A DNA stretch of 64,000 bases, taken from assembly GCA_029560585.1 (NCBI GenBank), contig JAKQKQ010000049.1, positions 62,001-126,000 on the forward strand. Direction: 5' to 3'. Shown in pieces: positions 1 through 64,000 of the stretch. This stretch comes from Verrucomicrobiota bacterium (lineage in GTDB: Bacteria > Verrucomicrobiota > Verrucomicrobiia > JADLBR01). Made by a program: the position numbers and the translations under genes. The notes below the pieces were generated by a model that searched no databases, was not told the origin of the DNA, and was given only the letters and a program-made list of their open reading frames with translations. How positions within the stretch are numbered: position 1 is the first letter of the stretch; the number at the start of each line of letters is the position of its first letter.

Positions 1-714
1 GAGCTGCATGATCCAATTTCGCCGAGCGTATTCCCGGCCGAAAAATTGCAGCGTCTCCGACTCAAATCCAAGGATGGCATGATCGGCGAGCCTGCAGCCC
101 ATTTTGTCGAAGGCGTCCATCGTGGCGACCATCGTCACCCGATCGGGCGCCGTCAGATCGTCCACGCGCAATGACGGGAGCACGCGGGATCCGAAATCCG
201 ATCTCGCCAGCCGGGCGTGGGCACCAAGGTCGTCCGCCGGCCGATCGGATGTGCACAGGCACTCGACATTGGCGCGCGCGATCAGCCCCCGCGCCGAGTA
301 ACCGTCGGCATGAAGCATGGCGTTGCATTTCTCCCAGATATGATCGGCTGACTCGGGCGACAGTAACTCCGAGATGCCAAAGTAACGCTTCAACTCCAGC
401 GCCGTCCAATGAAACAGGGGGTTACCGAGGGTCTGTGGCACTGTCGCCGCCCACGCGTCGAATCTCTCGCGGTCCGTCGCATCGCCCGTAATAAGCCGTT
501 CGGGCACACCCGCGATGCGCATGGCGCGATGCTTGTACGGATCGTTGGCGATCCAAACCCCCGTGATGTTATCAAACGTCCGGTCATCGGCCAAGTCGCG
601 CGCATCGATGTGATTATGAAAATCGATGATCGGCAATCCCTCGGCAATGCCGTGGTATAGCCGCCGCGCAACCGATCCCTTCAACAGGAAATCCTCGTGG
701 ATGAACTCTTTCAT
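1..714 (-). CDS. uxaC: Glucuronate isomerase UxaC, 3' end cut by window edge
   Basis: Cytoplasmic uronate isomerase that converts D-glucuronate to D-fructuronate and D-galacturonate to D-tagaturonate. The reading frame opens at ATG 712-714 and stays open to base 1, giving 238 residues of a family that is usually about 470 long. The start reads MKEFIHEDFLLKG and is followed by the family's DFHNHI metal-binding HxH (His33, His35), then ITGDATDRERFDAWAATVP and GNPLFHWTALEL, all strongly like Escherichia coli UxaC. Its start overlaps the stop of the upstream GH28 gene by ATGA, so galacturonan cleavage and uronate isomerisation look translationally coupled. The gene is truncated only by the window edge. 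Confidence 0.93.
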   Translation of the reverse strand, partial: MKEFIHEDFLLKGSVARRLYHGIAEGLPIIDFHNHIDARDLADDRTFDNITGVWIANDPYKHRAMRIAGVPERLITGDATDRERFDAWAATVPQTLGNPLFHWTALELKRYFGISELLSPESADHIWEKCNAMLHADGYSARGLIARANVECLCTSDRPADDLGAHARLARSDFGSRVLPSLRVDDLTAPDRVTMVATMDAFDKMGCRLADHAILGFESETLQFFGREYARRNWIMQL

Positions 715-2102
715 CGCCGCTCCAGGGTCTTGGCCTTGGGCCCCCCTTCGGCCCGCAGGCCCGACTCGTCGAAATCGGCCACGTCTTCGACAATGATGGC
801 CGGTCGGGCATCTGCCCCGTCCAATGATAAATCCACGTTATGGAGCCGCAGCCCCTTGACGTGCCGACAAAAGAACCCGTATGCGGGCAGTGTCCCGAAC
901 ATGTCGCCCTTCGGATAGGATGTCTCTTTCTCTGGCACCGTCCGCGTCGCGTCCCCGGCCGTGCCGCCACCGACAAATCGGATGCGGATGTTGTCCAGCG
1001 TCACATTCCCCACCGGGTGGTCTGGCAGCCCAGTGACCGAGCAACCCGTGACCGCCGCGCCGTCGGCCTGGATGTTGGAAATCATGATGTCCCGCATCTT
1101 GCCCATCGCCGGCTTCTCCCGTCCTGGCAGCGGGTTCGCGCGGTTGCCCAGTCGGACAAAGATCGGCACGGCCACGTTCCGCATGACAATGTTCGACACG
1201 TTGATCCGCTCGCACGCGCCGCCATCCACCTCTTCGATGGAGACCCCGTCGCGCGTGTCGTACACCACGCAGTTGCCGAACGTAATGTCCTCGAAGCCCC
1301 CCTGCGATTCCGTCCCCAGCTTGAGGGCCGACGCGGAGCTGGACAGCGTGCAATTCGATACCGCCACCCGCCGGCAGGGTCTCGCGGCGGTGGACTTCAG
1401 CACGATCGCGTCATCGCCGCTGTAGATGTCACAGTTCGATATTCGCACCCGGTCGCAGCTGTCGATATCCATCCCATCGCGATTCTCGCGAATGCGGCTG
1501 TGAATCGTGACACCGTCGATGGTCACATTCTCGCATGCCAGATAATGGGACAGCCAGCGCGCCGAGTCGCGCAGCGTGAGATCGCGGACCCGGACGTCGC
1601 GGCACTCGCTGAACCGGATCAGGTACGGGCGCCCACCGTCATCGCCCTTCTTGGCGGGGAAGAGTTTGCCCTGACCGTCGATGACGCCACCGCCAATCAG
1701 CCCGATGTGCTCCTGCCCTTCGGCAAAGATCAGGCTCTTCGTGAAGCGCCCTCGATACAGGTATTCGATCCTCGGTGTGATGCTGGGATAATCCCGGATA
1801 TCCGCGCTGCCTCGCAACGTCGCGCCGCCCTCGATGTGAAGCGTGACGTGACTACGCAGGCAAATCGTTCCCGACAGAAAGACCCCGCCGCGCAGCATCA
1901 CCGTCCCACCGCCGGCCTCCGCGCACGCATCGACCGCCGCCTGGATCGCCGCCGTGTCGGGAGTCCGGCCGTCCACCTTCGCACCGAACTCCCTGGGGTC
2001 CCAGGTGGCCCCGGCCGCGGCGCACGCAGCCGTTGTGGCGGCCGCGGCGAGGACGAGCGCGGGCAATTGTCGACGGAAGCGCGCCTTCATTTTTAGATTC
2101 AT
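711..2102 (-). CDS. GH28 polygalacturonase-family glycosidase, secreted
   Basis: Right-handed parallel beta-helix glycoside hydrolase of family 28, which hydrolyses alpha-linked galacturonic acid (or related uronic) linkages. After a Sec leader (residues 1-32) comes the N-terminal FGAKVDGRTPDTAAIQAAVD motif typical of GH28/pectinase folds. Active-site elements are DGMDID (Asp212) and SGDD (Asp230, Asp231); the later basic block reads ALKLGTES (Lys261) where classical enzymes have a G-H-G, so the usual His is absent. The frame is open to 2177 with earlier starts, but ATG 2102 places the signal peptide at the N-terminus and is chosen. The 3' end overlaps uxaC by ATGA. The family assignment is firm; substrate is inferred from uxaC. 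Confidence 0.85.
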   Translation of the reverse strand: MNLKMKARFRRQLPALVLAAAATTAACAAAGATWDPREFGAKVDGRTPDTAAIQAAVDACAEAGGGTVMLRGGVFLSGTICLRSHVTLHIEGGATLRGSADIRDYPSITPRIEYLYRGRFTKSLIFAEGQEHIGLIGGGVIDGQGKLFPAKKGDDGGRPYLIRFSECRDVRVRDLTLRDSARWLSHYLACENVTIDGVTIHSRIRENRDGMDIDSCDRVRISNCDIYSGDDAIVLKSTAARPCRRVAVSNCTLSSSASALKLGTESQGGFEDITFGNCVVYDTRDGVSIEEVDGGACERINVSNIVMRNVAVPIFVRLGNRANPLPGREKPAMGKMRDIMISNIQADGAAVTGCSVTGLPDHPVGNVTLDNIRIRFVGGGTAGDATRTVPEKETSYPKGDMFGTLPAYGFFCRHVKGLRLHNVDLSLDGADARPAIIVEDVADFDESGLRAEGGPKAKTLERR

Positions 2103-2186
2103 ACTGTCACCGCCAACAACATCGCAACGGTCCAACACATTTTCATCGCGACACCGACGGCTTTCTGAGCGCGGCAAGGAGGAAGA

Positions 2187-3254
2187 TCATCTCGCAACCC
2201 CCTGGGCGCCCGACGATCGGCCGGATGCCGTGCCCAATCGATGATCGGCGGGAGTGCCGCGACGCTGGCGGGAGAGCCAATCGAGCGCCGCGGATGGCTC
2301 GCAATCGTGCCCGCCTTCAAAGATCGTCAGGCGGGCGGCGCCCGCGGCACGGCGGAACAGGATCGACTTTTGCCGCTCGGGATCCTCTTCTCGCTCATCG
2401 GCCAACGGCGGCGGCACCTTCCGTTCCCGCACCATGAATGCGATCGCCTCTTCGGATAGCAGTCGGTCTCGGCAGCCATTGGCTTCCGCCAAGACATTGA
2501 ATGCGCGCGCGGATTGGCTGATGGGAACAGAGCCGGTGTGGCCATCGTGAATTCCGGCATTGATGTCCACCGGCAACCCCTTGGCCGCGGCAAGATAGAA
2601 TAGCGGCGAGCGCCTGTGGTACTCGGCCTCGGTCTGTGGGCCGGGCGGCCCACCGCAACATTTCTCCAGCATGGCGGCATAGCGCTGTTGGCGGGTCAGG
2701 CTCTCGGCGTGCCAGGCGGCCAGGTCGCTGATCGGCACCCACGCGCTGACACCCGCCCAGAGTCCCGGGGCTCGCGCCGCCATCATCAAAGCCATGTGAC
2801 CGCCACCAGAGCTGCCCATGACGTAGATGCGCGCGCTGTCCAGCCGGGCGTGCTGCCGCGCGTACTCAACCGCATCCAACACATCCTGCACCGCAAGGTC
2901 GGACGCGCACGCCTCTGGGCGGACGTTCGGACCGCGGAAATCCGGCGCGATGACAACCCATTTTCGCTCTTTCCCGTGCGCCACGGCCGCGACGCCCTGC
3001 TCATAGCCACCGCTCCAGGTGTGCAGCCACACCAGCAACGGCACCGGCGGCCCACCGGTACCGGTCGCGGCCTCGGGCGGGCAATAGAAAATGGCTTTCT
3101 GCGCAACCCCGTCCTTCGAACTGGTGATGCTCACGGTATACAGCTCCGCCTCCTTCTTCAGCGCCTCCTCCCCCGCGGGAGTGGCCGGGTTCGCCAACGC
3201 CACCCCCATCGGACTGAAACCTATCCACAAGGCAACAAGAAAACACTGTCTCAT
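2187..3254 (-). CDS. Secreted alpha/beta hydrolase (esterase / prolyl-oligopeptidase type)
   Basis: Serine hydrolase of the alpha/beta fold, 355 residues, with a Sec leader (residues 1-21). Visible landmarks are the oxyanion-side LLVWLHTWSGG (about 73-83), APDFRGPN, the nucleophile elbow GSSGGGH (Ser149) and a C-terminal EGGHDCE likely to carry the catalytic His. This pattern fits secreted carbohydrate esterases or peptidase-like S9 domains in glycan loci; the exact acyl substrate cannot be read from sequence. ATG 3254 has a strong ribosome-binding site (AGGAGG, 8-nt spacer). It lies between GH123-like and GH28 genes, so removal of acetyl, methyl or feruloyl groups is a reasonable guess. Confidence 0.75.
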   Translation of the reverse strand: MRQCFLVALWIGFSPMGVALANPATPAGEEALKKEAELYTVSITSSKDGVAQKAIFYCPPEAATGTGGPPVPLLVWLHTWSGGYEQGVAAVAHGKERKWVVIAPDFRGPNVRPEACASDLAVQDVLDAVEYARQHARLDSARIYVMGSSGGGHMALMMAARAPGLWAGVSAWVPISDLAAWHAESLTRQQRYAAMLEKCCGGPPGPQTEAEYHRRSPLFYLAAAKGLPVDINAGIHDGHTGSVPISQSARAFNVLAEANGCRDRLLSEEAIAFMVRERKVPPPLADEREEDPERQKSILFRRAAGAARLTIFEGGHDCEPSAALDWLSRQRRGTPADHRLGTASGRSSGAQGVAR

Positions 3255-3276
3255 CTCAATGCCCTCCTGCTACTGC

Positions 3277-3456
3277 TCAACCACGGCCTCGTTCACTGCG
3301 GCGCGAGGATAATCGGCCAACGGCAGCGCGTCGAACGCTTTGACCCCGCAGTCCCAAACCCGGCGAGCCGGCTCCCCGCGTCGGTGCTGAGCCGCGCCGA
3401 TTCCAACGGTCGCCGGCGCGATGTCGCCAACGCCCCACCTGAGAGCGCGGGTTCAT
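3277..3456 (-). CDS. Small ORF (59 aa) bridging gap, doubtful
   Basis: An ATG at 3454-3456 overlaps the stop of the GH123-like gene as ATGA, and the frame runs 59 codons to a TGA just before the ribosome-binding site of the next gene. The product is very rich in Arg and Gly and resembles nothing known, which is also what a non-coding frame in high-GC DNA gives. The gap 3255..3452 otherwise shows no gene. Listed because the same arrangement recurs at three other gaps in this window. Confidence 0.15.
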   Translation of the reverse strand: MNPRSQVGRWRHRAGDRWNRRGSAPTRGAGSPGLGLRGQSVRRAAVGRLSSRRSERGRG

Positions 3457-5588
3457 CGCTTCGGGCCCCCTGTCCCCGCAACACGGATGCACTGCTCCAG
3501 ACATTCGGCCACACGCTCGCGGTACGCCAACAGCGCCGCGGGGTCGAGATTGAGATGCAGCCTCTCGGTTTCAAAACCAGAATTGACGAGCGGGACCTCG
3601 TCCTCGCCCATCTGCAGCGACAGGTCGTCGAAGAAGGCTTTCCGCAAGGGCGATCCTTGATCTTCAGAGGTGGACTCGACCTCGGCACTCAGGCCCACGC
3701 GTAAAGTCCTGGCCGAGCGAGGCGCCTCGGTCAAAGTGACCTGGCGCCGCACGAAACCCTTTTGGGAGCCTGTGGCGGGCCGGCTCTGCAGGCTCTTCAG
3801 GACACGTCCCCCCGCGTCGCGATACTCGGCAAACAAACGCGCTTGTCCCGCCAGATCATCCGTCTTGATCCAGCCCGAGAAGACGCCAGTCTTTCCGGCG
3901 ATCGCCGGGACTTCCTGCCAGACGTGCACGCCCTCTGGGGTCGGCAGCATTCGCAGCGCCTGCTTGCCGCCGTGAATTGCCGCGGGATGGACCGTTGCGC
4001 TGCATGCCGCTTCGCCCATTTCGGCGACGTGCCATCCCTCGCGCCAGCCGGCGCTGAGCCGCACCAGATCGTCGGGCACGTTCAGCAGTTCGCGTGCAAT
4101 GCCGAGGAGCTTCTCATCCCCGCCCGCCTTCCGCTGCGCCATCGCCCGCAATTGCGCCAGATACTCATAGTCCTCGATGCCGTCGCGAATTCGCTTCACG
4201 CGTGGCGTTGCCAACATGCCCCCCGCCTCGTCCGGGTAAAAGAGATTGCCGCCGCCGTTCGCCTGGGTCCAAACCTTGCTAATCGAGTTATGGTAGCCGG
4301 GCCGCCATTCGTTCTCTGGGCGACTCTTGTCCCGGATCTCCTTGTTGTCCGGCCATTCCCGCTGCACCGCCCAATAGAGATGCCCTTTCACGCCCGCCTT
4401 CCAATCGGCCATGAAAAAGCCGCGGTGCGCAACAGGCGGAAAATCGATTCGAAAATCGGGCTCGCTGGCCAGGTTGTCCGCGCCCACCGAATACCACCAG
4501 ACCTCCTTGCCCTGCGCCATCGGCAGAATGAAGAGCGACGTGGGCACAACGAAGATATCGACGACATCCTTGATCCGCGGGTCCGGCTGGCTGGTGTTGA
4601 TCCGGGGGATCTCGGGGTGGCGCTCATGAAAACGCTGGTACGCCTTGCGCATCGCCGGGATCAGTGCGGGGTTGTTGACGGTGACCTCGTCATAACCGAA
4701 GAAGTAAGTCCGCCCCAGGGCCCCAGATCGTTTCAGCAGGGCGATCTTGGTCTCCAGCGCCGCGAGCGACCTGTCGATCTCCTCATCGGTTCTTCCGCCG
4801 CATGTGACCAGGATCACATTCATGCCCCCCGCCAGGCACTCTTTTAGGCGACTCTCGTCGCCAAACAGCTCGGCGCCCGAACCCCACATGGGCACCGGCC
4901 CCAAGTGGTGCTCCAGCATCATGTCTTGCGCCGCGCGGATCTGCTCGCGGGTCAGGGTCCGCCCATAATAGGCCTCCATCCAACGCTGCGTGAATGCGAA
5001 GGCGAGTTTCAACGTCGGAGCAACAGGAAGTTCGAAATCTCGCACCTGGAATCGGATCGGCAGAACCCCCGACCCAGCCGAGGTGCTCACGGTCACCTGG
5101 CCGTCCCGCACGCCAGGCGTGGCGTCGGATGCAGCTCTCAGATCGATCCAATAGGGGCGATATTCACCGCTCGCGATAACTTCCCCGCCGATCGGACGCA
5201 GGAGGTCGAAATAGTGCCCCACCGGCGCACCGCTGCTGCGGCCTGGCTTCGCCACGTTGACCGCGGAGGTGGCAAACACCCTAGCGTCCACACCGGTCAG
5301 GCCGGAAACGACTATCCGAATGTCCCGCACCACCCCCGGCGAACGGTTCTCCAGCGCCAGTTGGAAGCTTTCCGTCTCACCGCGCGCCGCCGACAACCGG
5401 ATCGGGGACGATTCGCCGCGTGGAGGATCCTCGACACGGAACGCCTGGAGCGAGGAGTGCGCGGTGACGACGAGGCCCGACCTTGGCTCACCGGCAATCG
5501 TCACGCATGGCGCGACGTGGGCGAGAATCGCAAGAACGGCGAAACGAGTCATCGCCCGCCGGTTTGTCTGGCACCGCTCGCTGGCCAA
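3453..5588 (-). CDS. GH123 / DUF4091-type glycosidase, secreted
   Basis: About 700 residues, with an N-terminal beta-sandwich carrying the TPGVRDGQVTV motif (PGxYxGxVTV-like, near residue 155), a TIM-barrel domain with FFGYDEV near residue 300 (the Asp-Glu pair expected of GH123 beta-N-acetylgalactosaminidases), the DUF4091 signature RIRDGIEDYEYL, and a C-terminal beta-sandwich of about 150 residues. GH123 enzymes use substrate-assisted catalysis on N-acetylhexosaminides, although DUF4091 proteins cover other specificities. The chosen TTG start (5588) follows GGAGAGGGGACA; ATG 5552 is an alternative that places the signal peptide MTRFAVLAILAHVAP at the very N-terminus. The stop overlaps the start of a small ORF. 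Confidence 0.78.
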   Translation of the reverse strand: MASERCQTNRRAMTRFAVLAILAHVAPCVTIAGEPRSGLVVTAHSSLQAFRVEDPPRGESSPIRLSAARGETESFQLALENRSPGVVRDIRIVVSGLTGVDARVFATSAVNVAKPGRSSGAPVGHYFDLLRPIGGEVIASGEYRPYWIDLRAASDATPGVRDGQVTVSTSAGSGVLPIRFQVRDFELPVAPTLKLAFAFTQRWMEAYYGRTLTREQIRAAQDMMLEHHLGPVPMWGSGAELFGDESRLKECLAGGMNVILVTCGGRTDEEIDRSLAALETKIALLKRSGALGRTYFFGYDEVTVNNPALIPAMRKAYQRFHERHPEIPRINTSQPDPRIKDVVDIFVVPTSLFILPMAQGKEVWWYSVGADNLASEPDFRIDFPPVAHRGFFMADWKAGVKGHLYWAVQREWPDNKEIRDKSRPENEWRPGYHNSISKVWTQANGGGNLFYPDEAGGMLATPRVKRIRDGIEDYEYLAQLRAMAQRKAGGDEKLLGIARELLNVPDDLVRLSAGWREGWHVAEMGEAACSATVHPAAIHGGKQALRMLPTPEGVHVWQEVPAIAGKTGVFSGWIKTDDLAGQARLFAEYRDAGGRVLKSLQSRPATGSQKGFVRRQVTLTEAPRSARTLRVGLSAEVESTSEDQGSPLRKAFFDDLSLQMGEDEVPLVNSGFETERLHLNLDPAALLAYRERVAECLEQCIRVAGTGGPKR

Positions 5589-5637
5589 TGTCCCCTCTCC
5601 TTCTCGAAGAAAAACCTGTCTGCTCCGGTGATTGGCT

Positions 5638-7095
5638 TCAGGGCGTTCGTTTCGCCTCGATTTGCAGAACCGCCCTCTCGGCGATCAGCACCGGCGAATC
5701 ATACAGCGGCAGTTGCTTGAACGCGACCCCGCCGGCATCCGCCGACCACCGGTCCGCCGGGATCCCGTAGACATCGCCCGTGATCACATCGACATAGACC
5801 GGCGACGTGAACTTCGTGCCCGGCATGGCCAAGTCCACCGGCATCGTGGCGTTCGCGTCCTCCGGCGGCGCGCCGCACAGCCACGCCGCCACCACCGTCC
5901 CGCCATCGCCCTTCTTGCGGTAGCCGAAGACCGCGAGCTTCTCCGTCGCGGGGGTCGTAAACCTGAAGTCGGCGACCCTTTCCAAGGTGTCGTCAAATAT
6001 GGCGAACACGCGCTGCGCGGCAAAATAGGCCAGCTTCGGACCGGCCACGGTCTTGTCCTCATTGCAGCGCAGCAGGCCCTTGCGGTTGAAACCCGTCATC
6101 CTGGGCTGATTGTACTTCAGCTCGCACAGGGTGAAGAGGTTGAAGGGCACGCCCTTGCCATGGTGCGCGAGCATGCGGCGCAGATCCCACTTGGCCTGCT
6201 TCAGCTCGGTCCACGGCACGCCCTGCAGCGCCCCCACGGTCTTGTCGCTCGGGGCGCCGGTCTCGCCCTGCCGGATTTCGATGTTCGGGGAATATCGCGC
6301 CGCCAGCTCGCGGAAGCGCTCGACGGCTCCCGTGTCATCGGGATTCTTCGGATAGCCATGGATCGTGATGGCATCGATCAGGCCGAGCTGCCCGCGCTCT
6401 TTGGCCAACCTCAGCAGCGTCTCTGTGAATTCAGTCTTGCCGGTGCTCGCCAGAGCGAGCGCGTAGATGCGCGCGCCAGGCTGCTCGGCGCGGATGATCG
6501 CCGCCGTGCGCAGGTGAAATTCGGCGAAAACCTCGGCCGTGATCCCGTGGCCACCGTCCGGCTCGTTCCAGATCTCCCACTCGTGAATGCGGTCCTTGTA
6601 GCGCGCCACCAGCGCCTTCACCCACGCATCCCACGCGCGCAAAGCGTCCGGAGACTTCGGCAGGCCCGCTCCCAGGCCGGTGCCGCCCCCATCCGGATAG
6701 ATCGGGTTTCCGTATGACGTTTCAAGCCACGGCTGCACGCCCTGCGCCAGCGCGTCGTCCACGATCTCGTCGAGCCACGCCCACTCATACCGCCCCGGCG
6801 TCTTCTCGCACTTCGCCCAGCCCGCCTGGACCCGGATGGCCTTCGCGCCGAGCGGCCCGAGATATTGCCTGTAATTGCCATATACGGCGAAGTCCCGATC
6901 CAGCGTCTCGCCACCCACGGACCATGTGGACGACCTGATTTCTCGGGCGTGGCGCGGCCTGATCGTCCCCACCAGTGGAAACCCCGGATCACAGCCAGCG
7001 GCCGTCTCACAGGGATTCGTCAGACATCCTGCCGCCAAAATACCCATTCCCAGCATCAGCCCATATCCTTGTGCGTTCATTCGATGCCCCTTCAT
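5638..7095 (-). CDS. Clan GH-A glycosidase lipoprotein (GH39/GH79-like)
   Basis: A 485-residue lipoprotein with lipobox LAAGC (Cys24), so probably outer-membrane or periplasm anchored. The TIM barrel carries the clan GH-A acid/base in EWEIWNEPDG (Glu178) and a likely nucleophile in RQGETGAPS (Glu278), followed by a C-terminal beta-sandwich. This resembles GH39 beta-xylosidases and related GH30/GH79 enzymes; which family cannot be fixed by eye. The start overlaps the GH115 stop by ATGA and has a good upstream GGAGAGG; ATG 7080 (also with an AAGGGG site) is an alternative. Coupling to GH115 alpha-glucuronidase suggests xylan or glucuronate-bearing oligosaccharides. Confidence 0.75.
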   Translation of the reverse strand: MKGHRMNAQGYGLMLGMGILAAGCLTNPCETAAGCDPGFPLVGTIRPRHAREIRSSTWSVGGETLDRDFAVYGNYRQYLGPLGAKAIRVQAGWAKCEKTPGRYEWAWLDEIVDDALAQGVQPWLETSYGNPIYPDGGGTGLGAGLPKSPDALRAWDAWVKALVARYKDRIHEWEIWNEPDGGHGITAEVFAEFHLRTAAIIRAEQPGARIYALALASTGKTEFTETLLRLAKERGQLGLIDAITIHGYPKNPDDTGAVERFRELAARYSPNIEIRQGETGAPSDKTVGALQGVPWTELKQAKWDLRRMLAHHGKGVPFNLFTLCELKYNQPRMTGFNRKGLLRCNEDKTVAGPKLAYFAAQRVFAIFDDTLERVADFRFTTPATEKLAVFGYRKKGDGGTVVAAWLCGAPPEDANATMPVDLAMPGTKFTSPVYVDVITGDVYGIPADRWSADAGGVAFKQLPLYDSPVLIAERAVLQIEAKRTP

Positions 7096-9335
7096 CTGGT
7101 CCTCTCCAGATTGGCCTGTCGCGCCTGCTCCAGCACATCACGTGTCCGTTTCAGCGTCGCCGCGACGTTCAGCTTCCTGCATCCCCGGTACCAGTTCTCC
7201 CACCGCCCGCGACAATACCCCTCGGCCAAAACAGGGATCTGACCGAAGGCCCGCTCGGCGATCTCGATTGCGTCGACGCACCCCGCGATGTTCCCGAGGT
7301 CGAGCGCTTCGTGCGCCATGCCCACCTGCTCAAGCCACTCCGACGTCTGAAACATGATCGCCGCCTGATACACGAGATTGTCACTCAGGACGGCGACCTC
7401 GCGCTCGGGCAGCGCCGCGGCACCGGTCCGCGCGTGCAGCAGTGCCATGGCAAAGCCGGCCTTCTGCGCCGCGACCCGCTTGATCGTCTCGCGGCGACCG
7501 AGGCTCCGCGGATTTGTGTCGCCTAGCCCGGACCAGAACGCATCGCCACCAGCCGGCGTCGCGGCCCCGACCTCCGCCTTATCCCCGCGCTGCCGATCCT
7601 TCTCCGGATCGGTCCCCACTCCGACCTTGTTCCCCTTGAGTTTCTTGGCGATCTGCCCGAGTTCCTTCATTCCCATGCCGAACATCTGCCCGTCCATCAG
7701 GAACGGCACCCGCTGCTCGTCGTGGATCTGCCATGCGTTGAAATACACCCGATAGGCATTCGCGATCTCTTCCCTCTTCCTCGAGAAGCGCCGCCGCACC
7801 CACTCCCCCAACCACTCGTCGGGGTCGAAGCCCTCCATCCGCCAGGTCATCTTCGAGGTCGCGTCGATCCCCAGAACGAACTCGCGGATGTTGGCGACAT
7901 TGCAGATGACATACTCCCCGGCGCCCTTGTCCGCGGCCTCCTTCAGGCACTGGTGGGTCTTGTGCGGCGACGGCACCTGCGCCAGATGCGGGCCGCAGCC
8001 GATCAGGCCGTGGTGGTAATAGACACCGTAGGCATTCTTCGGATTGCGAGGGGTCGAATAAAAATCCTGCTGCCACTTCCAGCCCGGCGAGTTGTCGGCA
8101 AACACGATGATCGTTCCCTCCGGGATCGTGAGGAATCCCTTCTGATTCAGCACCGATCCTTCGGCCCAGAGCGTCGTGGAGAGGTGCCTGGACGCCGCCG
8201 GGCACACCTCGTCCAGGATCTTCACCTGCGCGGCCATCGCCTCGGAGATCAGCCGCCCGCGATCGGCATCGGATTGCGGCGTGCTCGGGTCCGCCATCCA
8301 CATCGGCCGGTCGGCGATCCCCCGCAGGCCCAACTGCCAGATCACGTTCGGATAGGCCGCCCACTTCTTCGCGTAGGCGCGCCACACCTCCCGCACCTCC
8401 CCGGGATGGCTGAAATACGAGTACTTCAGATCTCGTCCCCGTTTCTTCCAGTAATTGAAATAGGAGAACGCGCTCACCCCCATCGGTTCCACATGATGCT
8501 GCGACACGAATACCCCACGGCGCACGCACTCTTGGACAAGTGCCTCCTCGGGCGGGTTGAGGATATCGATGAAGCTCGCGGGGATGATCAGGTTGGATCG
8601 GCTCCGCACAAGCGCCTCCGCTATCGCCCGCATCACATCCCGGCCCACGACCTGCGCATAGTACGGGTAATCGATGCGCCGCTCGCCGCCGCCATCCCTC
8701 CATTCGGTCAGGAGATCCTCATCGTTGATGAACCAGCCGCGGAACCTAAAGGAGGGTCCGGCGGAAACGATTTCCACGGAATCCCATCGCAGCGCATCCC
8801 GCTTGTCCGGCTGGCGCCCCGACCAGAAATAGAGGGGATCCACCCCCAGATACGATTCTATGAACGCGTAGAGCCCAAACATCGTGCCGCGCTCATCGCT
8901 GCCCGCGACGACGAGCCGCGCGCCAGCCGGCGCCGCTACGATCCCAACACGATACGCCTCCCACTTCCCCTTCAGATCATCGCCAAAGCCCGGCGCGAGT
9001 CCCTCCAGCAACGCCGTGGAGCGGGCCTGGTTCAACGAGACCAGCACGATGGAACTCGGGCCGCACTGCTCCATTTCACCCACGATCGCGGGCGCCTTGC
9101 CCGTGATTTTCGCCACGTCGCCGACAAGGTCCCCGGCCGCCAGCCGGACGCACTCGGGCTCGCCCGCGGGAACCAGGACGGTCGAGGTCTGATTCGGCGA
9201 GGCCAACTCGAAGGCCGCCCGCGCCTGGCCACACATCCCCACCAGCCCGGCCACGAGCAGTGGCAGAATCCTAGTCCCACCCCCTGCGATCATCGGGACA
9301 ATGTGCACGTCCTCGCTCGGCCCCGCGCAGTTCAC
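7092..9335 (-). CDS. GH115 alpha-glucuronidase-like, secreted
   Basis: A 747-residue GH115-type protein. This family removes 4-O-methyl-glucuronic acid from xylan or other glycans. Recognisable blocks are the N-terminal domain with GSDERGTMFGLYAFIESYLG followed by DPLYFWSG, the barrel start FRFRGWFINDEDLL, and the later YPNVIWQLGLRG and GVYYHHGLIGCGP. The GTG start at 9333-9335 has an excellent site (GGGAGG, 8-nt spacer) and leads into a signal peptide ending near QARA. It appears to head a transcription unit: the 126-base upstream gap contains the only AT-rich stretch nearby and an inverted repeat. The downstream partner overlaps by ATGA. Confidence 0.82.
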   Translation of the reverse strand: MNCAGPSEDVHIVPMIAGGGTRILPLLVAGLVGMCGQARAAFELASPNQTSTVLVPAGEPECVRLAAGDLVGDVAKITGKAPAIVGEMEQCGPSSIVLVSLNQARSTALLEGLAPGFGDDLKGKWEAYRVGIVAAPAGARLVVAGSDERGTMFGLYAFIESYLGVDPLYFWSGRQPDKRDALRWDSVEIVSAGPSFRFRGWFINDEDLLTEWRDGGGERRIDYPYYAQVVGRDVMRAIAEALVRSRSNLIIPASFIDILNPPEEALVQECVRRGVFVSQHHVEPMGVSAFSYFNYWKKRGRDLKYSYFSHPGEVREVWRAYAKKWAAYPNVIWQLGLRGIADRPMWMADPSTPQSDADRGRLISEAMAAQVKILDEVCPAASRHLSTTLWAEGSVLNQKGFLTIPEGTIIVFADNSPGWKWQQDFYSTPRNPKNAYGVYYHHGLIGCGPHLAQVPSPHKTHQCLKEAADKGAGEYVICNVANIREFVLGIDATSKMTWRMEGFDPDEWLGEWVRRRFSRKREEIANAYRVYFNAWQIHDEQRVPFLMDGQMFGMGMKELGQIAKKLKGNKVGVGTDPEKDRQRGDKAEVGAATPAGGDAFWSGLGDTNPRSLGRRETIKRVAAQKAGFAMALLHARTGAAALPEREVAVLSDNLVYQAAIMFQTSEWLEQVGMAHEALDLGNIAGCVDAIEIAERAFGQIPVLAEGYCRGRWENWYRGCRKLNVAATLKRTRDVLEQARQANLERTR

Positions 9336-9389
9336 GCGCCTATCCTCCCTAATACGACGCGCAATTCAATTCCAATACAGCAGAAATAT

Positions 9390-9405
9390 AGTTCACTGTT
9401 GAACT
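9390..9405. promoter_or_regulatory. Inverted repeat AGTTCA-N4-TGAACT, possible operator
   Basis: A perfect 6-base inverted repeat around CTGT lies 55 to 70 bases upstream of the GH115 start, inside an unusually AT-rich stretch (about 9360..9410) in otherwise GC-rich DNA. It could be a repressor half-site pair or a small hairpin in the leader. No convincing -35/-10 pair was seen. The rest of the gap 9336..9461 shows nothing else. Confidence 0.35.
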
Positions 9406-9461
9406 GGTCAGCACCGCCAACACCCCGGGGCGCGCAAGGCCGAGGGGCGATTCGGACGGTC

Positions 9462-10565
9462 TTACGGCGCACGTTTGACGGGCATCGGCCACTCGAGGCA
9501 AAAACAGTGCTGGATGGAATCTGGCACCAGCCTGGTCCCCTTGCACAGCGTCCCGTCTCGGGAATTCACCGTCAGGACATCGATCCGGGCCCGCTCGGGG
9601 AGGAACCGGAGAATCCGCAACCAGTCCGCGGCATCCTGATTGTAGTCCGACAGCAGCGCGTGCACGGTCCTGCCGTGGTCAGACGTGGAGACCAGGCGCA
9701 GCGCCTGGCTGCGGCTCTGGTCACCGGAAAGGATCAGGAAGAGGTTCTCGTGCTTCCGAAAACATTGCTCCCACATCTCCTGCGGCGTGTTGCCCCGTTC
9801 ACCGTGCACCTTCTTCCAGCGCATCCGGCCCCTGGGCGCCTCGAGATAGTCCTTCTCATTCCTTGGCTTCTCGATGGGTCCCAGATCCATGTGGGTCGTG
9901 ACGATGGCCCGGCGGCCGGCATGCGCGCAGAGCACGCCGTCGGCCCACGCGAGGACGTCGTCCGGCGCGTTGCACTCCAAGTGGAGAATTATGAAGTCCA
10001 TGCCGCCCGCGGAAAAGAGCTGGAAACTGCTGGCACCGCCTTGGGATCCCGCGGCGCCAGGCGCGCCCTCAAACGCACCACCGTACCAGGGCAGCCCAAC
10101 AAAGTGCGCGGGCCCAAACTCCCTCACGAACATCGCGCTGTTCCCGCTTGCGCTCATGTCATGGTTACCGGGAGCAACACCGTATGGCACCAGTCCATCC
10201 AGGCGATCCATGCACCGGCGCGCCACCGCCCACTGCTCGGGCACTTTGCGGTCAACGATGTCGCCGACGTGCGTGACGAATGCGACCCGCTGCGCCTCGA
10301 CGTTCCCGACAATCCAGCGCACGTGCGAATCCAGGGTGGCATTCGTGACTTCGTTGGTGCTCATCGGTTCACTCTTCGTGCCGCGGCCCCGGTACTTCTG
10401 CGAGTCAGGGATCACCACGACGCTGAATGATCCGTCCGGAGCCGCGTCCAAGGTCGGCTCCGATGGGGCGACAGCGGGGCGCGCCACCACGGCAACCGCC
10501 AATGCGAGAACGGCAGGACGCAACAATTGCCGGAACTGCTTTCCTGCGGCATCCATACGTTGCAT
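9462..10565 (-). CDS. Secreted calcineurin-like metallophosphoesterase
   Basis: A 367-residue protein with a hydrophobic leader (about residues 12-33) and the complete dimetal phosphoesterase motif series: VIPDSQ (Asp54), HVGDIVD (Asp102, Asp105), APGNHDM (Asn134, His135), HMDLG and SGDQSRSQ, where the usual GHxH is replaced by GDQSR. Such exported enzymes in glycan loci may remove phosphate from phosphorylated glycans or nucleotides; no substrate can be read out. It is divergently oriented to 10733..11818, with a 167-base gap between them, and ends 126 bases before GH115, so it may be its own transcription unit. Confidence 0.8.
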   Translation of the reverse strand: MQRMDAAGKQFRQLLRPAVLALAVAVVARPAVAPSEPTLDAAPDGSFSVVVIPDSQKYRGRGTKSEPMSTNEVTNATLDSHVRWIVGNVEAQRVAFVTHVGDIVDRKVPEQWAVARRCMDRLDGLVPYGVAPGNHDMSASGNSAMFVREFGPAHFVGLPWYGGAFEGAPGAAGSQGGASSFQLFSAGGMDFIILHLECNAPDDVLAWADGVLCAHAGRRAIVTTHMDLGPIEKPRNEKDYLEAPRGRMRWKKVHGERGNTPQEMWEQCFRKHENLFLILSGDQSRSQALRLVSTSDHGRTVHALLSDYNQDAADWLRILRFLPERARIDVLTVNSRDGTLCKGTRLVPDSIQHCFCLEWPMPVKRAP

Positions 10566-10656
10566 TTGCGGGCCCCCGACAAACAGTCAGTCGGCCGATC
10601 GGATGTGGGATGTTATCCGCCCGTCACCGGCAAATCAACGCTGGGGGATTCCACGC

Positions 10657-10684
10657 TTGAGGACCCAGCCCTGCGCGGCAAAAT
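10657..10684 (+). promoter_or_regulatory. Possible promoter of the plus-strand esterase
   Basis: TTGAGG (10657-10662), a 16-base spacer, then CAAAAT (10679-10684) is the best sigma-70-like pair in the divergent gap 10566..10732, about 49 bases before the ATG of the plus-strand gene. Each box matches four of six consensus bases, so this is only suggestive. Confidence 0.25.
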
Positions 10685-10732
10685 AGCGGCGCCTCGCAAA
10701 CCAGCCACCCGTTTGGCACGAAACATACGACC

Positions 10733-11818
10733 ATGACGACAAAGAATTCGATGCTGTGGGCCTTGCTTGTTCTGGTGCACGCACCCCTCGGGACGGCCGA
10801 GGCCCCCGCGAAAGCAGAACAGGCGCCGTTCTATCCCGACAAGATGAAGCTGCTGGTCTGGCGCGACGGTCAGGGCGCGGAACATCCCGTGTCAAACCCA
10901 GAGGACTGGCAGCGGCGCCGCTCGCACATCCTCGCCAACATGCAGCTCGTGATGGGGCCCCTGCCCGGACCGGCGTGCCGCGTGCCGCTCGATGTCCAGG
11001 TGCTTCAGACCGAGACGCTGCCAGAGCTGACGCGGAAGAAGATTTCCTATGCCGCCACGAAGGACTATCGGGTGCCTGCTTACCTGCTGGTGCCGCGGGG
11101 GCTGACCGGCCGGGCGCCCGCGATGCTCTGCCTGCACGGAACAGGCGGCCCGCGCGGCCGCACGGCGGGCCTCGGCGCCGACTATCCCCGCTATGCGCTA
11201 GAACTGGCCCAGCGCGGCTACGTAACCATCGCCCCCGATTATGTCTTGCTGGGCGAGAATCAGACCGACCCCGAACAGGCGGGATTCGCGAGCGGTACCA
11301 TGATGGGCGTGTGGAATCACATGCGCGCCGTGGACCTGCTCCAGGAGTTGCCCGAGGTCGATCCGGAACGCATCGGGTGCGTGGGCGTCTCCCTCGGGGG
11401 CCACAACTCACTGTTCGTCGGTGTCTTCGATCCCCGCCTCAAGGTCATGGTCTCAAGCTCTGGATTCGATTCATTCAACGACTACAAGGGCGGCGACCTG
11501 TCGGGCTGGTGCCAGCCGCGCTACATGATGCGCATCCAGAATGTCTACGGCAAAGACCCCAAGAAAATGCCGTTCGATTTTCCCGAGGTGCTCGCCGCGC
11601 TGGCGCCGCGGTACCTGTATGTCCACGCGCCGCTGGACGACAGCAATTTCCGGGTCGAGAGCGCGAGGCGATGCGTCGGCGCCGCGTCGGCCATCTATTC
11701 TCTCTTGGGCGCCCCCGATCACATCGAGGCCGTGTACCCGTTGGGCGCGCACGGTTTTCCGCCCGAGGCGCGCGGGGCCGCATACCGGTTCATCGATCGG
11801 GTGCTGAAGCGCCCCTAG
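10733..11818 (+). CDS. Secreted alpha/beta hydrolase, acetyl-xylan-esterase-like
   Basis: The only convincing plus-strand gene in the window. The 361-residue product has a leader (residues 1-23), LCLHGTGGPRGR at 132-143, APDYVLLGEN, the nucleophile elbow GVSLGGH (Ser220) and a late GAHGFPPE likely holding the catalytic His. The layout resembles the large secreted acetyl esterase / dienelactone-hydrolase-like group common in glycan loci. No strong ribosome-binding site precedes the ATG. It is transcribed away from the metallophosphoesterase gene and toward the oxidoreductase gene, with a hairpin between them. Its isolation in orientation suggests independent regulation or later insertion. Confidence 0.78.
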   Translation: MTTKNSMLWALLVLVHAPLGTAEAPAKAEQAPFYPDKMKLLVWRDGQGAEHPVSNPEDWQRRRSHILANMQLVMGPLPGPACRVPLDVQVLQTETLPELTRKKISYAATKDYRVPAYLLVPRGLTGRAPAMLCLHGTGGPRGRTAGLGADYPRYALELAQRGYVTIAPDYVLLGENQTDPEQAGFASGTMMGVWNHMRAVDLLQELPEVDPERIGCVGVSLGGHNSLFVGVFDPRLKVMVSSSGFDSFNDYKGGDLSGWCQPRYMMRIQNVYGKDPKKMPFDFPEVLAALAPRYLYVHAPLDDSNFRVESARRCVGAASAIYSLLGAPDHIEAVYPLGAHGFPPEARGAAYRFIDRVLKRP

Positions 11819-11857
11819 GCAAAAACGTCGGGCGCTGTTCGCGGGCGCGGCTCGTGC

Positions 11858-11880
11858 CCCGGCCCAGGATCCGGGCCGGG
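11858..11880 (+). terminator. GC-rich hairpin between convergent genes
   Basis: CCCGGCCC (11858-11865), a 7-base loop and GGGCCGGG (11873-11880) form a perfect 8-bp stem 40 bases after the plus-strand stop, followed by AGGGTTTT. The position between convergent genes and the short T run fit an intrinsic terminator for 10733..11818, though the T run is short. Confidence 0.55.
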
Positions 11881-11914
11881 AGGGTTTTGGACTGCGGCGG
11901 CACCGGGCGGCCGC

Positions 11915-13294
11915 TCAAAGTTTCCACGGGCCACGCATGGGCCGATCCAACAACCGATTGGCCTCGTCGTCGTTGGTGAATGTCTCGCGGGCCGAATCCC
12001 ATTGCAGTTTCCGCCCCAGCTTGATCGCTATCTGCTGCAGGTTGCACATCGTGTCGGAATAGAATGCAACGTCTATCGGTGCCGCCGGCTTGGTCTTGCC
12101 CTTCACCGCATCGATGAAGTTCACGTGGTGGTTGTCGCTCCTGAAGAGGTTGATCTCATCGGGGCCGACCGTCGCCCTGATCAGTGACTGCGGGTTGGCG
12201 TCCATCCGCTTCCGGTCCACATGCACCCACCCCTCGCTGCCGATGAACATCACGCCGTGGCCGTGGTCGTTGGCCTGCATCGGATGCTGCTTGCTTGTCT
12301 TGTCATCCATGTGGATGAGCGTCACGCCATTGGCATACCGGTTCTCCACCTGCCAGCTTGTCGCGGCGTCGGTGAGCATCCCCTGCGGAAACTCCCCCTT
12401 GCCCTCGATCGTTATCGGCCCGGAAAGGTCGCTGCCGTTTCCCCATTGCGCGATGTCGAGGTGGTGGACGCCCCAGTTGCCGATCATCCCCATGCAATAA
12501 TCCAAGATGCAGTACCAGATGCTGTATCCCCCGAATGTTCCCTCGCCCTTGGTCCAGGGACGGCAACGCTGAAAACAGTAGGGGGCCATCGGCGCGGGTC
12601 CGAGCCACATCTCATAATCGAGTTCCTTGGGCACGGGCTCGGTGGGTTGAATCGGGCATGTCCAGCTCCCAGGGACGCCGACGAGAATGGTCTGCAGCCG
12701 GCCTATTCTCCCATTGCGCACCAGCTCACATGCGCGGCGAAAATTGCCGCCAGACCGCTGCTGGGTTCCGAACTGGAAGACAACCCCGCTCTCTTTGACG
12801 GCTTTTCGGACTGCCTGTGCGGCGCGGAAGCTCCAGCCGATAGGCTTTTCGCAATACATATGCTTCTTCTGCCGAGCGGCCTCGATGGCCATCAGCGGAT
12901 GCCAGTGATCGGGCGCCGTGATCTGCACCGCGTCGATGTCTTTCCGCGCCATCAGCTCCCGGAAATCCCCATACGCCGCACACGCGTCGTTCCCATAAAA
13001 CTTGTCCACCGCCCTCTTGCCATCGAGCCGGCGGCTCTCATGCACATCGCATACCGCAACCACCTGGACGTCCTCCGTATTGCCCAGGAACGCCCCCATG
13101 TTGCCCTTTCCCTGGATGCCCAGACCTATGCATCCCAGGGTGACTTTGTTGCTGGGCGCGGTCGCGCCATCCTTCCCCAACACCGACGACGGAACGATCT
13201 GCGGAAACACGGCGCCCCCCGCAGCCGTTGCCATCTGCTTCAAAAATTGCCGGCGGTGGACCGGACATCTTGTCATCTGCTTCATGGTTTCCAT
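11915..13294 (-). CDS. Gfo/Idh/MocA-family oxidoreductase with Tat signal
   Basis: NAD(P)-dependent sugar-type oxidoreductase, 459 residues from ATG 13294. The leader carries HRRQFLK (Arg14, Arg15) and an Ala-rich core, a twin-arginine signal, so the protein is probably exported folded with its cofactor. The Rossmann motif CIGLGIQGKGNMG is followed by AVCDVHES, the catalytic-Lys block YCEKPIG and the His block VHHLDIAQWG. Such exported family members are abundant in PVC-type bacteria; a few are known to act on glycosides through a transient keto step, but the substrate here is unknown. The frame extends upstream to 13357, but ATG 13294 places the leader correctly. A repeat cluster lies 60-100 bases upstream. 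Confidence 0.85.
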   Translation of the reverse strand: METMKQMTRCPVHRRQFLKQMATAAGGAVFPQIVPSSVLGKDGATAPSNKVTLGCIGLGIQGKGNMGAFLGNTEDVQVVAVCDVHESRRLDGKRAVDKFYGNDACAAYGDFRELMARKDIDAVQITAPDHWHPLMAIEAARQKKHMYCEKPIGWSFRAAQAVRKAVKESGVVFQFGTQQRSGGNFRRACELVRNGRIGRLQTILVGVPGSWTCPIQPTEPVPKELDYEMWLGPAPMAPYCFQRCRPWTKGEGTFGGYSIWYCILDYCMGMIGNWGVHHLDIAQWGNGSDLSGPITIEGKGEFPQGMLTDAATSWQVENRYANGVTLIHMDDKTSKQHPMQANDHGHGVMFIGSEGWVHVDRKRMDANPQSLIRATVGPDEINLFRSDNHHVNFIDAVKGKTKPAAPIDVAFYSDTMCNLQQIAIKLGRKLQWDSARETFTNDDEANRLLDRPMRGPWKL

Positions 13295-13354
13295 TCCCGG
13301 GCTACTCGGCTGTCGTCTCATGGCGCCATTATCGCGCACGCGCACACCGCACAC

Positions 13355-13395
13355 CATTTCGATATTTTCGAAAAGAACTTTCGAAATATTTGAAG
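13355..13395. promoter_or_regulatory. TTTCGAWA repeat cluster, candidate operator/promoter
   Basis: Within an AT-rich island there are three copies of TTTCGAWA (13357-13364 TTTCGATA, 13366-13373 and 13379-13386 TTTCGAAA). The last two are arms of a near-perfect inverted repeat (ATATTTTCGAAA / TTTCGAAATAT). Even palindromes with a central CG are typical of LacI-type operators. The island is upstream of the oxidoreductase start (13294) and after the stop of the beta-helix gene (13460). No regulator gene is in the window. Confidence 0.45.
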
Positions 13396-13459
13396 GCCGT
13401 TCCGCGCGCGAGCGGGCGCGTCTCTTTGTCTCACGTCGTTGCCGCCCGCCGCAAGATCC

Positions 13460-15661
13460 TCATGGTTTCGTCCCGGATTGGGCCGGGTTTTCCTTCTCGT
13501 CAAAACCCCGAATGCGGTTATCGCCCAACTTAAAGTCGCCGGTGGCAACGATGGCCCGGGTCGCGTTCGTCGCATCACCGCGTTCGATCAGATTGTCCCG
13601 AAATAACGACGTGTCGCTGCCGTGTCCGTCCAACACGATCGGCTCCTGGCAGCCGGTGACCGTGTTATCGTGAATGAGCCAGTTCACCGATGGCGCGATG
13701 ACCTCGAACCGATCGCCCGCCTTCATCGGCCGCGCCTCGCGCAACGTGAAGCGCAGGGTCTCTGGATCGAATGACTCGATGACCGACTCACCGCCGGCCG
13801 GCTTGCCCTTGCCATCGAGCCAAGCGAGGCGCCAACCGCGGCACGCCTGCGGCCGGATTCGATCCAGCGGAAGGCCTGCGGGCGATTTGGAGCGCGTGAA
13901 AGTCCGGTCATCCACTACCTCGCCGACGCGCGCCTCGCCCCGCGCCGAGGCGATGCCGATGCCGCAGTTGCGGATCAGATTGTCATGGATGTTCACGTTC
14001 AAGGCCGGTTCCCGGAGCCGGACGCCGGCGACCGTCGGATCGACGGGACCCCGAACGTAGACCTGATTGTCGCTGACGATCGTGTCGTTGGCGCTGATGT
14101 TGATGGCCGTGCGCGGCACTGCCTTTTGGCCGATGCAGGTCATATCAAAAATGTTACCCGCGATGATCGTATTGCCCGAGGCGTAATGGAGGGGATCGGT
14201 GGCGCCAGATGCCTCGACGCATGACGAGCCAAAGTTCACGAACAGGTTGTTCCGGATGATCACCTGTGTCGCGCCCACGGCGGAGCGAATGGCGCAACCA
14301 CCGTAGGGCACGTTGCTCTCAAATACGTTGTCGGCGATGATGTGCTGCCCCGCACCGAGCGCCGGGTAGGTCGCATCGCGATTTGCGGGGCCGAGGTTGC
14401 CCATCGCCACCGTGCCGGAGTTGCGGACGTAGTTGCCGACGAACTTCACGAACCGCGACGCGCCCTCCCACGAGCATCCCCCCACGTCCACGATGCGGCA
14501 GTGCAGCACGCTCGTGTTCTCGGTGCCGCACATGACGTCGTTGAAGGCGTTGCGCGCGGAATCGGTAACCGAGCAGCGCAAGTAGGTGATCCATTGCGAA
14601 TACGGTCTGCCAGGTTTCGCCGTGCCCCGGCTGGGTCCACCCGACACGAAACACTCGCCCGACATCCGGCTGGCGTGGCAATTCTCCACCAGGACGCGCT
14701 CCGTTCCGCTGATCGTCACCCCGTTGCAATGCTTCAGGCCGAAACCCCAGATGTAGGTCGACCCGCGAGTGTTGATGTAACCCGCCTTGTCGCGCTCGTC
14801 GAATCCCATGAAGCCCGTCATGCGGAAGTTCCGGAGCGTCACATCCGTTCCGCCCGACAGCGTGAAGCAAGCGCCCTCACCATCGCCGATGTCCAATAAC
14901 GTGTCGGCCGCAGTGGCTCCTTCGATGGCGATCGCCCCGGCATTCCTCACCGCGATGGTGTGCGCCAGGCGATAATGCCCCGCGGGAACGCGCAGGTTGC
15001 GTTTCTCCCTGAGCGCCTGGTCGACGGCCGCCTGCAGCGCGAACGTGTCATTGTGCCGGACCACGGCGTCCCGCACCGTCCGGTTCGCCGCCTCCTCCAG
15101 CGTCAGCACCTTCCCATCCACCTTCGCGATCCGGCTCACGAGCTGGTCCCGCGCACCGAACGCGATCACATAGCCGGACTCCCAGTCGCGCTTGTTCAGC
15201 CGCACCTCGACCCCGCCGCCCAGCGGCTGCCAGTCGTGCGTGATGGGAACCTTCGGATGCCACGTCCGGCCGAGGTCGTCGCTCCACCGGAACGCGGGCG
15301 AGGCCGATGGCTCGATGTCCACTATATAGATCACCCAGCTCCCGGCACTGCCGTCGTAGCCGCGCACGTCCACCGAATCATTCAGCGGTTTGGAATTGTA
15401 GTAGGGCAAGCCCGTGCCCCAGAGCTGCGTCCGAGTGTAGCGGATTTTGCACTTCGACACCATGACGCCCTGGCCAACCTTGAAATCACCGACATCTGCG
15501 ACGGTGATCTCCTTCGAGCCATCGGTGGTCGCCGCGACCGTCTCGAACCTCGAACCCGAGGCGCCAAAGTCGCGCGCGTCAAGCAATCCCGGACTATCGG
15601 CGCGCGCGACACCGAGGCCGAGGCACACATGGGCGGCGATGAGTGCGCTCAAGGATCTCAT
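13460..15661 (-). CDS. Parallel beta-helix protein 1, pectate-lyase-3-like
   Basis: A 733-residue secreted protein with a Sec leader (MRSLSALIAAHVCLGLGVARA). A compact N-terminal region of about 190 residues begins LDARDFGASGSRFETVAATT and leads into a right-handed beta-helix with repeated N/D-rich turns such as IIADNVFESN, VIIRNNLFVNFG and IIAGNIFDMT. A non-helical insert (GEVVDDRTFT to RFEVIAP) precedes the last coils. The fold fits polysaccharide lyases, GH28/GH55-type hydrolases or epimerases; no catalytic set is certain. It is clearly paralogous over the full length to 17447..19600. ATG 15661 is chosen for the signal peptide although the frame extends to 15871, which would overlap the upstream esterase gene. 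Confidence 0.75.
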   Translation of the reverse strand: MRSLSALIAAHVCLGLGVARADSPGLLDARDFGASGSRFETVAATTDGSKEITVADVGDFKVGQGVMVSKCKIRYTRTQLWGTGLPYYNSKPLNDSVDVRGYDGSAGSWVIYIVDIEPSASPAFRWSDDLGRTWHPKVPITHDWQPLGGGVEVRLNKRDWESGYVIAFGARDQLVSRIAKVDGKVLTLEEAANRTVRDAVVRHNDTFALQAAVDQALREKRNLRVPAGHYRLAHTIAVRNAGAIAIEGATAADTLLDIGDGEGACFTLSGGTDVTLRNFRMTGFMGFDERDKAGYINTRGSTYIWGFGLKHCNGVTISGTERVLVENCHASRMSGECFVSGGPSRGTAKPGRPYSQWITYLRCSVTDSARNAFNDVMCGTENTSVLHCRIVDVGGCSWEGASRFVKFVGNYVRNSGTVAMGNLGPANRDATYPALGAGQHIIADNVFESNVPYGGCAIRSAVGATQVIIRNNLFVNFGSSCVEASGATDPLHYASGNTIIAGNIFDMTCIGQKAVPRTAINISANDTIVSDNQVYVRGPVDPTVAGVRLREPALNVNIHDNLIRNCGIGIASARGEARVGEVVDDRTFTRSKSPAGLPLDRIRPQACRGWRLAWLDGKGKPAGGESVIESFDPETLRFTLREARPMKAGDRFEVIAPSVNWLIHDNTVTGCQEPIVLDGHGSDTSLFRDNLIERGDATNATRAIVATGDFKLGDNRIRGFDEKENPAQSGTKP

Positions 15662-15710
15662 TGCTTTGCCGGTACCGCGATCGTCCCCTTGTTCCATGGG
15701 TTGAGTAAAA

Positions 15711-17450
15711 TCATGGTTTGAGCCATCGCTCGAACCAGGCGAGCATTTCCTGGCGCATCTCGGGTGTGTAGGCGTGGCCCACGTCGGGGTAGAGGATGCT
15801 CTTGAACCTATCGCTCGCACCAAGCGTGGCATAAACACGACCGACTTTCTCCTCAAGCGCCCTGATGCCATCCGCCGGCGATCCGTAATCGAGATCCCCG
15901 GTCAGCGCGAGGAAAGGCCGCGGCGCGATCAGGGCGAGAACGCCCTCGGTGTCAAAGTGCTTCAAGATGCCGTAGCTGAAGTAATAGAGCCCGTGCCCGC
16001 GCAGGTTGCCGTGCCGGATCAGGTTCTCATAGCGCGTGAGACAGGCCACCCCCACCGCGGCCGCTATCCGGTCATCCACCGCGGACAGCCACCACGACCG
16101 CGTGCTGCCCATGCTCATGCCCGTCGCCCCGATCCGCGCCCCGTCCACCTCGGGACGCGCGCAAAGATAATCGAGCGCGATCTGGTCATCGCGGACGAAC
16201 ATCCCCCACAGTGTCCGGCCGAGCCACAGATTCCATTTGAACAGGCGGTCCTGCGCCGCGACGAAAGAATCGGCCACGTCGCGCCGATAGCTCTCCAGCG
16301 CGCCGGACGGCCCATTCGCCGCGCGCTCCCCATAGAGGCACGCGTCCGGCGCCAGCACCACGTAACCGGCGCGGACGAATGCCTCACCCAGCGGGAGTTC
16401 GCCCCCATTCGTGTTGGGAGTGATGAGCTGGTTCTTGTCGGGCGTCGAGGAGTGGAGCCAGAGGATCGCCGGCGCCGGCCCCCGCCGTTTCTCGGGAACG
16501 AGCAGCAGCGCGCTGATATCGTTGCCGTCGCCGTTGTCGATGGCCACTCGCTCGAGCGTGTACCCGCACCGGATCTCGCGGCTCACAACGCGCGCCCGCG
16601 GCGGTGAGGGCCGGGGCGGCAGCTCACCCAGCGAATTCACGACGGTCCTGTGAACCGATGCGCGCTGCTCTCTCCAGGCCTCCGGGCTGGACGGCATCGC
16701 GAATTCGCCGAATTTGAAATTCCGATACTTCGTCGGCACCGCCGCGTCGCGCTCCGCCTCGGCCTTGCGGTAGCGCTCCGCCGCCTCCGGGCCCGAGGGC
16801 TTGGGCGCCGAGGCCGCCGAATACTTTTTCACGATCCACTGACGCATCACGCAATCGGCCACCGCCTCAGCGAGGCGTTCGTCACCGCCTTTGGGCCCCG
16901 CCAGCCCACGCAGGTCATGCACCGGGATCCCCGCCTCCCGCATCACCGCCAGTGCAATGGCGTTGATCTTCCCCTCGAGCCCCTCTCCCGCGTCCGGGGC
17001 CCCGATGGCAAAAACCAGCGCGGCAGAGGTCTCCTTCTGCAGTCGCGAAACGATCTTCCGGAGATTTGTCTCGTATCGCGATACCGCGTCCTGCGGTCCG
17101 TCCCCTTTCAGATTCCCGCACCCCTCAAGGCCAAATTCAAAATGCGCGACGGACGGTTGTTCGCGGATGACCCAATCGGCGAGGCCCTCAAACATGGCGC
17201 CGCTTCCGGCCACGCCCGCCGGCACACCCACGACCACCGCACGACCCTCCAACTTCTTCGCGACCAGAGGCAAGTAACCGGGCGGTCCCCCGGCATCCAA
17301 TAAGACAATCTTCGGCAATCCGGCGCCGGATTTCGCCTGTTCCGCCCCCGGCGCGGAAAGGCACAAGGCCGACATGCCAGCGGCACAGCAAACACTACCT
17401 GCCGCCATGGCGGCCCACATGACTCCAGATCGATCACGTGATCTCATCAT
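15711..17450 (-). CDS. Esterase: degenerate SGNH domain fused to alpha/beta hydrolase
   Basis: A 579-residue secreted protein. Residues about 45-205 follow the SGNH-hydrolase layout (GYLPLVAKKLEG, then HFEFGLEGCGNL, YETNLRKIVSRL, INAIALAVMREAGIPVHDL), but block I reads LLDAGG in place of GDS, and the distal Asp-x-x-His is missing, so that domain is probably inactive. Residues about 230-579 form an alpha/beta hydrolase with LWLHSSTPDKN, nucleophile elbow GMSMGS, acid TGDLDYG and DVGHAYTPE, resembling acetyl-xylan esterase/dienelactone-hydrolase-like enzymes. The start overlaps the stop of beta-helix protein 2 by ATGA. The gene is sandwiched between two paralogous beta-helix genes, so deacylation of the same polymer is likely. 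Confidence 0.8.
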   Translation of the reverse strand: MMRSRDRSGVMWAAMAAGSVCCAAGMSALCLSAPGAEQAKSGAGLPKIVLLDAGGPPGYLPLVAKKLEGRAVVVGVPAGVAGSGAMFEGLADWVIREQPSVAHFEFGLEGCGNLKGDGPQDAVSRYETNLRKIVSRLQKETSAALVFAIGAPDAGEGLEGKINAIALAVMREAGIPVHDLRGLAGPKGGDERLAEAVADCVMRQWIVKKYSAASAPKPSGPEAAERYRKAEAERDAAVPTKYRNFKFGEFAMPSSPEAWREQRASVHRTVVNSLGELPPRPSPPRARVVSREIRCGYTLERVAIDNGDGNDISALLLVPEKRRGPAPAILWLHSSTPDKNQLITPNTNGGELPLGEAFVRAGYVVLAPDACLYGERAANGPSGALESYRRDVADSFVAAQDRLFKWNLWLGRTLWGMFVRDDQIALDYLCARPEVDGARIGATGMSMGSTRSWWLSAVDDRIAAAVGVACLTRYENLIRHGNLRGHGLYYFSYGILKHFDTEGVLALIAPRPFLALTGDLDYGSPADGIRALEEKVGRVYATLGASDRFKSILYPDVGHAYTPEMRQEMLAWFERWLKP

Positions 17451-19600
17451 GGCCTCCCCCCGGCCCCTTCGTGGTTCCCTATGACGTTATCCTCAAAGTG
17501 GCACGTCGCGCCGCCGTGCGAATTCGTCATCACCGGATACTGACAGCCGACGATCATGTTGTCATGAAGGTTCCAGTTGGCCGAGGCCGGAAACACCTCG
17601 AAGCGATCACCGACTCTCATCTCCCGGGGTTCCCTGAGATTGAATCGCAATGTCTCGGGATCGAAAGACTCGATCACAGAAAGGCCGTCGGGTTTTGTCC
17701 CGCGAAACCATGCGACATTCCAGCCTCGATAGCGGTGAGACTGCCGCCGCTCGAAGGGCACGGCGCCGCGCCCCGCGGAGAAAGTCCTCCCGTCAACGAT
17801 TTCTCCGACGACCGAATAGGCGGTGTCGCTGGTAATGCCCGCGCCACAGTCTCGCAACAGGTTATCGTGGGCGATGAGATTGATCGCCGGTTCGGTCAGC
17901 CGGATCGCGGTGACGTTGGTGTCGCAACCGCCGCGGACATAGATCTGGTTGTCGGCGATGACGACATCCGAGGCGCCGACGTGTATGGCCGTCCGGGTGC
18001 GCGACGGTTCGCCGACCGCGGTCATGTCCAGAATATTGCCGGTGATGGTGCAATTGCCGGTGGGCAGGCTCCGCCCGTCGCCGCCGGCTATCATCTCGAT
18101 CGCGGAGGAGTTGTAGTTCACGAAGAGATTGTTTCGGACGATCACCTGCGTGGCACCATCGGTGGCACGGACGATGTAGCCGCCAGCCCGGCCGTTGTAA
18201 AACGTGCGGCCCTCGAACACGTTGTCGGCCACGATGTGCTGGCCGGAACCCAGCTGCTCGAGGTGCGCGGCCCTGCTCCGGATGTTTCCCATCGCCACCG
18301 TGCCAGAATTGCGGACGTAGTTGCCGATGAATCGCACGAATCGCGACGCGCCCTCCCACGTGCAGCCCCCGACGTCCACGATGCGGCAATGGAGCACGCT
18401 GGTGTTCTCCGCCAGATCGTTGTTATTGAAACCATTCCCATCGCAGTCGGTCGCGGAGCACCGCAGGTACGTCAATGATTTCGTGTAGACGGGCGGCTCG
18501 TTCGTGCCGCTGCGCGAACTGCCCTGGCAGTAGAATGCCTCGCAATTCATCTTGCTGGCGTGGCAATTCTCGACCAGCACGCGCTCGGTGTTTCGGATGT
18601 GCATGGCCGAGCACGGCTTCAGCCCGACGGGCCAACACGCTTTGCCTCCGCTCGTCTGAAAGCTGTGCCATCCCGGCCCGTCGCCCAGCCCCGTGTGGCC
18701 GACCATCCGCAGATTGCGCACCGTCGCCTCCGTGCCTCCGGAGAGCCGAATGCACGGGCCGAAGCCCTCCGAGATATCCAGTGTCGTATCCGCGCCCCCC
18801 GCGCCCTCGAGCACCGTCCCCGATGGGTTCGTCACGGCCAGGCCCGCCATCAGCCGGTAATGGCCGGCAGGAAAATAGACGTTGCATTTCTCCCGGATCG
18901 CCCGCGTGACGACTGCCTGAAGCCCTTCCCCGTCGCAATGCCGCAATACCGCGTCCTTGACCGACCGCGCGGCAGCGTCTCGCAACGTCAGCACGTCGCC
19001 ATCTATCTTCTCGATCGTCGTGACCAGATGGTCGCGCGCGTTAAATGTGATCATGTGCCCGGGCCGCCAAACTTGTCTCTTAAGCCTGATCTCAACCCCG
19101 CCGCTGAGCGGCTGCCAATCGAAGGTGACCGGGATCTTCGTGCCCTTCCACGTCCGCGCCATGTCGTCGCTCCACCGGACCGTGAGCGGATCGACACCGT
19201 TGATCTCGACGAGCAACACTAGCCAGCCACCGGCGGCCCCATCGTAGCCGCGCAACTCGGCCGCATCCCCGAGAGGGTCTGTGCCGTAAGGGTTATCCGG
19301 CGGTTTTAGGACGCAATGCTCGAAGTGCGGATTGCATCTCGAGAGCGTGATCCCCTGCCCCACCCGAAAATCCCCGACTTTTGCAACGGTGATCTGCCTC
19401 GAATCGGCGACCGTGGCCACCGTCGTCTCAAACGACGAGCCCGAAACACCAAGGTCGCCGACGTTCAGCCATGCGCCGCCGCCGCGGCCGTCAGGCTCAC
19501 CGGTTCCGAAGTCGGCACCTTGCGCCGCTTCGCCCGCACCCGACAGCACCCCAAACAGGAGCGCGGACAGGATCCGGCGACACTCGGCGGTTTGCATCAA
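17447..19600 (-). CDS. Parallel beta-helix protein 2, paralogue of 13460..15661
   Basis: A 717-residue secreted beta-helix protein with the same plan as protein 1: leader, N-terminal module (VGDLGVSGSSFETTVATV), helix with near-identical stretches (ENTSVLHCRIVDVGGC, ASRFVRFIGNYVRNSGTVAM) and the same non-helical insert (GEIVDGRTFS to RFEVFPAS). Roughly half the residues agree by eye over the full length. The copies differ most around the middle loops (NCEAFYCQGSSRSGT versus GECFVSGGPSRGT), where a substrate groove could lie. Pectate-lyase-3-like fold; catalytic activity is unassigned. The start overlaps the stop of neither neighbour except RraA (ATGA at 19597-19600), and its own 3' end couples to the esterase. 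Confidence 0.75.
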   Translation of the reverse strand: MMQTAECRRILSALLFGVLSGAGEAAQGADFGTGEPDGRGGGAWLNVGDLGVSGSSFETTVATVADSRQITVAKVGDFRVGQGITLSRCNPHFEHCVLKPPDNPYGTDPLGDAAELRGYDGAAGGWLVLLVEINGVDPLTVRWSDDMARTWKGTKIPVTFDWQPLSGGVEIRLKRQVWRPGHMITFNARDHLVTTIEKIDGDVLTLRDAAARSVKDAVLRHCDGEGLQAVVTRAIREKCNVYFPAGHYRLMAGLAVTNPSGTVLEGAGGADTTLDISEGFGPCIRLSGGTEATVRNLRMVGHTGLGDGPGWHSFQTSGGKACWPVGLKPCSAMHIRNTERVLVENCHASKMNCEAFYCQGSSRSGTNEPPVYTKSLTYLRCSATDCDGNGFNNNDLAENTSVLHCRIVDVGGCTWEGASRFVRFIGNYVRNSGTVAMGNIRSRAAHLEQLGSGQHIVADNVFEGRTFYNGRAGGYIVRATDGATQVIVRNNLFVNYNSSAIEMIAGGDGRSLPTGNCTITGNILDMTAVGEPSRTRTAIHVGASDVVIADNQIYVRGGCDTNVTAIRLTEPAINLIAHDNLLRDCGAGITSDTAYSVVGEIVDGRTFSAGRGAVPFERRQSHRYRGWNVAWFRGTKPDGLSVIESFDPETLRFNLREPREMRVGDRFEVFPASANWNLHDNMIVGCQYPVMTNSHGGATCHFEDNVIGNHEGAGGRP

Positions 19601-20343
19601 AAATATCCCCCCTTCTCCGTGATCTCATGGATGGTCTTGCCCTCCGCAACCCATCCGAAAATCTTCTTCTCGTTGGCGCGGATCTCCTCGGCCCGCACCA
19701 GCACGTCGAAGGCGATATCGCGGGGCACGCAGACCACCCCGTCGATGTCGGCGAAGATCACGTCGCCGGGTCTTATGACCGTGTCGCCGATCTTTATCGG
19801 AACCTGATAGTGCGTGATCAGGCAGCGACCGAGGCTGCCATTGGGGATCCGGTGCTTATAATATAATGGGAAAGGCTTCTCCATGATCTGTTTCGTGTCC
19901 CGGATCCCGCCATCGATGCACGCCGCACGCACTCCCTTGCCAAAAGCGGTGGCCGTCATCACCCCGCCCCAGAGCGTCGCCTTCTCGTCGTTGGACGTGT
20001 CCCACACCACGAACGCGTCCTCGTGCATCTCGTCGAGCATCTTGGTCCGAAAAGCCATCTCGCCCCGTATCATCACGTTGGGCGCGCTCTTCACCGTGAA
20101 TGCGATCCCGGCCACGACGTCGCTGTCGCGCAATGGCCTCAGGTGTCCCGGCAGCGCCTGGTCCAGCAGGCAGAATTCCCTCAGGACGTCGCTGATCGCG
20201 CCCGTATAGAGTTGCTCGTAGCGTTTCAGCAGGTCCCGCACGGGCACCGGAAACGGTTTGTCGGGGATGCGCTCGCGCTCGGCGATAAGCTTCTCCAGCT
20301 TCATCATCTTGGCTTCTTTTTGCAGCAGGTTCTCGTTGTTCAT
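19597..20343 (-). CDS. RraA-family aldolase (HMG/CHA aldolase-like)
   Basis: A 248-residue cytoplasmic protein of the RraA / 4-hydroxy-4-methyl-2-oxoglutarate aldolase family, class II metal-dependent enzymes that cleave or decarboxylate 2-keto acids to pyruvate. Signature elements are YTGAISDVL near the N-terminus, the GVRAACIDGGIRDTKQI active-site block with the Arg-Asp pair, and PGDVIFADIDGVVCVP. It has a longer N-terminus than the RNase E regulator RraA itself and looks like the sugar-acid branch. It sits between a pyruvyl-transferase homologue and the beta-helix/esterase trio. Given the GlucD-like dehydratases in this window, it may split keto-deoxy-aldarates; this is inference. Confidence 0.8.
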   Translation of the reverse strand: MNNENLLQKEAKMMKLEKLIAERERIPDKPFPVPVRDLLKRYEQLYTGAISDVLREFCLLDQALPGHLRPLRDSDVVAGIAFTVKSAPNVMIRGEMAFRTKMLDEMHEDAFVVWDTSNDEKATLWGGVMTATAFGKGVRAACIDGGIRDTKQIMEKPFPLYYKHRIPNGSLGRCLITHYQVPIKIGDTVIRPGDVIFADIDGVVCVPRDIAFDVLVRAEEIRANEKKIFGWVAEGKTIHEITEKGGYF

Positions 20344-20362
20344 GATTTTCTCCGGTGGGCGC

Positions 20363-21589
20363 TCAGGCGTCGCCCAGATTCTTCCTCAGGATGTCCATCG
20401 TTTCGCGCTGGCGCTGTTGCACGAACTCGCGCGCCTCGGCCGCCTTCGCCTTTGATGCGCCGGGATCCTTGGCCATCGCCAGCACCGTCGGCACGACGCG
20501 CTTGATGTCGGCCTCGTTATCGAAATCGAAGAGCCAGTCGCCGAGCCCGATGTCGCGCCACATGATGCCCTTGCTCGTCTGCTCCGCAAACCGGCAGACG
20601 ATTGCGGGCACGCCGTTCCCCAGCGCCATGATCGGGCTGTGCATCTCCGAACCAAAGAGCCCGGCGGATCGAATGTAGGTGCTGACGGCCTCGTCGGTGA
20701 GCCAATACCTCTCCCGCCAGACGACCCGCGCCTTCACGTCATCGGGCAACCGGTCGTACAGCATCTCCCTGCCAACCGCCATCTGGGTTGCGTCCTCCGG
20801 GCAGAGCAATACCTTCAACGGGGTCTGGCGCACCACGGCGACGATCGCCTCGCGAAGCGGCGCGTGGTCGTGCTCCTTCATGGCCTCGTTGCGCGCGTGC
20901 TTGCTCTCGTCAAATTTCTTGTTCGATTTGACCTTCCAGTACGGCGTGTGACGGAGGCGCGACAGGCAGCACAGAAATTTCCCTTCCTCCAGCCCGTTCG
21001 CCTGCAGGAATGCCGCGGCCGCCGCGTCGTTCCGCAGATCCACGGCGAATGCCCCGTCAGGGCCAAACTCCATCACCGGGCAGCGCACGCCGCTCTCCTT
21101 CGCGACAGCGAGCGAGACCGAATCGCGGAAGAATGCGAATTTCGCCGCACTCATGAGTTCGACGGTGCCCGTGCCCAGAGTTCCCACCGTGATCCCATAG
21201 ATGCCGAAGGGCTTGCCCGTCTCCTTGCGCCACCTCGCGAGGTCCTTCGCGGCCACGAGGGATGGCCCGGATCCGTGCAGCATGAAGTCGCATTCCTCAA
21301 ACGCCGTCTTGATCGCGTCCGCGCCCTCGATGATGGGCACCTTCGGAAATCTTCGGCGCAGCATCTCGTCCACGCCATTGTCCACCTTGCTGGGCCACAG
21401 CCGCACCTCGGCCTCGGGCAAATACTTCTCCAGCAGGGCGAGCACGCCCGGCGTGTGCCCGATATCGCCGATGTTGACGGTTTGCCACGAGGATCGAAGC
21501 ACGATCCGCGGCCGGCGTTTCTCGGCGGCGCACAGGGAGCCCGCCAGCGCGGCGGTGAGTGCTGTGTGGATGAAAGTTCGTCGGTCCAT
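20363..21589 (-). CDS. Polysaccharide pyruvyl transferase family protein with Tat-like leader
   Basis: A 408-residue protein from ATG 21589, which has a good GAGGA site. The N-terminus [20 protein letters not shown] is a twin-arginine or Sec leader (Arg3, Arg4). The rest matches the polysaccharide pyruvyl transferase family (PF04230): [10 protein letters not shown] at the start, [18 protein letters not shown], a strongly conserved [18 protein letters not shown] block, and a C-terminal KDPG region. Family members normally work in the cytoplasm, transferring pyruvate from phosphoenolpyruvate to glycans during surface polysaccharide synthesis. An exported homologue in a degradation locus is unexpected, and its reaction is unknown. 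The longer frame to 21799 is unlikely, since it would overlap the upstream GH5 gene. Confidence 0.78.
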
Positions 21590-21605
21590 GGGGTTGTCCT
21601 CTCTA

Positions 21606-23483
21606 TTAATGGTGATTGATCTCCACGCGGTCCAGTTCGGCCGGCCCATTCCAAAGCAGTTTGAGAAATCGTGCGCCCGATGGGACCGGGCACTCGTATT
21701 CCACCATAGTGCGACGCTGCCCCTTCGCCGCGCCGCCCGGCGGCACCGGCAAAGGCCGCGCGCTGCGTTTCGGCTGGAGCGAATCGTATTTGGCGCCATC
21801 GGCGGAGGCCTGCACGCCCATGTCCACGGACTGTGTCCCGAAGAAAGACACGACCTTCACCGAATCAATGGGCCCATTGACCCGATAACTCAGCCAATCG
21901 TTAGTATCGCCCCGCGCGCGGAATAAGTACTCCGCGTACATTGCGTTGTACTCGTTGTTCAATGTCAACCCTTCGGACTTGGCGAGGACACGTGTGAAAT
22001 CCTGTAGCTCATCCACAAAACAGACGCTCCTGACGTTGACCGGGCCGATGGCGGCCGAGGGCGGGGACGCCCCAGAGACGTTCCTTGCGATGGCGCGGTA
22101 GTACCACGTCTCCCCGGCGCGGGCGGCCGTGTCGCTGAAGAGCGGGCGATAGGCGGTGTCCGCATCGGAGATGTTTGTGGCGATGGTTGCCCATGGCCCG
22201 TTGGCGCCCGCCGCACGCTCGATGTCGTAGCCGCTCGCCCCGGCAGAACCGCGCCAGGACAACAGCGGCACGTCGCCGGCCGGCAGCATCTCGGGCGGCC
22301 CGGGCACGGGCATGGCCGGGACCGGCCTGCCCTGGATCTTGAAGGCGGCCTCCCGCATCGCGGCCATCACGCCGATTTCGCGCTGGGCATCCGCGCTCTG
22401 GAACCCGGGCCAGTGATACGACCAGACCGCGGGATAGGTCATGATCTGGTGCCAATAGAAGCCCCCGTCCTGGTGGTGGAAGTACATGCTCCAGATCAGC
22501 GCCCCGGGGATTCCCGGCTCCGACCGAACGTAATCCAGAAACTCGTGCAACTTGTCCACCACGTTGTCGTGCGCAAACATCTTCCCGTCGATGTAGGGGC
22601 CAAACTCGCCGATGAACAAGGGCCTCTGTCCCTTCAGCGATTCCATCTCCTTCCGGATCGCCCCGGCCCAGCCGTCCTCGACGCCGCGGTAGTTCGAGTA
22701 AAGGTGCCGCGTGAGAAGGTCTATGTTTGGATCAATAAAGAGGGGCTGGCCGGGCCGATGCCGGGTCTCGGCCACGAGGTGATTTGGCGCGAGTTGTTTG
22801 ATATATGCCGCCATCTCCGAGAGCCATGCGTCCGTCGCACTGTGCATCTCATTTCCGAATTGCCAGGCAAGCACGGCTCTTTCATCGCGATAGACCACGC
22901 CCGTGACGGTATTCGTCCGGCCCAGCACGTGCCGCACGGTCGCCTTGTAGTCCTCCTTAAGCTGGGGGTCGGTGTAGAACTCTTCGCGTTTTTTGCCCCG
23001 GTGCGCGGCATACGTTCCGATGCCGCCGAGATAATCGCCATACCCTGCCGTGAGATCCAAGATCACGCGCACCCCATACTTGTTCGCCAAGGCAAACAGA
23101 TGATCGATGGTCCCGAAAGCCTCCTCGTTGAACTCGCCCGGGCCATACACGTAGTGCCAGGACTTCCGGTCCTCATCCGGTGCCCGTATCGGGAGATTCC
23201 AGGTCCGCACCACCCGGAGATTCATCTGGTCGAGTGTCTTAAAGGCGTCCTCCTGCTCCCACGGTGTCGGCAGGTGGAGCCGTTCCGGCAGAAAGAGCGT
23301 CCAGTCGTAGGGGAGCACCAACCCGGGCATGTTTGCGCCCATGAAGCGAAACTCCTTCTCGCCGTCGTAAAGCCTGTTGCCCTGGCGGGTAATGAAATGC
23401 TCAAAGGCGGACGCGGGGCTGGTCACCGCCAACCACATCGCCGCCGCGGCCCCAACGCGCATCCATTCTTGCCGGATCTTCAT
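21606..23483 (-). CDS. GH5 mannanase-like enzyme with Fn3-type domain, secreted
   Basis: A 625-residue secreted protein; ATG 23483 has GGAG at a 5-nt spacer. After the leader, the barrel begins [20 protein letters not shown], typical of GH5 subfamily-7-like beta-mannanases. The acid/base is in [11 protein letters not shown] (Glu212) and the nucleophile in LFIGEFGPY (Glu293). A fibronectin-III-like stretch ([19 protein letters not shown] to [10 protein letters not shown]) occupies about residues 400-490, followed by a final beta-sandwich ([13 protein letters not shown] onward) that looks like a carbohydrate-binding or discoidin-type module. Endo-acting cleavage of mannan or glucomannan is the best guess, consistent with GH2 and GH38 genes upstream. 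Confidence 0.85.
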
Positions 23484-23507
23484 CGTTTCTCCAATCACAT
23501 CTGAAAA

Positions 23508-24359
23508 TCACACTCCCGACGATGCCAGGAATCCCCCATCCACGGGCACGGTGATCCCCGTGACAAAGCCTGCGCTCTCATCATCGAGCAGCCAGCACAC
23601 GGCTCCGAGCAAATCGCGCGCCTCGCCGAATCGTTTCATCGGCGTGTGCGCCATCACGTTCTGGCCGCGGGCGGTCAGTCCACCCCGATCGTCCATCAGG
23701 ATCTTGCGGCTCCGCTCATTGGCAAAAAAGCCGGGTGCCACCGCGTTCACCCGAATGCCGGCGGGCGCGAGATAGGCCGCGAGCCATTGGGTCATGTTGG
23801 CCACCCCGGCTTTAGAGAGGGAATAGGCGAGATTCTTCGACAGCGGGCGGTAGCTGTTCATGGATGCAAAGTTCACGATGGCACCTTGGCCCCGCCGCGC
23901 CATTTCCCGACCGAAGACCTGGCACGGTATGAGCGTGCCGATCGTGTTCACCCTGATGACGTCCGCCATTCGCCCGGGGTCGAGATTGAAGAAGCCGCGC
24001 AGGCCCTCGGGCAGAACATCGCCGATCTCCTCGGGTTGGAACTCCGTCAGGGTGGTCACCGCGTCATTCCGATTGCCTCCGGCGCCGTTCACCAACAGCG
24101 TGCATGTCCCCAGTTCCTTCGCGACAGTCGCGCGGATCGCCTCGACCGCCGTAGCATCGGTGACGTCCGCGCCCAACGGCAGGGCCGTTCCCCCGGCGGA
24201 CTGAATGGCCGAGGCCACCGGCTCCAGCTTTGCCACGGTGCGGCCGACCAGGGCGACTTTCGCGCCTAGCCGCGCCAGTTCGATGGCGATGGCCGAGCAG
24301 AGCGTGCCACCCCCACCGGTTACGACGGCGGTTTTGCCTTGAAAGAAAGTTGTGCTCAT
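23508..24359 (-). CDS. SDR-family D-mannonate oxidoreductase (fructuronate reductase)
   Basis: A 283-residue short-chain dehydrogenase with VTGGGGTLCSAIA (cofactor loop), LLVNGAGGNRNDAVTT, Ser166, Tyr179 and Lys183 (AYSLSK). The NGAGGN motif, the roughly 30-residue insert after it, and the C-terminal GLTARGQNVMAHTPMKRFGE and VPVDGGFLASSGV blocks are characteristic of SDR-type D-mannonate oxidoreductases, which interconvert D-fructuronate and D-mannonate. That step directly follows glucuronate isomerisation by UxaC. Start overlaps the MFS transporter stop by ATGA, so permease and oxidoreductase are coupled. This is a non-homologous replacement of classical UxuB. Assignment is family-based and fairly confident. 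Confidence 0.82.
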   Translation of the reverse strand: MSTTFFQGKTAVVTGGGGTLCSAIAIELARLGAKVALVGRTVAKLEPVASAIQSAGGTALPLGADVTDATAVEAIRATVAKELGTCTLLVNGAGGNRNDAVTTLTEFQPEEIGDVLPEGLRGFFNLDPGRMADVIRVNTIGTLIPCQVFGREMARRGQGAIVNFASMNSYRPLSKNLAYSLSKAGVANMTQWLAAYLAPAGIRVNAVAPGFFANERSRKILMDDRGGLTARGQNVMAHTPMKRFGEARDLLGAVCWLLDDESAGFVTGITVPVDGGFLASSGV

Positions 24360-25720
24360 AGGGTTCCCTTCGTTTCGGGTGATCGCGCCTCCTTCTCAGT
24401 GCCCGGCATAGCCGAGCCGCAAGACTGTGTCAGCCGTTCGCCGTCTTCGCGAGTCTGCCTGAGGCGTCCGACGCAGAAGATCAAGGTCAGGCACGCCAAC
24501 AGCGGAATGATACCGATGGTCCAGAACACGGGACCATAGCCCGCCTTGTCCACGACCATGCCGGCGGCGAAGGTGAAGATCGCGCCTCCCACGCTCGAGC
24601 CCGTCCCGGTGAGTCCAACGGCCGTGGCCAAGGTCTCCGCCGGAAAAATGTCGGCGTGCAGCGCGTAGACATTCGCGCTCCACATGCCGAAGCCGAACGT
24701 CGCGACGCACACCCATGCGATCGCCGAGGCGGGATTCGGGGCACCCACCACGAGCAGCCCCGCGGTCATGGCCAGCGCGCCAACGGCCATCACGCTCTTG
24801 CGCGCCAAGCCGGCGCCATGGCCCCGGGCCAATAGCCGGTCGGACAGGACGCCCCCTGCCACCTTGCCGAAATCGACCGCCAGATACGGGATCCAGCCAT
24901 AGAGCCCGATCTCCACCAACGAGAACCCGCGCGCCTGGCTCAGATAATCCGGCAGCCAGAACACATAGAACCACCAAACCGGTGTCGCCAGCATCCGCGT
25001 GACCAGCAGGCCCCAGACGGGTCCCGTCCCGATGAGTCCGCGCAGCGCGGCGCCAAACGCACCGGACGTCTTCGCGACGGTCCCCGCCTCTGCCAGGACC
25101 TTCGCCCGGTCTGGCCCCGAAAGCCACGGATGGCGCTCGGGCTCGTCGTAGAACCGCAGCCAGCCGATCAGCCACACGAAACCCAGCAGCGCCGTCCCGA
25201 CAAACGCGGCGCGCCAGCCGAATTGCAGGGCGAGGAGCGCCACCAGGGGCGGTGCCACAACCGCGCCCACGGCCGCACCGCTGTCGAAGATCGCCATGGC
25301 CAGGCCGCGGCGCTGCGGAGGAAACCATCGCGCGACGGCCTTGGTGCCGGCGGGCCAGTTGCCCGCCTCGCTCAGCGCAAGAAGACACCGGAATAGCCCC
25401 AGGCTCACCGCCCCGCGCGCAAGGGCATGCAGCAGCGCCGACATCGACCAGCCCACCACGAAATAGCCGAAACTGAGCCTCGTGCCGATCTTGTCGATGC
25501 ACATGCCCGCCCCGACCTGCGCGAATGTATAGGCCAACATGAACACCATGGTGATGGTCCCATAATCCGCGCTCGTCAGGCCGAGTTCCGCGCGCAATGT
25601 CGGCAGCAACACCGAAAGCGCCTGGCGATCCACATAATTGATGACCGTGGAAGAAAACAGCAGGCCCAGGATGAGCCAGCGCAACCGCTCGAGTGGGAGA
25701 TGCCGCGTCATGACTCTCAT
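24356..25720 (-). CDS. MFS transporter, hexuronate (ExuT)-like
   Basis: A 454-residue inner-membrane permease with 12 predicted segments; the first is LRWLILGLLFSSTVINYVDR, and the NYVDRQALSVLLP sequence is the family hallmark of anion:cation symporters such as ExuT and GarP. The intracellular loop DKIGTRLSFGYFVVGWSMSA and EAGNWPAGTKAVARWFP also match that family, which imports glucuronate, galacturonate or aldarates with protons. It sits between two SDR genes with ATGA overlaps on both sides, forming a tight three-gene unit, which supports uronate or related sugar-acid uptake. The tail is polar and unremarkable. Confidence 0.85.
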   Translation of the reverse strand: MRVMTRHLPLERLRWLILGLLFSSTVINYVDRQALSVLLPTLRAELGLTSADYGTITMVFMLAYTFAQVGAGMCIDKIGTRLSFGYFVVGWSMSALLHALARGAVSLGLFRCLLALSEAGNWPAGTKAVARWFPPQRRGLAMAIFDSGAAVGAVVAPPLVALLALQFGWRAAFVGTALLGFVWLIGWLRFYDEPERHPWLSGPDRAKVLAEAGTVAKTSGAFGAALRGLIGTGPVWGLLVTRMLATPVWWFYVFWLPDYLSQARGFSLVEIGLYGWIPYLAVDFGKVAGGVLSDRLLARGHGAGLARKSVMAVGALAMTAGLLVVGAPNPASAIAWVCVATFGFGMWSANVYALHADIFPAETLATAVGLTGTGSSVGGAIFTFAAGMVVDKAGYGPVFWTIGIIPLLACLTLIFCVGRLRQTREDGERLTQSCGSAMPGTEKEARSPETKGTL

Positions 25721-26499
25721 GGCAAGCCCATGCCCCCATCGACATAAAGATCTTGGCCCGTGATGTAGCGCCCCGCATCGGAGCAGAGTAGCAGCGCTGC
25801 GCCAACGCAGTCTTCCGGGGCGGCAAAATCGCGGAGCGGAATCATCTCGCGCACCCGCGCCGCATAAGACTCATCGGCAAGTGCCGACACATTTCGGTCG
25901 GTGAGGATGACCCCGGGCGCCAGGTTGTTGATCGTGATGCCGTCGGGGCCGAGCTGCTTCGCGAGATTGCGGACGAGGTTTTCGAGCGCCGACTTGCTGG
26001 CCGCATACACGATCATGTCCGGATGCGGGCGCCGCTGCTGGACGCTCCCGATGGTCAGTATCCGACCCCACTTCCGTTGCCGCATTCCCGGCACGGCGGC
26101 CTGGATCATGCGCAGCGATGCATGAAAATTCACCTGCATCTGCTGCTCGGCCTCCGCCTGCTCCACCAGCGCCCATGGCCTTCGGACCTGGAGCGAGGCG
26201 TTCACCACAAGGATGTCGAGCGCACCCAGGGCCGCCGTCGCCGTTCCCACGATCCGCCCCGCCTCTTCGGCTTGCGACAGATCGCCCGTCACTCCGATGC
26301 TCGCCCCCGAATGCCCGCGCACGTCCGCGAGCGCCTCATCGAGCGCCCCGCTTGGTCTGGTGCCGTGCACGGCCACCGCCGCGCCGCGCTCGGCGAGCCC
26401 CAGTGCGATCGCCCGCCCGATGCCGCGGCTCGATCCAGTCACCAGTGCCGCGCGGCCGGAGAGATCAAAGAGTTTTGAGAAGTTCATGGTGTCGCTCAT
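25717..26499 (-). CDS. SDR-family oxidoreductase
   Basis: A 260-residue classical short-chain dehydrogenase: cofactor loop TGSSRGIG at 21-28, VVNAS, catalytic Ser152, Tyr165 and Lys169 (YAASK), and a closing YVDGGMGLP. The usual NNAG is altered to VNAS. It resembles gluconate 5-dehydrogenase and 3-oxoacyl reductase-like enzymes acting on sugars or sugar acids. Coupled by ATGA to the ExuT-like permease downstream, so its substrate is probably what that permease imports. It is clearly related to, but distinct from, the SDR at 57798..58565. Confidence 0.82.
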   Translation of the reverse strand: MSDTMNFSKLFDLSGRAALVTGSSRGIGRAIALGLAERGAAVAVHGTRPSGALDEALADVRGHSGASIGVTGDLSQAEEAGRIVGTATAALGALDILVVNASLQVRRPWALVEQAEAEQQMQVNFHASLRMIQAAVPGMRQRKWGRILTIGSVQQRRPHPDMIVYAASKSALENLVRNLAKQLGPDGITINNLAPGVILTDRNVSALADESYAARVREMIPLRDFAAPEDCVGAALLLCSDAGRYITGQDLYVDGGMGLP

Positions 26500-26517
26500 C
26501 GTTTCTTGTCCATTGCT

Positions 26518-28863
26518 CTACCGAATGGCGCGCGCCCCACAAAGGAGATCCCGCGCCTGCCCGGCACCCGTGTCCGCCAAGATGAGATATGTGCGCGGGC
26601 CGACGGACACGTCAAAGCACCCGCCGTCGCGCGCGCACGGCAAAATTTTTCCGAAGGGGCGCATGACGACCGCGGCCCGACCAGACATTCTCAGGCGGAT
26701 TTCGCCCTCGACCGCCCAACAGAGAACCCACGTGTCCTCCGGTTTGGCGGCGCGGTGGAAGAGGAACGCTTTCACCGCGCCCTCGGCCACGCCGACCACC
26801 TCCTCGATCTCGACCAGCTCGTGACGCCCCTCCTCGTTGACGAAGAGATGGTGTTCGCGGCGGTCGGCGAGAATCCGCCGCTGCGAGCCGGTGAGGTTTC
26901 GGTTCTCGCGACAGTTCTGATAGATGGCCCTCTGCTCATAGCATGGCACATATCGCGCGTCCTCCGGTGACACGTTTCGCAGCCGCCGCCGTGCGTCATC
27001 AGTGATTCTGTCTCCGAGCCGGGCATCTTCCCAGGTCTTGATCGAGCCCAGGCAGTCCTCGGCGCGGGGATTCGACTGGAACTCCTCCAGGGAGGCGTTG
27101 AGGGAGATGGGGCAATCCCACCCCGCCGCACGACTTGCGACATACTCATAGACGTCCGGGCCCGCGCATCCGAGCTTCGTGCGGCCAAATCGCCCGAGCC
27201 ATCCAAAGTCAATCCTGGAGAAATCCAGCGCGCGGGCCGCCGCTGTCGGGCACGGCATGAGGCGGCAGAAGTCTTTCATGCCCTCGGGCGCCGCGATGTT
27301 ATCGTAAGCGTTCGCGCGGCTCATCATGTGCCAGCCGAAATGCGTGTAGTGCGCCGCCTCGCAGACTGTCGGCGGCGGATCGAGCAATCGGAACACCCGA
27401 TACTGCGCGGAAGCCGCGTGATACCAGAACGGCTCATGCACGTCTTCCGCCCCGTCGAAATACACCATGTCGTAGGGTCCGCTCTCGCGGTAGATGTCCG
27501 CCAGGCGGCGCGCGACCTCGTCCTGGATGTCGGTATTCTGGTCGAGGCGGATGAAGTCCGGCCACGTGTCCACGTCCAGCAGGCCAAGCTTTGTCCCCGC
27601 CGCCTGCGGTGCCGCGCGCGTTCCCAGATGCCCGCGCCGACAACCGGTGAACTGGAATGGCGCGCCGCTGCTGTAGCCCTCGTATTCGATGAGTTCCTTT
27701 CCCAGTTTGAGGATCCGGCGACCCTTGTCCAAGGTGCAGCCCGCCGGATCCTCGCGCACCGAGACAGTCGTGGCATCGGCCGTCACGTTGTCCGACAGGG
27801 CAAACGCGCGGATCGCGTGCAGCCGGTCGTCGGGCACGGGACTCACGTAGGGATCCACCTTTGAGGCCTTGCTGTAATGTATGTGCAGCCCGATCCTGAG
27901 CCCCGCCGCACGGATCGCACCGGTGACGGTTCTGAGATCGGCCATCCCGTTGGGAAACCGGTCGTTCCACTCGAAGTGTCCCGCCCCCTTCGAAAATGCC
28001 CTGTACGAAAGCATGATCATGCGGAAACCACTCAGCTTGGCCCAGCGGATGTACTGATCGATGTTTCTCGGGTCTGGCCGACTCGCCCAGAGATACGAGA
28101 GGCGCTGGAGCGGAGATCGGCGAAATGCGACGCCCGGCGGCAGGAGAAAATCGCGCTCCACATTAGCCATCGCATCCAGAAAATTGTCTTTCGGATCGCG
28201 GCATCCAAACAGGACGGCCACCGCACCGGGAAATCCCACGGTGGCCTCCGCGGCCGCCACCATCCGCACGCGGCCCTCTTCCGGCAACATCTCGATGTCC
28301 GTATTCAGGCTTCCGGCACAGAGGCAGACTCCGAATTGGTCATCGGATACCAGATCAACCCACTGGCCCAGCTTCGGCAGCCGGCGGACGCTGAGCCTCG
28401 GAAACTCGATGCGGTCGACGGGTCCCCCATCCAGTTCGAGAAGCTCGAACGCCAGATAGCCACCGGTTCGAATGACGCGGTAGGTGGCCCTGACGTCGGC
28501 CCCGCCAAAGTCGATCATGAGCCTGTCACCCTGCTGCCGCACGCGCGTGGCATCGGAGCGCGAGCCGCCCTCGTAGATCCATCGCCCGGTGACGGCGGCA
28601 TGTGGGCCTTCGCCCGCCGACACCGAATGACCGCCGCGATAGATCGCCGCGATCGCCCGGGACCCGTCGCCGGATGCATATTCGGCGTCGCCCTGCGTGG
28701 CGACGAGACCGCGCAATGTGCCATCCTCGCCAATCTCCAACCGGAGGTGATCGGTCTCAAGAGTCACGCCGGCGAGCGCCTGGACCGAAAGCAGCGCGAG
28801 CGCCACCGCCAAGATTGGTGGTGCGCGACCGGGCAAGATGACAAGGGGTGACCGATTGTTCAT
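26518..28863 (-). CDS. Unclassified secreted glycosidase-like protein (two-domain)
   Basis: A 781-residue secreted protein (leader about residues 10-30) that I do not recognise as a named family. Residues about 33-260 look like a mutarotase-type beta-sandwich (LETDHLRLEIGEDGTLRGL). Then comes a barrel-like region beginning YLWASRPDPRNIDQYIRWA, with LRIGLHIHYSKASK and YDMVYFDGAED, reminiscent of clan-D or GH31/GH36-type alpha-glycosidases with Asp catalysts. Inside the barrel is a roughly 80-residue insert (GKELIEYEGYS, FTGCRRGHLGTRAA). ATG 28863 starts 7 bases after the GH2 stop; the frame's extension to 29139 overlaps GH2 and is dismissed. Specificity cannot be read; GH2 and GH38 neighbours suggest a mannose-rich substrate. 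Confidence 0.62.
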   Translation of the reverse strand: MNNRSPLVILPGRAPPILAVALALLSVQALAGVTLETDHLRLEIGEDGTLRGLVATQGDAEYASGDGSRAIAAIYRGGHSVSAGEGPHAAVTGRWIYEGGSRSDATRVRQQGDRLMIDFGGADVRATYRVIRTGGYLAFELLELDGGPVDRIEFPRLSVRRLPKLGQWVDLVSDDQFGVCLCAGSLNTDIEMLPEEGRVRMVAAAEATVGFPGAVAVLFGCRDPKDNFLDAMANVERDFLLPPGVAFRRSPLQRLSYLWASRPDPRNIDQYIRWAKLSGFRMIMLSYRAFSKGAGHFEWNDRFPNGMADLRTVTGAIRAAGLRIGLHIHYSKASKVDPYVSPVPDDRLHAIRAFALSDNVTADATTVSVREDPAGCTLDKGRRILKLGKELIEYEGYSSGAPFQFTGCRRGHLGTRAAPQAAGTKLGLLDVDTWPDFIRLDQNTDIQDEVARRLADIYRESGPYDMVYFDGAEDVHEPFWYHAASAQYRVFRLLDPPPTVCEAAHYTHFGWHMMSRANAYDNIAAPEGMKDFCRLMPCPTAAARALDFSRIDFGWLGRFGRTKLGCAGPDVYEYVASRAAGWDCPISLNASLEEFQSNPRAEDCLGSIKTWEDARLGDRITDDARRRLRNVSPEDARYVPCYEQRAIYQNCRENRNLTGSQRRILADRREHHLFVNEEGRHELVEIEEVVGVAEGAVKAFLFHRAAKPEDTWVLCWAVEGEIRLRMSGRAAVVMRPFGKILPCARDGGCFDVSVGPRTYLILADTGAGQARDLLCGARAIR

Positions 28864-28870
28864 GGCCAAT

Positions 28871-31705
28871 TCACTCCCCGATATCGATGCGTTTGGTCGG
28901 CGCGTTCCACGCGCCAACGGCAACCTCGGCCCCGCCGCGATGCCCGGGCTCTCGCCAGAGAATGTCGATCTGCAACTCGCGCTCCTCCCCCGGCCCCAGC
29001 CAGAAGAAATTATCGGTGGCGTAAAAGGCCCGCCTGGCGCCCCCGACATCGACCGTCGTGTTGAACGCCGGCGTGTCGCCAGAGTTCTTGATGTGCACCC
29101 GCAGCCGACTGCGGTCGCCGGCGATCCGATCGCGCGCAACGAGCGATGCCTCCAGCGCCGTCGGTTTCGATGCCGCCTGCGGCTTCAGCCACGGGCCTTT
29201 GTCAAACGTGAGCCCCGGTTGCGGCGTCGCGCGGTATTTCTCGCGGAATGCCCCATCGCTCATCCGCGCCAGGCAGCGCGGCCAATAGACCGATCGAGAG
29301 ATCAGCCCCTCCCCGCCATCGCGCAGTTCCGCCACGACAAAGAAGAACTTCTCCTCGAAGTCATCGGGTATCGCAAAGCTGCCGAAGTCGAACGCGGCGA
29401 CCGATGGCCCGGGCGCGAGCGCCACCGGTTGCCCCTTGCGCCACCGCGACACGAAGCCCCCATCAAAGATCTCGACCGATGCCCTCAAGCCCTCCCGCGC
29501 CTCCCGGGGCGCGTGGACGACGCGCACGTCGATGGGGAACCGCTCTCCCTTGGCCCACATCAATTGCGGCAGCTTAACCAGAACGTGCGCCGGCTCGTAG
29601 GTCCGTTTCAGGAAGTAATACGGCGCGGTCGGATGCCCGAAACCATCCACGAGCATGATCGCGATCACCGGCCAAGGGCGCTTGAAAACCCATGGCATCA
29701 GGCCGGACGTGACGGGATAATTCGCCTGCACCTGATCGGAGAAAATCTGGTAGAATTCGCCGGCGCCGATCTGCGTGCCCTCGGCGAGCGCCTCCAGCGA
29801 CGGCGCACTCACATCGACGACCTGGGACGCGCGGCTCAGCATCCGTGGCACGCGGCTGGCCTGGTATTCCACAAAGTGATGCATCAGCTCCGGATGCTCG
29901 GCCGGAAAGGTCTTCTCCATCATGCCGCCGAGGGGCCCGTTGACCTCGCTCGCCGCCACCAATTCGCGGATGGAGTCGGCGTCGGGAATGCTGTGCATGC
30001 CAGTCTCCGAGATGAATGGCACCAGCCGATACAGGTGGCCATACCACGTTGGGTCCATGTCGGGATAGGTGTGCAGGCTCCCCGCATCGGGACTGGTGCG
30101 CCGCATCGGTCGCGTCGGATCGAAATCGGCCAGGCAGCGCTCGAAGATGCCTATGCTCGCCGCATTGCCAAACGAGTAGGGGTTGAATTCGTTGCCGCCG
30201 CACCACAGCGCAAGCGAGGGATGATTGCGCAGCCGAAAGACGGTCTGCATGACCTGGGCCTCCCACACGTCCTGCGGCCATTCGGGCGTCCCGCGATTGC
30301 CTATCGGAAAATCCTGCCAGACCATGATGCCAGCTTCATTGCAGGCGTCGTAGAATGCTTCCGTCTCCAGGATGCCGCCACCCCACACGCGAAGGAGCTG
30401 GATGCCCGCCGCCTTCGCCGCCCCGATCAGCCAGCGATAGCGCTCGCGGGGCAAATCCAGCAGGATGTCGGCGGGCATCCAGTTCATGCCCTTTATGAAC
30501 AGCGGCCGACCGTTGACCACGAACTGCCAATTCCCCCATCGATCGGCGGTGCGCGGGCCGGGAGTCGGCACCGTCTCGATCGTGCGGATGCCAGCATCGA
30601 ACTCCAGGGCGTCCTCGGCGCTCCCCTCGCGCACGAGCGTGAGCCTGACCCGATAGAGATTCGCCTCGCCCATGCCATTCGGCCACCACAGCCTCGGGTT
30701 GGCGATGGTGAACCCCTGCCGCACCCAGTTGCGGCCCGCGCGTATCCGCAATGGGATAGTGCGATCCAACACCGTCGCGCCATCGCCTTTGGACGCCAGT
30801 TCCACGCGCAGCCCGAACCGCGAATCGCTGGGCGCGGACTCGCTCCAACCGCGCGAGCCGTCGGCCAGCTGCGCGTCCTTCCACGGGTGCGGCTGGAACT
30901 GCGTCGAGTTTGTCCCCAAGAGAACCTCGACCTCGAGCGACAGGCGCGCCTCGCTGGCACTCGCACGCTCGGTCACGAGGAATGGTCGTTCCAGATGGCC
31001 GGACGGCACGATCTCCACGCGGGCGCCCTGCCACATCCCGAGCGGGAAAAACATCTCGCCGCCCGTGCCGCCGGCGATGACCCAGGGCTTGATGACCGTG
31101 CCCTCCGGGCCCCGCGGTTTCCATCCGGCCTTGTTGCCAAAATTCCCGGCCTTCACCTCGACGACGATCTCGTTCGCCGCGCCAAATCGCGCCTGCTTGC
31201 TGATCTCGATGGCCGGTCCCCCAAACATTCCCTCGTGGCGGCCCAGCAACACGCCGTTGAGCCACACGCGCGCGAAGTAATCGATCCCGTCGAAGCAGAG
31301 ATAGACATACCCGTCGCCCCCGACCGAGGGCAAATCGATCGTTCGGCGATAATACCAGACCTTCTGGTCAACCCAGTCATAGTCCCTGGAATTCAGGTGC
31401 GCGTAGGGATGGCCGCACTTGCCCGCCCGGTGCAGTGCCCACTGGACCGTGCACGGCACCCGCGCAGGAAACCAATTGGTGATCGAACCCAGTTCCGGGG
31501 CGCCATTCACCGCCGTGTCCCGCCAGCCGAGTTGCCAATCGCCGTCGAGCGCAATGTGCTGCGCTCCGTCGCGCGGCGTGATCCGAAATGGCTGCCACAG
31601 AGTGTCCACGTTGTTCGTAGCCACCGGCGCCGCGACCGTGGCACTTTGGACCAAGCCGGTCAGCCCGACCCCGATAAGAAAGACGATGTGTTTCATCATA
31701 AACAT
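28871..31705 (-). CDS. GH2 beta-mannosidase-like enzyme, secreted
   Basis: A 944-residue GH2 enzyme with a leader (residues 1-25), an N-terminal sugar-binding jelly roll (VWYYRRTIDLP, VWLNGVLLGRHEGMF), the immunoglobulin-like domain, the barrel (FIKGMNWMPADIL, LLRVWGGGILETEAFYDACN) and C-terminal beta domains. Acid/base is in LALWCGGNEF (Glu506) and nucleophile in FISETGMHS (Glu567). The WGGG and CGGNEF blocks resemble beta-mannosidases rather than beta-galactosidases. The last 80 residues form an NEW3/CARDB-like tail (RVHIKNSGDTPAFNTTVDV). It follows GH38 after 6 bases, so both are probably expressed together to strip mannosyl residues. Confidence 0.85.
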   Translation of the reverse strand: MFMMKHIVFLIGVGLTGLVQSATVAAPVATNNVDTLWQPFRITPRDGAQHIALDGDWQLGWRDTAVNGAPELGSITNWFPARVPCTVQWALHRAGKCGHPYAHLNSRDYDWVDQKVWYYRRTIDLPSVGGDGYVYLCFDGIDYFARVWLNGVLLGRHEGMFGGPAIEISKQARFGAANEIVVEVKAGNFGNKAGWKPRGPEGTVIKPWVIAGGTGGEMFFPLGMWQGARVEIVPSGHLERPFLVTERASASEARLSLEVEVLLGTNSTQFQPHPWKDAQLADGSRGWSESAPSDSRFGLRVELASKGDGATVLDRTIPLRIRAGRNWVRQGFTIANPRLWWPNGMGEANLYRVRLTLVREGSAEDALEFDAGIRTIETVPTPGPRTADRWGNWQFVVNGRPLFIKGMNWMPADILLDLPRERYRWLIGAAKAAGIQLLRVWGGGILETEAFYDACNEAGIMVWQDFPIGNRGTPEWPQDVWEAQVMQTVFRLRNHPSLALWCGGNEFNPYSFGNAASIGIFERCLADFDPTRPMRRTSPDAGSLHTYPDMDPTWYGHLYRLVPFISETGMHSIPDADSIRELVAASEVNGPLGGMMEKTFPAEHPELMHHFVEYQASRVPRMLSRASQVVDVSAPSLEALAEGTQIGAGEFYQIFSDQVQANYPVTSGLMPWVFKRPWPVIAIMLVDGFGHPTAPYYFLKRTYEPAHVLVKLPQLMWAKGERFPIDVRVVHAPREAREGLRASVEIFDGGFVSRWRKGQPVALAPGPSVAAFDFGSFAIPDDFEEKFFFVVAELRDGGEGLISRSVYWPRCLARMSDGAFREKYRATPQPGLTFDKGPWLKPQAASKPTALEASLVARDRIAGDRSRLRVHIKNSGDTPAFNTTVDVGGARRAFYATDNFFWLGPGEERELQIDILWREPGHRGGAEVAVGAWNAPTKRIDIGE

Positions 31706-31711
31706 TGGAAC

Positions 31712-34525
31712 CTACTGTGCTCGCACCGTGACGATTTCCCAAGCCCGGGTGAGGACGGCGCCGTCGGGCGAAATCCCTGGTCCCGCCCCTTTTTTCAACG
31801 GCTGCTCCTGCAGATCTGCGCGCTCCAGTGTCCTGGGGGATGGCGCCGTGGACAACCGCACCTGACACGGGCTTCCCGCGCCCTCATACCAGCGCGCGAT
31901 AACGCCTCTCCCGTCCTCGGCCTGTTTCAGGCAAGTGAGCAGCGGGTCCCCGTGGCCATCGAAAACCGCGACAGTCGCGAGCGATTTTGCGCGGGGGAGC
32001 GACTTTGGGCTCCACGTGTCGTTGACCGTGTAGGCCAGCAGCGGCTGCGTGGCCTCCCATCCTACGCGCGGGATGCGGGCCGCCTGCCATGACCTGGCGT
32101 GTGGCTGGAACCTGAAGTTGAAAACCAGGCCGACGCGCGGATCGGGCCCATCCATCATGGGGTCCAGTGGCCGCATCCGGCCGCCCCGCACCAGGCAACA
32201 CCGAACGGCTGCGCCGCCCTCCGCGTCATCCAATCGGGTCCAACGATGCGAAGTCGCCATGGCCAAACCGCGGCTGCCATCGCAGACATCGAGCCAACGA
32301 CTGATCTCGCGCGTTCGCTCCCATGACTCACGCGAACCTTCGTCGCCTTCGACTGGGCCGCTTCCGGGCATCAGCTGTTCCGCGCCAAACGCGCCGGCAC
32401 CAAATGGCAAACCATAGGTGGTCCGTGCGCCCTTGAGCGGAACCTGATAAGCGAGCTCGATCCGCCCAAAGCGCCGCAGGTCCCACTCAAGCCTCACTTC
32501 CACATCCGCCCACTGCAGGTCGCGATGGAGCGAGTATCGCACTTCGGCGGGCGCGCCGAGCACGCTGCCGCGCACCGCCACGGACATCTGCACCGGTCCG
32601 TCGGCCAATACGCGCATCGCGTCGGACCCGGTGATCACAAACGGCACGGTCCTCTCACGCGCGGGATCGTCCACCGATAGGCCAAGCGGCGGACGGCGGC
32701 AGACCTCCGGCAGCTCCTCGCGGCCCACGAGACCCAGGCCCTCCACCAGCGATCCTGTTTTGCCGCGCAGCGAGGTGAGCTTCGCCAGCCCGGTGGAACG
32801 TTCGATGGTCAGGCGGACGGCGCCGTTCTCTAAAACAATCTCGGGCGAATCAGACTCGAACCACACGCGCTGGACCATCCGCGGCCGACCGGCGGCCCAC
32901 TTTGCCTCGGTCGCGGCCGCCTCCTCGGGCGCGGCGGGCTCAAGCGTGTAACTGGCGTACCCGAGCGCAGGCACATTTCGCGCGACAAATGAAAAATCGA
33001 ACTCGCCCAGGGTCTCACGCCGATCGGCGGTGATCTGAAATGGCACCGGTTGGCCGCCGGGATCGCGCAGCACCATGGCGCTCCCGCGCGGAAAAATGTC
33101 ACGCCCGCCGCCGCCAGCGACCGAATATCCGGTAACGTGGGCATTCACCACGTCGGAGCGCTCCCAGTTCAGAGTATTGAACACCACGATTGGCACGCTC
33201 TCGCGCGGGGCCTCCACGCGTTCCGCGATCGCCGCCATGGCCCCCGAGGAAAGCACCTGAGCGCGATGCTGCACGGCGCGGCGCTCGGCGAACTTCCTCG
33301 GATGACCGCCGCCGGCACCCTGGCCACCGTAGTTATGATCGCGCGCCACGAGCAACGATTTCCAGATCTGCTCCAGCTCCTCCCGCGGATAGGGCCGGAA
33401 GCCATGAAGCCACGCGAGCGCGCACAGACGTTCGGCCGCGTCCAGCGCCCGAGTCGCAACCGAGTCCCACCGACTTATGTGTGCGTGCGCCGGCTCAAGA
33501 TACGGCCACGTCGATGGCAGTTCGCCCCGCAGAACCGGCGCCTTGTCGGCCACACCCGCCGCGCGCATTGCGCGGAAATAGGCGGTGGGTGTGGCGATCG
33601 CCAAACGCTGCCCCTTTGTCGCCTCGGCGTTCCACGCGCCAATGGCGGGCGCCAGGGCCGGTGGCGGTAACCATTGGTCGCTCCCATAAAAGAACAGAGA
33701 CGGCACGCCCGCTTTAGCCACCCCCGCGAGCCGGTCGGCCAGGCCCCGCTTGCGCATCGCCCCGGCGTCGAGATGGGCGCCGTAGCCGGAGGCCTGATTA
33801 TATCCTTTCGAACTCCACGTCAGAACGCGCGCCCCGCCGGGTGCCTCAAACCAGAACAGCGTGTCGGGCGGCGCGCAGCGCGTGAGCACGAGATTGCGGA
33901 TGCCGAGCCCGGCGCACAGTTGCGGCAACTGCGGGACCACGGCCGGGATGTCGGTGAGCTGGAGAGTCTCGAGTTCCAGCTTGTATCGCTCGCGCGCGTA
34001 GGTCTTCGCAAACAGGATGTTGCGGACGAGATCTTCCTCGTCCTCCTGGGCCACGTAGATGCCGCTCCATTCGGCGCCCAGTTCCACCCGGCCGGCGCGG
34101 ATGCGCTCATCGATCCGCGCGGCTTCCTCGGGATGTGCCGCGCGATACGCCTCCAAGAAGAGCACATACTCGATGAGGAAGTGGAAATCCGGCTGTTTAT
34201 CCAACAGGTCCAGCGCACCCGCGAAGACCTTGCCGCCGCGCGAGAGACATTCCTCGACCGTGCCCATGAACGTCAGGTCGAGGTGGGACATCGGCGCGAT
34301 GTAGGCCGCAATCTCCGATGGCGCGTCGCTCCTGGCGCGCGTGTCGCGGGCCTCTTCGGCGCCAGCCGCAATCGCAAGCGCCGACAACGTGCCGGCCAAC
34401 AATGTTCGAATGGCCCTCGTCGCAAAACCTCGGGATACCGCTTTTCCCAATTCTGCGGGCGACCGGTCGGTTTTCCGGATCACCGGGATCAAGACGGCGG
34501 CTGTCTGTGTTCTCATGGAATTCAC
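31712..34525 (-). CDS. GH38 alpha-mannosidase-family protein, secreted
   Basis: A 937-residue protein of the GH38 type, zinc-dependent retaining alpha-mannosidases. The metal-binding block is PMSHLDLTFMGTVEE (His81, Asp83), and LQLTDIPAVVPQLPQL (Asp192) corresponds to the nucleophile loop. The middle three-helix domain and large C-terminal beta domains follow (FNTLNWERSDVV, VRLTIERSTGLAKLTSLRG). A long leader ends near AIAAGA. The GTG start (34525) overlaps the stop of a small ORF as GTGA; ATG 34516 is the alternative. Substrate could be mannan side chains or N-glycan-like glycans; families close to GH38 also act on other sugars, so linkage is uncertain. Confidence 0.82.
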   Translation of the reverse strand: MNSMRTQTAAVLIPVIRKTDRSPAELGKAVSRGFATRAIRTLLAGTLSALAIAAGAEEARDTRARSDAPSEIAAYIAPMSHLDLTFMGTVEECLSRGGKVFAGALDLLDKQPDFHFLIEYVLFLEAYRAAHPEEAARIDERIRAGRVELGAEWSGIYVAQEDEEDLVRNILFAKTYARERYKLELETLQLTDIPAVVPQLPQLCAGLGIRNLVLTRCAPPDTLFWFEAPGGARVLTWSSKGYNQASGYGAHLDAGAMRKRGLADRLAGVAKAGVPSLFFYGSDQWLPPPALAPAIGAWNAEATKGQRLAIATPTAYFRAMRAAGVADKAPVLRGELPSTWPYLEPAHAHISRWDSVATRALDAAERLCALAWLHGFRPYPREELEQIWKSLLVARDHNYGGQGAGGGHPRKFAERRAVQHRAQVLSSGAMAAIAERVEAPRESVPIVVFNTLNWERSDVVNAHVTGYSVAGGGGRDIFPRGSAMVLRDPGGQPVPFQITADRRETLGEFDFSFVARNVPALGYASYTLEPAAPEEAAATEAKWAAGRPRMVQRVWFESDSPEIVLENGAVRLTIERSTGLAKLTSLRGKTGSLVEGLGLVGREELPEVCRRPPLGLSVDDPARERTVPFVITGSDAMRVLADGPVQMSVAVRGSVLGAPAEVRYSLHRDLQWADVEVRLEWDLRRFGRIELAYQVPLKGARTTYGLPFGAGAFGAEQLMPGSGPVEGDEGSRESWERTREISRWLDVCDGSRGLAMATSHRWTRLDDAEGGAAVRCCLVRGGRMRPLDPMMDGPDPRVGLVFNFRFQPHARSWQAARIPRVGWEATQPLLAYTVNDTWSPKSLPRAKSLATVAVFDGHGDPLLTCLKQAEDGRGVIARWYEGAGSPCQVRLSTAPSPRTLERADLQEQPLKKGAGPGISPDGAVLTRAWEIVTVRAQ

Positions 34526-34590
34526 TCTCTCTTCGGTGCTTGGCGCTCCATCGTCGCGGCCCGCATTTCAATCGGCGCCCCCTCGTTCAT
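34522..34590 (-). CDS. Small ORF (22 aa) bridging CBM9 and GH38 genes
   Basis: ATG 34590 overlaps the stop of the CBM9 gene (ATGA), and its TGA overlaps the GTG start of GH38 (GTGA), so it fills the 61-base gap exactly. Product MNEGAPIEMRAATMERQAPK followed by Arg-Glu. Composition is not the Arg/Gly/Ala-only bias of random high-GC frames. It could be a coupling leader that lets ribosomes reach GH38, or chance. Confidence 0.3.
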   Translation of the reverse strand: MNEGAPIEMRAATMERQAPKRE

Positions 34591-35369
34591 CGTCCGAACT
34601 CCAAGTGACCGAACCGCGAAGGCTCGTGGAAGCCGGGCAGGCGCGTCGGCGACCAGCTCAACTGTTGCTCCGGATTGTTCGCACCGCGAGAGAATCGGTA
34701 AAAGTTGCCGCGCCACACGCTGCCTGGGCTCGGCGTGGGCACACCGAGATCCGAGAACGGCAGAGCGACCTCGACGCTCCAGCCGCGATCCAGGTCGGCG
34801 CTGTTGCCGACCGTGCCTTCCACACGCGCGGCGCTCGTCATGTCGTTGGCGGTGTAACTCCAGTCGCCGGTGAATTTCGCGGAGCGGCCGTCGGCGCCGA
34901 TCTGATTGTGGATGATGGCATCGAACACCCCACCAAGCGGGTTCCACTGCAACTCAAAATACTGCTCCAACTTATCGGCCGTGACGAAGAACTCCACGAC
35001 CTCCTCGTCCCAAAACCTGCTATCGCGCCTGGTCAACGTGGCCTGGATGTCGCGGTCGGCACAGAGCCAGCCGAGATGCAGCGCCGTGTCGTCATACCAC
35101 AAGCGGACTTCCGTCGCCTCCGAATCGCGTCCCTCGCCGCGATTGGGAAAGAACGGCTTGAGCATCGCCGCGCGCCCCCACACCGGTTCGTCCAGTCGCC
35201 CGTCGATTCTCAAGTCGCCTGAAAGTTTGGGGACAACGGCACGACGCGGGCCCGAAGAGATCGCGGCCGCATCGGGCGACTTGTTCATCGTGCAGCCAAA
35301 GCCAAGTGCCCCGCACGCCACCGCCAAAATCAGCCACAGAGCTTTCAAATCCCGGCCCCGTCGTTTCAT
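34587..35369 (-). CDS. CBM9-type carbohydrate-binding lipoprotein
   Basis: A 260-residue lipoprotein: leader LWLILAVACGALGFGC with the lipobox Cys near residue 26. The remainder is a CBM9-like beta-sandwich, with the usual opening LSGDLRIDGRLDEPVWGRAA, then EVRLWYDDTALHLGWLCADR, FWDEEVVEFFV and GWSVEVALPFSDLG. Stand-alone lipidated CBM9 domains probably hold glycan at the cell surface and play a role like SusD-type binding proteins; this is inference. Its start overlaps the MFS stop by ATGA. ATG 35369 is chosen over an upstream frame because the lipoprotein signal begins there. Confidence 0.75.
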   Translation of the reverse strand: MKRRGRDLKALWLILAVACGALGFGCTMNKSPDAAAISSGPRRAVVPKLSGDLRIDGRLDEPVWGRAAMLKPFFPNRGEGRDSEATEVRLWYDDTALHLGWLCADRDIQATLTRRDSRFWDEEVVEFFVTADKLEQYFELQWNPLGGVFDAIIHNQIGADGRSAKFTGDWSYTANDMTSAARVEGTVGNSADLDRGWSVEVALPFSDLGVPTPSPGSVWRGNFYRFSRGANNPEQQLSWSPTRLPGFHEPSRFGHLEFGR

Positions 35370-36619
35370 GATGTCCCTTCCCTGACATAGTCTTTCGCAA
35401 AGAACACTCTCGTCGCCATGAAGATCAGCGCGGCCCCGAGCAGGTAGACGAACGCGAGCGCCGATAGGCCGAAGCTCAGATTGACGCGCTCTTTGACGTA
35501 GCCGAGGAGCACGGGCGACGTCGCCCCCACCGTAAACGCGCAACAGAGCATCAGGCCCGTGGCGGACGAGCGATAGCGCTGCGGGATAACATCGAACAGG
35601 GCCGCAAATAGGTTCGAGTCGTAGAGCCCCCGGAAAAATCCGAACCCCGCCAGCGCGACGTACACCATCGTGACGTTACCCGAGGTGCCCATCAGCCAGA
35701 TGAACGGCGCCCCCAGCAACAGCCCCAGGTACTCCATCTCCATGCGGATCGTTGGCCGACGGGCCGCGAGGCGATCCGAGACCCGCCCGCCCACCATCAC
35801 CCCGATGAACGCAAAGATGTAGTGGTAGAGCATGGAGTTGAGGGCGGCATCCTTCACCGAGAGATGGAATTTCTCGTAGAGGAATGTCGGCATCCATGTC
35901 TGATACCCGACCCCGACGAAGACCATCCCGCCGAACGCGAGGCTCAGGAAATAGAGGGTCGGTGTGCGCAGGACGCTCCGCAGCACCTCGCCCAACCGGA
36001 CGGGCGGGCCGACGGGCTCGCTCGCGGGACGGGCGATATCGGCATCCCGGTGCTCGTTTCGCAGCCGCGCGGCCACCACGGCGGCCATCAGCAGGCCGAA
36101 GGAACCGAATGTGTAGAAAGTCGAGCGCCAACCATGCGTCTCGCCAACCCACCCGGCGATCCAGCTGCTCGCGACTATCCCGACGTACAGCGAACTCTGG
36201 TGAACGGCCATCGCCTGCGCGCGCGTCTTGTGGTGGTACTGGCCAATGAGCGAATTGGCGGCCGGGTAGTAGAACGCCTCGCCCACGCCCGTGGCCACGC
36301 TGCGGAATAGGATCAGCAGCAAGATGCCCGTGCTCAGCCCCGTACACAGCGTGCCCACGCTGAAGGTCAAGAGACTCAGGCAGACGATCCACTTCTTGGT
36401 GACGAAGTCCCCCAGGCAACCCGCCAGCGGAACAAACACGCCGTAGAGGAGCGTGAATGCTGTCGCGACCATGCCGAGCTGCACGTCGCTCACGCGCATG
36501 TCGGCCTTGATCAGCGGCAACACCGCGTTGTAGATCTGCCGGTCCCCCTGGTTCAGGAAATACGCAATCCAGAGGATGACGAGCAATTCCCATTTGTATG
36601 ATCGGGGTTGGTTGTTCAT
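35366..36619 (-). CDS. MFS transporter, probable sugar or sugar-acid permease
   Basis: A 417-residue, 12-segment inner-membrane permease. ATG 36619 has a near-ideal ribosome-binding site (GGAGG, 5-nt spacer). The first segment WELLVILWIAYFLNQGDRQIYN and the FGYIAD-type loop GCLGDFVTKKWIVCL place it in the same broad anion:cation symporter / spinster-like branch as the ExuT-like gene at 24356, but the two share only the fold-level motifs. The QGDRQIYNAVLP block corresponds to NYVDRQALSVLLP in the other. It is coupled to the CBM9 lipoprotein (ATGA), suggesting binding protein and importer serve the same ligand. Confidence 0.82.
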   Translation of the reverse strand: MNNQPRSYKWELLVILWIAYFLNQGDRQIYNAVLPLIKADMRVSDVQLGMVATAFTLLYGVFVPLAGCLGDFVTKKWIVCLSLLTFSVGTLCTGLSTGILLLILFRSVATGVGEAFYYPAANSLIGQYHHKTRAQAMAVHQSSLYVGIVASSWIAGWVGETHGWRSTFYTFGSFGLLMAAVVAARLRNEHRDADIARPASEPVGPPVRLGEVLRSVLRTPTLYFLSLAFGGMVFVGVGYQTWMPTFLYEKFHLSVKDAALNSMLYHYIFAFIGVMVGGRVSDRLAARRPTIRMEMEYLGLLLGAPFIWLMGTSGNVTMVYVALAGFGFFRGLYDSNLFAALFDVIPQRYRSSATGLMLCCAFTVGATSPVLLGYVKERVNLSFGLSALAFVYLLGAALIFMATRVFFAKDYVREGTS

Positions 36620-36632
36620 GACAGCCTCCGTC

Positions 36633-36758
36633 TCAGCGTTTCGAGCAGCGGACAACGCGCGTCCCATGCTGCCCTATCGGCAGCGTGAATCTGGCCGGAT
36701 CGAGTCCAGAGGGATTTCTGTCGCCGTGCGGCAGGACTTTCCATCGGCGGAACATCAT
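36633..36758 (-). CDS. Small ORF (41 aa) between glycosidase and MFS genes
   Basis: ATG 36758 overlaps the stop of the upstream DUF5060-type gene as ATGA; the frame ends 13 bases before the MFS start, just ahead of its GGAGG. The product begins MMFRRWKVLPHGD and contains ARFTLPIGQHGTRVV. No known domain. It fills most of the 135-base gap 36620..36754, which also contains a hairpin. Confidence 0.25.
   Translation of the reverse strand: MMFRRWKVLPHGDRNPSGLDPARFTLPIGQHGTRVVRCSKR
36665..36687. other. Intercistronic hairpin
   Basis: Nine-base arms (36665-36673 and 36679-36687) around a 5-base loop pair with one G-U. It lies between a glycosidase gene and the MFS gene, without a following T run on the minus strand, so mRNA processing or attenuation is more likely than termination. 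Confidence 0.3.
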
Positions 36759-39328
36759 TGGAGAACCACTTTCATCGCCACATCCTTCTCGACCGGCGGC
36801 AATGCGCACTTCACCACCAGGTCCACGGATCGGGCTTCCGTGCAGGAAACGACTTTTCCACCCCGCGTGTCCCAAAACTCGACCCTATAGGCACCGTCTT
36901 TCCTCACCGGCACATCAACCTCCGCTCCCGCGATCGTGGGCGGTGCCTTCCCCTGATGGCCTGCCTCGAACCAGTTGTATGAGCGGTTCTGAACCCACGC
37001 CAAACTCTTGCCCTCGGACCGCAGGCTGAAGGCGCGGAGCCCGGCGTGCGAAACGGCGGGCGTCGCCATCTCCCAGTGCGGCCTGGTGAGTGATTCGCCC
37101 GCCAGGAAGGCGCGCATGGCCGCGGCGTGGCATAACTGGTCCCGCTGAACGATGAATGCCCCAAGCCATTCGGTTCCGCCGACGGCATTCTTCAAAAACA
37201 GGCTGATCCAAAGGTGATTGTGGAAAGAGATCGCCTCGGGAAACTTCCATCGCTCGCCGGTGAGGTAATAGAGCGCGCGCCTGGGGCCGTAGGCGTCTTC
37301 GGGCTTCGTCCACTCGACCATGCCGCCCTCGGGGTTGATAAGCGGACAATTGAACCCCCCGTATTTCTGCATCAGTTCAAGGCTCAGCGTCACGGCGTCC
37401 ACCTCGCGCTTGAAATACCAGTCTGGAATGATGATCGCGTCGCCACCCTCGGCGATCGAGCGCGGCCCCTCACACATCACGTGAGGATGTTCGTAGACGT
37501 CGATCGCGCGCACGTAGTTCTGGAGGCCCTTGATCCACGAGCGCACCATCAGGGGCGAAAAGCGCGATCCCGCCTGCCCCTCATCGCCGATGGCCCAGAC
37601 CAGCAGCGCGGGGCTGTCGCTCATCCGCCCAACGAAGTAGCGGAGGTGATCTCTCTGCATCTCCAGGGCCCGCTCGTTGACGTACAGATCTTCGATGCTT
37701 CCGCAGGGGCCACCCTGGGCGGAGGAATACGGCAATGTGTCCAGGCCGTAGATGACCGACCGGCAGAGATCGTCGTAACAGGTGACCCAATAGATGCCCA
37801 GCGCCTCCAGCGTGCGCAGCCGATGCTCGCATTTCCACGCCACATGCTGATCGATGTAACCACCGCGCGTGTAGAGCCGGCCGAAGAACTCCGCCAGACA
37901 GTAGTCATAGTTGGAGCCGCCCTCGGCCTTGCGCCGATAGTAGTCGTCGAGCCGACGCGTGGAAACGCAGCGCGGGTTTCCACCGAAGATGTAGTTCGGG
38001 TCACGGAACCACCCGCTCGGGCCAATGCCGAAGAATGACTCCCCGTTGTCGAACTCGAAGAACCGAGGGTCCTCCTTGCTCACGCGCAGGAAGCCCTTTC
38101 GCGCCGATGCGGTGACCTCGAGCGCGTGGCCGGGTGTCCGCCGCACCCCTGTCCTGTCCTGGGCCAGCACGTGGAGTTTGTGAACGCCGATCTCGCGCGG
38201 CCGATAGTACAGCCGCCAGGGAATGCACCGCTTGGGCAGCAGGATCTCCTCTGTCTCGTCGGCCGCGATGGATGTGAAGTCCTGCCAGAAGAACGCAGGC
38301 ACCTTCTCCGTCCTCCCCGACGGGGTTTCCACCACCGCCTGCACGTTGATCTGCCGGGGATCGAACGCGTTCTCATAGGTTGCCGCCAGATCGACCGGAA
38401 TCGTGAGCAACTCGAATCGCTCCGCGCGCGCTGGCATCGCATCGCAGCGCACGGCCAGCGGTCTCTCGTCGCGCGTCGGGCACACCTCGTCAAGCTCGAC
38501 GCGATGTGGCCCGGCCTTCTTCGCGGCAGCCTCTGCCGGAAACACCAGCACAAGCTCGTCATCGCGGAGAATATACGGTGGCACCTCCATCGCGCGCAGC
38601 GCGTCGGGCTCAAACGCGGTCCGCCCGCCGCGCGCGAGCAGCGCATCGCCCAGGTGCAAAACGACGGATACGGATTTCGCCGGATCGCCCTTCAGTCCGA
38701 TGCCCCCTCTCGCCGTCCGTTCGTAGGGCAGCGTGCGATACAAAAAGACATGGCCCAAGATTCCGCCGCCGCGCGCCTGCGCCGAGTCAATCACGCGCAC
38801 CATCAGCAGGTTCTCTCCGCCGAATCTCACCGATGGCGTGAGATCGATATCGACCGGCCCGGGAACGCGGGCGCCCCAGTGATACATCTTTCGCGCCAGA
38901 TGCGCGCCGTTGAGGACAAAATCGGCCGCGTCATCGACCGCCGTGCAGAAGAACCCCAGCCGGTATCCTCGCAATTCCGCGGGAACACGGAACCGAAGCC
39001 GGAGCCACGTGACCTTGTCGTTCAACTCCGGATGTCCGATGTTCTCCCAGCGCATCCCAACCTGGATCGGTTTCCAACCCCCCTCCTGGTCGATCGCCCC
39101 ACATTCCATCTTCGCGCGCTCCGCATCGCGCCGCATGTCGGCATCGCTGCGCCCGAATCCAACGCCGGATGCCCACGCCGCATCCTTGGCGAGATGCTCC
39201 CATGGTGCCCCCCGGACATCCACCAGCAGCGCATCAACGCCAAACTCGATCGCATCGGAACCACGCGCGATCGATGCCGCCAGCAATAGCTGGGCACATA
39301 TCGTCAATCCCGTCACTCCCGCATTCAC
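36755..39328 (-). CDS. DUF5060-type secreted glycosidase-like protein
   Basis: An 857-residue secreted protein. The start is GTG 39328 with AGGAG upstream (9-nt spacer); a signal peptide follows. Residues about 90-200 are a GH2-like jelly roll (WLRLRFRVPAELRGYRLGF, FVLNGAHLARKMYHWG). Around residues 370-460 lies the DUF5060-like immunoglobulin fold, ending FLRVSKEDPRFFEFDNGESF then FGIGPSGWF, which opens a TIM-barrel domain. Candidate acids are in LVWAIGDEGQ and LINPEGGMVEW. The C-terminus is another beta-sandwich (RVEFWDTRGGKVV). DUF5060 proteins are putative endo-glycosidases of clan GH-A; specificity here is unknown. Confidence 0.65.
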   Translation of the reverse strand: MNAGVTGLTICAQLLLAASIARGSDAIEFGVDALLVDVRGAPWEHLAKDAAWASGVGFGRSDADMRRDAERAKMECGAIDQEGGWKPIQVGMRWENIGHPELNDKVTWLRLRFRVPAELRGYRLGFFCTAVDDAADFVLNGAHLARKMYHWGARVPGPVDIDLTPSVRFGGENLLMVRVIDSAQARGGGILGHVFLYRTLPYERTARGGIGLKGDPAKSVSVVLHLGDALLARGGRTAFEPDALRAMEVPPYILRDDELVLVFPAEAAAKKAGPHRVELDEVCPTRDERPLAVRCDAMPARAERFELLTIPVDLAATYENAFDPRQINVQAVVETPSGRTEKVPAFFWQDFTSIAADETEEILLPKRCIPWRLYYRPREIGVHKLHVLAQDRTGVRRTPGHALEVTASARKGFLRVSKEDPRFFEFDNGESFFGIGPSGWFRDPNYIFGGNPRCVSTRRLDDYYRRKAEGGSNYDYCLAEFFGRLYTRGGYIDQHVAWKCEHRLRTLEALGIYWVTCYDDLCRSVIYGLDTLPYSSAQGGPCGSIEDLYVNERALEMQRDHLRYFVGRMSDSPALLVWAIGDEGQAGSRFSPLMVRSWIKGLQNYVRAIDVYEHPHVMCEGPRSIAEGGDAIIIPDWYFKREVDAVTLSLELMQKYGGFNCPLINPEGGMVEWTKPEDAYGPRRALYYLTGERWKFPEAISFHNHLWISLFLKNAVGGTEWLGAFIVQRDQLCHAAAMRAFLAGESLTRPHWEMATPAVSHAGLRAFSLRSEGKSLAWVQNRSYNWFEAGHQGKAPPTIAGAEVDVPVRKDGAYRVEFWDTRGGKVVSCTEARSVDLVVKCALPPVEKDVAMKVVLQ

Positions 39329-39402
39329 TCGCGTGGTCTCCTGTCGTTCTCCGATAACCCCATCATCCGATTCAACAACGGCGAAAAATCATCGCGGCCC
39401 CT

Positions 39403-41244
39403 TCACGGTCCATGTGGATCCTCCCCGATCGCGTATGTGCCAGGAGCAAGCAAGAACGAGCCGTCGGACGCCGCTGGCACCGGATCGCCTTGGCCGCGCC
39501 GCCTGCACACCGTCTTCCTCTTGTCCCCCAGCCGAAAGGTGAAGCGCCGCGGCCCCTCGAGCAACCGCGACACCACGGGCCATTCGTTGACATTCATGTA
39601 CCGGTTGGCCATCGGTCGGAACGAGCGGCCTCGGAAAGGATCATTCACCAGCCGCTGGTTGGGAAACACGACCAGCTCCCAGCCGCCAGAGCCGGTGCGA
39701 TCTAATCGGTAGGCCCCATTGCCCTCGGCACTGACAAAGCGCGAGGATCCGCTGGCCAGTATGACGTCGGGCACCGCCGCGGGCGTCTCGTTATCCGGCA
39801 GATTGCCCGAATGGACGAGCATGCCGTCGCCGGAGAAAACGACCGTGTCCGGATCGCGCCGCACCGACCAGCCCTCGCCGCTCCATCGGCTCGAATCCGC
39901 CGGCAGGCGGCCGTCGCGGGGCGCCCGCCGGAAAATCTCGCCGGCCGCGACAAACGCGATCGCGCGCTCGGGAGTGTGCAAGAGATTCAAGAAATGTATG
40001 CGCCAGCCGGGGTTGTATGCCGCGACCGCCGTGGGCGTGTGGGTGAACATCGCGGCCATCTGCGCCCGGCGGGCCGCAAAGGCCAACGCCATCGCACCAT
40101 ACGGATAGCCCTGCAGCGTGCTCGGCGCGTTGAACTCGTAGATGATGCGCGGGCGGTCCTCGGCGCGCTGGCCGATCACCGTCTCATTCCACGCCCGCAC
40201 CAGGTCCAGAAAATTGAGGCCGTCATTCCAGCTGGACTCAAAACCCCGGCCGCCCGTCGGGTAGCAGCCGGTGGTGTAGGCGTCGACCCCCGCGGCGCCG
40301 AGCGCGCCGCGGATGCGGTCGCTGCCAAGCGATGCGTCGCTGTGGGCGCGCAGGTAGGGCCGCCCCATCGCACCGTCGATCGCGGCGAACATCCGCCTCA
40401 GGTAGCGCTCCACCAGTTCCCCGCGAAACCCGTCGAAAACCTTCGCCTCTTCGCCGGGATGCGCGCCACGATAGGTGTTCCAGAGCCCGCGCAGCTGCGC
40501 GCGCGCCGCACCGGCGGACTGGGACGCCTCGTGCATGTTGTCCTTCGGATCCCGCTCGAGCATCCCCGCCGTCACGTACTTCGGCTCATTGAACGGCTCT
40601 ATGGCGACCAGATTCGGGAAGTCGGCGTACCGCCGCCCCGATATGCTGCTGCGGCGGCCCAGCAACTCGGCGACATATCGCTCCTGGCAGCGTATGGCAT
40701 CCTCGTTCCAGATCATCTCGTCCACGCCATAGAAGTTTGAGAACCCAAAACTGCCGCCCACCCCCACGTGCCAGTACGCGTAATAGCGGTCCATCAGCGA
40801 CTGATTCTCCGGCGTGTTCCACCAGGCCACGGGAGTCAACATCACGAAAATGCCCGCGCGATCCAGTTCCTCCATGAGCAGATCGAATACCTCGAGGTGA
40901 CGGTTCGGGGTCAGGTGGCCTTCGCGGTCACTGATCTCGCGGTCAAAGACGTGAATCCGGACGAAATCCAGGCGCATGAGCCGGAACTGGGCGATATCCT
41001 CCGCGATCGCCTGCCGATAGTCGGCGCCGACCTCGCCGAGGTTCTGATAGTTGTGGCTGAATGGCGCGTAGTAATTCACACCCCAGAGCCTCACCTCGCG
41101 CCCGGCGACGTCCCGGATGATACCGTCGCGCACCGCGAACGGCGCGACGAACCGCGCGGGGCTCGGAGAACCGGGCTCCGCGAATGACATCCCGCCAGCC
41201 AGCGCAACGGCGCACAGCGCCGATAGACCCGCGCGATCCTTCAT
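39403..41244 (-). CDS. GH5-like (clan GH-A) glycosidase, secreted
   Basis: A 613-residue protein from ATG 41244, which has a textbook ribosome-binding site (AAGGAGG, 7-nt spacer) and a Sec leader ending near SFAEPG. The barrel opens FVAPFAVRDGIIRDVAGREV then LWGVNYYAPF; the acid/base is IEPFNEPKYV (Glu220) and the nucleophile IIYEFNAPST (Glu370). A C-terminal beta domain of about 170 residues follows. The WGVNYYAP opening and loop lengths fit large unclassified GH5-type or GH-A enzymes of PVC bacteria. The frame also contains an in-phase GTG (41340) overlapping the enolase stop as GTGA, which would add 32 residues. Confidence 0.78.
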   Translation of the reverse strand: MKDRAGLSALCAVALAGGMSFAEPGSPSPARFVAPFAVRDGIIRDVAGREVRLWGVNYYAPFSHNYQNLGEVGADYRQAIAEDIAQFRLMRLDFVRIHVFDREISDREGHLTPNRHLEVFDLLMEELDRAGIFVMLTPVAWWNTPENQSLMDRYYAYWHVGVGGSFGFSNFYGVDEMIWNEDAIRCQERYVAELLGRRSSISGRRYADFPNLVAIEPFNEPKYVTAGMLERDPKDNMHEASQSAGAARAQLRGLWNTYRGAHPGEEAKVFDGFRGELVERYLRRMFAAIDGAMGRPYLRAHSDASLGSDRIRGALGAAGVDAYTTGCYPTGGRGFESSWNDGLNFLDLVRAWNETVIGQRAEDRPRIIYEFNAPSTLQGYPYGAMALAFAARRAQMAAMFTHTPTAVAAYNPGWRIHFLNLLHTPERAIAFVAAGEIFRRAPRDGRLPADSSRWSGEGWSVRRDPDTVVFSGDGMLVHSGNLPDNETPAAVPDVILASGSSRFVSAEGNGAYRLDRTGSGGWELVVFPNQRLVNDPFRGRSFRPMANRYMNVNEWPVVSRLLEGPRRFTFRLGDKRKTVCRRRGQGDPVPAASDGSFLLAPGTYAIGEDPHGP

Positions 41245-41336
41245 CGTGCGCCCTCCTTGGATCGCCGCCATCGCGCCAAGGGCGGCGGCGCTGGAGAGAG
41301 CACGCACTAGCAGGTCTCCTAAGGACGCCGCCATGT

Positions 41337-42527
41337 TCACATCCCCCCGACGATCGGGTACCACTCCGGCCTGCGCGGGTCCTGGTGGAAGCGGGCGTAG
41401 TAATCGCCTTTCTCGGCGTAGTAGCGCTCGTATTTCTCCATCTTCTCCTCGTCGAGCGCCACGCCAAGGCCGGGGCCGGTCGGCACGCGCAGGCAGCCGC
41501 CCTCGTATCGCATCTTGCCGCCGACGATGATGTCGTCTGTCAGGTGGTTGTACACGGCGTCCCCGGCGAACGTCATGTTCGGGATGGTGCACGCCGTGTG
41601 GAGCATGGCGGACATCTCGACGCCAAACTCGGCGCCGCTGTGCATGCCGACGCCCAGGTTAAAGGTGCGCAAGACGGCGCAGAGATCTTTGACGCCCCGT
41701 GGACCCTCCCAGTAGTGCAGGTCGGTCAGCACCACGTCCACCGCATCGAGCCGGATCGCCGGACCCAGATCGTCAAACTTCGCGGGATACATGTTGGTCG
41801 CGATCGGGATCCGCACCTGCCGGCGCACCGCCGCGAGCCCCTCGATGCCCCAGGCCGGATCCTCGAAGTACTCGAGGCCCAGTGGCTCCAGCCGACGGCC
41901 GATCCGGACCGCGGTCGGCACCGACCACACGCCATTCGCGTCCACGCGAAGGCCAAACCCGGGCCCCAGTCGCGCGCGGCAGAGCTCCATCACCCGCACC
42001 TCCTCGTCGGGATCCACCACCCCGCCCTTCATCTTGAATGTCCTGACACCCAGGGTCCGGTGGAGTTCCTCGGCCTGTTCGACGAGATCCTCCGCCCGCG
42101 TGTCGTCGCCGCCGCCGGGCCGGTCATATCGCCAGCTTAGCTCGCCCATCATCGGCACGCGATCGCGCACCGCCCCTCCCAGGAGGTCGCACATCGGCCG
42201 ACCGAGCACCTTCCCCTGGATATCCAGGCAGGCGATCTCTATCGCGCCGTAGAGCCGCGCATTGGATATATAATAGATGCTGCGCAGCACCTTCAGCTTG
42301 ATCGTCTCAAGGTGAAATGGGTCGAGCCCAACAATGCGCGGCTTCAGTTTCAGGAGGGCGCCCCGCTGGTCGCCGCCACCCACCTCGCCGAGGCCGACGA
42401 TCCCCTCGTCGGTAATGAGTTCCAGGACGGTCCTCAGGAAATAGCCGGGATGCACACCGGTGTTGTGCCGGAGCTGGCAATCCAGCGGGATCGCCACGCA
42501 ACGCGCTTTCATGTCGATGATTTTCAT
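41337..42527 (-). CDS. Glucarate-dehydratase-like enolase-superfamily enzyme (copy 1)
   Basis: A 396-residue cytoplasmic acid-sugar dehydratase of the enolase superfamily, closest in motif to the glucarate dehydratase (GlucD) group, which converts D-glucarate or L-idarate to 5-keto-4-deoxyglucarate. The expected residues are present: TFKMK (Lys165, Lys167), RVDANG (Asp196), YFEDP (Glu222), ATNMYP (Asn245) and GMHSGAE (His296). The IRLDAVDVVLTDLHYWEGPRG block is also GlucD-like. ATG 42527 lies 16 bases after the lyase stop. About three quarters of residues agree with copy 2 at the right edge. Assignment to an aldarate substrate is by family; the exact sugar acid is inferred. Confidence 0.83.
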   Translation of the reverse strand: MKIIDMKARCVAIPLDCQLRHNTGVHPGYFLRTVLELITDEGIVGLGEVGGGDQRGALLKLKPRIVGLDPFHLETIKLKVLRSIYYISNARLYGAIEIACLDIQGKVLGRPMCDLLGGAVRDRVPMMGELSWRYDRPGGGDDTRAEDLVEQAEELHRTLGVRTFKMKGGVVDPDEEVRVMELCRARLGPGFGLRVDANGVWSVPTAVRIGRRLEPLGLEYFEDPAWGIEGLAAVRRQVRIPIATNMYPAKFDDLGPAIRLDAVDVVLTDLHYWEGPRGVKDLCAVLRTFNLGVGMHSGAEFGVEMSAMLHTACTIPNMTFAGDAVYNHLTDDIIVGGKMRYEGGCLRVPTGPGLGVALDEEKMEKYERYYAEKGDYYARFHQDPRRPEWYPIVGGM

Positions 42528-42543
42528 ATTCCAGTTCTTCCGA

Positions 42544-43455
42544 TCATGGCCCGGGCGCGACATCCTCGTACCGGGCCCGTTCCCCGCCGACCTTCACGTC
42601 AGTCACGTAGATGACCTTGTTGGTCGCGACCGCGTCTTCTCTGTCAAAGGCGGCGCGCTTGTCCCCCGTGTCGGTGTGCCACTCGGGATGATAGATGCCC
42701 GTCTTGAGATAGGGGGTATATTCAACGCCGATGGTCGAATAGACGTTCGCTCCCTTGAGGCCCAAGACCTGTTTGCCGTCCTTCCAGATCTGCAGGAGGC
42801 CATCTTCGCCGGGCGACCACTTGGCGTGAACCACCCACGCCACCCAGCATCCGGTCTGCACGGCACCATCGAGTTTGACCCTGGTGCGCGTCGGTTTCGA
42901 CTGCGCTGACCCATAGCTCTGCGCGATGAACCAATTGGTATTCTGGATGGAGATGGCCAAGTTGGGGTAGGTTGCTTTCCAGTTGCCCGGGATGGCGTGC
43001 CATTGCATGACGATGTCGGCGCCCCGGTTCGGATCGAATACCCAGTCATCCGGCACAAGGATGCGCTCGCCGTACCACCGCTCCCAAAAGCCCTTCTCGC
43101 TCGGCAGTGATATCTCCGACCGGAACGAGTTTGGCGCGCGCCGCACCGCAAACCGAACGGCTTTGCGCCTGCCGCCCAAGCCGGGGGCATCCACGATCCT
43201 GATCCGCCCGGCAGTCGCCTCCGCGAGCCCATAATTATCGTCTTCCGAAAAATTCCATCTCTCGAATGTTCCGCGCAGGAAATCATCTTGGAAGATCACT
43301 GTCTTCCCAAGGGCAAAGACGTCCCTCGCGGTGAAATGGCGTTCCTTTTCTCCGGTGGCACCGCTGGGGCTTCCCGCGCCCATGCAGACCTGGGCCGACT
43401 GGCAAAACGCCAGCAACAGAACCAGAGCCTGGTTTGTCATCTTCGCTCGTCTCAT
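42544..43455 (-). CDS. Jelly-roll polysaccharide lyase (PF14099 / PL20-like), secreted
   Basis: A 303-residue protein with a leader (MTNQALVLLLAFCQSAQVCMG). The body is a beta-jelly-roll: VIFQDDFLRGTFERWNF, SFRSEISLPSEKG, WYGERILVPDDW, IVMQWHAIPG, GCWVAWVVHAKWSPGEDGL and IYVTDVKVG are hallmarks of the heparin-lyase-like family PF14099, which includes PL20 glucuronan lyase. Such enzymes cut uronic-acid polymers by beta-elimination. ATG 43455 has GGAG at 7 nt. Upstream in-frame codons to 43662 overlap the creatininase gene and are dismissed. The neighbouring GlucD-like gene suggests the product uronates enter an aldarate-type route. Confidence 0.75.
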   Translation of the reverse strand: MRRAKMTNQALVLLLAFCQSAQVCMGAGSPSGATGEKERHFTARDVFALGKTVIFQDDFLRGTFERWNFSEDDNYGLAEATAGRIRIVDAPGLGGRRKAVRFAVRRAPNSFRSEISLPSEKGFWERWYGERILVPDDWVFDPNRGADIVMQWHAIPGNWKATYPNLAISIQNTNWFIAQSYGSAQSKPTRTRVKLDGAVQTGCWVAWVVHAKWSPGEDGLLQIWKDGKQVLGLKGANVYSTIGVEYTPYLKTGIYHPEWHTDTGDKRAAFDREDAVATNKVIYVTDVKVGGERARYEDVAPGP

Positions 43456-43504
43456 GCCGTCACTCCGTCTGCTCAAGACCGGCGCCACCCCTTGCCCAAT
43501 GCCG

Positions 43505-44263
43505 TCACCACTTGGAAAATGCGTCCAAGAAGGCCGCAACCTCCGCCACGATGCCGTCAAAGAATCTCTTCCCCTTCTCCGCGGTCGCCAGTCTTGGGTC
43601 TCCGATGGTCCCGCTCTTGGACATCTCGTGGAATTCGTCCACGAAGTAGGCCGGTCGGGCATGCTGCATGTCCACCCGCCGGTATCTGTCGGCGTGCCTG
43701 GGGCCGTCTCGCCTCGCGCGAGCCATCTTCACGCGGTCTGGATGGAGGTGCAGCATCAGCGACGTCTCCAGCTCGCACGCATGGCCAATGCCGCCGAGTT
43801 CCGATTCGCGCACGGCCCTGATCGTTTTCACCGCAAGAGACCAGTACGACGCGAACACGAAGCGGACGCCCGGAAACCGGTCCTTCAATTCGCGCAGCGC
43901 GGCCCGCGCCGGCACATCGTTGCCACCATGACCATTCAACAGGAACACCTTCTTCGCCCCCATGCCCGCGATGCAGCCGCATAGTTCAACGACCAGGTGG
44001 ATATACGGCATCTGGCGCACGCTCAGGGTTCCGGGAAACGCCAGATGGTGCGTCGAGTGCCCCGCCCACAGCGTCGGCAGCAGGAGGATCTTCCCTGGTC
44101 GTTTGCACTCCAGGGCTCTCGATATGCCCGTGACGATGTCGGTATCGGTCGTAAACGGCAGATGGGGGCCGTGCTGCTCAAACGAACCGAGGGGCAGGAT
44201 CACGATCTTTTGCGCGACCTTCGCCCTCTTTGCCTCGGGCCAACCTAGGTTTTCTAGAATCAT
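43505..44263 (-). CDS. Creatininase-family amidohydrolase
   Basis: A 252-residue cytoplasmic metal-dependent amidohydrolase. LPLGSFEQHGPHLPFTTDTD carries metal ligands Glu29, His31 and Asp40; LLNGHGGND (His112) and GHACELETS (Glu164, Glu166) complete the pattern shared with creatinine amidohydrolase and 3-dehydro-type formamide hydrolases. A perfect GGAGG site precedes the ATG. In this setting creatinine is an unlikely substrate; a cyclic amide, lactam or lactone-like sugar derivative could be opened instead. It lies between GH10 and the lyase gene with small gaps (33 and 49 bases). Confidence 0.8.
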   Translation of the reverse strand: MILENLGWPEAKRAKVAQKIVILPLGSFEQHGPHLPFTTDTDIVTGISRALECKRPGKILLLPTLWAGHSTHHLAFPGTLSVRQMPYIHLVVELCGCIAGMGAKKVFLLNGHGGNDVPARAALRELKDRFPGVRFVFASYWSLAVKTIRAVRESELGGIGHACELETSLMLHLHPDRVKMARARRDGPRHADRYRRVDMQHARPAYFVDEFHEMSKSGTIGDPRLATAEKGKRFFDGIVAEVAAFLDAFSKW

Positions 44264-44296
44264 ACCGCCTCCTTCAAATGGATGCTCTTCCCCTGC

Positions 44297-45673
44297 TCAG
44301 AGTCTTATGACCCATTTCGCCGACGCGCCCTTACTCAACCGGAACGCACCCTTCACCACCTTGCCACCGGAATCCACCGACACCTCGTACTCGCCGCAGA
44401 AGCCACGGAAGTTCGCCCGGCCGACCGCATCCGTCGTCAGCTCGATGCGCGTTTTCCATTCGTGATTGATCAGCCGGTCGAGCGCGCGGTACGCGGGCTT
44501 GGGATTCATATCGCCATCGAGCAATCCCCCGAGCGCCTTGTTTTCATTCTCGAAGGCCGTCCCGTCGCCGAGGTTCCACCACGTCACGCCTGCCATCTGT
44601 GCCGTGCTGAACCACAGGCGATACTGGTTTTCGACAATGGCGGCCTGCTGCGCCGGACCGTCCTCGCCAAGGGCCGGGACCGTGATCTCGGTAATGTAAA
44701 GCGGCAGTCCAAGGCCCCCAAGCTCGCCGTAGACCGTCTGTAGACGACCGGGCGTATAGAGATCGCCGCTTAATACCGAACCTCGGCTCACGTGGAATTG
44801 CATGCCGATCCCCTCCACTCGGATCTGGCGCTGCAACAGATCGGCGACCATCGATCTGTAATCGTAGGTGTTGTAGTGCGCCTGGATCTGCCCGTCGTTG
44901 ATCAGCAGCCTCACGTCTTTGGAAAAAAGCCGGCCCGCCTCCTGAAAACACCACGCCAGAAAATCGTCCGGCACGGCGTGCCATTCCTGAAAATGGAGCC
45001 GGCGCGGGATCTCCTCGTTGACGGCGTCCCAGATCGGGATATCACGGCCATACCGTTGCGCAATTTCCGCCATGTGTTTCGCGGCCTGCTGTTGCAGCAA
45101 GCGGCCATCGCTATGTGCGGTCCAGTCGGGCATGAACTTGTTCTTTACATACATCAGGGCGTGGCCTTTCGGGGTGATGCCGTTCGCCTTGCACCACTTT
45201 ACCAACTGGTCGGGCGGCGGGCGGCGCCAGATGCGCGGCGAATCTTCTGTGAAACGCGGCCGGCCCTGCTGCGGCTCTAGTTCGCGCCAGTAGAATGGCA
45301 GGGTCGCGAAATTGAAAAGGTTGGTGAACGCGCGCTCGTATTTCTGATTGAGTTCGGGAGTCGCGAGTTGCCCGAGCACGAACAGATTGCAACCAAAAAG
45401 AAAGTCGTGCGTCCGATGGTGGACGCGGACGGTCGCGCCGGGCACCGGAGTTCCACCCTCGTCGATCACGCACACGGCGGCGTCGCCCTTGCGGTTCTTC
45501 TCGATGCCGTCCGTTATGCGATTGGCCACGGCCGGATCCTTCCAGAGCCCGACATACGACTCCGGCAAATCGGCCGCCGCCAGGAAGCGGCATGGCATCG
45601 CGACCATGAGCAAGGCCGACATCATCCAAAGCGCCGCATGGCGCCCCATTGTTTTCTCAATGCGCATTGTCAT
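44297..45673 (-). CDS. GH10 endo-beta-1,4-xylanase, secreted
   Basis: A 458-residue GH10 enzyme with a leader ending near FLAAAD. A short immunoglobulin-like region (VIDEGGTPVPGATVRVHHRT) precedes the barrel (FLFGCNLFVLGQ, FYWRELEPQQG, KGHALMY). Acid/base is WDAVNE (Glu220) and nucleophile YITEITVP (Glu329), both diagnostic. A C-terminal beta domain follows (CGEYEVSVDSGGK). The enzyme cleaves beta-1,4-xylan backbones. ATG 45673 with GGGAG at 8 nt overlaps the end of the upstream propeller gene by 17 bases; ATG 45667 is also possible. It is the clearest xylan enzyme in this half, pairing with the distant GH115. Confidence 0.9.
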   Translation of the reverse strand: MTMRIEKTMGRHAALWMMSALLMVAMPCRFLAAADLPESYVGLWKDPAVANRITDGIEKNRKGDAAVCVIDEGGTPVPGATVRVHHRTHDFLFGCNLFVLGQLATPELNQKYERAFTNLFNFATLPFYWRELEPQQGRPRFTEDSPRIWRRPPPDQLVKWCKANGITPKGHALMYVKNKFMPDWTAHSDGRLLQQQAAKHMAEIAQRYGRDIPIWDAVNEEIPRRLHFQEWHAVPDDFLAWCFQEAGRLFSKDVRLLINDGQIQAHYNTYDYRSMVADLLQRQIRVEGIGMQFHVSRGSVLSGDLYTPGRLQTVYGELGGLGLPLYITEITVPALGEDGPAQQAAIVENQYRLWFSTAQMAGVTWWNLGDGTAFENENKALGGLLDGDMNPKPAYRALDRLINHEWKTRIELTTDAVGRANFRGFCGEYEVSVDSGGKVVKGAFRLSKGASAKWVIRL

Positions 45674-47252
45674 TTTTAATGCTCCCGCGGCCAAACTGCA
45701 TTGCGAAGAGCTTGGCGTTCCGCATCGTCACCCGGATCCTCACCGGCTTTCCGGCATGGCCGCCGATGTCGGGGCCCTTTTTCCAGCAGACCTCGTGATC
45801 GAGGGCGTCGGCGCTGATGATATCGCAATCCGCCTCCGACAATCCCTCGATGGGATCCCCGTTTTCCGCGAGCAGTGCCACGCGCGCGTGGCCGGTGCCC
45901 GCGGTGTGGATGTTGAGCCGCAGGCGGTCGCCATCGAAGATCAGGGGGCGCGTCACTAGCGTGCCCCCGGTATAGGCCGCATCCATCGAAACGAAACCGT
46001 CGATCCGCTGCGTCGCGCAATAGATTCCTCCCAGGTCGCGCTTCAGCCACTCCGCCCGATCCTCGAGATCGGTGTCCCAACGGACGGGCCGACCGTGCGT
46101 GTGGGGCCAACCAACAAAATATTGATAGAGCAGTCGCCCCCGGCGCACCATCCCCTGCCCCATGCTGACCAGCCTCAGCTCGATGCCATCCTGATACCCG
46201 GGTGCGACATACGGTTGCCGCCAGCGATTCCACGCAACCCCGTCACGGCTGGTCGCCAATTGCACCTCGAAGGTACCATCGTTGCTATTGAGCGCGCGCC
46301 CTTTCCACTCCGGCCCGCTGAAAAGCATATAGGCTGCGGGAAATGCCAGATACACGTCCGGCGCGAACGGATAGCGCACGGCCGCGCTGGTATAGAGTTG
46401 GAGGTTCTCGGGATCCCGATCATCGCGCGCCATCACGGTGGGCAGTTCGCGGCTCAGCGTCGGTATCTTCTCCTCGCCCCATATGTGCAGGGGGGGCACC
46501 GAATGATCGTAGGGCCATGGTCGCTCGAGGTCTTCCACCTCCACGCGCGCCACGGCCCGGCCCGGGTTCCATGTCCGGAGATATATGACATACTTCCGCA
46601 ATCGCTCGTCCCAGAACCCGGACGGTTGGCTGTCCGGCACGAATGGCAGGAGTCGTTCGGGCGCCACCGACCAGCTGGTGCCATCACACGATGATGCGAC
46701 AAACACACCCGCGCGCTCAGGATCCGGCCAGCGCCACGTGAACAACAGGCGATAGCGCTTCTCCGCGGGGGCGCGCGGGTCGAGAAACACGCTGGCCTCG
46801 ATGGCGCCCAATGGTAACAGGTTATTGTCCTTGCCGCCCCGAAATGATCTCAGGCCGAGCGTCGGGCGCTCCCAGTGCAGCCCATCGCGGCTTACGGCCA
46901 CGCCAAAGTGCTTCTTCTTTTCACCGTCGTAGCTCCCATGGAAGAGCGTTGCCGTGCCATTATCGTCCACCACGCTGCAGTAGAATATGAATCCCAGTGC
47001 CTCCCATGGTTGATCCGGCTTCAGGACGCGGCGCACGGCCTGCGGCGGATTGAGCACGCGGGTGACATCCGTGGTCCGCGCCAAGTCCAGCAATCGGTCA
47101 TCAAGGAACAGCTGCCGGTCAGCGCCGATCGAGACGGCCACCCCCTCCTGCGCGCGCGCGTGTTCGGCGGCTCCCGGGGCAGAAATCGTTACCGCGGCCG
47201 CCCCCAGAAATCCGGATCGGAGGAAATGCCGTCGTCCAATGTCACGGCTCAT
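45657..47252 (-). CDS. Tat-leader beta-propeller glycosidase-like protein (GH43/GH32-like)
   Basis: A 531-residue protein with a twin-arginine leader (GRRHFLRSG, Arg7-Arg8). The rest resembles five-bladed propellers of the GH32/43/62/68/130 type: LFLDDRLL, YCSVVDDNGTATLFHGSY, FGVAVSRDGLHW, ASVFLDPRAPAEKRYRLLFT, VQLATSRDGVAWNRW and GYQDGIELRLVSMG. The catalytic Asp/Glu set cannot be fixed by eye. A C-terminal small beta-sandwich (LRLNIHTAGTGHARVALL) is common to related PVC proteins. Function is probably exo-glycosidase or phosphorylase-like, but unproven. It is downstream of the FAD oxidoreductase and overlaps GH10. Confidence 0.65.
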   Translation of the reverse strand: MSRDIGRRHFLRSGFLGAAAVTISAPGAAEHARAQEGVAVSIGADRQLFLDDRLLDLARTTDVTRVLNPPQAVRRVLKPDQPWEALGFIFYCSVVDDNGTATLFHGSYDGEKKKHFGVAVSRDGLHWERPTLGLRSFRGGKDNNLLPLGAIEASVFLDPRAPAEKRYRLLFTWRWPDPERAGVFVASSCDGTSWSVAPERLLPFVPDSQPSGFWDERLRKYVIYLRTWNPGRAVARVEVEDLERPWPYDHSVPPLHIWGEEKIPTLSRELPTVMARDDRDPENLQLYTSAAVRYPFAPDVYLAFPAAYMLFSGPEWKGRALNSNDGTFEVQLATSRDGVAWNRWRQPYVAPGYQDGIELRLVSMGQGMVRRGRLLYQYFVGWPHTHGRPVRWDTDLEDRAEWLKRDLGGIYCATQRIDGFVSMDAAYTGGTLVTRPLIFDGDRLRLNIHTAGTGHARVALLAENGDPIEGLSEADCDIISADALDHEVCWKKGPDIGGHAGKPVRIRVTMRNAKLFAMQFGRGSIKNDNAH

Positions 47253-47267
47253 TAGAATGGCTCCATG

Positions 47268-49211
47268 TCATCTCAGCATCCCCCAAAGCCACGCCAGGGC
47301 CTCCCCGCGCGTCAATGCGGCCGTCTCCTTGGTCGCCGCCGCCTCCGGCGCAGGCGCACCAAGGAGCGCCGCGAACTCACCGCGGGTCATCGGCGCCGAG
47401 TCCCCCGCCTCCGTCTCGGCCACCGCCCGCGCCTGCACCATCGGATCAAGGCCCTTCGCGCGCATCGCCCCAAAACCTTCCGCCCAGCGCTTGCCGGTGC
47501 CCCCCTTCAAGGGCTCGTCGGCGCGCACGTCATAGTCATGAAAAAACCCCTTCGTGCCGAAATACTGCGCCGCCGGAATCCACGGCTCCGGCCCGGCCAC
47601 GTCCACGTCATTGAAAAAGCTGATCATGGAACGCAAGTCGCACAGCCGTCGGACAAGCATCTGGGGATCGAGTGCCGCGGGGGCGACGTTCCGCTGCTTG
47701 GCCAGGGCCGCCGCGGCGCCAGCGGCCTCGCCCACCTGCATCCAGACCGGTTCCAGCCGCACGGTGCCCCAGGCCACGTGGGTCGCGGACAAGCACATGG
47801 GCACCAGTAAGTTGTCCAACCCTTTAGGCAGCAGACAACGGAACGGTATCTGCGCCGGAAACGTTTCGTGATGGAGCATCATCTTGCCCTCCTCAAGCCC
47901 ACCGGGCACGCGCGCGGTCGTGCATGAGTGACTGTCCATGTACCACTCGGTCATTGCGACACTATCGTCCTGCACGGGGGTGCGCCGAACACCGGCGGCC
48001 AGCGTCGCGTCACGCTCGGTGAATACGGCTCTCCCCACCACGCGCCGTGCCTCCCGCACATACAATTCGTACGGCCGATGGCCATTGTCCGCGAACTCGT
48101 CCTTGGCCAACCCAAATTGGCGCCAGGCGTCACGGACGACGGGGGGCACCGAGAGATCGTTCTGGAGAAAAAAGAGCAACCCCATCGTCGCCTCCCAGTG
48201 CCCGTCCTCGACACGTTGTCGGATGGCCTGATCACCCTCGACATAGCCGGTCTGCAGGCCCACGAGCTGAGGCCTGTTCCAGCTGTACTTGCCGTTGGGA
48301 ACCGACTCGATGCCGGAGAAGATCTCCAGCGATTTGAGAAAATAGGCGTCATAGTTGGCCGGTTTGGCGATCGGAACCCGATTGGCTGGGTCGGCGGTGA
48401 GGATCGTCCGGTAATTGCACGCCTGGACGGCAGGATCTTCCGCCCCCGTTCCCTCCGACATGATCTCCTGGAACCCCTCGAACCGCCGAAGCCTCAAACT
48501 GTCGTGGAGTTCCGCGAGTCGTTTGGCCTCGGCGTTCGGCGGCACCGGGGATGGCCGCATGAAGATTACCCCCGCATGCGATTCGTCATATTCCCCGCGG
48601 GACTCCCGCCCGAGGCGGTAGGGCACCTTTGCCAACGCCACCAAATCCCCCTCGTATGTCGCATCCACGAAGGCACACCCTCTCGCGCGCACCCCGTGAT
48701 CCCCGCGGACATCACGGAAGACGATCGCCTCCAGCCGACGGCCCTTGCGCTCAACACCGACGGGAACGAGCGAGCGCAACACGGTGACCCGCGCCTCGCG
48801 GCCAACGAGCTCGTCCAGGATCTGCTCCGCCACGCGTGGCTCAAACCGGCCGTTCGTATAACCTTTCGGCCCGGGGAGCGCATCGCGGTATTGCTGGGAA
48901 TCGGCGCCGTATTTCTTTAGATAATGATCGAACATCGCCGCGCGCACCTCGTCGTAGATCGGCGATCGCCTTCCTTCATATTGCGTATCCCAAACCGCGA
49001 GACCGCTGGACAGCATGCCACCTAAATGCTTGTGCCGGTTCACCAGCAAAACATTCAGCCCCTCGCGCGCCGCCCTGACGGCGCAGGCGATCCCACCCGG
49101 CGTACCCCCCACGACCACCAGATCATAGGGCCCGTCGTCGGCCCCGGCCGACCGCGCCACCGTTGCGGCCAAACCGGCCAGCAGCACGAGGCGCATTAGC
49201 GCAATCGGCAT
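47268..49211 (-). CDS. Exported FAD-dependent oxidoreductase, SLH-like tail
   Basis: A 647-residue FAD-dependent oxidoreductase (PF12831 type). After a leader (RLVLLAGLAATVARSAGA) comes the dinucleotide motif VVVGGTPGGIACAVRAAREG and the block HLGGMLSSGL, then CAFVDATYEGDLVALAK. The mid-region IPFRCLLPKGLDNLLVPM and WGTVRLEPVWMQVGEAAG are conserved in this family. The last 60 residues read PMTRGEFAALLG and ALTRGEALAWLW, like S-layer-homology segments. Exported members occur in PVC glycan loci; their substrate is unknown. ATG 49211 chosen; GTG 49241 is an in-frame alternative, 2 bases inside the gap after GH20. Confidence 0.75.
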   Translation of the reverse strand: MPIALMRLVLLAGLAATVARSAGADDGPYDLVVVGGTPGGIACAVRAAREGLNVLLVNRHKHLGGMLSSGLAVWDTQYEGRRSPIYDEVRAAMFDHYLKKYGADSQQYRDALPGPKGYTNGRFEPRVAEQILDELVGREARVTVLRSLVPVGVERKGRRLEAIVFRDVRGDHGVRARGCAFVDATYEGDLVALAKVPYRLGRESRGEYDESHAGVIFMRPSPVPPNAEAKRLAELHDSLRLRRFEGFQEIMSEGTGAEDPAVQACNYRTILTADPANRVPIAKPANYDAYFLKSLEIFSGIESVPNGKYSWNRPQLVGLQTGYVEGDQAIRQRVEDGHWEATMGLLFFLQNDLSVPPVVRDAWRQFGLAKDEFADNGHRPYELYVREARRVVGRAVFTERDATLAAGVRRTPVQDDSVAMTEWYMDSHSCTTARVPGGLEEGKMMLHHETFPAQIPFRCLLPKGLDNLLVPMCLSATHVAWGTVRLEPVWMQVGEAAGAAAALAKQRNVAPAALDPQMLVRRLCDLRSMISFFNDVDVAGPEPWIPAAQYFGTKGFFHDYDVRADEPLKGGTGKRWAEGFGAMRAKGLDPMVQARAVAETEAGDSAPMTRGEFAALLGAPAPEAAATKETAALTRGEALAWLWGMLR

Positions 49212-49245
49212 CGGCAACCGTCTGTATTCGATCCTTCTCACACGC

Positions 49246-50844
49246 CTAATCGACCTCCGCCGGCAACTCGAACGAATTCCAGCCCGCGCGATCGAATTTC
49301 CCCTCCGCGGGCACGAGCTTTCGCAGGATCGTGGCCGTCGCGGCCCGGGAGAGGGAACCGTCGTTTTGCCGCATACCGAGCGCGGCCTGATCCTGCGACC
49401 ACGCACAGTTGGCCACATACGCCAGCGTCGGAATGCTCTGCGCGAGGTGGTGCCACGTCGTCATGAGCAGGCCCGCGCTGCCTTTCGCGACGGCGGCCTT
49501 GGCCAGCGTGCGGATGTTCCCCGGCGAGTTCCAGGGACACGCCATCGTCTCGAATCCGCGCTCCCGGAAATGGGCGAGGGTGGGCACATCGCCCTTCGCA
49601 ACGCCGTAGTGCCAGTCGGCGATCACGATCTTGCGCGAGATGCCATCCAGCGCGAGGTGCGTCGGCAGCGCCGGCGAGCCGTTGGCCGCGAATTCCGATG
49701 GCCATTTCGCCCGCTCCAAGAGAGCATCGCCCCACATGATCGCGCGACGCCCGCGCTTCTCTATGTGGGCGGCGAGATTGTTGACATGGTCCGCGAACAG
49801 CTTCACGCGGTCGGTCTGTCGGCACCGGTCGCATGTGGCGTGCGAGTACGCCTCGTCGCACCCCATGTGGAAATACTGGCCGGGACCCGCGAACTCGATC
49901 AGCTCGTCGCACACGCTACGGATCAAGGCCTGCGCGCGCGGGTTGGTCAGGCACCACGTCCAGCCGTCCGGCTCGAATAGCGGCGCCAGGCGCGGGTTCT
50001 GATCCAGCACGACGTGCCGCCCATGTTTGATGCGGCAGGCCGTCGCATGACCCCATGAGTTGAACATCGGGATGACCTCCATGCCCATCCCCCGCGCGAC
50101 GCCGACGAGTCGACCCGCATCGGCCTTGCTCCAGGCCTCGGGCCACGACAGCTCTTTCAGCGCATCGAGGCGCAGCATGCCCCAGAACTCCAAGACGACG
50201 TGGGTGAACTTCAGGAATGCCGCGAGTCGGATCGCCTTCTCGATCATCAGGGGCGTCGTCTCGTGGAAGACGCAGAGGTGCAAGCCGCGAAATTTCAGCG
50301 TCGGCCAATCCTGTATCTCGACGTGAGGCAAGGCGAACGCCAGGCCGCCATCGGCGCCGTCATCCGCGTCCATCAGCTGCAGCAGCGTGAACCACGCGTG
50401 GCGCATGCCCGCCATATCCGCCCCGCTCCCTGCGGCGCCCGAGGCGTCCACCCGCAGCGCGTGGGCCGCTGACGATTCGCGCTGCGGGGGTCGCGCGCCA
50501 CCCAGTGAAAAATCGGCGGCCTTCAGCGCCGGATCCTGCGCCACCTCCAGTTCGACCGCGCCCAGCGTGAATCGCGCCCATGTCTCTTTCATCATCGCGA
50601 CAGCGCCCGGATCGGCCTCCCGCCCGACCCCGAGCGTGACGCGACCGCTCAACTTCAGCGTGCCATCGCCCCAGGCGACCTTGTTCGGATAGGGATGGAT
50701 GCTCCGGGGCAGAACGCCGGACGCAGGTGGCACTGCCGACTGCGAGCGCGCCTCCTGCCCGATGGCCAGCACGCCTCCGACGGCGGCAAACGTGTTCAGG
50801 AATTGGCGGCGCGATGTCGCCGTTGCGTGGTCTGATGTCTTCAT
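49246..50844 (-). CDS. GH20 beta-N-acetylhexosaminidase with Tat leader
   Basis: A 532-residue GH20-type enzyme. The twin-arginine leader SRRQFLNTF (Arg12-Arg13) is followed by the GH20b N-terminal domain, the barrel opening FRGLHLCVFHETT, and the catalytic pair in YFHMGCDEAYS (Asp330, Glu331), which supports substrate-assisted removal of terminal GlcNAc/GalNAc. Late strands include MACPWNSPGN and LLMTTWHH. The conserved barrel Trp residues appear less complete than in typical members, so specificity may be unusual. ATG 50844 overlaps the stop of a small ORF (ATGA); the frame's extension to 51396 lies inside the upstream gene and is dismissed. Confidence 0.8.
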   Translation of the reverse strand: MKTSDHATATSRRQFLNTFAAVGGVLAIGQEARSQSAVPPASGVLPRSIHPYPNKVAWGDGTLKLSGRVTLGVGREADPGAVAMMKETWARFTLGAVELEVAQDPALKAADFSLGGARPPQRESSAAHALRVDASGAAGSGADMAGMRHAWFTLLQLMDADDGADGGLAFALPHVEIQDWPTLKFRGLHLCVFHETTPLMIEKAIRLAAFLKFTHVVLEFWGMLRLDALKELSWPEAWSKADAGRLVGVARGMGMEVIPMFNSWGHATACRIKHGRHVVLDQNPRLAPLFEPDGWTWCLTNPRAQALIRSVCDELIEFAGPGQYFHMGCDEAYSHATCDRCRQTDRVKLFADHVNNLAAHIEKRGRRAIMWGDALLERAKWPSEFAANGSPALPTHLALDGISRKIVIADWHYGVAKGDVPTLAHFRERGFETMACPWNSPGNIRTLAKAAVAKGSAGLLMTTWHHLAQSIPTLAYVANCAWSQDQAALGMRQNDGSLSRAATATILRKLVPAEGKFDRAGWNSFELPAEVD

Positions 50845-51005
50845 GATCGGTTGGAGCCCTCCATTGGACGTCTTGAACGATGGGATGGTAGCCTTGCGAC
50901 ATTCGCATCCTCGGCGGCGCGGCGATGGCGGTAGAGCCGCACGTCGGGCGCGCGCCAGATGCGCCGAGCATAGGATGGCCGCACGATGGGGCAACGAGGG
51001 GTCAT
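50841..51005 (-). CDS. Small ORF (54 aa) bridging sialidase-like and GH20 genes
   Basis: ATG 51005 overlaps the sialidase-like stop (ATGA) and its own TGA overlaps the GH20 ATG (ATGA), so it spans the 157-base gap exactly. A GAAGGG site lies 7 bases upstream. The product begins MTPRCPIVRPSYARRIWRAP and has 14 Arg in 54 residues, so a chance high-GC frame is a real possibility. If translated, it could be a coupling bridge or a small basic protein. Confidence 0.3.
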   Translation of the reverse strand: MTPRCPIVRPSYARRIWRAPDVRLYRHRRAAEDANVARLPSHRSRRPMEGSNRS

Positions 51006-53617
51006 GGCGTCGCCCTTCCAACGCGCGTTTGCAGGGACGCGATGTCCAACAGGAATCGCGTTCCGGGATACTGCCCGTAATTGGGAAATCCTTCGCCGAT
51101 ATACGCCCATGTGGCTTCCGGGTGATGAGACACTTCCACCGGAGGTCCGTCGCCGATCCGGGCGATGGTGCGGTCCCCCCAGGTTTCCAGCCAGACGGGA
51201 GTCCAGCCGTCGGCGCCGATCGCGCCACAGGGCATCTCCGCCTCCCCCGCTCGCAAAAGGATCTGTCCCGAATGGGCGATGAGCCGCGCGGGTTGGTTGA
51301 AGTCCCCGACGGTAAAGAGCGTCTGGGAATCCCCGCCCTCGACCCGAAAACGGAAGCGGATGGTGACCTTGTCGCCACGAGGCCGATCATTCTCATCGAG
51401 GTCGATCCCCGCGGAACCCTGATCGCGAACGCGCAGCGCGCGCAGGCCCTCGGCGGTCACGACCTCCGTGCCTCCACGATGCCCTTCGGAAGGGAGGTCG
51501 AAATCCCTCTCGAATGCATCGCGATCCGCGGCGTCCATCCAGACCATCGGCCGATCTTTCGGTGCCTGGGCCGACGGCAGTTCGGGGCAACCGAGCCCTT
51601 TGGCAAACTGGTTATGAAGCCAGGCGTGCCCTTCGGAGTCGAGCTGGCCACCAGCGTACACCGCGACAAAACGCACGTCGCCCGCGAAACCGGCAAGTTT
51701 GCTGTTGGCCAGTCGCTTGCCGCCGATATGGGCGGTCGCGCCTTTCAATGGATGCGATCTCACGGTCTCAAATCGGACGGACCCGTGCTCGCCATCCACG
51801 CAGAACAGGGCCTCGCCCGTCCGATTGTTGACAGTCACGCCCAGGTATTGCCACCGCCCATCGAGAGTCAGCGGAAGATCTGCGGCGATCTCTTCCTTGG
51901 GGCCCATGAGCGTGAGCACGGGGATGACGGACCCACGTTTCCCGGCGGAAGCGCTGGCCGGCCTGCTCCTGAGCATGATAACGAATCCCCCCACCGCCGA
52001 ATCCGGGCGAGTATCGAACAGGGTGCCGGATGCCCTGGGTTGAATCCACGCACCAAAGCTGAAACCGTCGTCGCCAGGTTCCACCGGCGCGCGCGTGGCA
52101 ATGTGCTGCTCCCTGTTGAATGACCACGTGTCGCACACCCGCCGCGGCCGGGCGCCCGCCACAAGATCGTTGCTACGGGGAAAAATGTAGTGCCGGTCCG
52201 GCTGCGGCAAGGGGTCAACCAAGGCCACGCGGATCGATCGCGGGGCGCTGTTGCCCTGGGTGTAGCAAATCGCCAGGGTATCGCCGTGCCGCCACATCTG
52301 CGGATACGCCACCTCGGGCTCGTCTCCGGTCAGGCTGTTGCCCGCGACAAAATCAATGCCTCCACCCCGCGTGAAGAAAAGCGCCAGATTGCGTCTCGCC
52401 TTTGCCCACTCGTACAGTGCGCCCGGCGCGTCGTTGTGAACCATCACGTAGCGTCGCCCTGTAAAATCATCGCCCGCATGGGTCGCCCCCCATACCCCCC
52501 GCCCATCCAGCGGCGCAACGTGCATCCGCGAGCAAACGCTCTCCATCGGCACAAACTGATGCGGGGCCCATGTCTCGCCGCCGTTCTTGCTGACGGACCA
52601 CAGGAGATACTGTCCCGACGTCGGTTTCCCGTGTCCCAGGCCCCAGTGCGTATTGTTCCGGGCAAACATCATGACGCTGCCATCCGGCTGTTCCCAGACG
52701 GTCGGTTCCCATTGGATCCAACTGAACCCCGGCGTGATACAGCCCGGCGACAGATGCCACGTGCCGCCACCATCATCGGTATAGATGACGGAGTTGCGCT
52801 TCTCGCGGCCCCACCAGCCTTCCGTCTGAGGGGGTGCGTCGCTGGCGCGGCCCTTCCCCGCATAGAGCGTCACCGGAGCGAGCACGCGCCCCGAACGCAG
52901 GCGATAGAGATCCTGCGTCGATGCGATGTAAAAGGACCGGCCACCCACCGTAGGCCAGGCAACCCCATCCCATTCGAGTCGGCGATTGATCCACTTCCCA
53001 TCCGCGCTTTTGAGGCGGGAGAAATACAGGCCGCGCAAATCCGCCGCCTTGGCCGGAGAACCATCGAAATCATGGGCGCTCCCGCCCTGGTTCCAAATCG
53101 CCCATAACTCGCCATCCACGATCCCGACATTGGGCTGCCATTGATGCCCCTTCCCCACCGGATATCGCACGGGATTCTCGCAACGCGCCTCGTTGGAAAA
53201 GAGCATTTCGATGGGCGACCATGTCCGACCGTCAGGGCTGGTGCTGGAGTAGATCCGCTGGCCGGGCGCATGTTCGTCCGGATGGGTGTTGCTGCCCCAC
53301 ATGCACAGCCAGCGATCCTGAAACCACGCTATCGTCGCACAGTGGTTGTATTTGTGCGGATGGGAGCGCGCGTCGATCACGTCATGGCGCGTCACCCGCG
53401 GCTGATATACCTCGTACGTGCGCCAGTCGCCCGACGCCGCCGCCACGCGCAATGCCCCACCGCAGAACGCCAACACCAGAATGCACAGCGCAGCCGAACC
53501 CGTGGCGGGCGCGCGAAAGGCCGACACGGACCCCGCAAGAAGCACGCGGCATGAAACCGCGGGCGACGGGATTGGGGTGCCCGAAGTCACGGAATCGCTG
53601 TGCTTTCGAAACATCAT
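51002..53617 (-). CDS. Sialidase-like six-bladed propeller with lectin-type domains
   Basis: An 871-residue secreted protein with a leader ending near LRVAAAS. Residues about 60-470 form a sialidase/neuraminidase-type propeller with Asp-box repeats STSPDGRTW, YTDDGGGTW and SVSKNGGETW. Two concanavalin/LamG-like domains follow (about 510-680, GFSFGAWIQPRASGTLFDTR and WQYLGVTVNNRTGEALFCVD; and about 700-871, IRFRFRVEGGDSQTLFTVGD). Similar proteins are annotated as exo-alpha-sialidases, but the catalytic Arg triad and Tyr/Glu cannot be assigned by eye, so other exo-glycosidase activity is possible. The stop overlaps the start of the bridging small ORF. Confidence 0.75.
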   Translation of the reverse strand: MMFRKHSDSVTSGTPIPSPAVSCRVLLAGSVSAFRAPATGSAALCILVLAFCGGALRVAAASGDWRTYEVYQPRVTRHDVIDARSHPHKYNHCATIAWFQDRWLCMWGSNTHPDEHAPGQRIYSSTSPDGRTWSPIEMLFSNEARCENPVRYPVGKGHQWQPNVGIVDGELWAIWNQGGSAHDFDGSPAKAADLRGLYFSRLKSADGKWINRRLEWDGVAWPTVGGRSFYIASTQDLYRLRSGRVLAPVTLYAGKGRASDAPPQTEGWWGREKRNSVIYTDDGGGTWHLSPGCITPGFSWIQWEPTVWEQPDGSVMMFARNNTHWGLGHGKPTSGQYLLWSVSKNGGETWAPHQFVPMESVCSRMHVAPLDGRGVWGATHAGDDFTGRRYVMVHNDAPGALYEWAKARRNLALFFTRGGGIDFVAGNSLTGDEPEVAYPQMWRHGDTLAICYTQGNSAPRSIRVALVDPLPQPDRHYIFPRSNDLVAGARPRRVCDTWSFNREQHIATRAPVEPGDDGFSFGAWIQPRASGTLFDTRPDSAVGGFVIMLRSRPASASAGKRGSVIPVLTLMGPKEEIAADLPLTLDGRWQYLGVTVNNRTGEALFCVDGEHGSVRFETVRSHPLKGATAHIGGKRLANSKLAGFAGDVRFVAVYAGGQLDSEGHAWLHNQFAKGLGCPELPSAQAPKDRPMVWMDAADRDAFERDFDLPSEGHRGGTEVVTAEGLRALRVRDQGSAGIDLDENDRPRGDKVTIRFRFRVEGGDSQTLFTVGDFNQPARLIAHSGQILLRAGEAEMPCGAIGADGWTPVWLETWGDRTIARIGDGPPVEVSHHPEATWAYIGEGFPNYGQYPGTRFLLDIASLQTRVGRATP

Positions 53618-53622
53618 GCGCC

Positions 53623-54765
53623 TCAGACAAAACTCGGCAGGATTTCCAGAATGCCACGTTCGACAGAACCGAACCTGGCCACGAGGTCGCGCCGGATCAT
53701 CTCGACCTCATTCGCCGGAACATAATCGGACAGATCCCGGTACCGCCCGGCTCGCCTGCCCACGATGAATGCCTCCCGATCGGCCGGATCCATGTCCAGG
53801 AAGCGATCGATCAGTTCGAGTATCTGGCGCTTGCCGTCGGGCAGCGTCCCCGCGACACCCTCGAGGAGGTTCATGATGTGATCGCTTTGCACAGTGCTCG
53901 TGACCCCCTCGATGCGCTCGATGCAGAGCCTGATCTCTCGGACCTTCTCCTCTTCCGTGAGGGGCGCCCATCGTCCCTCCGCCATCATGTCGTGGAGGGG
54001 CGTTCCGGGCACCGGAACCGTGCTACGCAATCGTATGAAGGTGGGATTCACCGCCGAGAGGACGGCGGCCGAATCGACCGCGTGCTGGTCGGATAATTCC
54101 CGCCCGCCGAGGCCCGGCATGAAATACTCCGAAAGTTCAATCCCGGCGGCCATCACGTTCCGGCCAGCCCGGATCTGCTCGTCTTGGGTGACGCCCTTCT
54201 GGACGAGAGAGAGAACGGCGTCGGATCCCGATTCCATCCCGATGTGGATCCTATTGAGGCCGGCGGCTCGCAACGCTTTCAACTCATCCGGAGACTTCCG
54301 GCTGATCGTCTTTGCCCGAGCATAGGTGGTGATCCGCTCGATGGTTGGAAAGGTCGCCCGCGCGTACCGCAGGATCTCCACCAATTGCTCCGTGCGCAGG
54401 ACCAACGCATCGGCGTCCTGAAGGAACATGTTTCGCATTCCCTGCGCCAGCCAGAACGCAACCTGCCGCACGCACTCGCGATGCTCCCCGTCCCCGAGAT
54501 CGAGGCCCCTCACAGCCTCGACAATCGCTTCCCGCATCCCCCGGCCCCCGCGATGCCCGCCCACCCGCCCGCAGATCCTGCCCGCGATGGCGGACATCGC
54601 ATCGATGTCCCCCTTGACCTCATCAACCTTCCGCACCGAAAACCGCTCGCGCTTGTACACCGGGCAGAAAGCGCACCTGTTCCAGTGACAATTGCGCGTG
54701 AGCCTCAGGAGAATGCTCCCGGCCTCGCTCGGTGGCCGGATGGGGCCGGTTTCAAAGCAGTTCAT
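53623..54765 (-). CDS. Radical SAM protein of unknown function
   Basis: A 380-residue radical SAM enzyme. The cluster motif is RNCHWNRCAFC (Cys26, Cys31, Cys34), CX4CX2C rather than the canonical CX3CX2C; downstream AITTYAR-like strands (ERITTYARAKTI, LNRIHIGMESGSD, QKGVTQDEQIRAG) fit the SAM barrel. No SPASM or B12 domain is seen, so it is not a sulfatase maturase of the anSME type. Related stand-alone proteins are widespread in anaerobes without assigned function. It is ATGA-coupled to the GH89-like gene and ends 6 bases before the sialidase-like start, an odd partner for secreted glycosidases. Confidence 0.8.
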   Translation of the reverse strand: MNCFETGPIRPPSEAGSILLRLTRNCHWNRCAFCPVYKRERFSVRKVDEVKGDIDAMSAIAGRICGRVGGHRGGRGMREAIVEAVRGLDLGDGEHRECVRQVAFWLAQGMRNMFLQDADALVLRTEQLVEILRYARATFPTIERITTYARAKTISRKSPDELKALRAAGLNRIHIGMESGSDAVLSLVQKGVTQDEQIRAGRNVMAAGIELSEYFMPGLGGRELSDQHAVDSAAVLSAVNPTFIRLRSTVPVPGTPLHDMMAEGRWAPLTEEEKVREIRLCIERIEGVTSTVQSDHIMNLLEGVAGTLPDGKRQILELIDRFLDMDPADREAFIVGRRAGRYRDLSDYVPANEVEMIRRDLVARFGSVERGILEILPSFV

Positions 54766-57212
54766 GGCGACGAGGCGAGCAACGTTTCAAGCAGGTCCCG
54801 GGTCTGCCCCAGGGTCCGGCGGAGACTGTCGGCGGAGCGTTGGCGCTGCGGCGCCATCTCGATCAGCGGGGTCGCGTAGAAATGGTCCTGTATCGTTTTC
54901 CTGGCCGCGGTGAAAGCGGCCGGCCGGGACCAGGGCTTCTTCTGCGGAGACTGCAGCTGGCCGCCTACCCACTTCCAGTACTCTTCCAGTTCTGGCTGAT
55001 AGACGTGACGGACCAATTCGTACTGGTGCGCGCGACAATAGCTGTTCTCCGAGTTGCCCTTCAGTGTCTCCTCGGTGTGGGGATTGAGCCGGGGGAACAC
55101 GCCATCCAATTCGCGGGCCGACTGCAATCGCTTCACCGTCGCGTCCAGCGAGAAGTCATCGCTCAGTGCCAGAAGCTCACCGAGCTGTTGCATGAGGCCT
55201 TTGCTGACGGTTTCCATCCGACGCACCGCCGCACCGTCGCCGGAGACCGAGCGCCATGCCTCCATCGCGACACAACCCCGCAACAGGGACGCCTTGAGGC
55301 CTCGGTTAATAATGGTCCGCGCGATATCGATCGCGTCGCGCCGCCAGAGGTCATCCGCGTACGAAGCGTCCGCCAGCCGCGCGAGCTGATCCAGGATCGC
55401 GGGTGCATCGCGCAGCGGCCCGGCAAGCCGCTGAACCTCGTTCACATAGAGGCGTGCGCGCTCGTCATTGAGATTCGTGTATTCGCCGCTCGAGAGAATC
55501 CGGAACTGGGGATCAAACTGCACGGCGGGTCCGGTCGGCTTATTTTTTGCGGTCGGGTGCGTCCAATGGTGCGTCGCCGCCACGGGCAGAAACGGGCGCC
55601 AGATCCCCTCCATGTCCGCGGCGAGTTTGGCCGGATACCGGCCGGCGCAGAAGCGGCCCACGAATGCGCCCGCGTCGAGCTGATCAGGACGCCAGCCGTT
55701 CGCGGCCAGATACTCCAACAGCAGCGTGTTGCTGTGCGATATCTCGGGCCACAGCACGAGGCCCAGGCATTGCGGATCCCCCGCGGCATCCCCGATCCGT
55801 TCCTTCAAGATGCTGTAGTCTTCGCGCATCTCGCTGTCGGCCGCGAACGCGTGGAACACGCCGAAGATCCACGGGAACTTCTTGTACGCCTCCCAGTCAC
55901 GATACGTCTTCCGGTCGAGCAGATCGGCGGTGTAGTCGAGGAGGATAGTCTTCTGCGGGTCGAATTCGCCGAGCAGCCGCTGGACGTCCTCGTCCTTCCA
56001 CCAGCCCATCAGGTCCCAGCTCGCGATCAGCAAAGGCGCGTCCGGGTAACGCCGCCGCAGGACCTCCTGGATCTTGCGGTATGCGTGCAGCTTGCGCTGC
56101 AGGTTCTCGCGCTCGTCCGAGCCAAACCGCCGCTCGGCGAGGCCGATCGTGTGGAAGATGCGCGGGTCGCCGAACTCGCGGATGTGCGTCTCCGTCAGTT
56201 TCCAGTACGCATCCCACGTCCGCTCGTGCTCGATGTCCCAGATGGCGGCCGAGGCGAGCTTGTAACCGGTCTTCTGGTCGCGCGTCACTGGAAAATCAGG
56301 AAACTTCTCGTAGAACGAGCCAGGCGTATGGGAATACCAGTGGGTGATCGTGCCGGTGTCCTCCGGGTGGATGAGGCCACGCTCGCGGGCGTAGGCCAGG
56401 ACCCGTTTGCGAAGCTCCCCCCGATATTTCAGCGGCCAGAAAGATGTGCGATCATTATACGAGCGCGGCTCGGCATCCGGATCGACGCCATCCTCTGGCG
56501 GATAGGGAAGTCCGAAAGCGCGCTGGAAGAGATCGTCGATCCCTGTGCGCAGCATGAACAGGTTCATGCGCTTCTTCAGGATCCAATCGATCTCGCGCTT
56601 CCAGTCCTCGAGGTCCCATTGCTCGGCGTGGAATCGGTGCGGGCCACGGTGGGCGAAATATCGCAGTCCGCGGTAGGCGAAATGCGCGCGTTCCGTGATA
56701 TCGCAACCCGCGAGGTCGATGGCGGCGCGCTTCGGTATCACGTCGCCATCCCAGAAATACTCCGCGCCAGCCCGGCGGCGAAAGAAGTCGTACGCCGCAT
56801 AGATCGTCGATCGGCCGGCGCCTCCGGCGAGGACGAGCAACGTGCGCCCCCCATCCGAAAGCGACAGAATGCGGTATTCGTCCGCGCCATAGCGGATGCC
56901 GAGGTTCTCGATGCGCGACTGGAGGATGAGCCGATGCACGACGGGATTCACCGCGTCGGAGCCGATCAGCACGATGTCGCCAGGGGGCAGTTTACCGTCG
57001 TCGGGGCTGGCGCATGTGGCGACGCTCGGTTTGGCACCGGTGACCTTCCCCCACATGTCGCAGAACACCTCCCCGGCAATGCGGTACGCCGGCTCGCCGG
57101 CCGGTGGAACCAGCACGGATGGTGTGGGCCGCTCGGCGGACGCCACCGCGGCGGCAAGGGCTAGCGCCCAGAAGATGACACCGCTGCAGCTTCGGGTGGG
57201 TTGGTTTCTCAT
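54762..57212 (-). CDS. GH89-like alpha-N-acetylglucosaminidase, secreted
   Basis: An 816-residue secreted protein organised like NAGLU: N-terminal mixed domain with GGAGRSTIYAAYDFFRR (about 130-146), barrel opening FAYRGLRYFAHRGPHRFH, WKREIDWILKKRMNLFML, catalytic candidates RIFHTIGLAERRF (Glu360) and LVLWPEISHSNTLLLEYLA (Glu490, matching the NAGLU PEGIxQN block), and an all-helical C-terminal domain. The family removes terminal alpha-GlcNAc, for example from heparan-type or mucin-type glycans. It is divergent, so the sugar is only probable. ATG 57212 has GAGGAG at 7 nt; an in-frame GTG 57245 overlapping the previous stop is an alternative. Confidence 0.72.
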   Translation of the reverse strand: MRNQPTRSCSGVIFWALALAAAVASAERPTPSVLVPPAGEPAYRIAGEVFCDMWGKVTGAKPSVATCASPDDGKLPPGDIVLIGSDAVNPVVHRLILQSRIENLGIRYGADEYRILSLSDGGRTLLVLAGGAGRSTIYAAYDFFRRRAGAEYFWDGDVIPKRAAIDLAGCDITERAHFAYRGLRYFAHRGPHRFHAEQWDLEDWKREIDWILKKRMNLFMLRTGIDDLFQRAFGLPYPPEDGVDPDAEPRSYNDRTSFWPLKYRGELRKRVLAYARERGLIHPEDTGTITHWYSHTPGSFYEKFPDFPVTRDQKTGYKLASAAIWDIEHERTWDAYWKLTETHIREFGDPRIFHTIGLAERRFGSDERENLQRKLHAYRKIQEVLRRRYPDAPLLIASWDLMGWWKDEDVQRLLGEFDPQKTILLDYTADLLDRKTYRDWEAYKKFPWIFGVFHAFAADSEMREDYSILKERIGDAAGDPQCLGLVLWPEISHSNTLLLEYLAANGWRPDQLDAGAFVGRFCAGRYPAKLAADMEGIWRPFLPVAATHHWTHPTAKNKPTGPAVQFDPQFRILSSGEYTNLNDERARLYVNEVQRLAGPLRDAPAILDQLARLADASYADDLWRRDAIDIARTIINRGLKASLLRGCVAMEAWRSVSGDGAAVRRMETVSKGLMQQLGELLALSDDFSLDATVKRLQSARELDGVFPRLNPHTEETLKGNSENSYCRAHQYELVRHVYQPELEEYWKWVGGQLQSPQKKPWSRPAAFTAARKTIQDHFYATPLIEMAPQRQRSADSLRRTLGQTRDLLETLLASSP

Positions 57213-57241
57213 GGTTTCACTCCTCATTCCGCGCCCGAACC

Positions 57242-57775
57242 TCACGATTTCCCCGCAGACTTCTGCGATCTCTGCAGCAGCGCCGTCGTATAGAATTCAT
57301 ACGAGGCGGCCTTGTCGGGCACGTCGATCACGTGCACGGTGAATCGCGCGGGCAGGCCGTGGTCCGGCAGATGGTCGCGGAAGTAGGCGGCGTAGGCGCG
57401 GGCGTAAGCCGTCCGCAGCCGCTCCAGCTCGGCGGCATATCCGGCCGGATCGGCCAACGGGCTGGGTTGTTTCGGCTGGCACCCGAAGGCGTGCATCTCG
57501 ATGAAATCCAATTCCGCGATCGAATCGCACACCCCGGCCTCTTTCAGCCAGCTCTCCCACGTCTGAAAAACGCGCGGGATCTCCCTGTCGGGATCCATCG
57601 TCGCCATGTCGGATAGCCCGAGGTTGCGCGTCGCCGACTCCCCGCCGGTCAGGCCGGCCAGATACACTCTGAGATCGCCGTCCGGAAGCGCCTCCGTGAC
57701 CACGAAAGAGAAGACCGGCCGATTCGCGCGATAGTAATAGGTCAGTTTGCCGCGCCGCTTGATATCGAATGCCAT
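57242..57775 (-). CDS. Orphan 177-residue protein, unknown function
   Basis: Unrecognised. ATG 57775 has a perfect AAAGGAG site (6-nt spacer). The product opens MAFDIKRRGKLTYYYRANRP, has a basic N-terminus with beta-strand-like runs (PVFSFVVTEAL, DLRVYLAGLTGG), a Met/Asp-rich middle (LSDMATMDPDREIPRVFQTW), a helical stretch (AAELERLRTAYARAYAAYF) and a final strand (RFTVHVIDVPD). No signal peptide or membrane segment, so it appears cytoplasmic. It lies between an SDR and GH89 genes with gaps of 22 and 29 bases, so is co-transcribed with secreted glycosidases. A small regulator or binding protein is possible but unsupported. Confidence 0.7.
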   Translation of the reverse strand: MAFDIKRRGKLTYYYRANRPVFSFVVTEALPDGDLRVYLAGLTGGESATRNLGLSDMATMDPDREIPRVFQTWESWLKEAGVCDSIAELDFIEMHAFGCQPKQPSPLADPAGYAAELERLRTAYARAYAAYFRDHLPDHGLPARFTVHVIDVPDKAASYEFYTTALLQRSQKSAGKS

Positions 57776-57797
57776 GCGTTTCTCCTTTCGATGGTTC

Positions 57798-58565
57798 TCA
57801 CTGCAGCAGCATGCCGCCGTCCACGTAGAGCGTGGCGCCATTGATGTAATCGGAGGCGGCGGATGAGAGCAGCAGCACTGCCCCCACCACATCCTCCGGC
57901 TCGCCCACCCTGCGGGAGGGAATCTTCGCGAGCACCCTTGCGCGATGCGCGGGATCGGCCAGGCGATCGCGGGTCTCGTCGGTGAGGATCGCCCCGGGCG
58001 AGACGCAGTTCACCTGGATGCCCTTCTCGGCCAACTCCAGCGCCAGCGACTGCGTCAACATTACGAGCCCCGCCTTCGTGATGTTGTAGATGGAGTTGTC
58101 GGCCATCGGTCGCACGTCATGGACGCTCGAGATATTGATGATCTTGCCCGATCGCCGCTCGACCATGTGGCGCGCGACCGCCTGTGACAGAAAATAGACG
58201 CCCTTGAGGTTGACGTTCATCGTCCGCTCCCAGGCATCGTCGGTCGCCGCAAGGAATGGCTCCCGCCGCGTCATGCCGGCATTGTTGACCAGGACGTCGA
58301 TGCGCCCGAACCCGTCGCGCGCGGCCGCGATGAGCCGCTCGTGCTGCGAGAGATCGCCGACGTCGGCTTGCAACTCGATCGCGCGCCCACCTTCGGCGAC
58401 GATCTCGCCCACGACCTCCGCGGCCGCGGTCCGGTTCGCGGCATAGTTCACGATCACGGATGCGCCGGCGCGGGCCAGGCCCAGCGCGATGGCGCGACCA
58501 ATCCCGCGCGACGCCCCCGTCACGATGGCCGCACGGCCTCTCAGATCGAACATGTCCTTGCTCAT
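57798..58565 (-). CDS. SDR-family oxidoreductase (gluconate-dehydrogenase-like)
   Basis: A 255-residue classical SDR: TGASRGIG cofactor loop at 16-23, NNAG, catalytic Ser146 or Ser147, Tyr160 and Lys164 (YNITK), closing TLYVDGGMLLQ. The usual family reactions are gluconate 5-dehydrogenase or 3-oxoacyl-type reductions; in this context sugar-acid interconversion is likelier. It shares most motifs with the SDR at 25717..26499 (RGRAAIVTGASRGIGRAIAL versus SGRAALVTGSSRGIGRAIAL), pointing to common ancestry. It is followed closely by the orphan gene and preceded by a structured 98-base gap. Confidence 0.83.
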   Translation of the reverse strand: MSKDMFDLRGRAAIVTGASRGIGRAIALGLARAGASVIVNYAANRTAAAEVVGEIVAEGGRAIELQADVGDLSQHERLIAAARDGFGRIDVLVNNAGMTRREPFLAATDDAWERTMNVNLKGVYFLSQAVARHMVERRSGKIINISSVHDVRPMADNSIYNITKAGLVMLTQSLALELAEKGIQVNCVSPGAILTDETRDRLADPAHRARVLAKIPSRRVGEPEDVVGAVLLLSSAASDYINGATLYVDGGMLLQ

Positions 58566-58596
58566 GCCAGAATATCGCCTCGAATATCCCTTGTTG

Positions 58597-58649
58597 CCGT
58601 CGGGTTGATGGGATCGGTGCCGATTCCGCGCCCGATCATCCCGCGACGG
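58597..58649. other. Structured intercistronic element
   Basis: In the 98-base gap between a GH5-like gene and an SDR gene, CCGTCG/CGACGG (58597 and 58644) enclose an imperfect inner pairing GGGATCGG / CCGATCATCCC. No T run follows on the minus strand. This may be a processing or partial termination hairpin. Confidence 0.3.
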
Positions 58650-58663
58650 CTCCGACGCCGGGG

Positions 58664-61360
58664 TTACCTCATGTCGAGTTCATACCAGACGGTCTCGTAT
58701 TCCGGTTTCAAAACAATCCTTGCGCCGGCGCCCACCCTCTCGACCGAGATCTCCTTTTTCCGGTTGCCGCCCGGATCGAGGGCAAAACAGCGGACCCTGG
58801 CGGAATCGGCAGGCACGTTGATCGTGGCGGGTATGCCTTCGACACACACCGGACCCTCGCCCCATTTATCGCGGATGGTGATGACGTCCTTCGCCAAGGT
58901 CGTGATCGTCATGCCCTTGTTCTCGGACACGCCGGTGGCCGCGACGAGGATGTTTGCGGGTTTGCCCGATTCGCCGAAGCCGGTGGCATTTCGCGAGACG
59001 AGCGAGATCGTGGCCCAACCCAGGCGCGTCCTGCCGATGTCGAGCGTGACCCCGCCAAGCATGATCATCCGCCCTTCCGGAAAACCGGTGAAGAGCTTGG
59101 TGTTGGGGGTGTTCACCGTCAGGTAACCGGCCCCGGCCCGCTCCACGTTCCAAGTCAGCTCGCCGGTGTCGCTGACAAAAATCTTCTGATCCCCGGAGAT
59201 CGCCGGAAGGCTGGCGGGATCCGTGCCCCCTTCGCCCGACAGATCGACCGCCGTCTTGCGCAACAGGGTCAGCCGCTCATCCAGACCGGCGGAACCGATG
59301 GCCGCCCCAACGGCCTTGGCCCTGACCAGTCGATCGAAATACCCCGCGTAATCGATCGCGGCGACAGCCGTAGACTTCGCCTCCTGGACATCACCTCGCA
59401 GGAAGATCGCCGCGCAGGCCGGAAGATGTGCCAGGACGTCGGTCCGCGCGATCATGTCGAAGTACCGCGGATTAATACTGGGCTCGAAGTCGGGGTGGTG
59501 ATTGTACGTGTACTGGAACACGCCGTCCCACCCTTGGAGTCGGCCGTATGCGCGGAGCATCGGCTGGCCCTCCGCGCCGTATTGATTCGGGAACGGATGA
59601 TTGTACTCGCTGACGGTAAAGGGCTTGCCGAGGACCCGGGAGGCGGCCAGCCCCCTGATGCACGCCATCGAGTTGACCATGGGGTCGTTCCCAATCCGCC
59701 AATTGTATCGGTCGTGCAGCAGGTCCGCACCGCTCGGGTGCCGCCAGTAAGAATGGGCGTCTATATAATCCAGCTGGGCCTGGATGTGCGCCGGGCTGTA
59801 GCCGAGCTGCGTGCCCGAGATCAGGGATTTGACCTTCAGTTCCCGTTTGAGGAAATCGGACATGCCGAGCCAGTACTTTCGCTCCGTGTCCATCAGGAAC
59901 TGGCAGAAATCGCGAGCGGCCTGCGGGGGCGCGTAGGCGCCGACCTTGATCACCGGGATGGTGCCGTCCTCGAGCCGCGCGTCCGCGTCGAAATCGCTCT
60001 CCGCGCCGCTCTGGAATGACAGGTCATCGACCTCGTACGTTCCCACCTTGAAGCGCGTCAGCTGGAACTGCGCGCGATCGGAATCGTCCGCGGCGGAAAA
60101 CACGTGGTGGCACATCTGCCAGTCCGGCCCCACCTTAATCAGCCCATGTGTGCCCAGCGACCGCCAGCCGCCTTTCGTGTCCGCCACGGCCATGCCGAGT
60201 GCCGTTGCCGGCGTGCCTTTCCCGCAGCGGATCTTGAACGACAGCGTATAGGGCCGGTCCTTCCGGACCACCAGATCCCGGAACAGCTTGGGAAAATATT
60301 CACTCCCATCCCGCGTGACGGTGACTTTCAGGACGCCGTCTTCGGCCTTGAACGTGGCGTCCGCGGACCCGAGGGCCAAGGTCCATCGCTTGCCCTCGGC
60401 GGGGATCGGCCCATCAAATCTTCCCTCGGGAATCTGCTCGTCGGACAACGGGGTCGGGGTCCACTTCCACGCATCGAGCACGGCGGCCGTCGATGCGTGC
60501 TTTTCGCGCAACCAGCCGTTCCACTGCCTGCGGAATTCCGCCGCATACGGTTCGGGTAGCCGATCGATGTCCCCCCCGATATAGCCGCGAAAGAGCGCGT
60601 TCTCGTTGTTGATCTCGACCAGGGCCACGCAAGGGTCATCGGTGTAGGCCAGGCCGGTGTGCGGATTGACGTGCGCCAGCAACTTCCGGGCGTATTCCTT
60701 TTGCAGCTCGATCATCCGGGGCTCGAAATTGTCGAGGCCCTTATCGAAGCCGGGTCGCTTATCCTTTCCGGTGAAGCCGTCGCGCTCATCCCACCAGCGC
60801 CCGACATGCAGGTTGATGTCCACGTAGATACCCCGCCGCTTGAACGCCGCGATCATGTAGTCCAACCGCTCCACCTGGGCGGGATCGAAATTGCGCTGGG
60901 TGGCCGGATCGTCCGCGATGATGCCCGGCCACTTCCAATACGTGTCCATGTGGTGCAACCGCACGCAGTTGATGCCGAATCGCGCGAGTCGGGCCGCCAG
61001 CCGGTCGGCCTGCTCGCGGGTGGGAAAATTCGCCGGCCCGGTGAGATTCGTGGCGTTGAGACGGACCGGACCCGCATCGTTGACGAACCGCCCATGCTCC
61101 TCCCGGATGAAGCCGTGCTTGCCGGCCGGGGCCTCCAGCAAGTGGGCCATGCTCGATGCGTTGTCAGGGCCATCGTACGTGATCACGAAGGAAAACAGCG
61201 GCGGAAAGTCATCGGCCACCGACGGCATCGGGGCGAGAACCGTCAAGGCGAGACCCAAGGTCGCCAGTGCCGGCAGCAGGGGTCCGCCGGGCATGGGATG
61301 CGCGCGGGCGACGATCTGTCTCGCGAGAGTCCTCCCCAAGCCTGTTGGCCTGCGGTTCAC
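58664..61360 (-). CDS. GH5-like enzyme with a CBM4/9-like domain inserted in its barrel
   Basis: An 898-residue secreted clan GH-A protein. GTG 61360 overlaps the AGE stop as GTGA and has GAAGG at 7 nt; ATG 61294 is an alternative nearer the hydrophobic leader. The barrel starts LNATNLTGPANFPTREQADR and FGINCVRLHHMDTYW; acid/base is VEINNENALF (Glu253). A CBM4/9-like beta-sandwich (about residues 315-455: WTLALGSADATFKAEDGVLK to TYEVDDLSFQSGAE) then interrupts the barrel, which resumes and supplies the nucleophile PFTVSEYNHPF (Glu585). The C-terminus is two small beta domains. Substrate unknown; endo- or exo-action on a decorated polymer is likely. Confidence 0.8.
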   Translation of the reverse strand: MNRRPTGLGRTLARQIVARAHPMPGGPLLPALATLGLALTVLAPMPSVADDFPPLFSFVITYDGPDNASSMAHLLEAPAGKHGFIREEHGRFVNDAGPVRLNATNLTGPANFPTREQADRLAARLARFGINCVRLHHMDTYWKWPGIIADDPATQRNFDPAQVERLDYMIAAFKRRGIYVDINLHVGRWWDERDGFTGKDKRPGFDKGLDNFEPRMIELQKEYARKLLAHVNPHTGLAYTDDPCVALVEINNENALFRGYIGGDIDRLPEPYAAEFRRQWNGWLREKHASTAAVLDAWKWTPTPLSDEQIPEGRFDGPIPAEGKRWTLALGSADATFKAEDGVLKVTVTRDGSEYFPKLFRDLVVRKDRPYTLSFKIRCGKGTPATALGMAVADTKGGWRSLGTHGLIKVGPDWQMCHHVFSAADDSDRAQFQLTRFKVGTYEVDDLSFQSGAESDFDADARLEDGTIPVIKVGAYAPPQAARDFCQFLMDTERKYWLGMSDFLKRELKVKSLISGTQLGYSPAHIQAQLDYIDAHSYWRHPSGADLLHDRYNWRIGNDPMVNSMACIRGLAASRVLGKPFTVSEYNHPFPNQYGAEGQPMLRAYGRLQGWDGVFQYTYNHHPDFEPSINPRYFDMIARTDVLAHLPACAAIFLRGDVQEAKSTAVAAIDYAGYFDRLVRAKAVGAAIGSAGLDERLTLLRKTAVDLSGEGGTDPASLPAISGDQKIFVSDTGELTWNVERAGAGYLTVNTPNTKLFTGFPEGRMIMLGGVTLDIGRTRLGWATISLVSRNATGFGESGKPANILVAATGVSENKGMTITTLAKDVITIRDKWGEGPVCVEGIPATINVPADSARVRCFALDPGGNRKKEISVERVGAGARIVLKPEYETVWYELDMR

Positions 61361-62673
61361 CGGTCCGCCTTCCCTCTGGCGCCGTCGGCGGATAGCTCCC
61401 GAAGGACGCCCGTGCAGTGGATCAGCGACCGCGCCAGATGGAACGGGTCTTTCACGGGCATCGCCGCGATGTTGTCGATGCGTTTGCCGCGCCGATCGAG
61501 CCTCTGGACCCACTCCCCGTGCGGTGAAGGGAAATGGCCGAATGAATAATCGTGCACGCGCGCGAACCAATCCATGCACCAGGGTTCGCCGACGATCGAA
61601 TGCGCCAACAACAGCGCATAGAGCGCCTCCGCGTGCGGCCACCAGATCTTCGTGTCCTCCTTGTCCGTCCAAAATGTCCCCGCCGCGTCGCGCGCCAACA
61701 GGATCCCACCAAACTCACCATCCCAACCCAGTTCGATGTGCCAGCGGATGCACTCGATGGCCTGCCGCACGCGCTCCCGGTCGCCAAGCCGCCGGAAGAT
61801 GTGGATCATGAACCACATCGCCTCGATCGCGTGACCTGGAACCACGGCAGTCCCGGGCGGCGTTTCCCAGAGGCTGTTGTCGAACCGGACGAACTCGTAG
61901 ACCCTGCGTCGTTCCGGACGCCGGAAGATATCCATGACCTGCCCCGCATGATCCAGGCCGACGCGGCAGATCTCGGCGTCGTCCAGGAGCGATCCGAGGT
62001 CGTGAAACGCCTTCGCGAAAATCATCGAAATCCCGTGCGCCTTGCACCCCGCCGGGATGGGCAGCGGCTCGGTGGGATACGTGCCGGGATGGGCCAGCCG
62101 CTCCCGGACATTGCGATAGGTATCGCGCGCAAGCCGGATCGCTTCCTCGCTGCCTGTCGCCTTCGCATATTCGGTTAATCCGCCGATGGCAAACCCATCC
62201 GCGTAGATGCTCGTGGCCCCCTGGATGGGCCTGCCATCCTTTTCCACCGAAAACACCCAGTTCCCCCGTCCGTCGCGGCCGAATCTCTTGGCGAACTCGT
62301 ATATGTGTCGCGCCGCATCGAGCCACTCGGTCCTGCGCTCGATCCGATTATAGAGCGCCGAGAAGGTCCAGATCGCGCGCAATTGCGACCACATGTACTT
62401 GTCGCGGCTCAGGACCACGCCGTCATCCGAGAGCACTGTGCAGATGCCGCCGTTCTCCCAATCCATGCCGTGCCCCAGCCAGAACGGCACCGTGCGGTCC
62501 AGCAGCTCGGAACGATATAGCGCCAACAGCGCCGCGAAGTCCGTCATCATCGGACTCCCGCCAGAGTGAAGCGCCGCCGGCAGGCACGCGGCGGCTTGCA
62601 GGAAACGACGGCGCGTGCAAGGTCGCCCGCGCAGCCATCCCTCGCGTTTGTCGGCCGACTTCGTGGCATTCAA
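61357..62673 (-). CDS. AGE-family epimerase/isomerase with Tat leader
   Basis: A 438-residue protein of the N-acylglucosamine 2-epimerase / cellobiose epimerase family ((alpha/alpha)6 barrel). The start is TTG 62673, supported by a full anti-Shine-Dalgarno GGAGGTGAT 7 nt upstream, and it yields a twin-arginine leader CTRRRFLQAAACLPAAL (Arg21-Arg23). Family blocks include DWENGGICTVL, DKYMWSQLRAIWTFSAL, VVPGHAIEAMW (catalytic His) and TKIWWPHAEALYALL. AGE enzymes usually act in the cytoplasm, so export is notable; ATG 62550 would give a leaderless protein. It may epimerise released mannose, glucose or N-acetylhexosamine ends. GTGA-coupled to the GH5-like gene. Confidence 0.8.
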   Translation of the reverse strand: MNATKSADKREGWLRGRPCTRRRFLQAAACLPAALHSGGSPMMTDFAALLALYRSELLDRTVPFWLGHGMDWENGGICTVLSDDGVVLSRDKYMWSQLRAIWTFSALYNRIERRTEWLDAARHIYEFAKRFGRDGRGNWVFSVEKDGRPIQGATSIYADGFAIGGLTEYAKATGSEEAIRLARDTYRNVRERLAHPGTYPTEPLPIPAGCKAHGISMIFAKAFHDLGSLLDDAEICRVGLDHAGQVMDIFRRPERRRVYEFVRFDNSLWETPPGTAVVPGHAIEAMWFMIHIFRRLGDRERVRQAIECIRWHIELGWDGEFGGILLARDAAGTFWTDKEDTKIWWPHAEALYALLLAHSIVGEPWCMDWFARVHDYSFGHFPSPHGEWVQRLDRRGKRIDNIAAMPVKDPFHLARSLIHCTGVLRELSADGARGKADR

Positions 62674-62811
62674 CTTTCCAATCACCTCCTCAGAGGCGCT
62701 TCTCTCAAAACGGGTCCTGTGCCGCGTCTCGTTTGGTTCTGAAACGTCCGGCGGGAAGACCTGCGGCCTCGCGGGCCGTGTCGGCCCCAAAACTCGGGGT
62801 CGATCGGACGC

Positions 62812-62831
62812 GGACGCCGGGGCCGGCGTCC
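62812..62831. other. Hairpin in 203-base gap between dehydratase copy 2 and AGE
   Basis: GGACGCCG (62812-62819), loop GGGC, CGGCGTCC (62824-62831): a perfect 8-bp stem. It lies 45 bases after the dehydratase stop. A T-rich run does not follow directly, so termination is uncertain; the rest of the gap 62674..62876 shows only the AGE leader site. Confidence 0.35.
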
Positions 62832-62876
62832 CTCCCATGCCAAAGCCGATTGTGGGGCAGGTTTTTCAACGGGTTC

Positions 62877-64000
62877 CTAGGTTCCACCCACGATCGGGTA
62901 CCACTCCGGCCGCCGCGGGTCCTGGTGGAAACGGGCGTAGTAGTCGCCCTTCTCCTCAAAGTATTTTTCGTAACGGCGCATCTTCTCCTCGTCGAGTTTC
63001 ACGCCCAGGCCCGGCCCGGTCGGGACCGCGATCTTGCCATCCACATATTTCATGAGGCCGCCCTCGATGATGTCATCGGTCAGGAAGTGATAGTGTGCGT
63101 CCCCGGCAAAATGCATCTCAGGTATGGTCGAGGCGGTGTGGAGCATCGCGGCCAGTTCGATGCCAAATTCCGCGCCGCTGTGCATCGCCACCCCGAGGTT
63201 GAAGGTGCGGCAGACCGCGACGAGATCCTTCACCCCGCGCGGGCCCTCCCAGTAGTGGATGTCCGTCAGCACGATATCGACGGCGCCCAGCCGGATGGCC
63301 GGGCCGAGGTCGTCGAATTTGTTCGGGTACATGTTCGTTGCGACGGGGATGCGCACGGCCTTGCGGACCGCGGCGTTGCCCTCGAGGCCCCAGGCCGGAT
63401 CCTCAAAGTACTCCAGATTCAGTGGCTCGAGGCGCCTGCCGATCCGGCTCGCGGTGGCCACGGACCAGGTGCCATTCGGGTCGATGCGCAGCCCGAACCC
63501 CGGCCCGAGCCGCTCGCGGCAGAGTTCCAGCACGCGGGCCTCTTCGTCGGGCGGCATCACCCCGGCCTTCAGCTTCATGGCCTTGACGCCGAGGGTGGTG
63601 TGCAATTCCTCGCAGAGGTCGGCCATGTCCTCGGCGCTGGTATCGTCGCCGCCACCCGGCCGGTCGTAGCGCCAGAATAGATACGCGATCATGGGTATCG
63701 CGTCCCGGACCCGGCCCCCGATCAGGTCCGACAGGGGTCGGCCCAGCGCCTTGCCCTGAATGTCGAGGCAGGCCATCTCGATCGCCGCATAGAGCCTGGA
63801 GTTCGACAGGTAATATATACTGCGCAGCACCTTGAGCTTGATCGTCTCCAGGTGGAAGGGATCCAAGCCCAGGATGCGCGGTTTCAGTTTCAGGATCGCC
63901 CCCCTCTGGTCGCCCCCCCCGACCTCGCCCAGCCCGACGATCCCCTCGTCGGTGACGATCTCGATCACGGTCCGCAGGAAGTATCCGGGATGAACGCCCG
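62877..64000 (-). CDS. Glucarate-dehydratase-like enolase-superfamily enzyme (copy 2), 5' end cut
   Basis: The frame enters from the right edge of the window and is complete at its C-terminus, with 373 codons visible. It begins in mid-protein at GVHPGYFLRTVIEIVTDEG, equivalent to residue 24 of copy 1. The signature residues are kept: AMKLKAG (KxK), RIDPNG (Asp), YFEDP (Glu), ATNMYP (Asn) and AMHSGAEFG (His). Roughly three quarters of positions match copy 1 by eye, with identical ends (ARFHQDPRRPEWYPIVGG). Same proposed role: dehydration of an aldaric or uronic-type sugar acid. Two copies within 20 kb suggest duplication with divided specificity. Confidence 0.85.
   Translation of the reverse strand, partial: GVHPGYFLRTVIEIVTDEGIVGLGEVGGGDQRGAILKLKPRILGLDPFHLETIKLKVLRSIYYLSNSRLYAAIEMACLDIQGKALGRPLSDLIGGRVRDAIPMIAYLFWRYDRPGGGDDTSAEDMADLCEELHTTLGVKAMKLKAGVMPPDEEARVLELCRERLGPGFGLRIDPNGTWSVATASRIGRRLEPLNLEYFEDPAWGLEGNAAVRKAVRIPVATNMYPNKFDDLGPAIRLGAVDIVLTDIHYWEGPRGVKDLVAVCRTFNLGVAMHSGAEFGIELAAMLHTASTIPEMHFAGDAHYHFLTDDIIEGGLMKYVDGKIAVPTGPGLGVKLDEEKMRRYEKYFEEKGDYYARFHQDPRRPEWYPIVGGT

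Follow-up and report, generated by a model that had tools for sequence, protein, structure and literature searches.

A phage-tail-hub-type module inserted in the predicted barrel of an unclassified glycosidase-like protein family with distant kinship to GH36

Background

The described proteins closest to those reported here fall into two settings. Glycosidases of GH36 (PF02065, Melibiase), assigned with GH27 and GH31 to clan GH-D, consist of a beta supersandwich and a (beta/alpha)8 barrel and carry an aspartate in the context K[WY]D on beta-4 as well as the motifs CSGGG..R and WTSDN; GH27, GH31, GH101, GH129 and the protein of PDB entry 5opq have related barrel folds. The second setting is that of tail baseplate proteins of phages and gene transfer agents, in which a small beta barrel with the signature E...RG..T...H..G is represented by the Pfam family Rcc01698_C (PF23666) and by the hub of phage JBD30. 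Rcc01698 is the 'megatron' baseplate protein of a gene transfer agent (PMC7296036). In P0001, a protein encoded in the 64,000-nucleotide stretch of Verrucomicrobiota DNA analysed here (the window), a module of the second kind is found inside a glycosidase-like barrel, in a bacterial catabolic cluster. No account of this combination was found in the literature, of which a part was covered. As judged from sequence and a structural model, P0001 is best described as a member of an unclassified, probably new glycosidase family with predicted activity, distant kinship to GH36 and a phage-tail-hub-type module.

Results and discussion

The gene and its family

The P0001 gene (Table 1) starts with an ATG at 28863, preceded by a ribosome-binding-like GGGGAG, and its ORF is intact. 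Residues 1-31, as read by eye, comprise a basic start, a hydrophobic core and the sequence ALA/G, suggesting that the protein is probably exported from the cell. Six orthologues share 58-73% identity with P0001 and come from metagenome-assembled genomes labelled Verrucomicrobia, Kiritimatiellae, Pirellulales, Pirellulaceae, Planctomycetota and, in one case, uncultured bacterium. Since these six other genomes contain orthologues and more distant members share 21-36% identity, the comparison argues that P0001 is a real conserved protein and not a chance reading frame.

About 80 distinct members were collected, mostly from Verrucomicrobiota and Planctomycetota. Members are present in 32 of 388 genomes of the source phylum and in 15 of 294 genomes of the phylum to which the Pirellulales genome belongs. 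The source genome has two paralogues of P0001 (33% and 26% identity), and a single genome of the same phylum (G348) gave 13 matches, representing at least 11 separate genes. These paralogues lie on contigs C1, C4, C5, C9, C15 and C16 (L010, L079, L081, L083 and L085-L091), a strong local expansion. Distant members are frequently 900-1500 aa long, with LamG-like, CBM11-like or F5/8C domains. Distant relatives of the barrel (about 26% identity) also occur in two actinomycete replicons, the Embleya plasmid records NZ_CP108777.1 and NZ_CP108785.1, whose gene table has no entry at these places.

P0001 matched no Pfam family, even at E values up to 1, and no NCBIfam family; neither P0001 nor its module matched PHROGs, and a single-sequence search of PDB sequences returned chance matches only. 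An earlier note, made from the letters of the DNA, had proposed a large unclassified glycosidase-like family, and the number of relatives and the lack of a Pfam or NCBIfam assignment bear this out; no confident match to an existing GH family was found in either collection. The family is thus a good candidate for a new glycoside hydrolase family. That part of the proposal stands, with the qualification that the barrel is no orphan but has GH36 as a distant relative (see below). If active, these proteins would constitute a glycosidase family that has no name in Pfam or NCBIfam and belongs to degraders of complex polysaccharides.

Table 1. Positions of the P0001 gene, its predicted domains and residues, and neighbouring genes in the window
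Feature	Position	Strand	Basis or remark
P0001 gene, complete, 781 aa + stop	26518..28863	minus	translation, ORF, orthologues 58-73% identical
Signal-peptide-like N-terminus, residues 1-31	28771..28863	minus	by eye; low pLDDT 1-29
N-terminal beta supersandwich, residues 32-223	28195..28770	minus	AF2; Foldseek to GH36/GH101/GH31
(beta/alpha)8 barrel part one, beta-1 to beta-3, residues 240-349	27817..28146	minus	AF2, HMM, hhalign GH36
Small beta module, residues 350-430, beta-3/alpha-3 connection	27574..27816	minus	alignment, PF23666, Foldseek, AF2
E390, invariant (68/68), in module	27694..27696	minus	alignment A3
R410, invariant (68/68), in module, start of RG..T signature	27634..27636	minus	alignment A3
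Barrel part two, alpha-3 to beta-8 and next helix, residues 431-616	27016..27573	minus	AF2, hhalign without module
D470, predicted nucleophile, end of beta-4 (YFDG)	27454..27456	minus	67/67 rows; opposite GH36 KWD aspartate
E502, end of beta-5, possible GH101-like acid/base	27358..27360	minus	32 residues after D470; subfamily-conserved, not family-wide
D521, predicted acid/base, end of beta-6 (R516-x4-D521)	27301..27303	minus	66/67 rows; strand from AF2
C-terminal beta domain, residues 668-781, P0001 subfamily	26521..26862	minus	AF2
GH2-family neighbour	28871..31705	minus	7 bp upstream of P0001; Pfam Glyco_hydro_2_N2, 5.7e-23
GH38-family neighbour, alpha-mannosidase type	31712..34525	minus	6 bp beyond GH2; Pfam Glyco_hydro_38N, 9.6e-19
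D-mannonate oxidoreductase, SDR type, downstream	23508..24359	minus	NF006132, 333 bits (cut-off 281)
Uronate isomerase UxaC, cut by window edge	1..714	minus	PF02614; G000:C24:61497-62714, window begins at C24:62001

Predicted fold and relation to known glycosidases

An AlphaFold2 model of P0001, built with 68 aligned family members (mean pLDDT 92.5, pTM 0.90), consists of an N-terminal beta supersandwich, a (beta/alpha)8 barrel interrupted by a module of about 80 residues, and a C-terminal beta domain that is covered by about 21% of the alignment rows, many rows having been trimmed ahead of it. The earlier note had read a mutarotase-like sandwich followed by a barrel and had called for structure prediction; the model agrees with that reading and specifies a supersandwich and barrel of the GH36/GH101 type. 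The motifs it quoted are likewise present, YDMVYFDGAED as residues 464-474 and both EYEGYS and FTGCRRGHLGTRAA within the inserted module.

In a Foldseek search of the PDB, the top match of the model was the GH36 galactosaminidase 8x1b (E 1.6e-16), and the other leading matches were GH36 4fnr, GH101 2zxq and 5a55 (E about 2e-15), GH31 and 5opq. Over the full length, TM-scores to GH36 reach only 0.35-0.40 when scaled by query length, with an rmsd of 13-16 A; low values of this kind are typical of a distant multi-domain relative. The sequence profile of the family pointed in the same direction: its HMM, searched against 177,635 PDB sequences, placed GH36 chains first (8x1b/9awt, E 3.8e-5), the matched stretch being beta-2 and the following helix, part of a signature shared over beta-1 to beta-3. 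With hhalign, the family matched a profile of 23 GH36 proteins from the same phylum at E 5.4e-7, the alignment ending at the module; after the module columns were removed, the E value improved to 2.5e-8 (local) and 1e-9 (global) and the alignment crossed beta-4, setting YDMVYFDG of P0001 opposite ITYVKWD of GH36. Such an improvement is expected of an insertion into a GH36-like barrel. Beyond beta-5, the profile alignment places no acid/base confidently.

These results identify GH36 of clan GH-D as the nearest known, though distant, relative of the family. One might go further and regard P0001 as a divergent GH36 alpha-galactosidase or galactosaminidase, with no new family involved, since GH36 is closest in both profile and fold and a single distant member gives a weak Pfam Melibiase match (E 0.0036; 16.8 bits, the cut-off being 27 bits). 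However, P0001 itself lacks a Melibiase match even at E 1, both CSGGG..R and WTSDN are absent, and the source genome contains separate Melibiase proteins that score above the cut-off. P0001 further differs from GH36 by the phage-like insertion after beta-3, by the replaced lysine of K[WY]D (VYFD) and by the other context of D521, R-x4-D. We therefore regard a mere divergent GH36 enzyme as quite improbable and treat the family as probably distinct.

Candidate catalytic residues

We infer from position and conservation that D470 is probably the nucleophile and D521 the acid/base. In the counts given here and in Table 1, the total of 67 is the number of rows of alignment A3 that have any residue at that column. 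D470 (67/67) is alignable to the beta-4 aspartate of GH36, and its place at the end of beta-4, with D521 (66/67) on beta-6 of the model, would fit the nucleophile and acid/base positions of clan GH-D. Loss of all acidic residues from the pocket, which would have told against the earlier note, was therefore not observed. Also nearly invariant are W511 (66/67), R516 (62/67), H327 and W555.

A different assignment would make the family nearer to the endo-alpha-N-acetylgalactosaminidases, with GH101/GH129-like catalysis by nucleophile D470 and acid/base E502. Besides the GH101 structures 2zxq and 5a55 among the top Foldseek matches, hhalign with the module deleted gave GH101 a probability of 81%, and E502, conserved in the P0001 subfamily, follows D470 by 32 residues, the same distance as between nucleophile D764 and acid/base E796 of the pneumococcal GH101 enzyme (titles of PDB mutant entries). 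Yet many of the distant members have M, Q, K, S or G in place of E502, in contrast to the almost constant D521; the profile match to GH101 (E 1.2e-5, from a profile of only three sequences) is weaker than that to GH36 (2.5e-8); GH129 gave no hhalign match; and P0001 has no match to GH101 in Pfam. Catalysis of the GH101 type thus appears improbable, and D521 is preferred as the acid/base.

It could also be argued that P0001 has kept the fold only and is a non-catalytic carbohydrate-binding or scaffold protein, to which the LamG and CBM11-like fusions of distant members would be equally suited. The near invariance of D470, D521, H327, W511, R516 and W555 among members at about 25% identity is, however, the pattern of an active site, and the presence of at least 11 copies in a single genome suits degradative enzymes, so that a non-catalytic role seems very unlikely.

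By analogy with GH36 and GH27, P0001 is predicted to be a retaining alpha-glycosidase-like enzyme. We consider it fairly likely, on the whole, that P0001 is a secreted clan GH-D-like glycoside hydrolase of an unclassified family, cleaving alpha linkages with retention by means of D470 and D521. In the proposed mechanism, D470 would attack the anomeric carbon of an alpha-glycosidic bond, which would be cut with retention; D521, at the end of beta-6, would serve as acid/base; and W511 and R516 may shape the sugar pocket, as the analogy with GH36 and GH27 suggests. Naming D470 and D521 makes the candidate catalytic residues available for testing.

The inserted module

The earlier note had described an inserted module of about 80 residues with a pattern reminiscent of segments in phage tail and other unrelated proteins. 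The module is indeed there and, far from being confined to P0001, is present in all 68 aligned members, and E390 and R410, both within it, are the sole two invariant columns of the entire alignment A3. At the level of the aligned sequences, the module is a hallmark of the family, and its insertion between beta-3 and alpha-3 was presumably fixed in the family ancestor.

The likeness to phage tails held up as well. With E 1 as the limit, 33 of 64 modules matched Pfam Rcc01698_C, the lowest value being 2.8e-6, as compared with at most two modules for any other family; on full-length members it scored 13-20 bits, the gathering score being 27 bits. P0001's own module gave no Rcc01698_C match, and a search of the source genome with PF23666 at E 0.001 gave nothing. 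As tblastn of one module against phage genomes found none, even at E 10, the link to phages rests on profile and fold, not on pairwise identity. Folded alone, the module was predicted with pLDDT 94.5 and, in Foldseek, superimposed on the JBD30 baseplate chain 8rk3_b with an rmsd of 1.9 A over 82 columns (TM 0.77, E 0.093). An HMM of the modules searched against PDB sequences likewise placed the 8rk3 JBD30 tail protein first, at a non-significant E of 0.48, and the E, RG, T, H and AGA of the JBD30 segment line up with those of the modules. The 8rk3 chain concerned would be the hub, with residues 491-558, the stretch matched, as its domain VI. When whole P0001 was compared with viral proteins by Foldseek, matches of about 80 columns were obtained, a size that fits the module, their positions along P0001 not being given.

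Small beta barrels readily converge, and the module could be an unrelated barrel that has come to resemble the phage tail fold: its E values in the PDB search are modest (0.013 at best), and F1-ATPase beta barrels appear among the lower-scoring matches. Against this, fold and sequence agree, about half of the modules being recognized by PF23666, the JBD30 residues occurring in the same order, and the rmsd to 8rk3_b being the lowest listed. We thus think convergence rather unlikely and favour a tail-hub-type origin.

A catalytic role of E390 and R410 was considered and downgraded. The JBD30 hub segment carries this E and RG too, so that a structural reason for their invariance is more probable than a catalytic one. 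The module would emerge at the catalytic end of the barrel, where it would probably form a wall beside the pocket or pack on another domain or subunit. One may speculate that a tail-hub domain was captured once by a glycosidase barrel, became indispensable and, with E390 and R410 as the sole residues that never vary, is now part of the substrate site. Its capture would then have given rise to a new clan GH-D-like family, whose expansion in Verrucomicrobiota and Planctomycetota served the breakdown of acidic glycans; we hold this scenario to be doubtful. A tail-hub-type module fixed in a catalytic barrel would cleanly illustrate how virus structural proteins and carbohydrate enzymes share a domain, and its role, sugar binding or packing, becomes testable in a soluble enzyme.

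Gene neighbourhood and possible substrate

P0001 is encoded in a minus-strand run with tiny gaps, in the order MFS transporter, CBM9-like protein, GH38, GH2, P0001, SDR, MFS transporter and D-mannonate oxidoreductase. The closely packed GH38-GH2-unknown cassette seen by the earlier note is confirmed (gaps of 6 bp between GH38 and GH2 and 7 bp between GH2 and P0001), and the SDR gene follows on the other side after 18 bp. The GH38, GH2, D-mannonate oxidoreductase and UxaC genes, together with a protein of a polysaccharide-lyase family at 42544-43662, suggest a glycan containing mannose and uronate. The orthologue with 73% identity (L002) likewise has GH38, GH2, UxuA, an MFS transporter and a mannonate oxidoreductase (82% identical) nearby. 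Two other orthologues (L001 and L003, 70-72%) have no GH38 or GH2 neighbours within 8 kb, and the link to a substrate is therefore only a lead. The products would probably enter a uronate and mannose pathway in which GH38 and GH2 also take part; a glucuronomannan-like glycan, for example, is a tentative candidate for the substrate, and this is the weakest step of the proposal.

Several other observations were made around these genes. The uronate pathway genes (UxaC and D-mannonate oxidoreductase) are scattered along one strand, the minus. On the same strand, 20363-21799 encodes a polysaccharide pyruvyl transferase domain protein, a biosynthetic family unexpected in a degradation run; 36755-39328 encodes a protein of 857 aa with weak matches to a GH2-type N-terminal domain and DUF5060, possibly a further unclassified glycosidase; and 39403-41592 encodes a protein of 729 aa with no Pfam or NCBIfam match. 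At L001 (5480-12490, plus strand), a pair of neighbouring WbsX-like proteins (PF14307, the second match being weak) directly precedes the orthologue, and a DUF6259 protein directly follows it.
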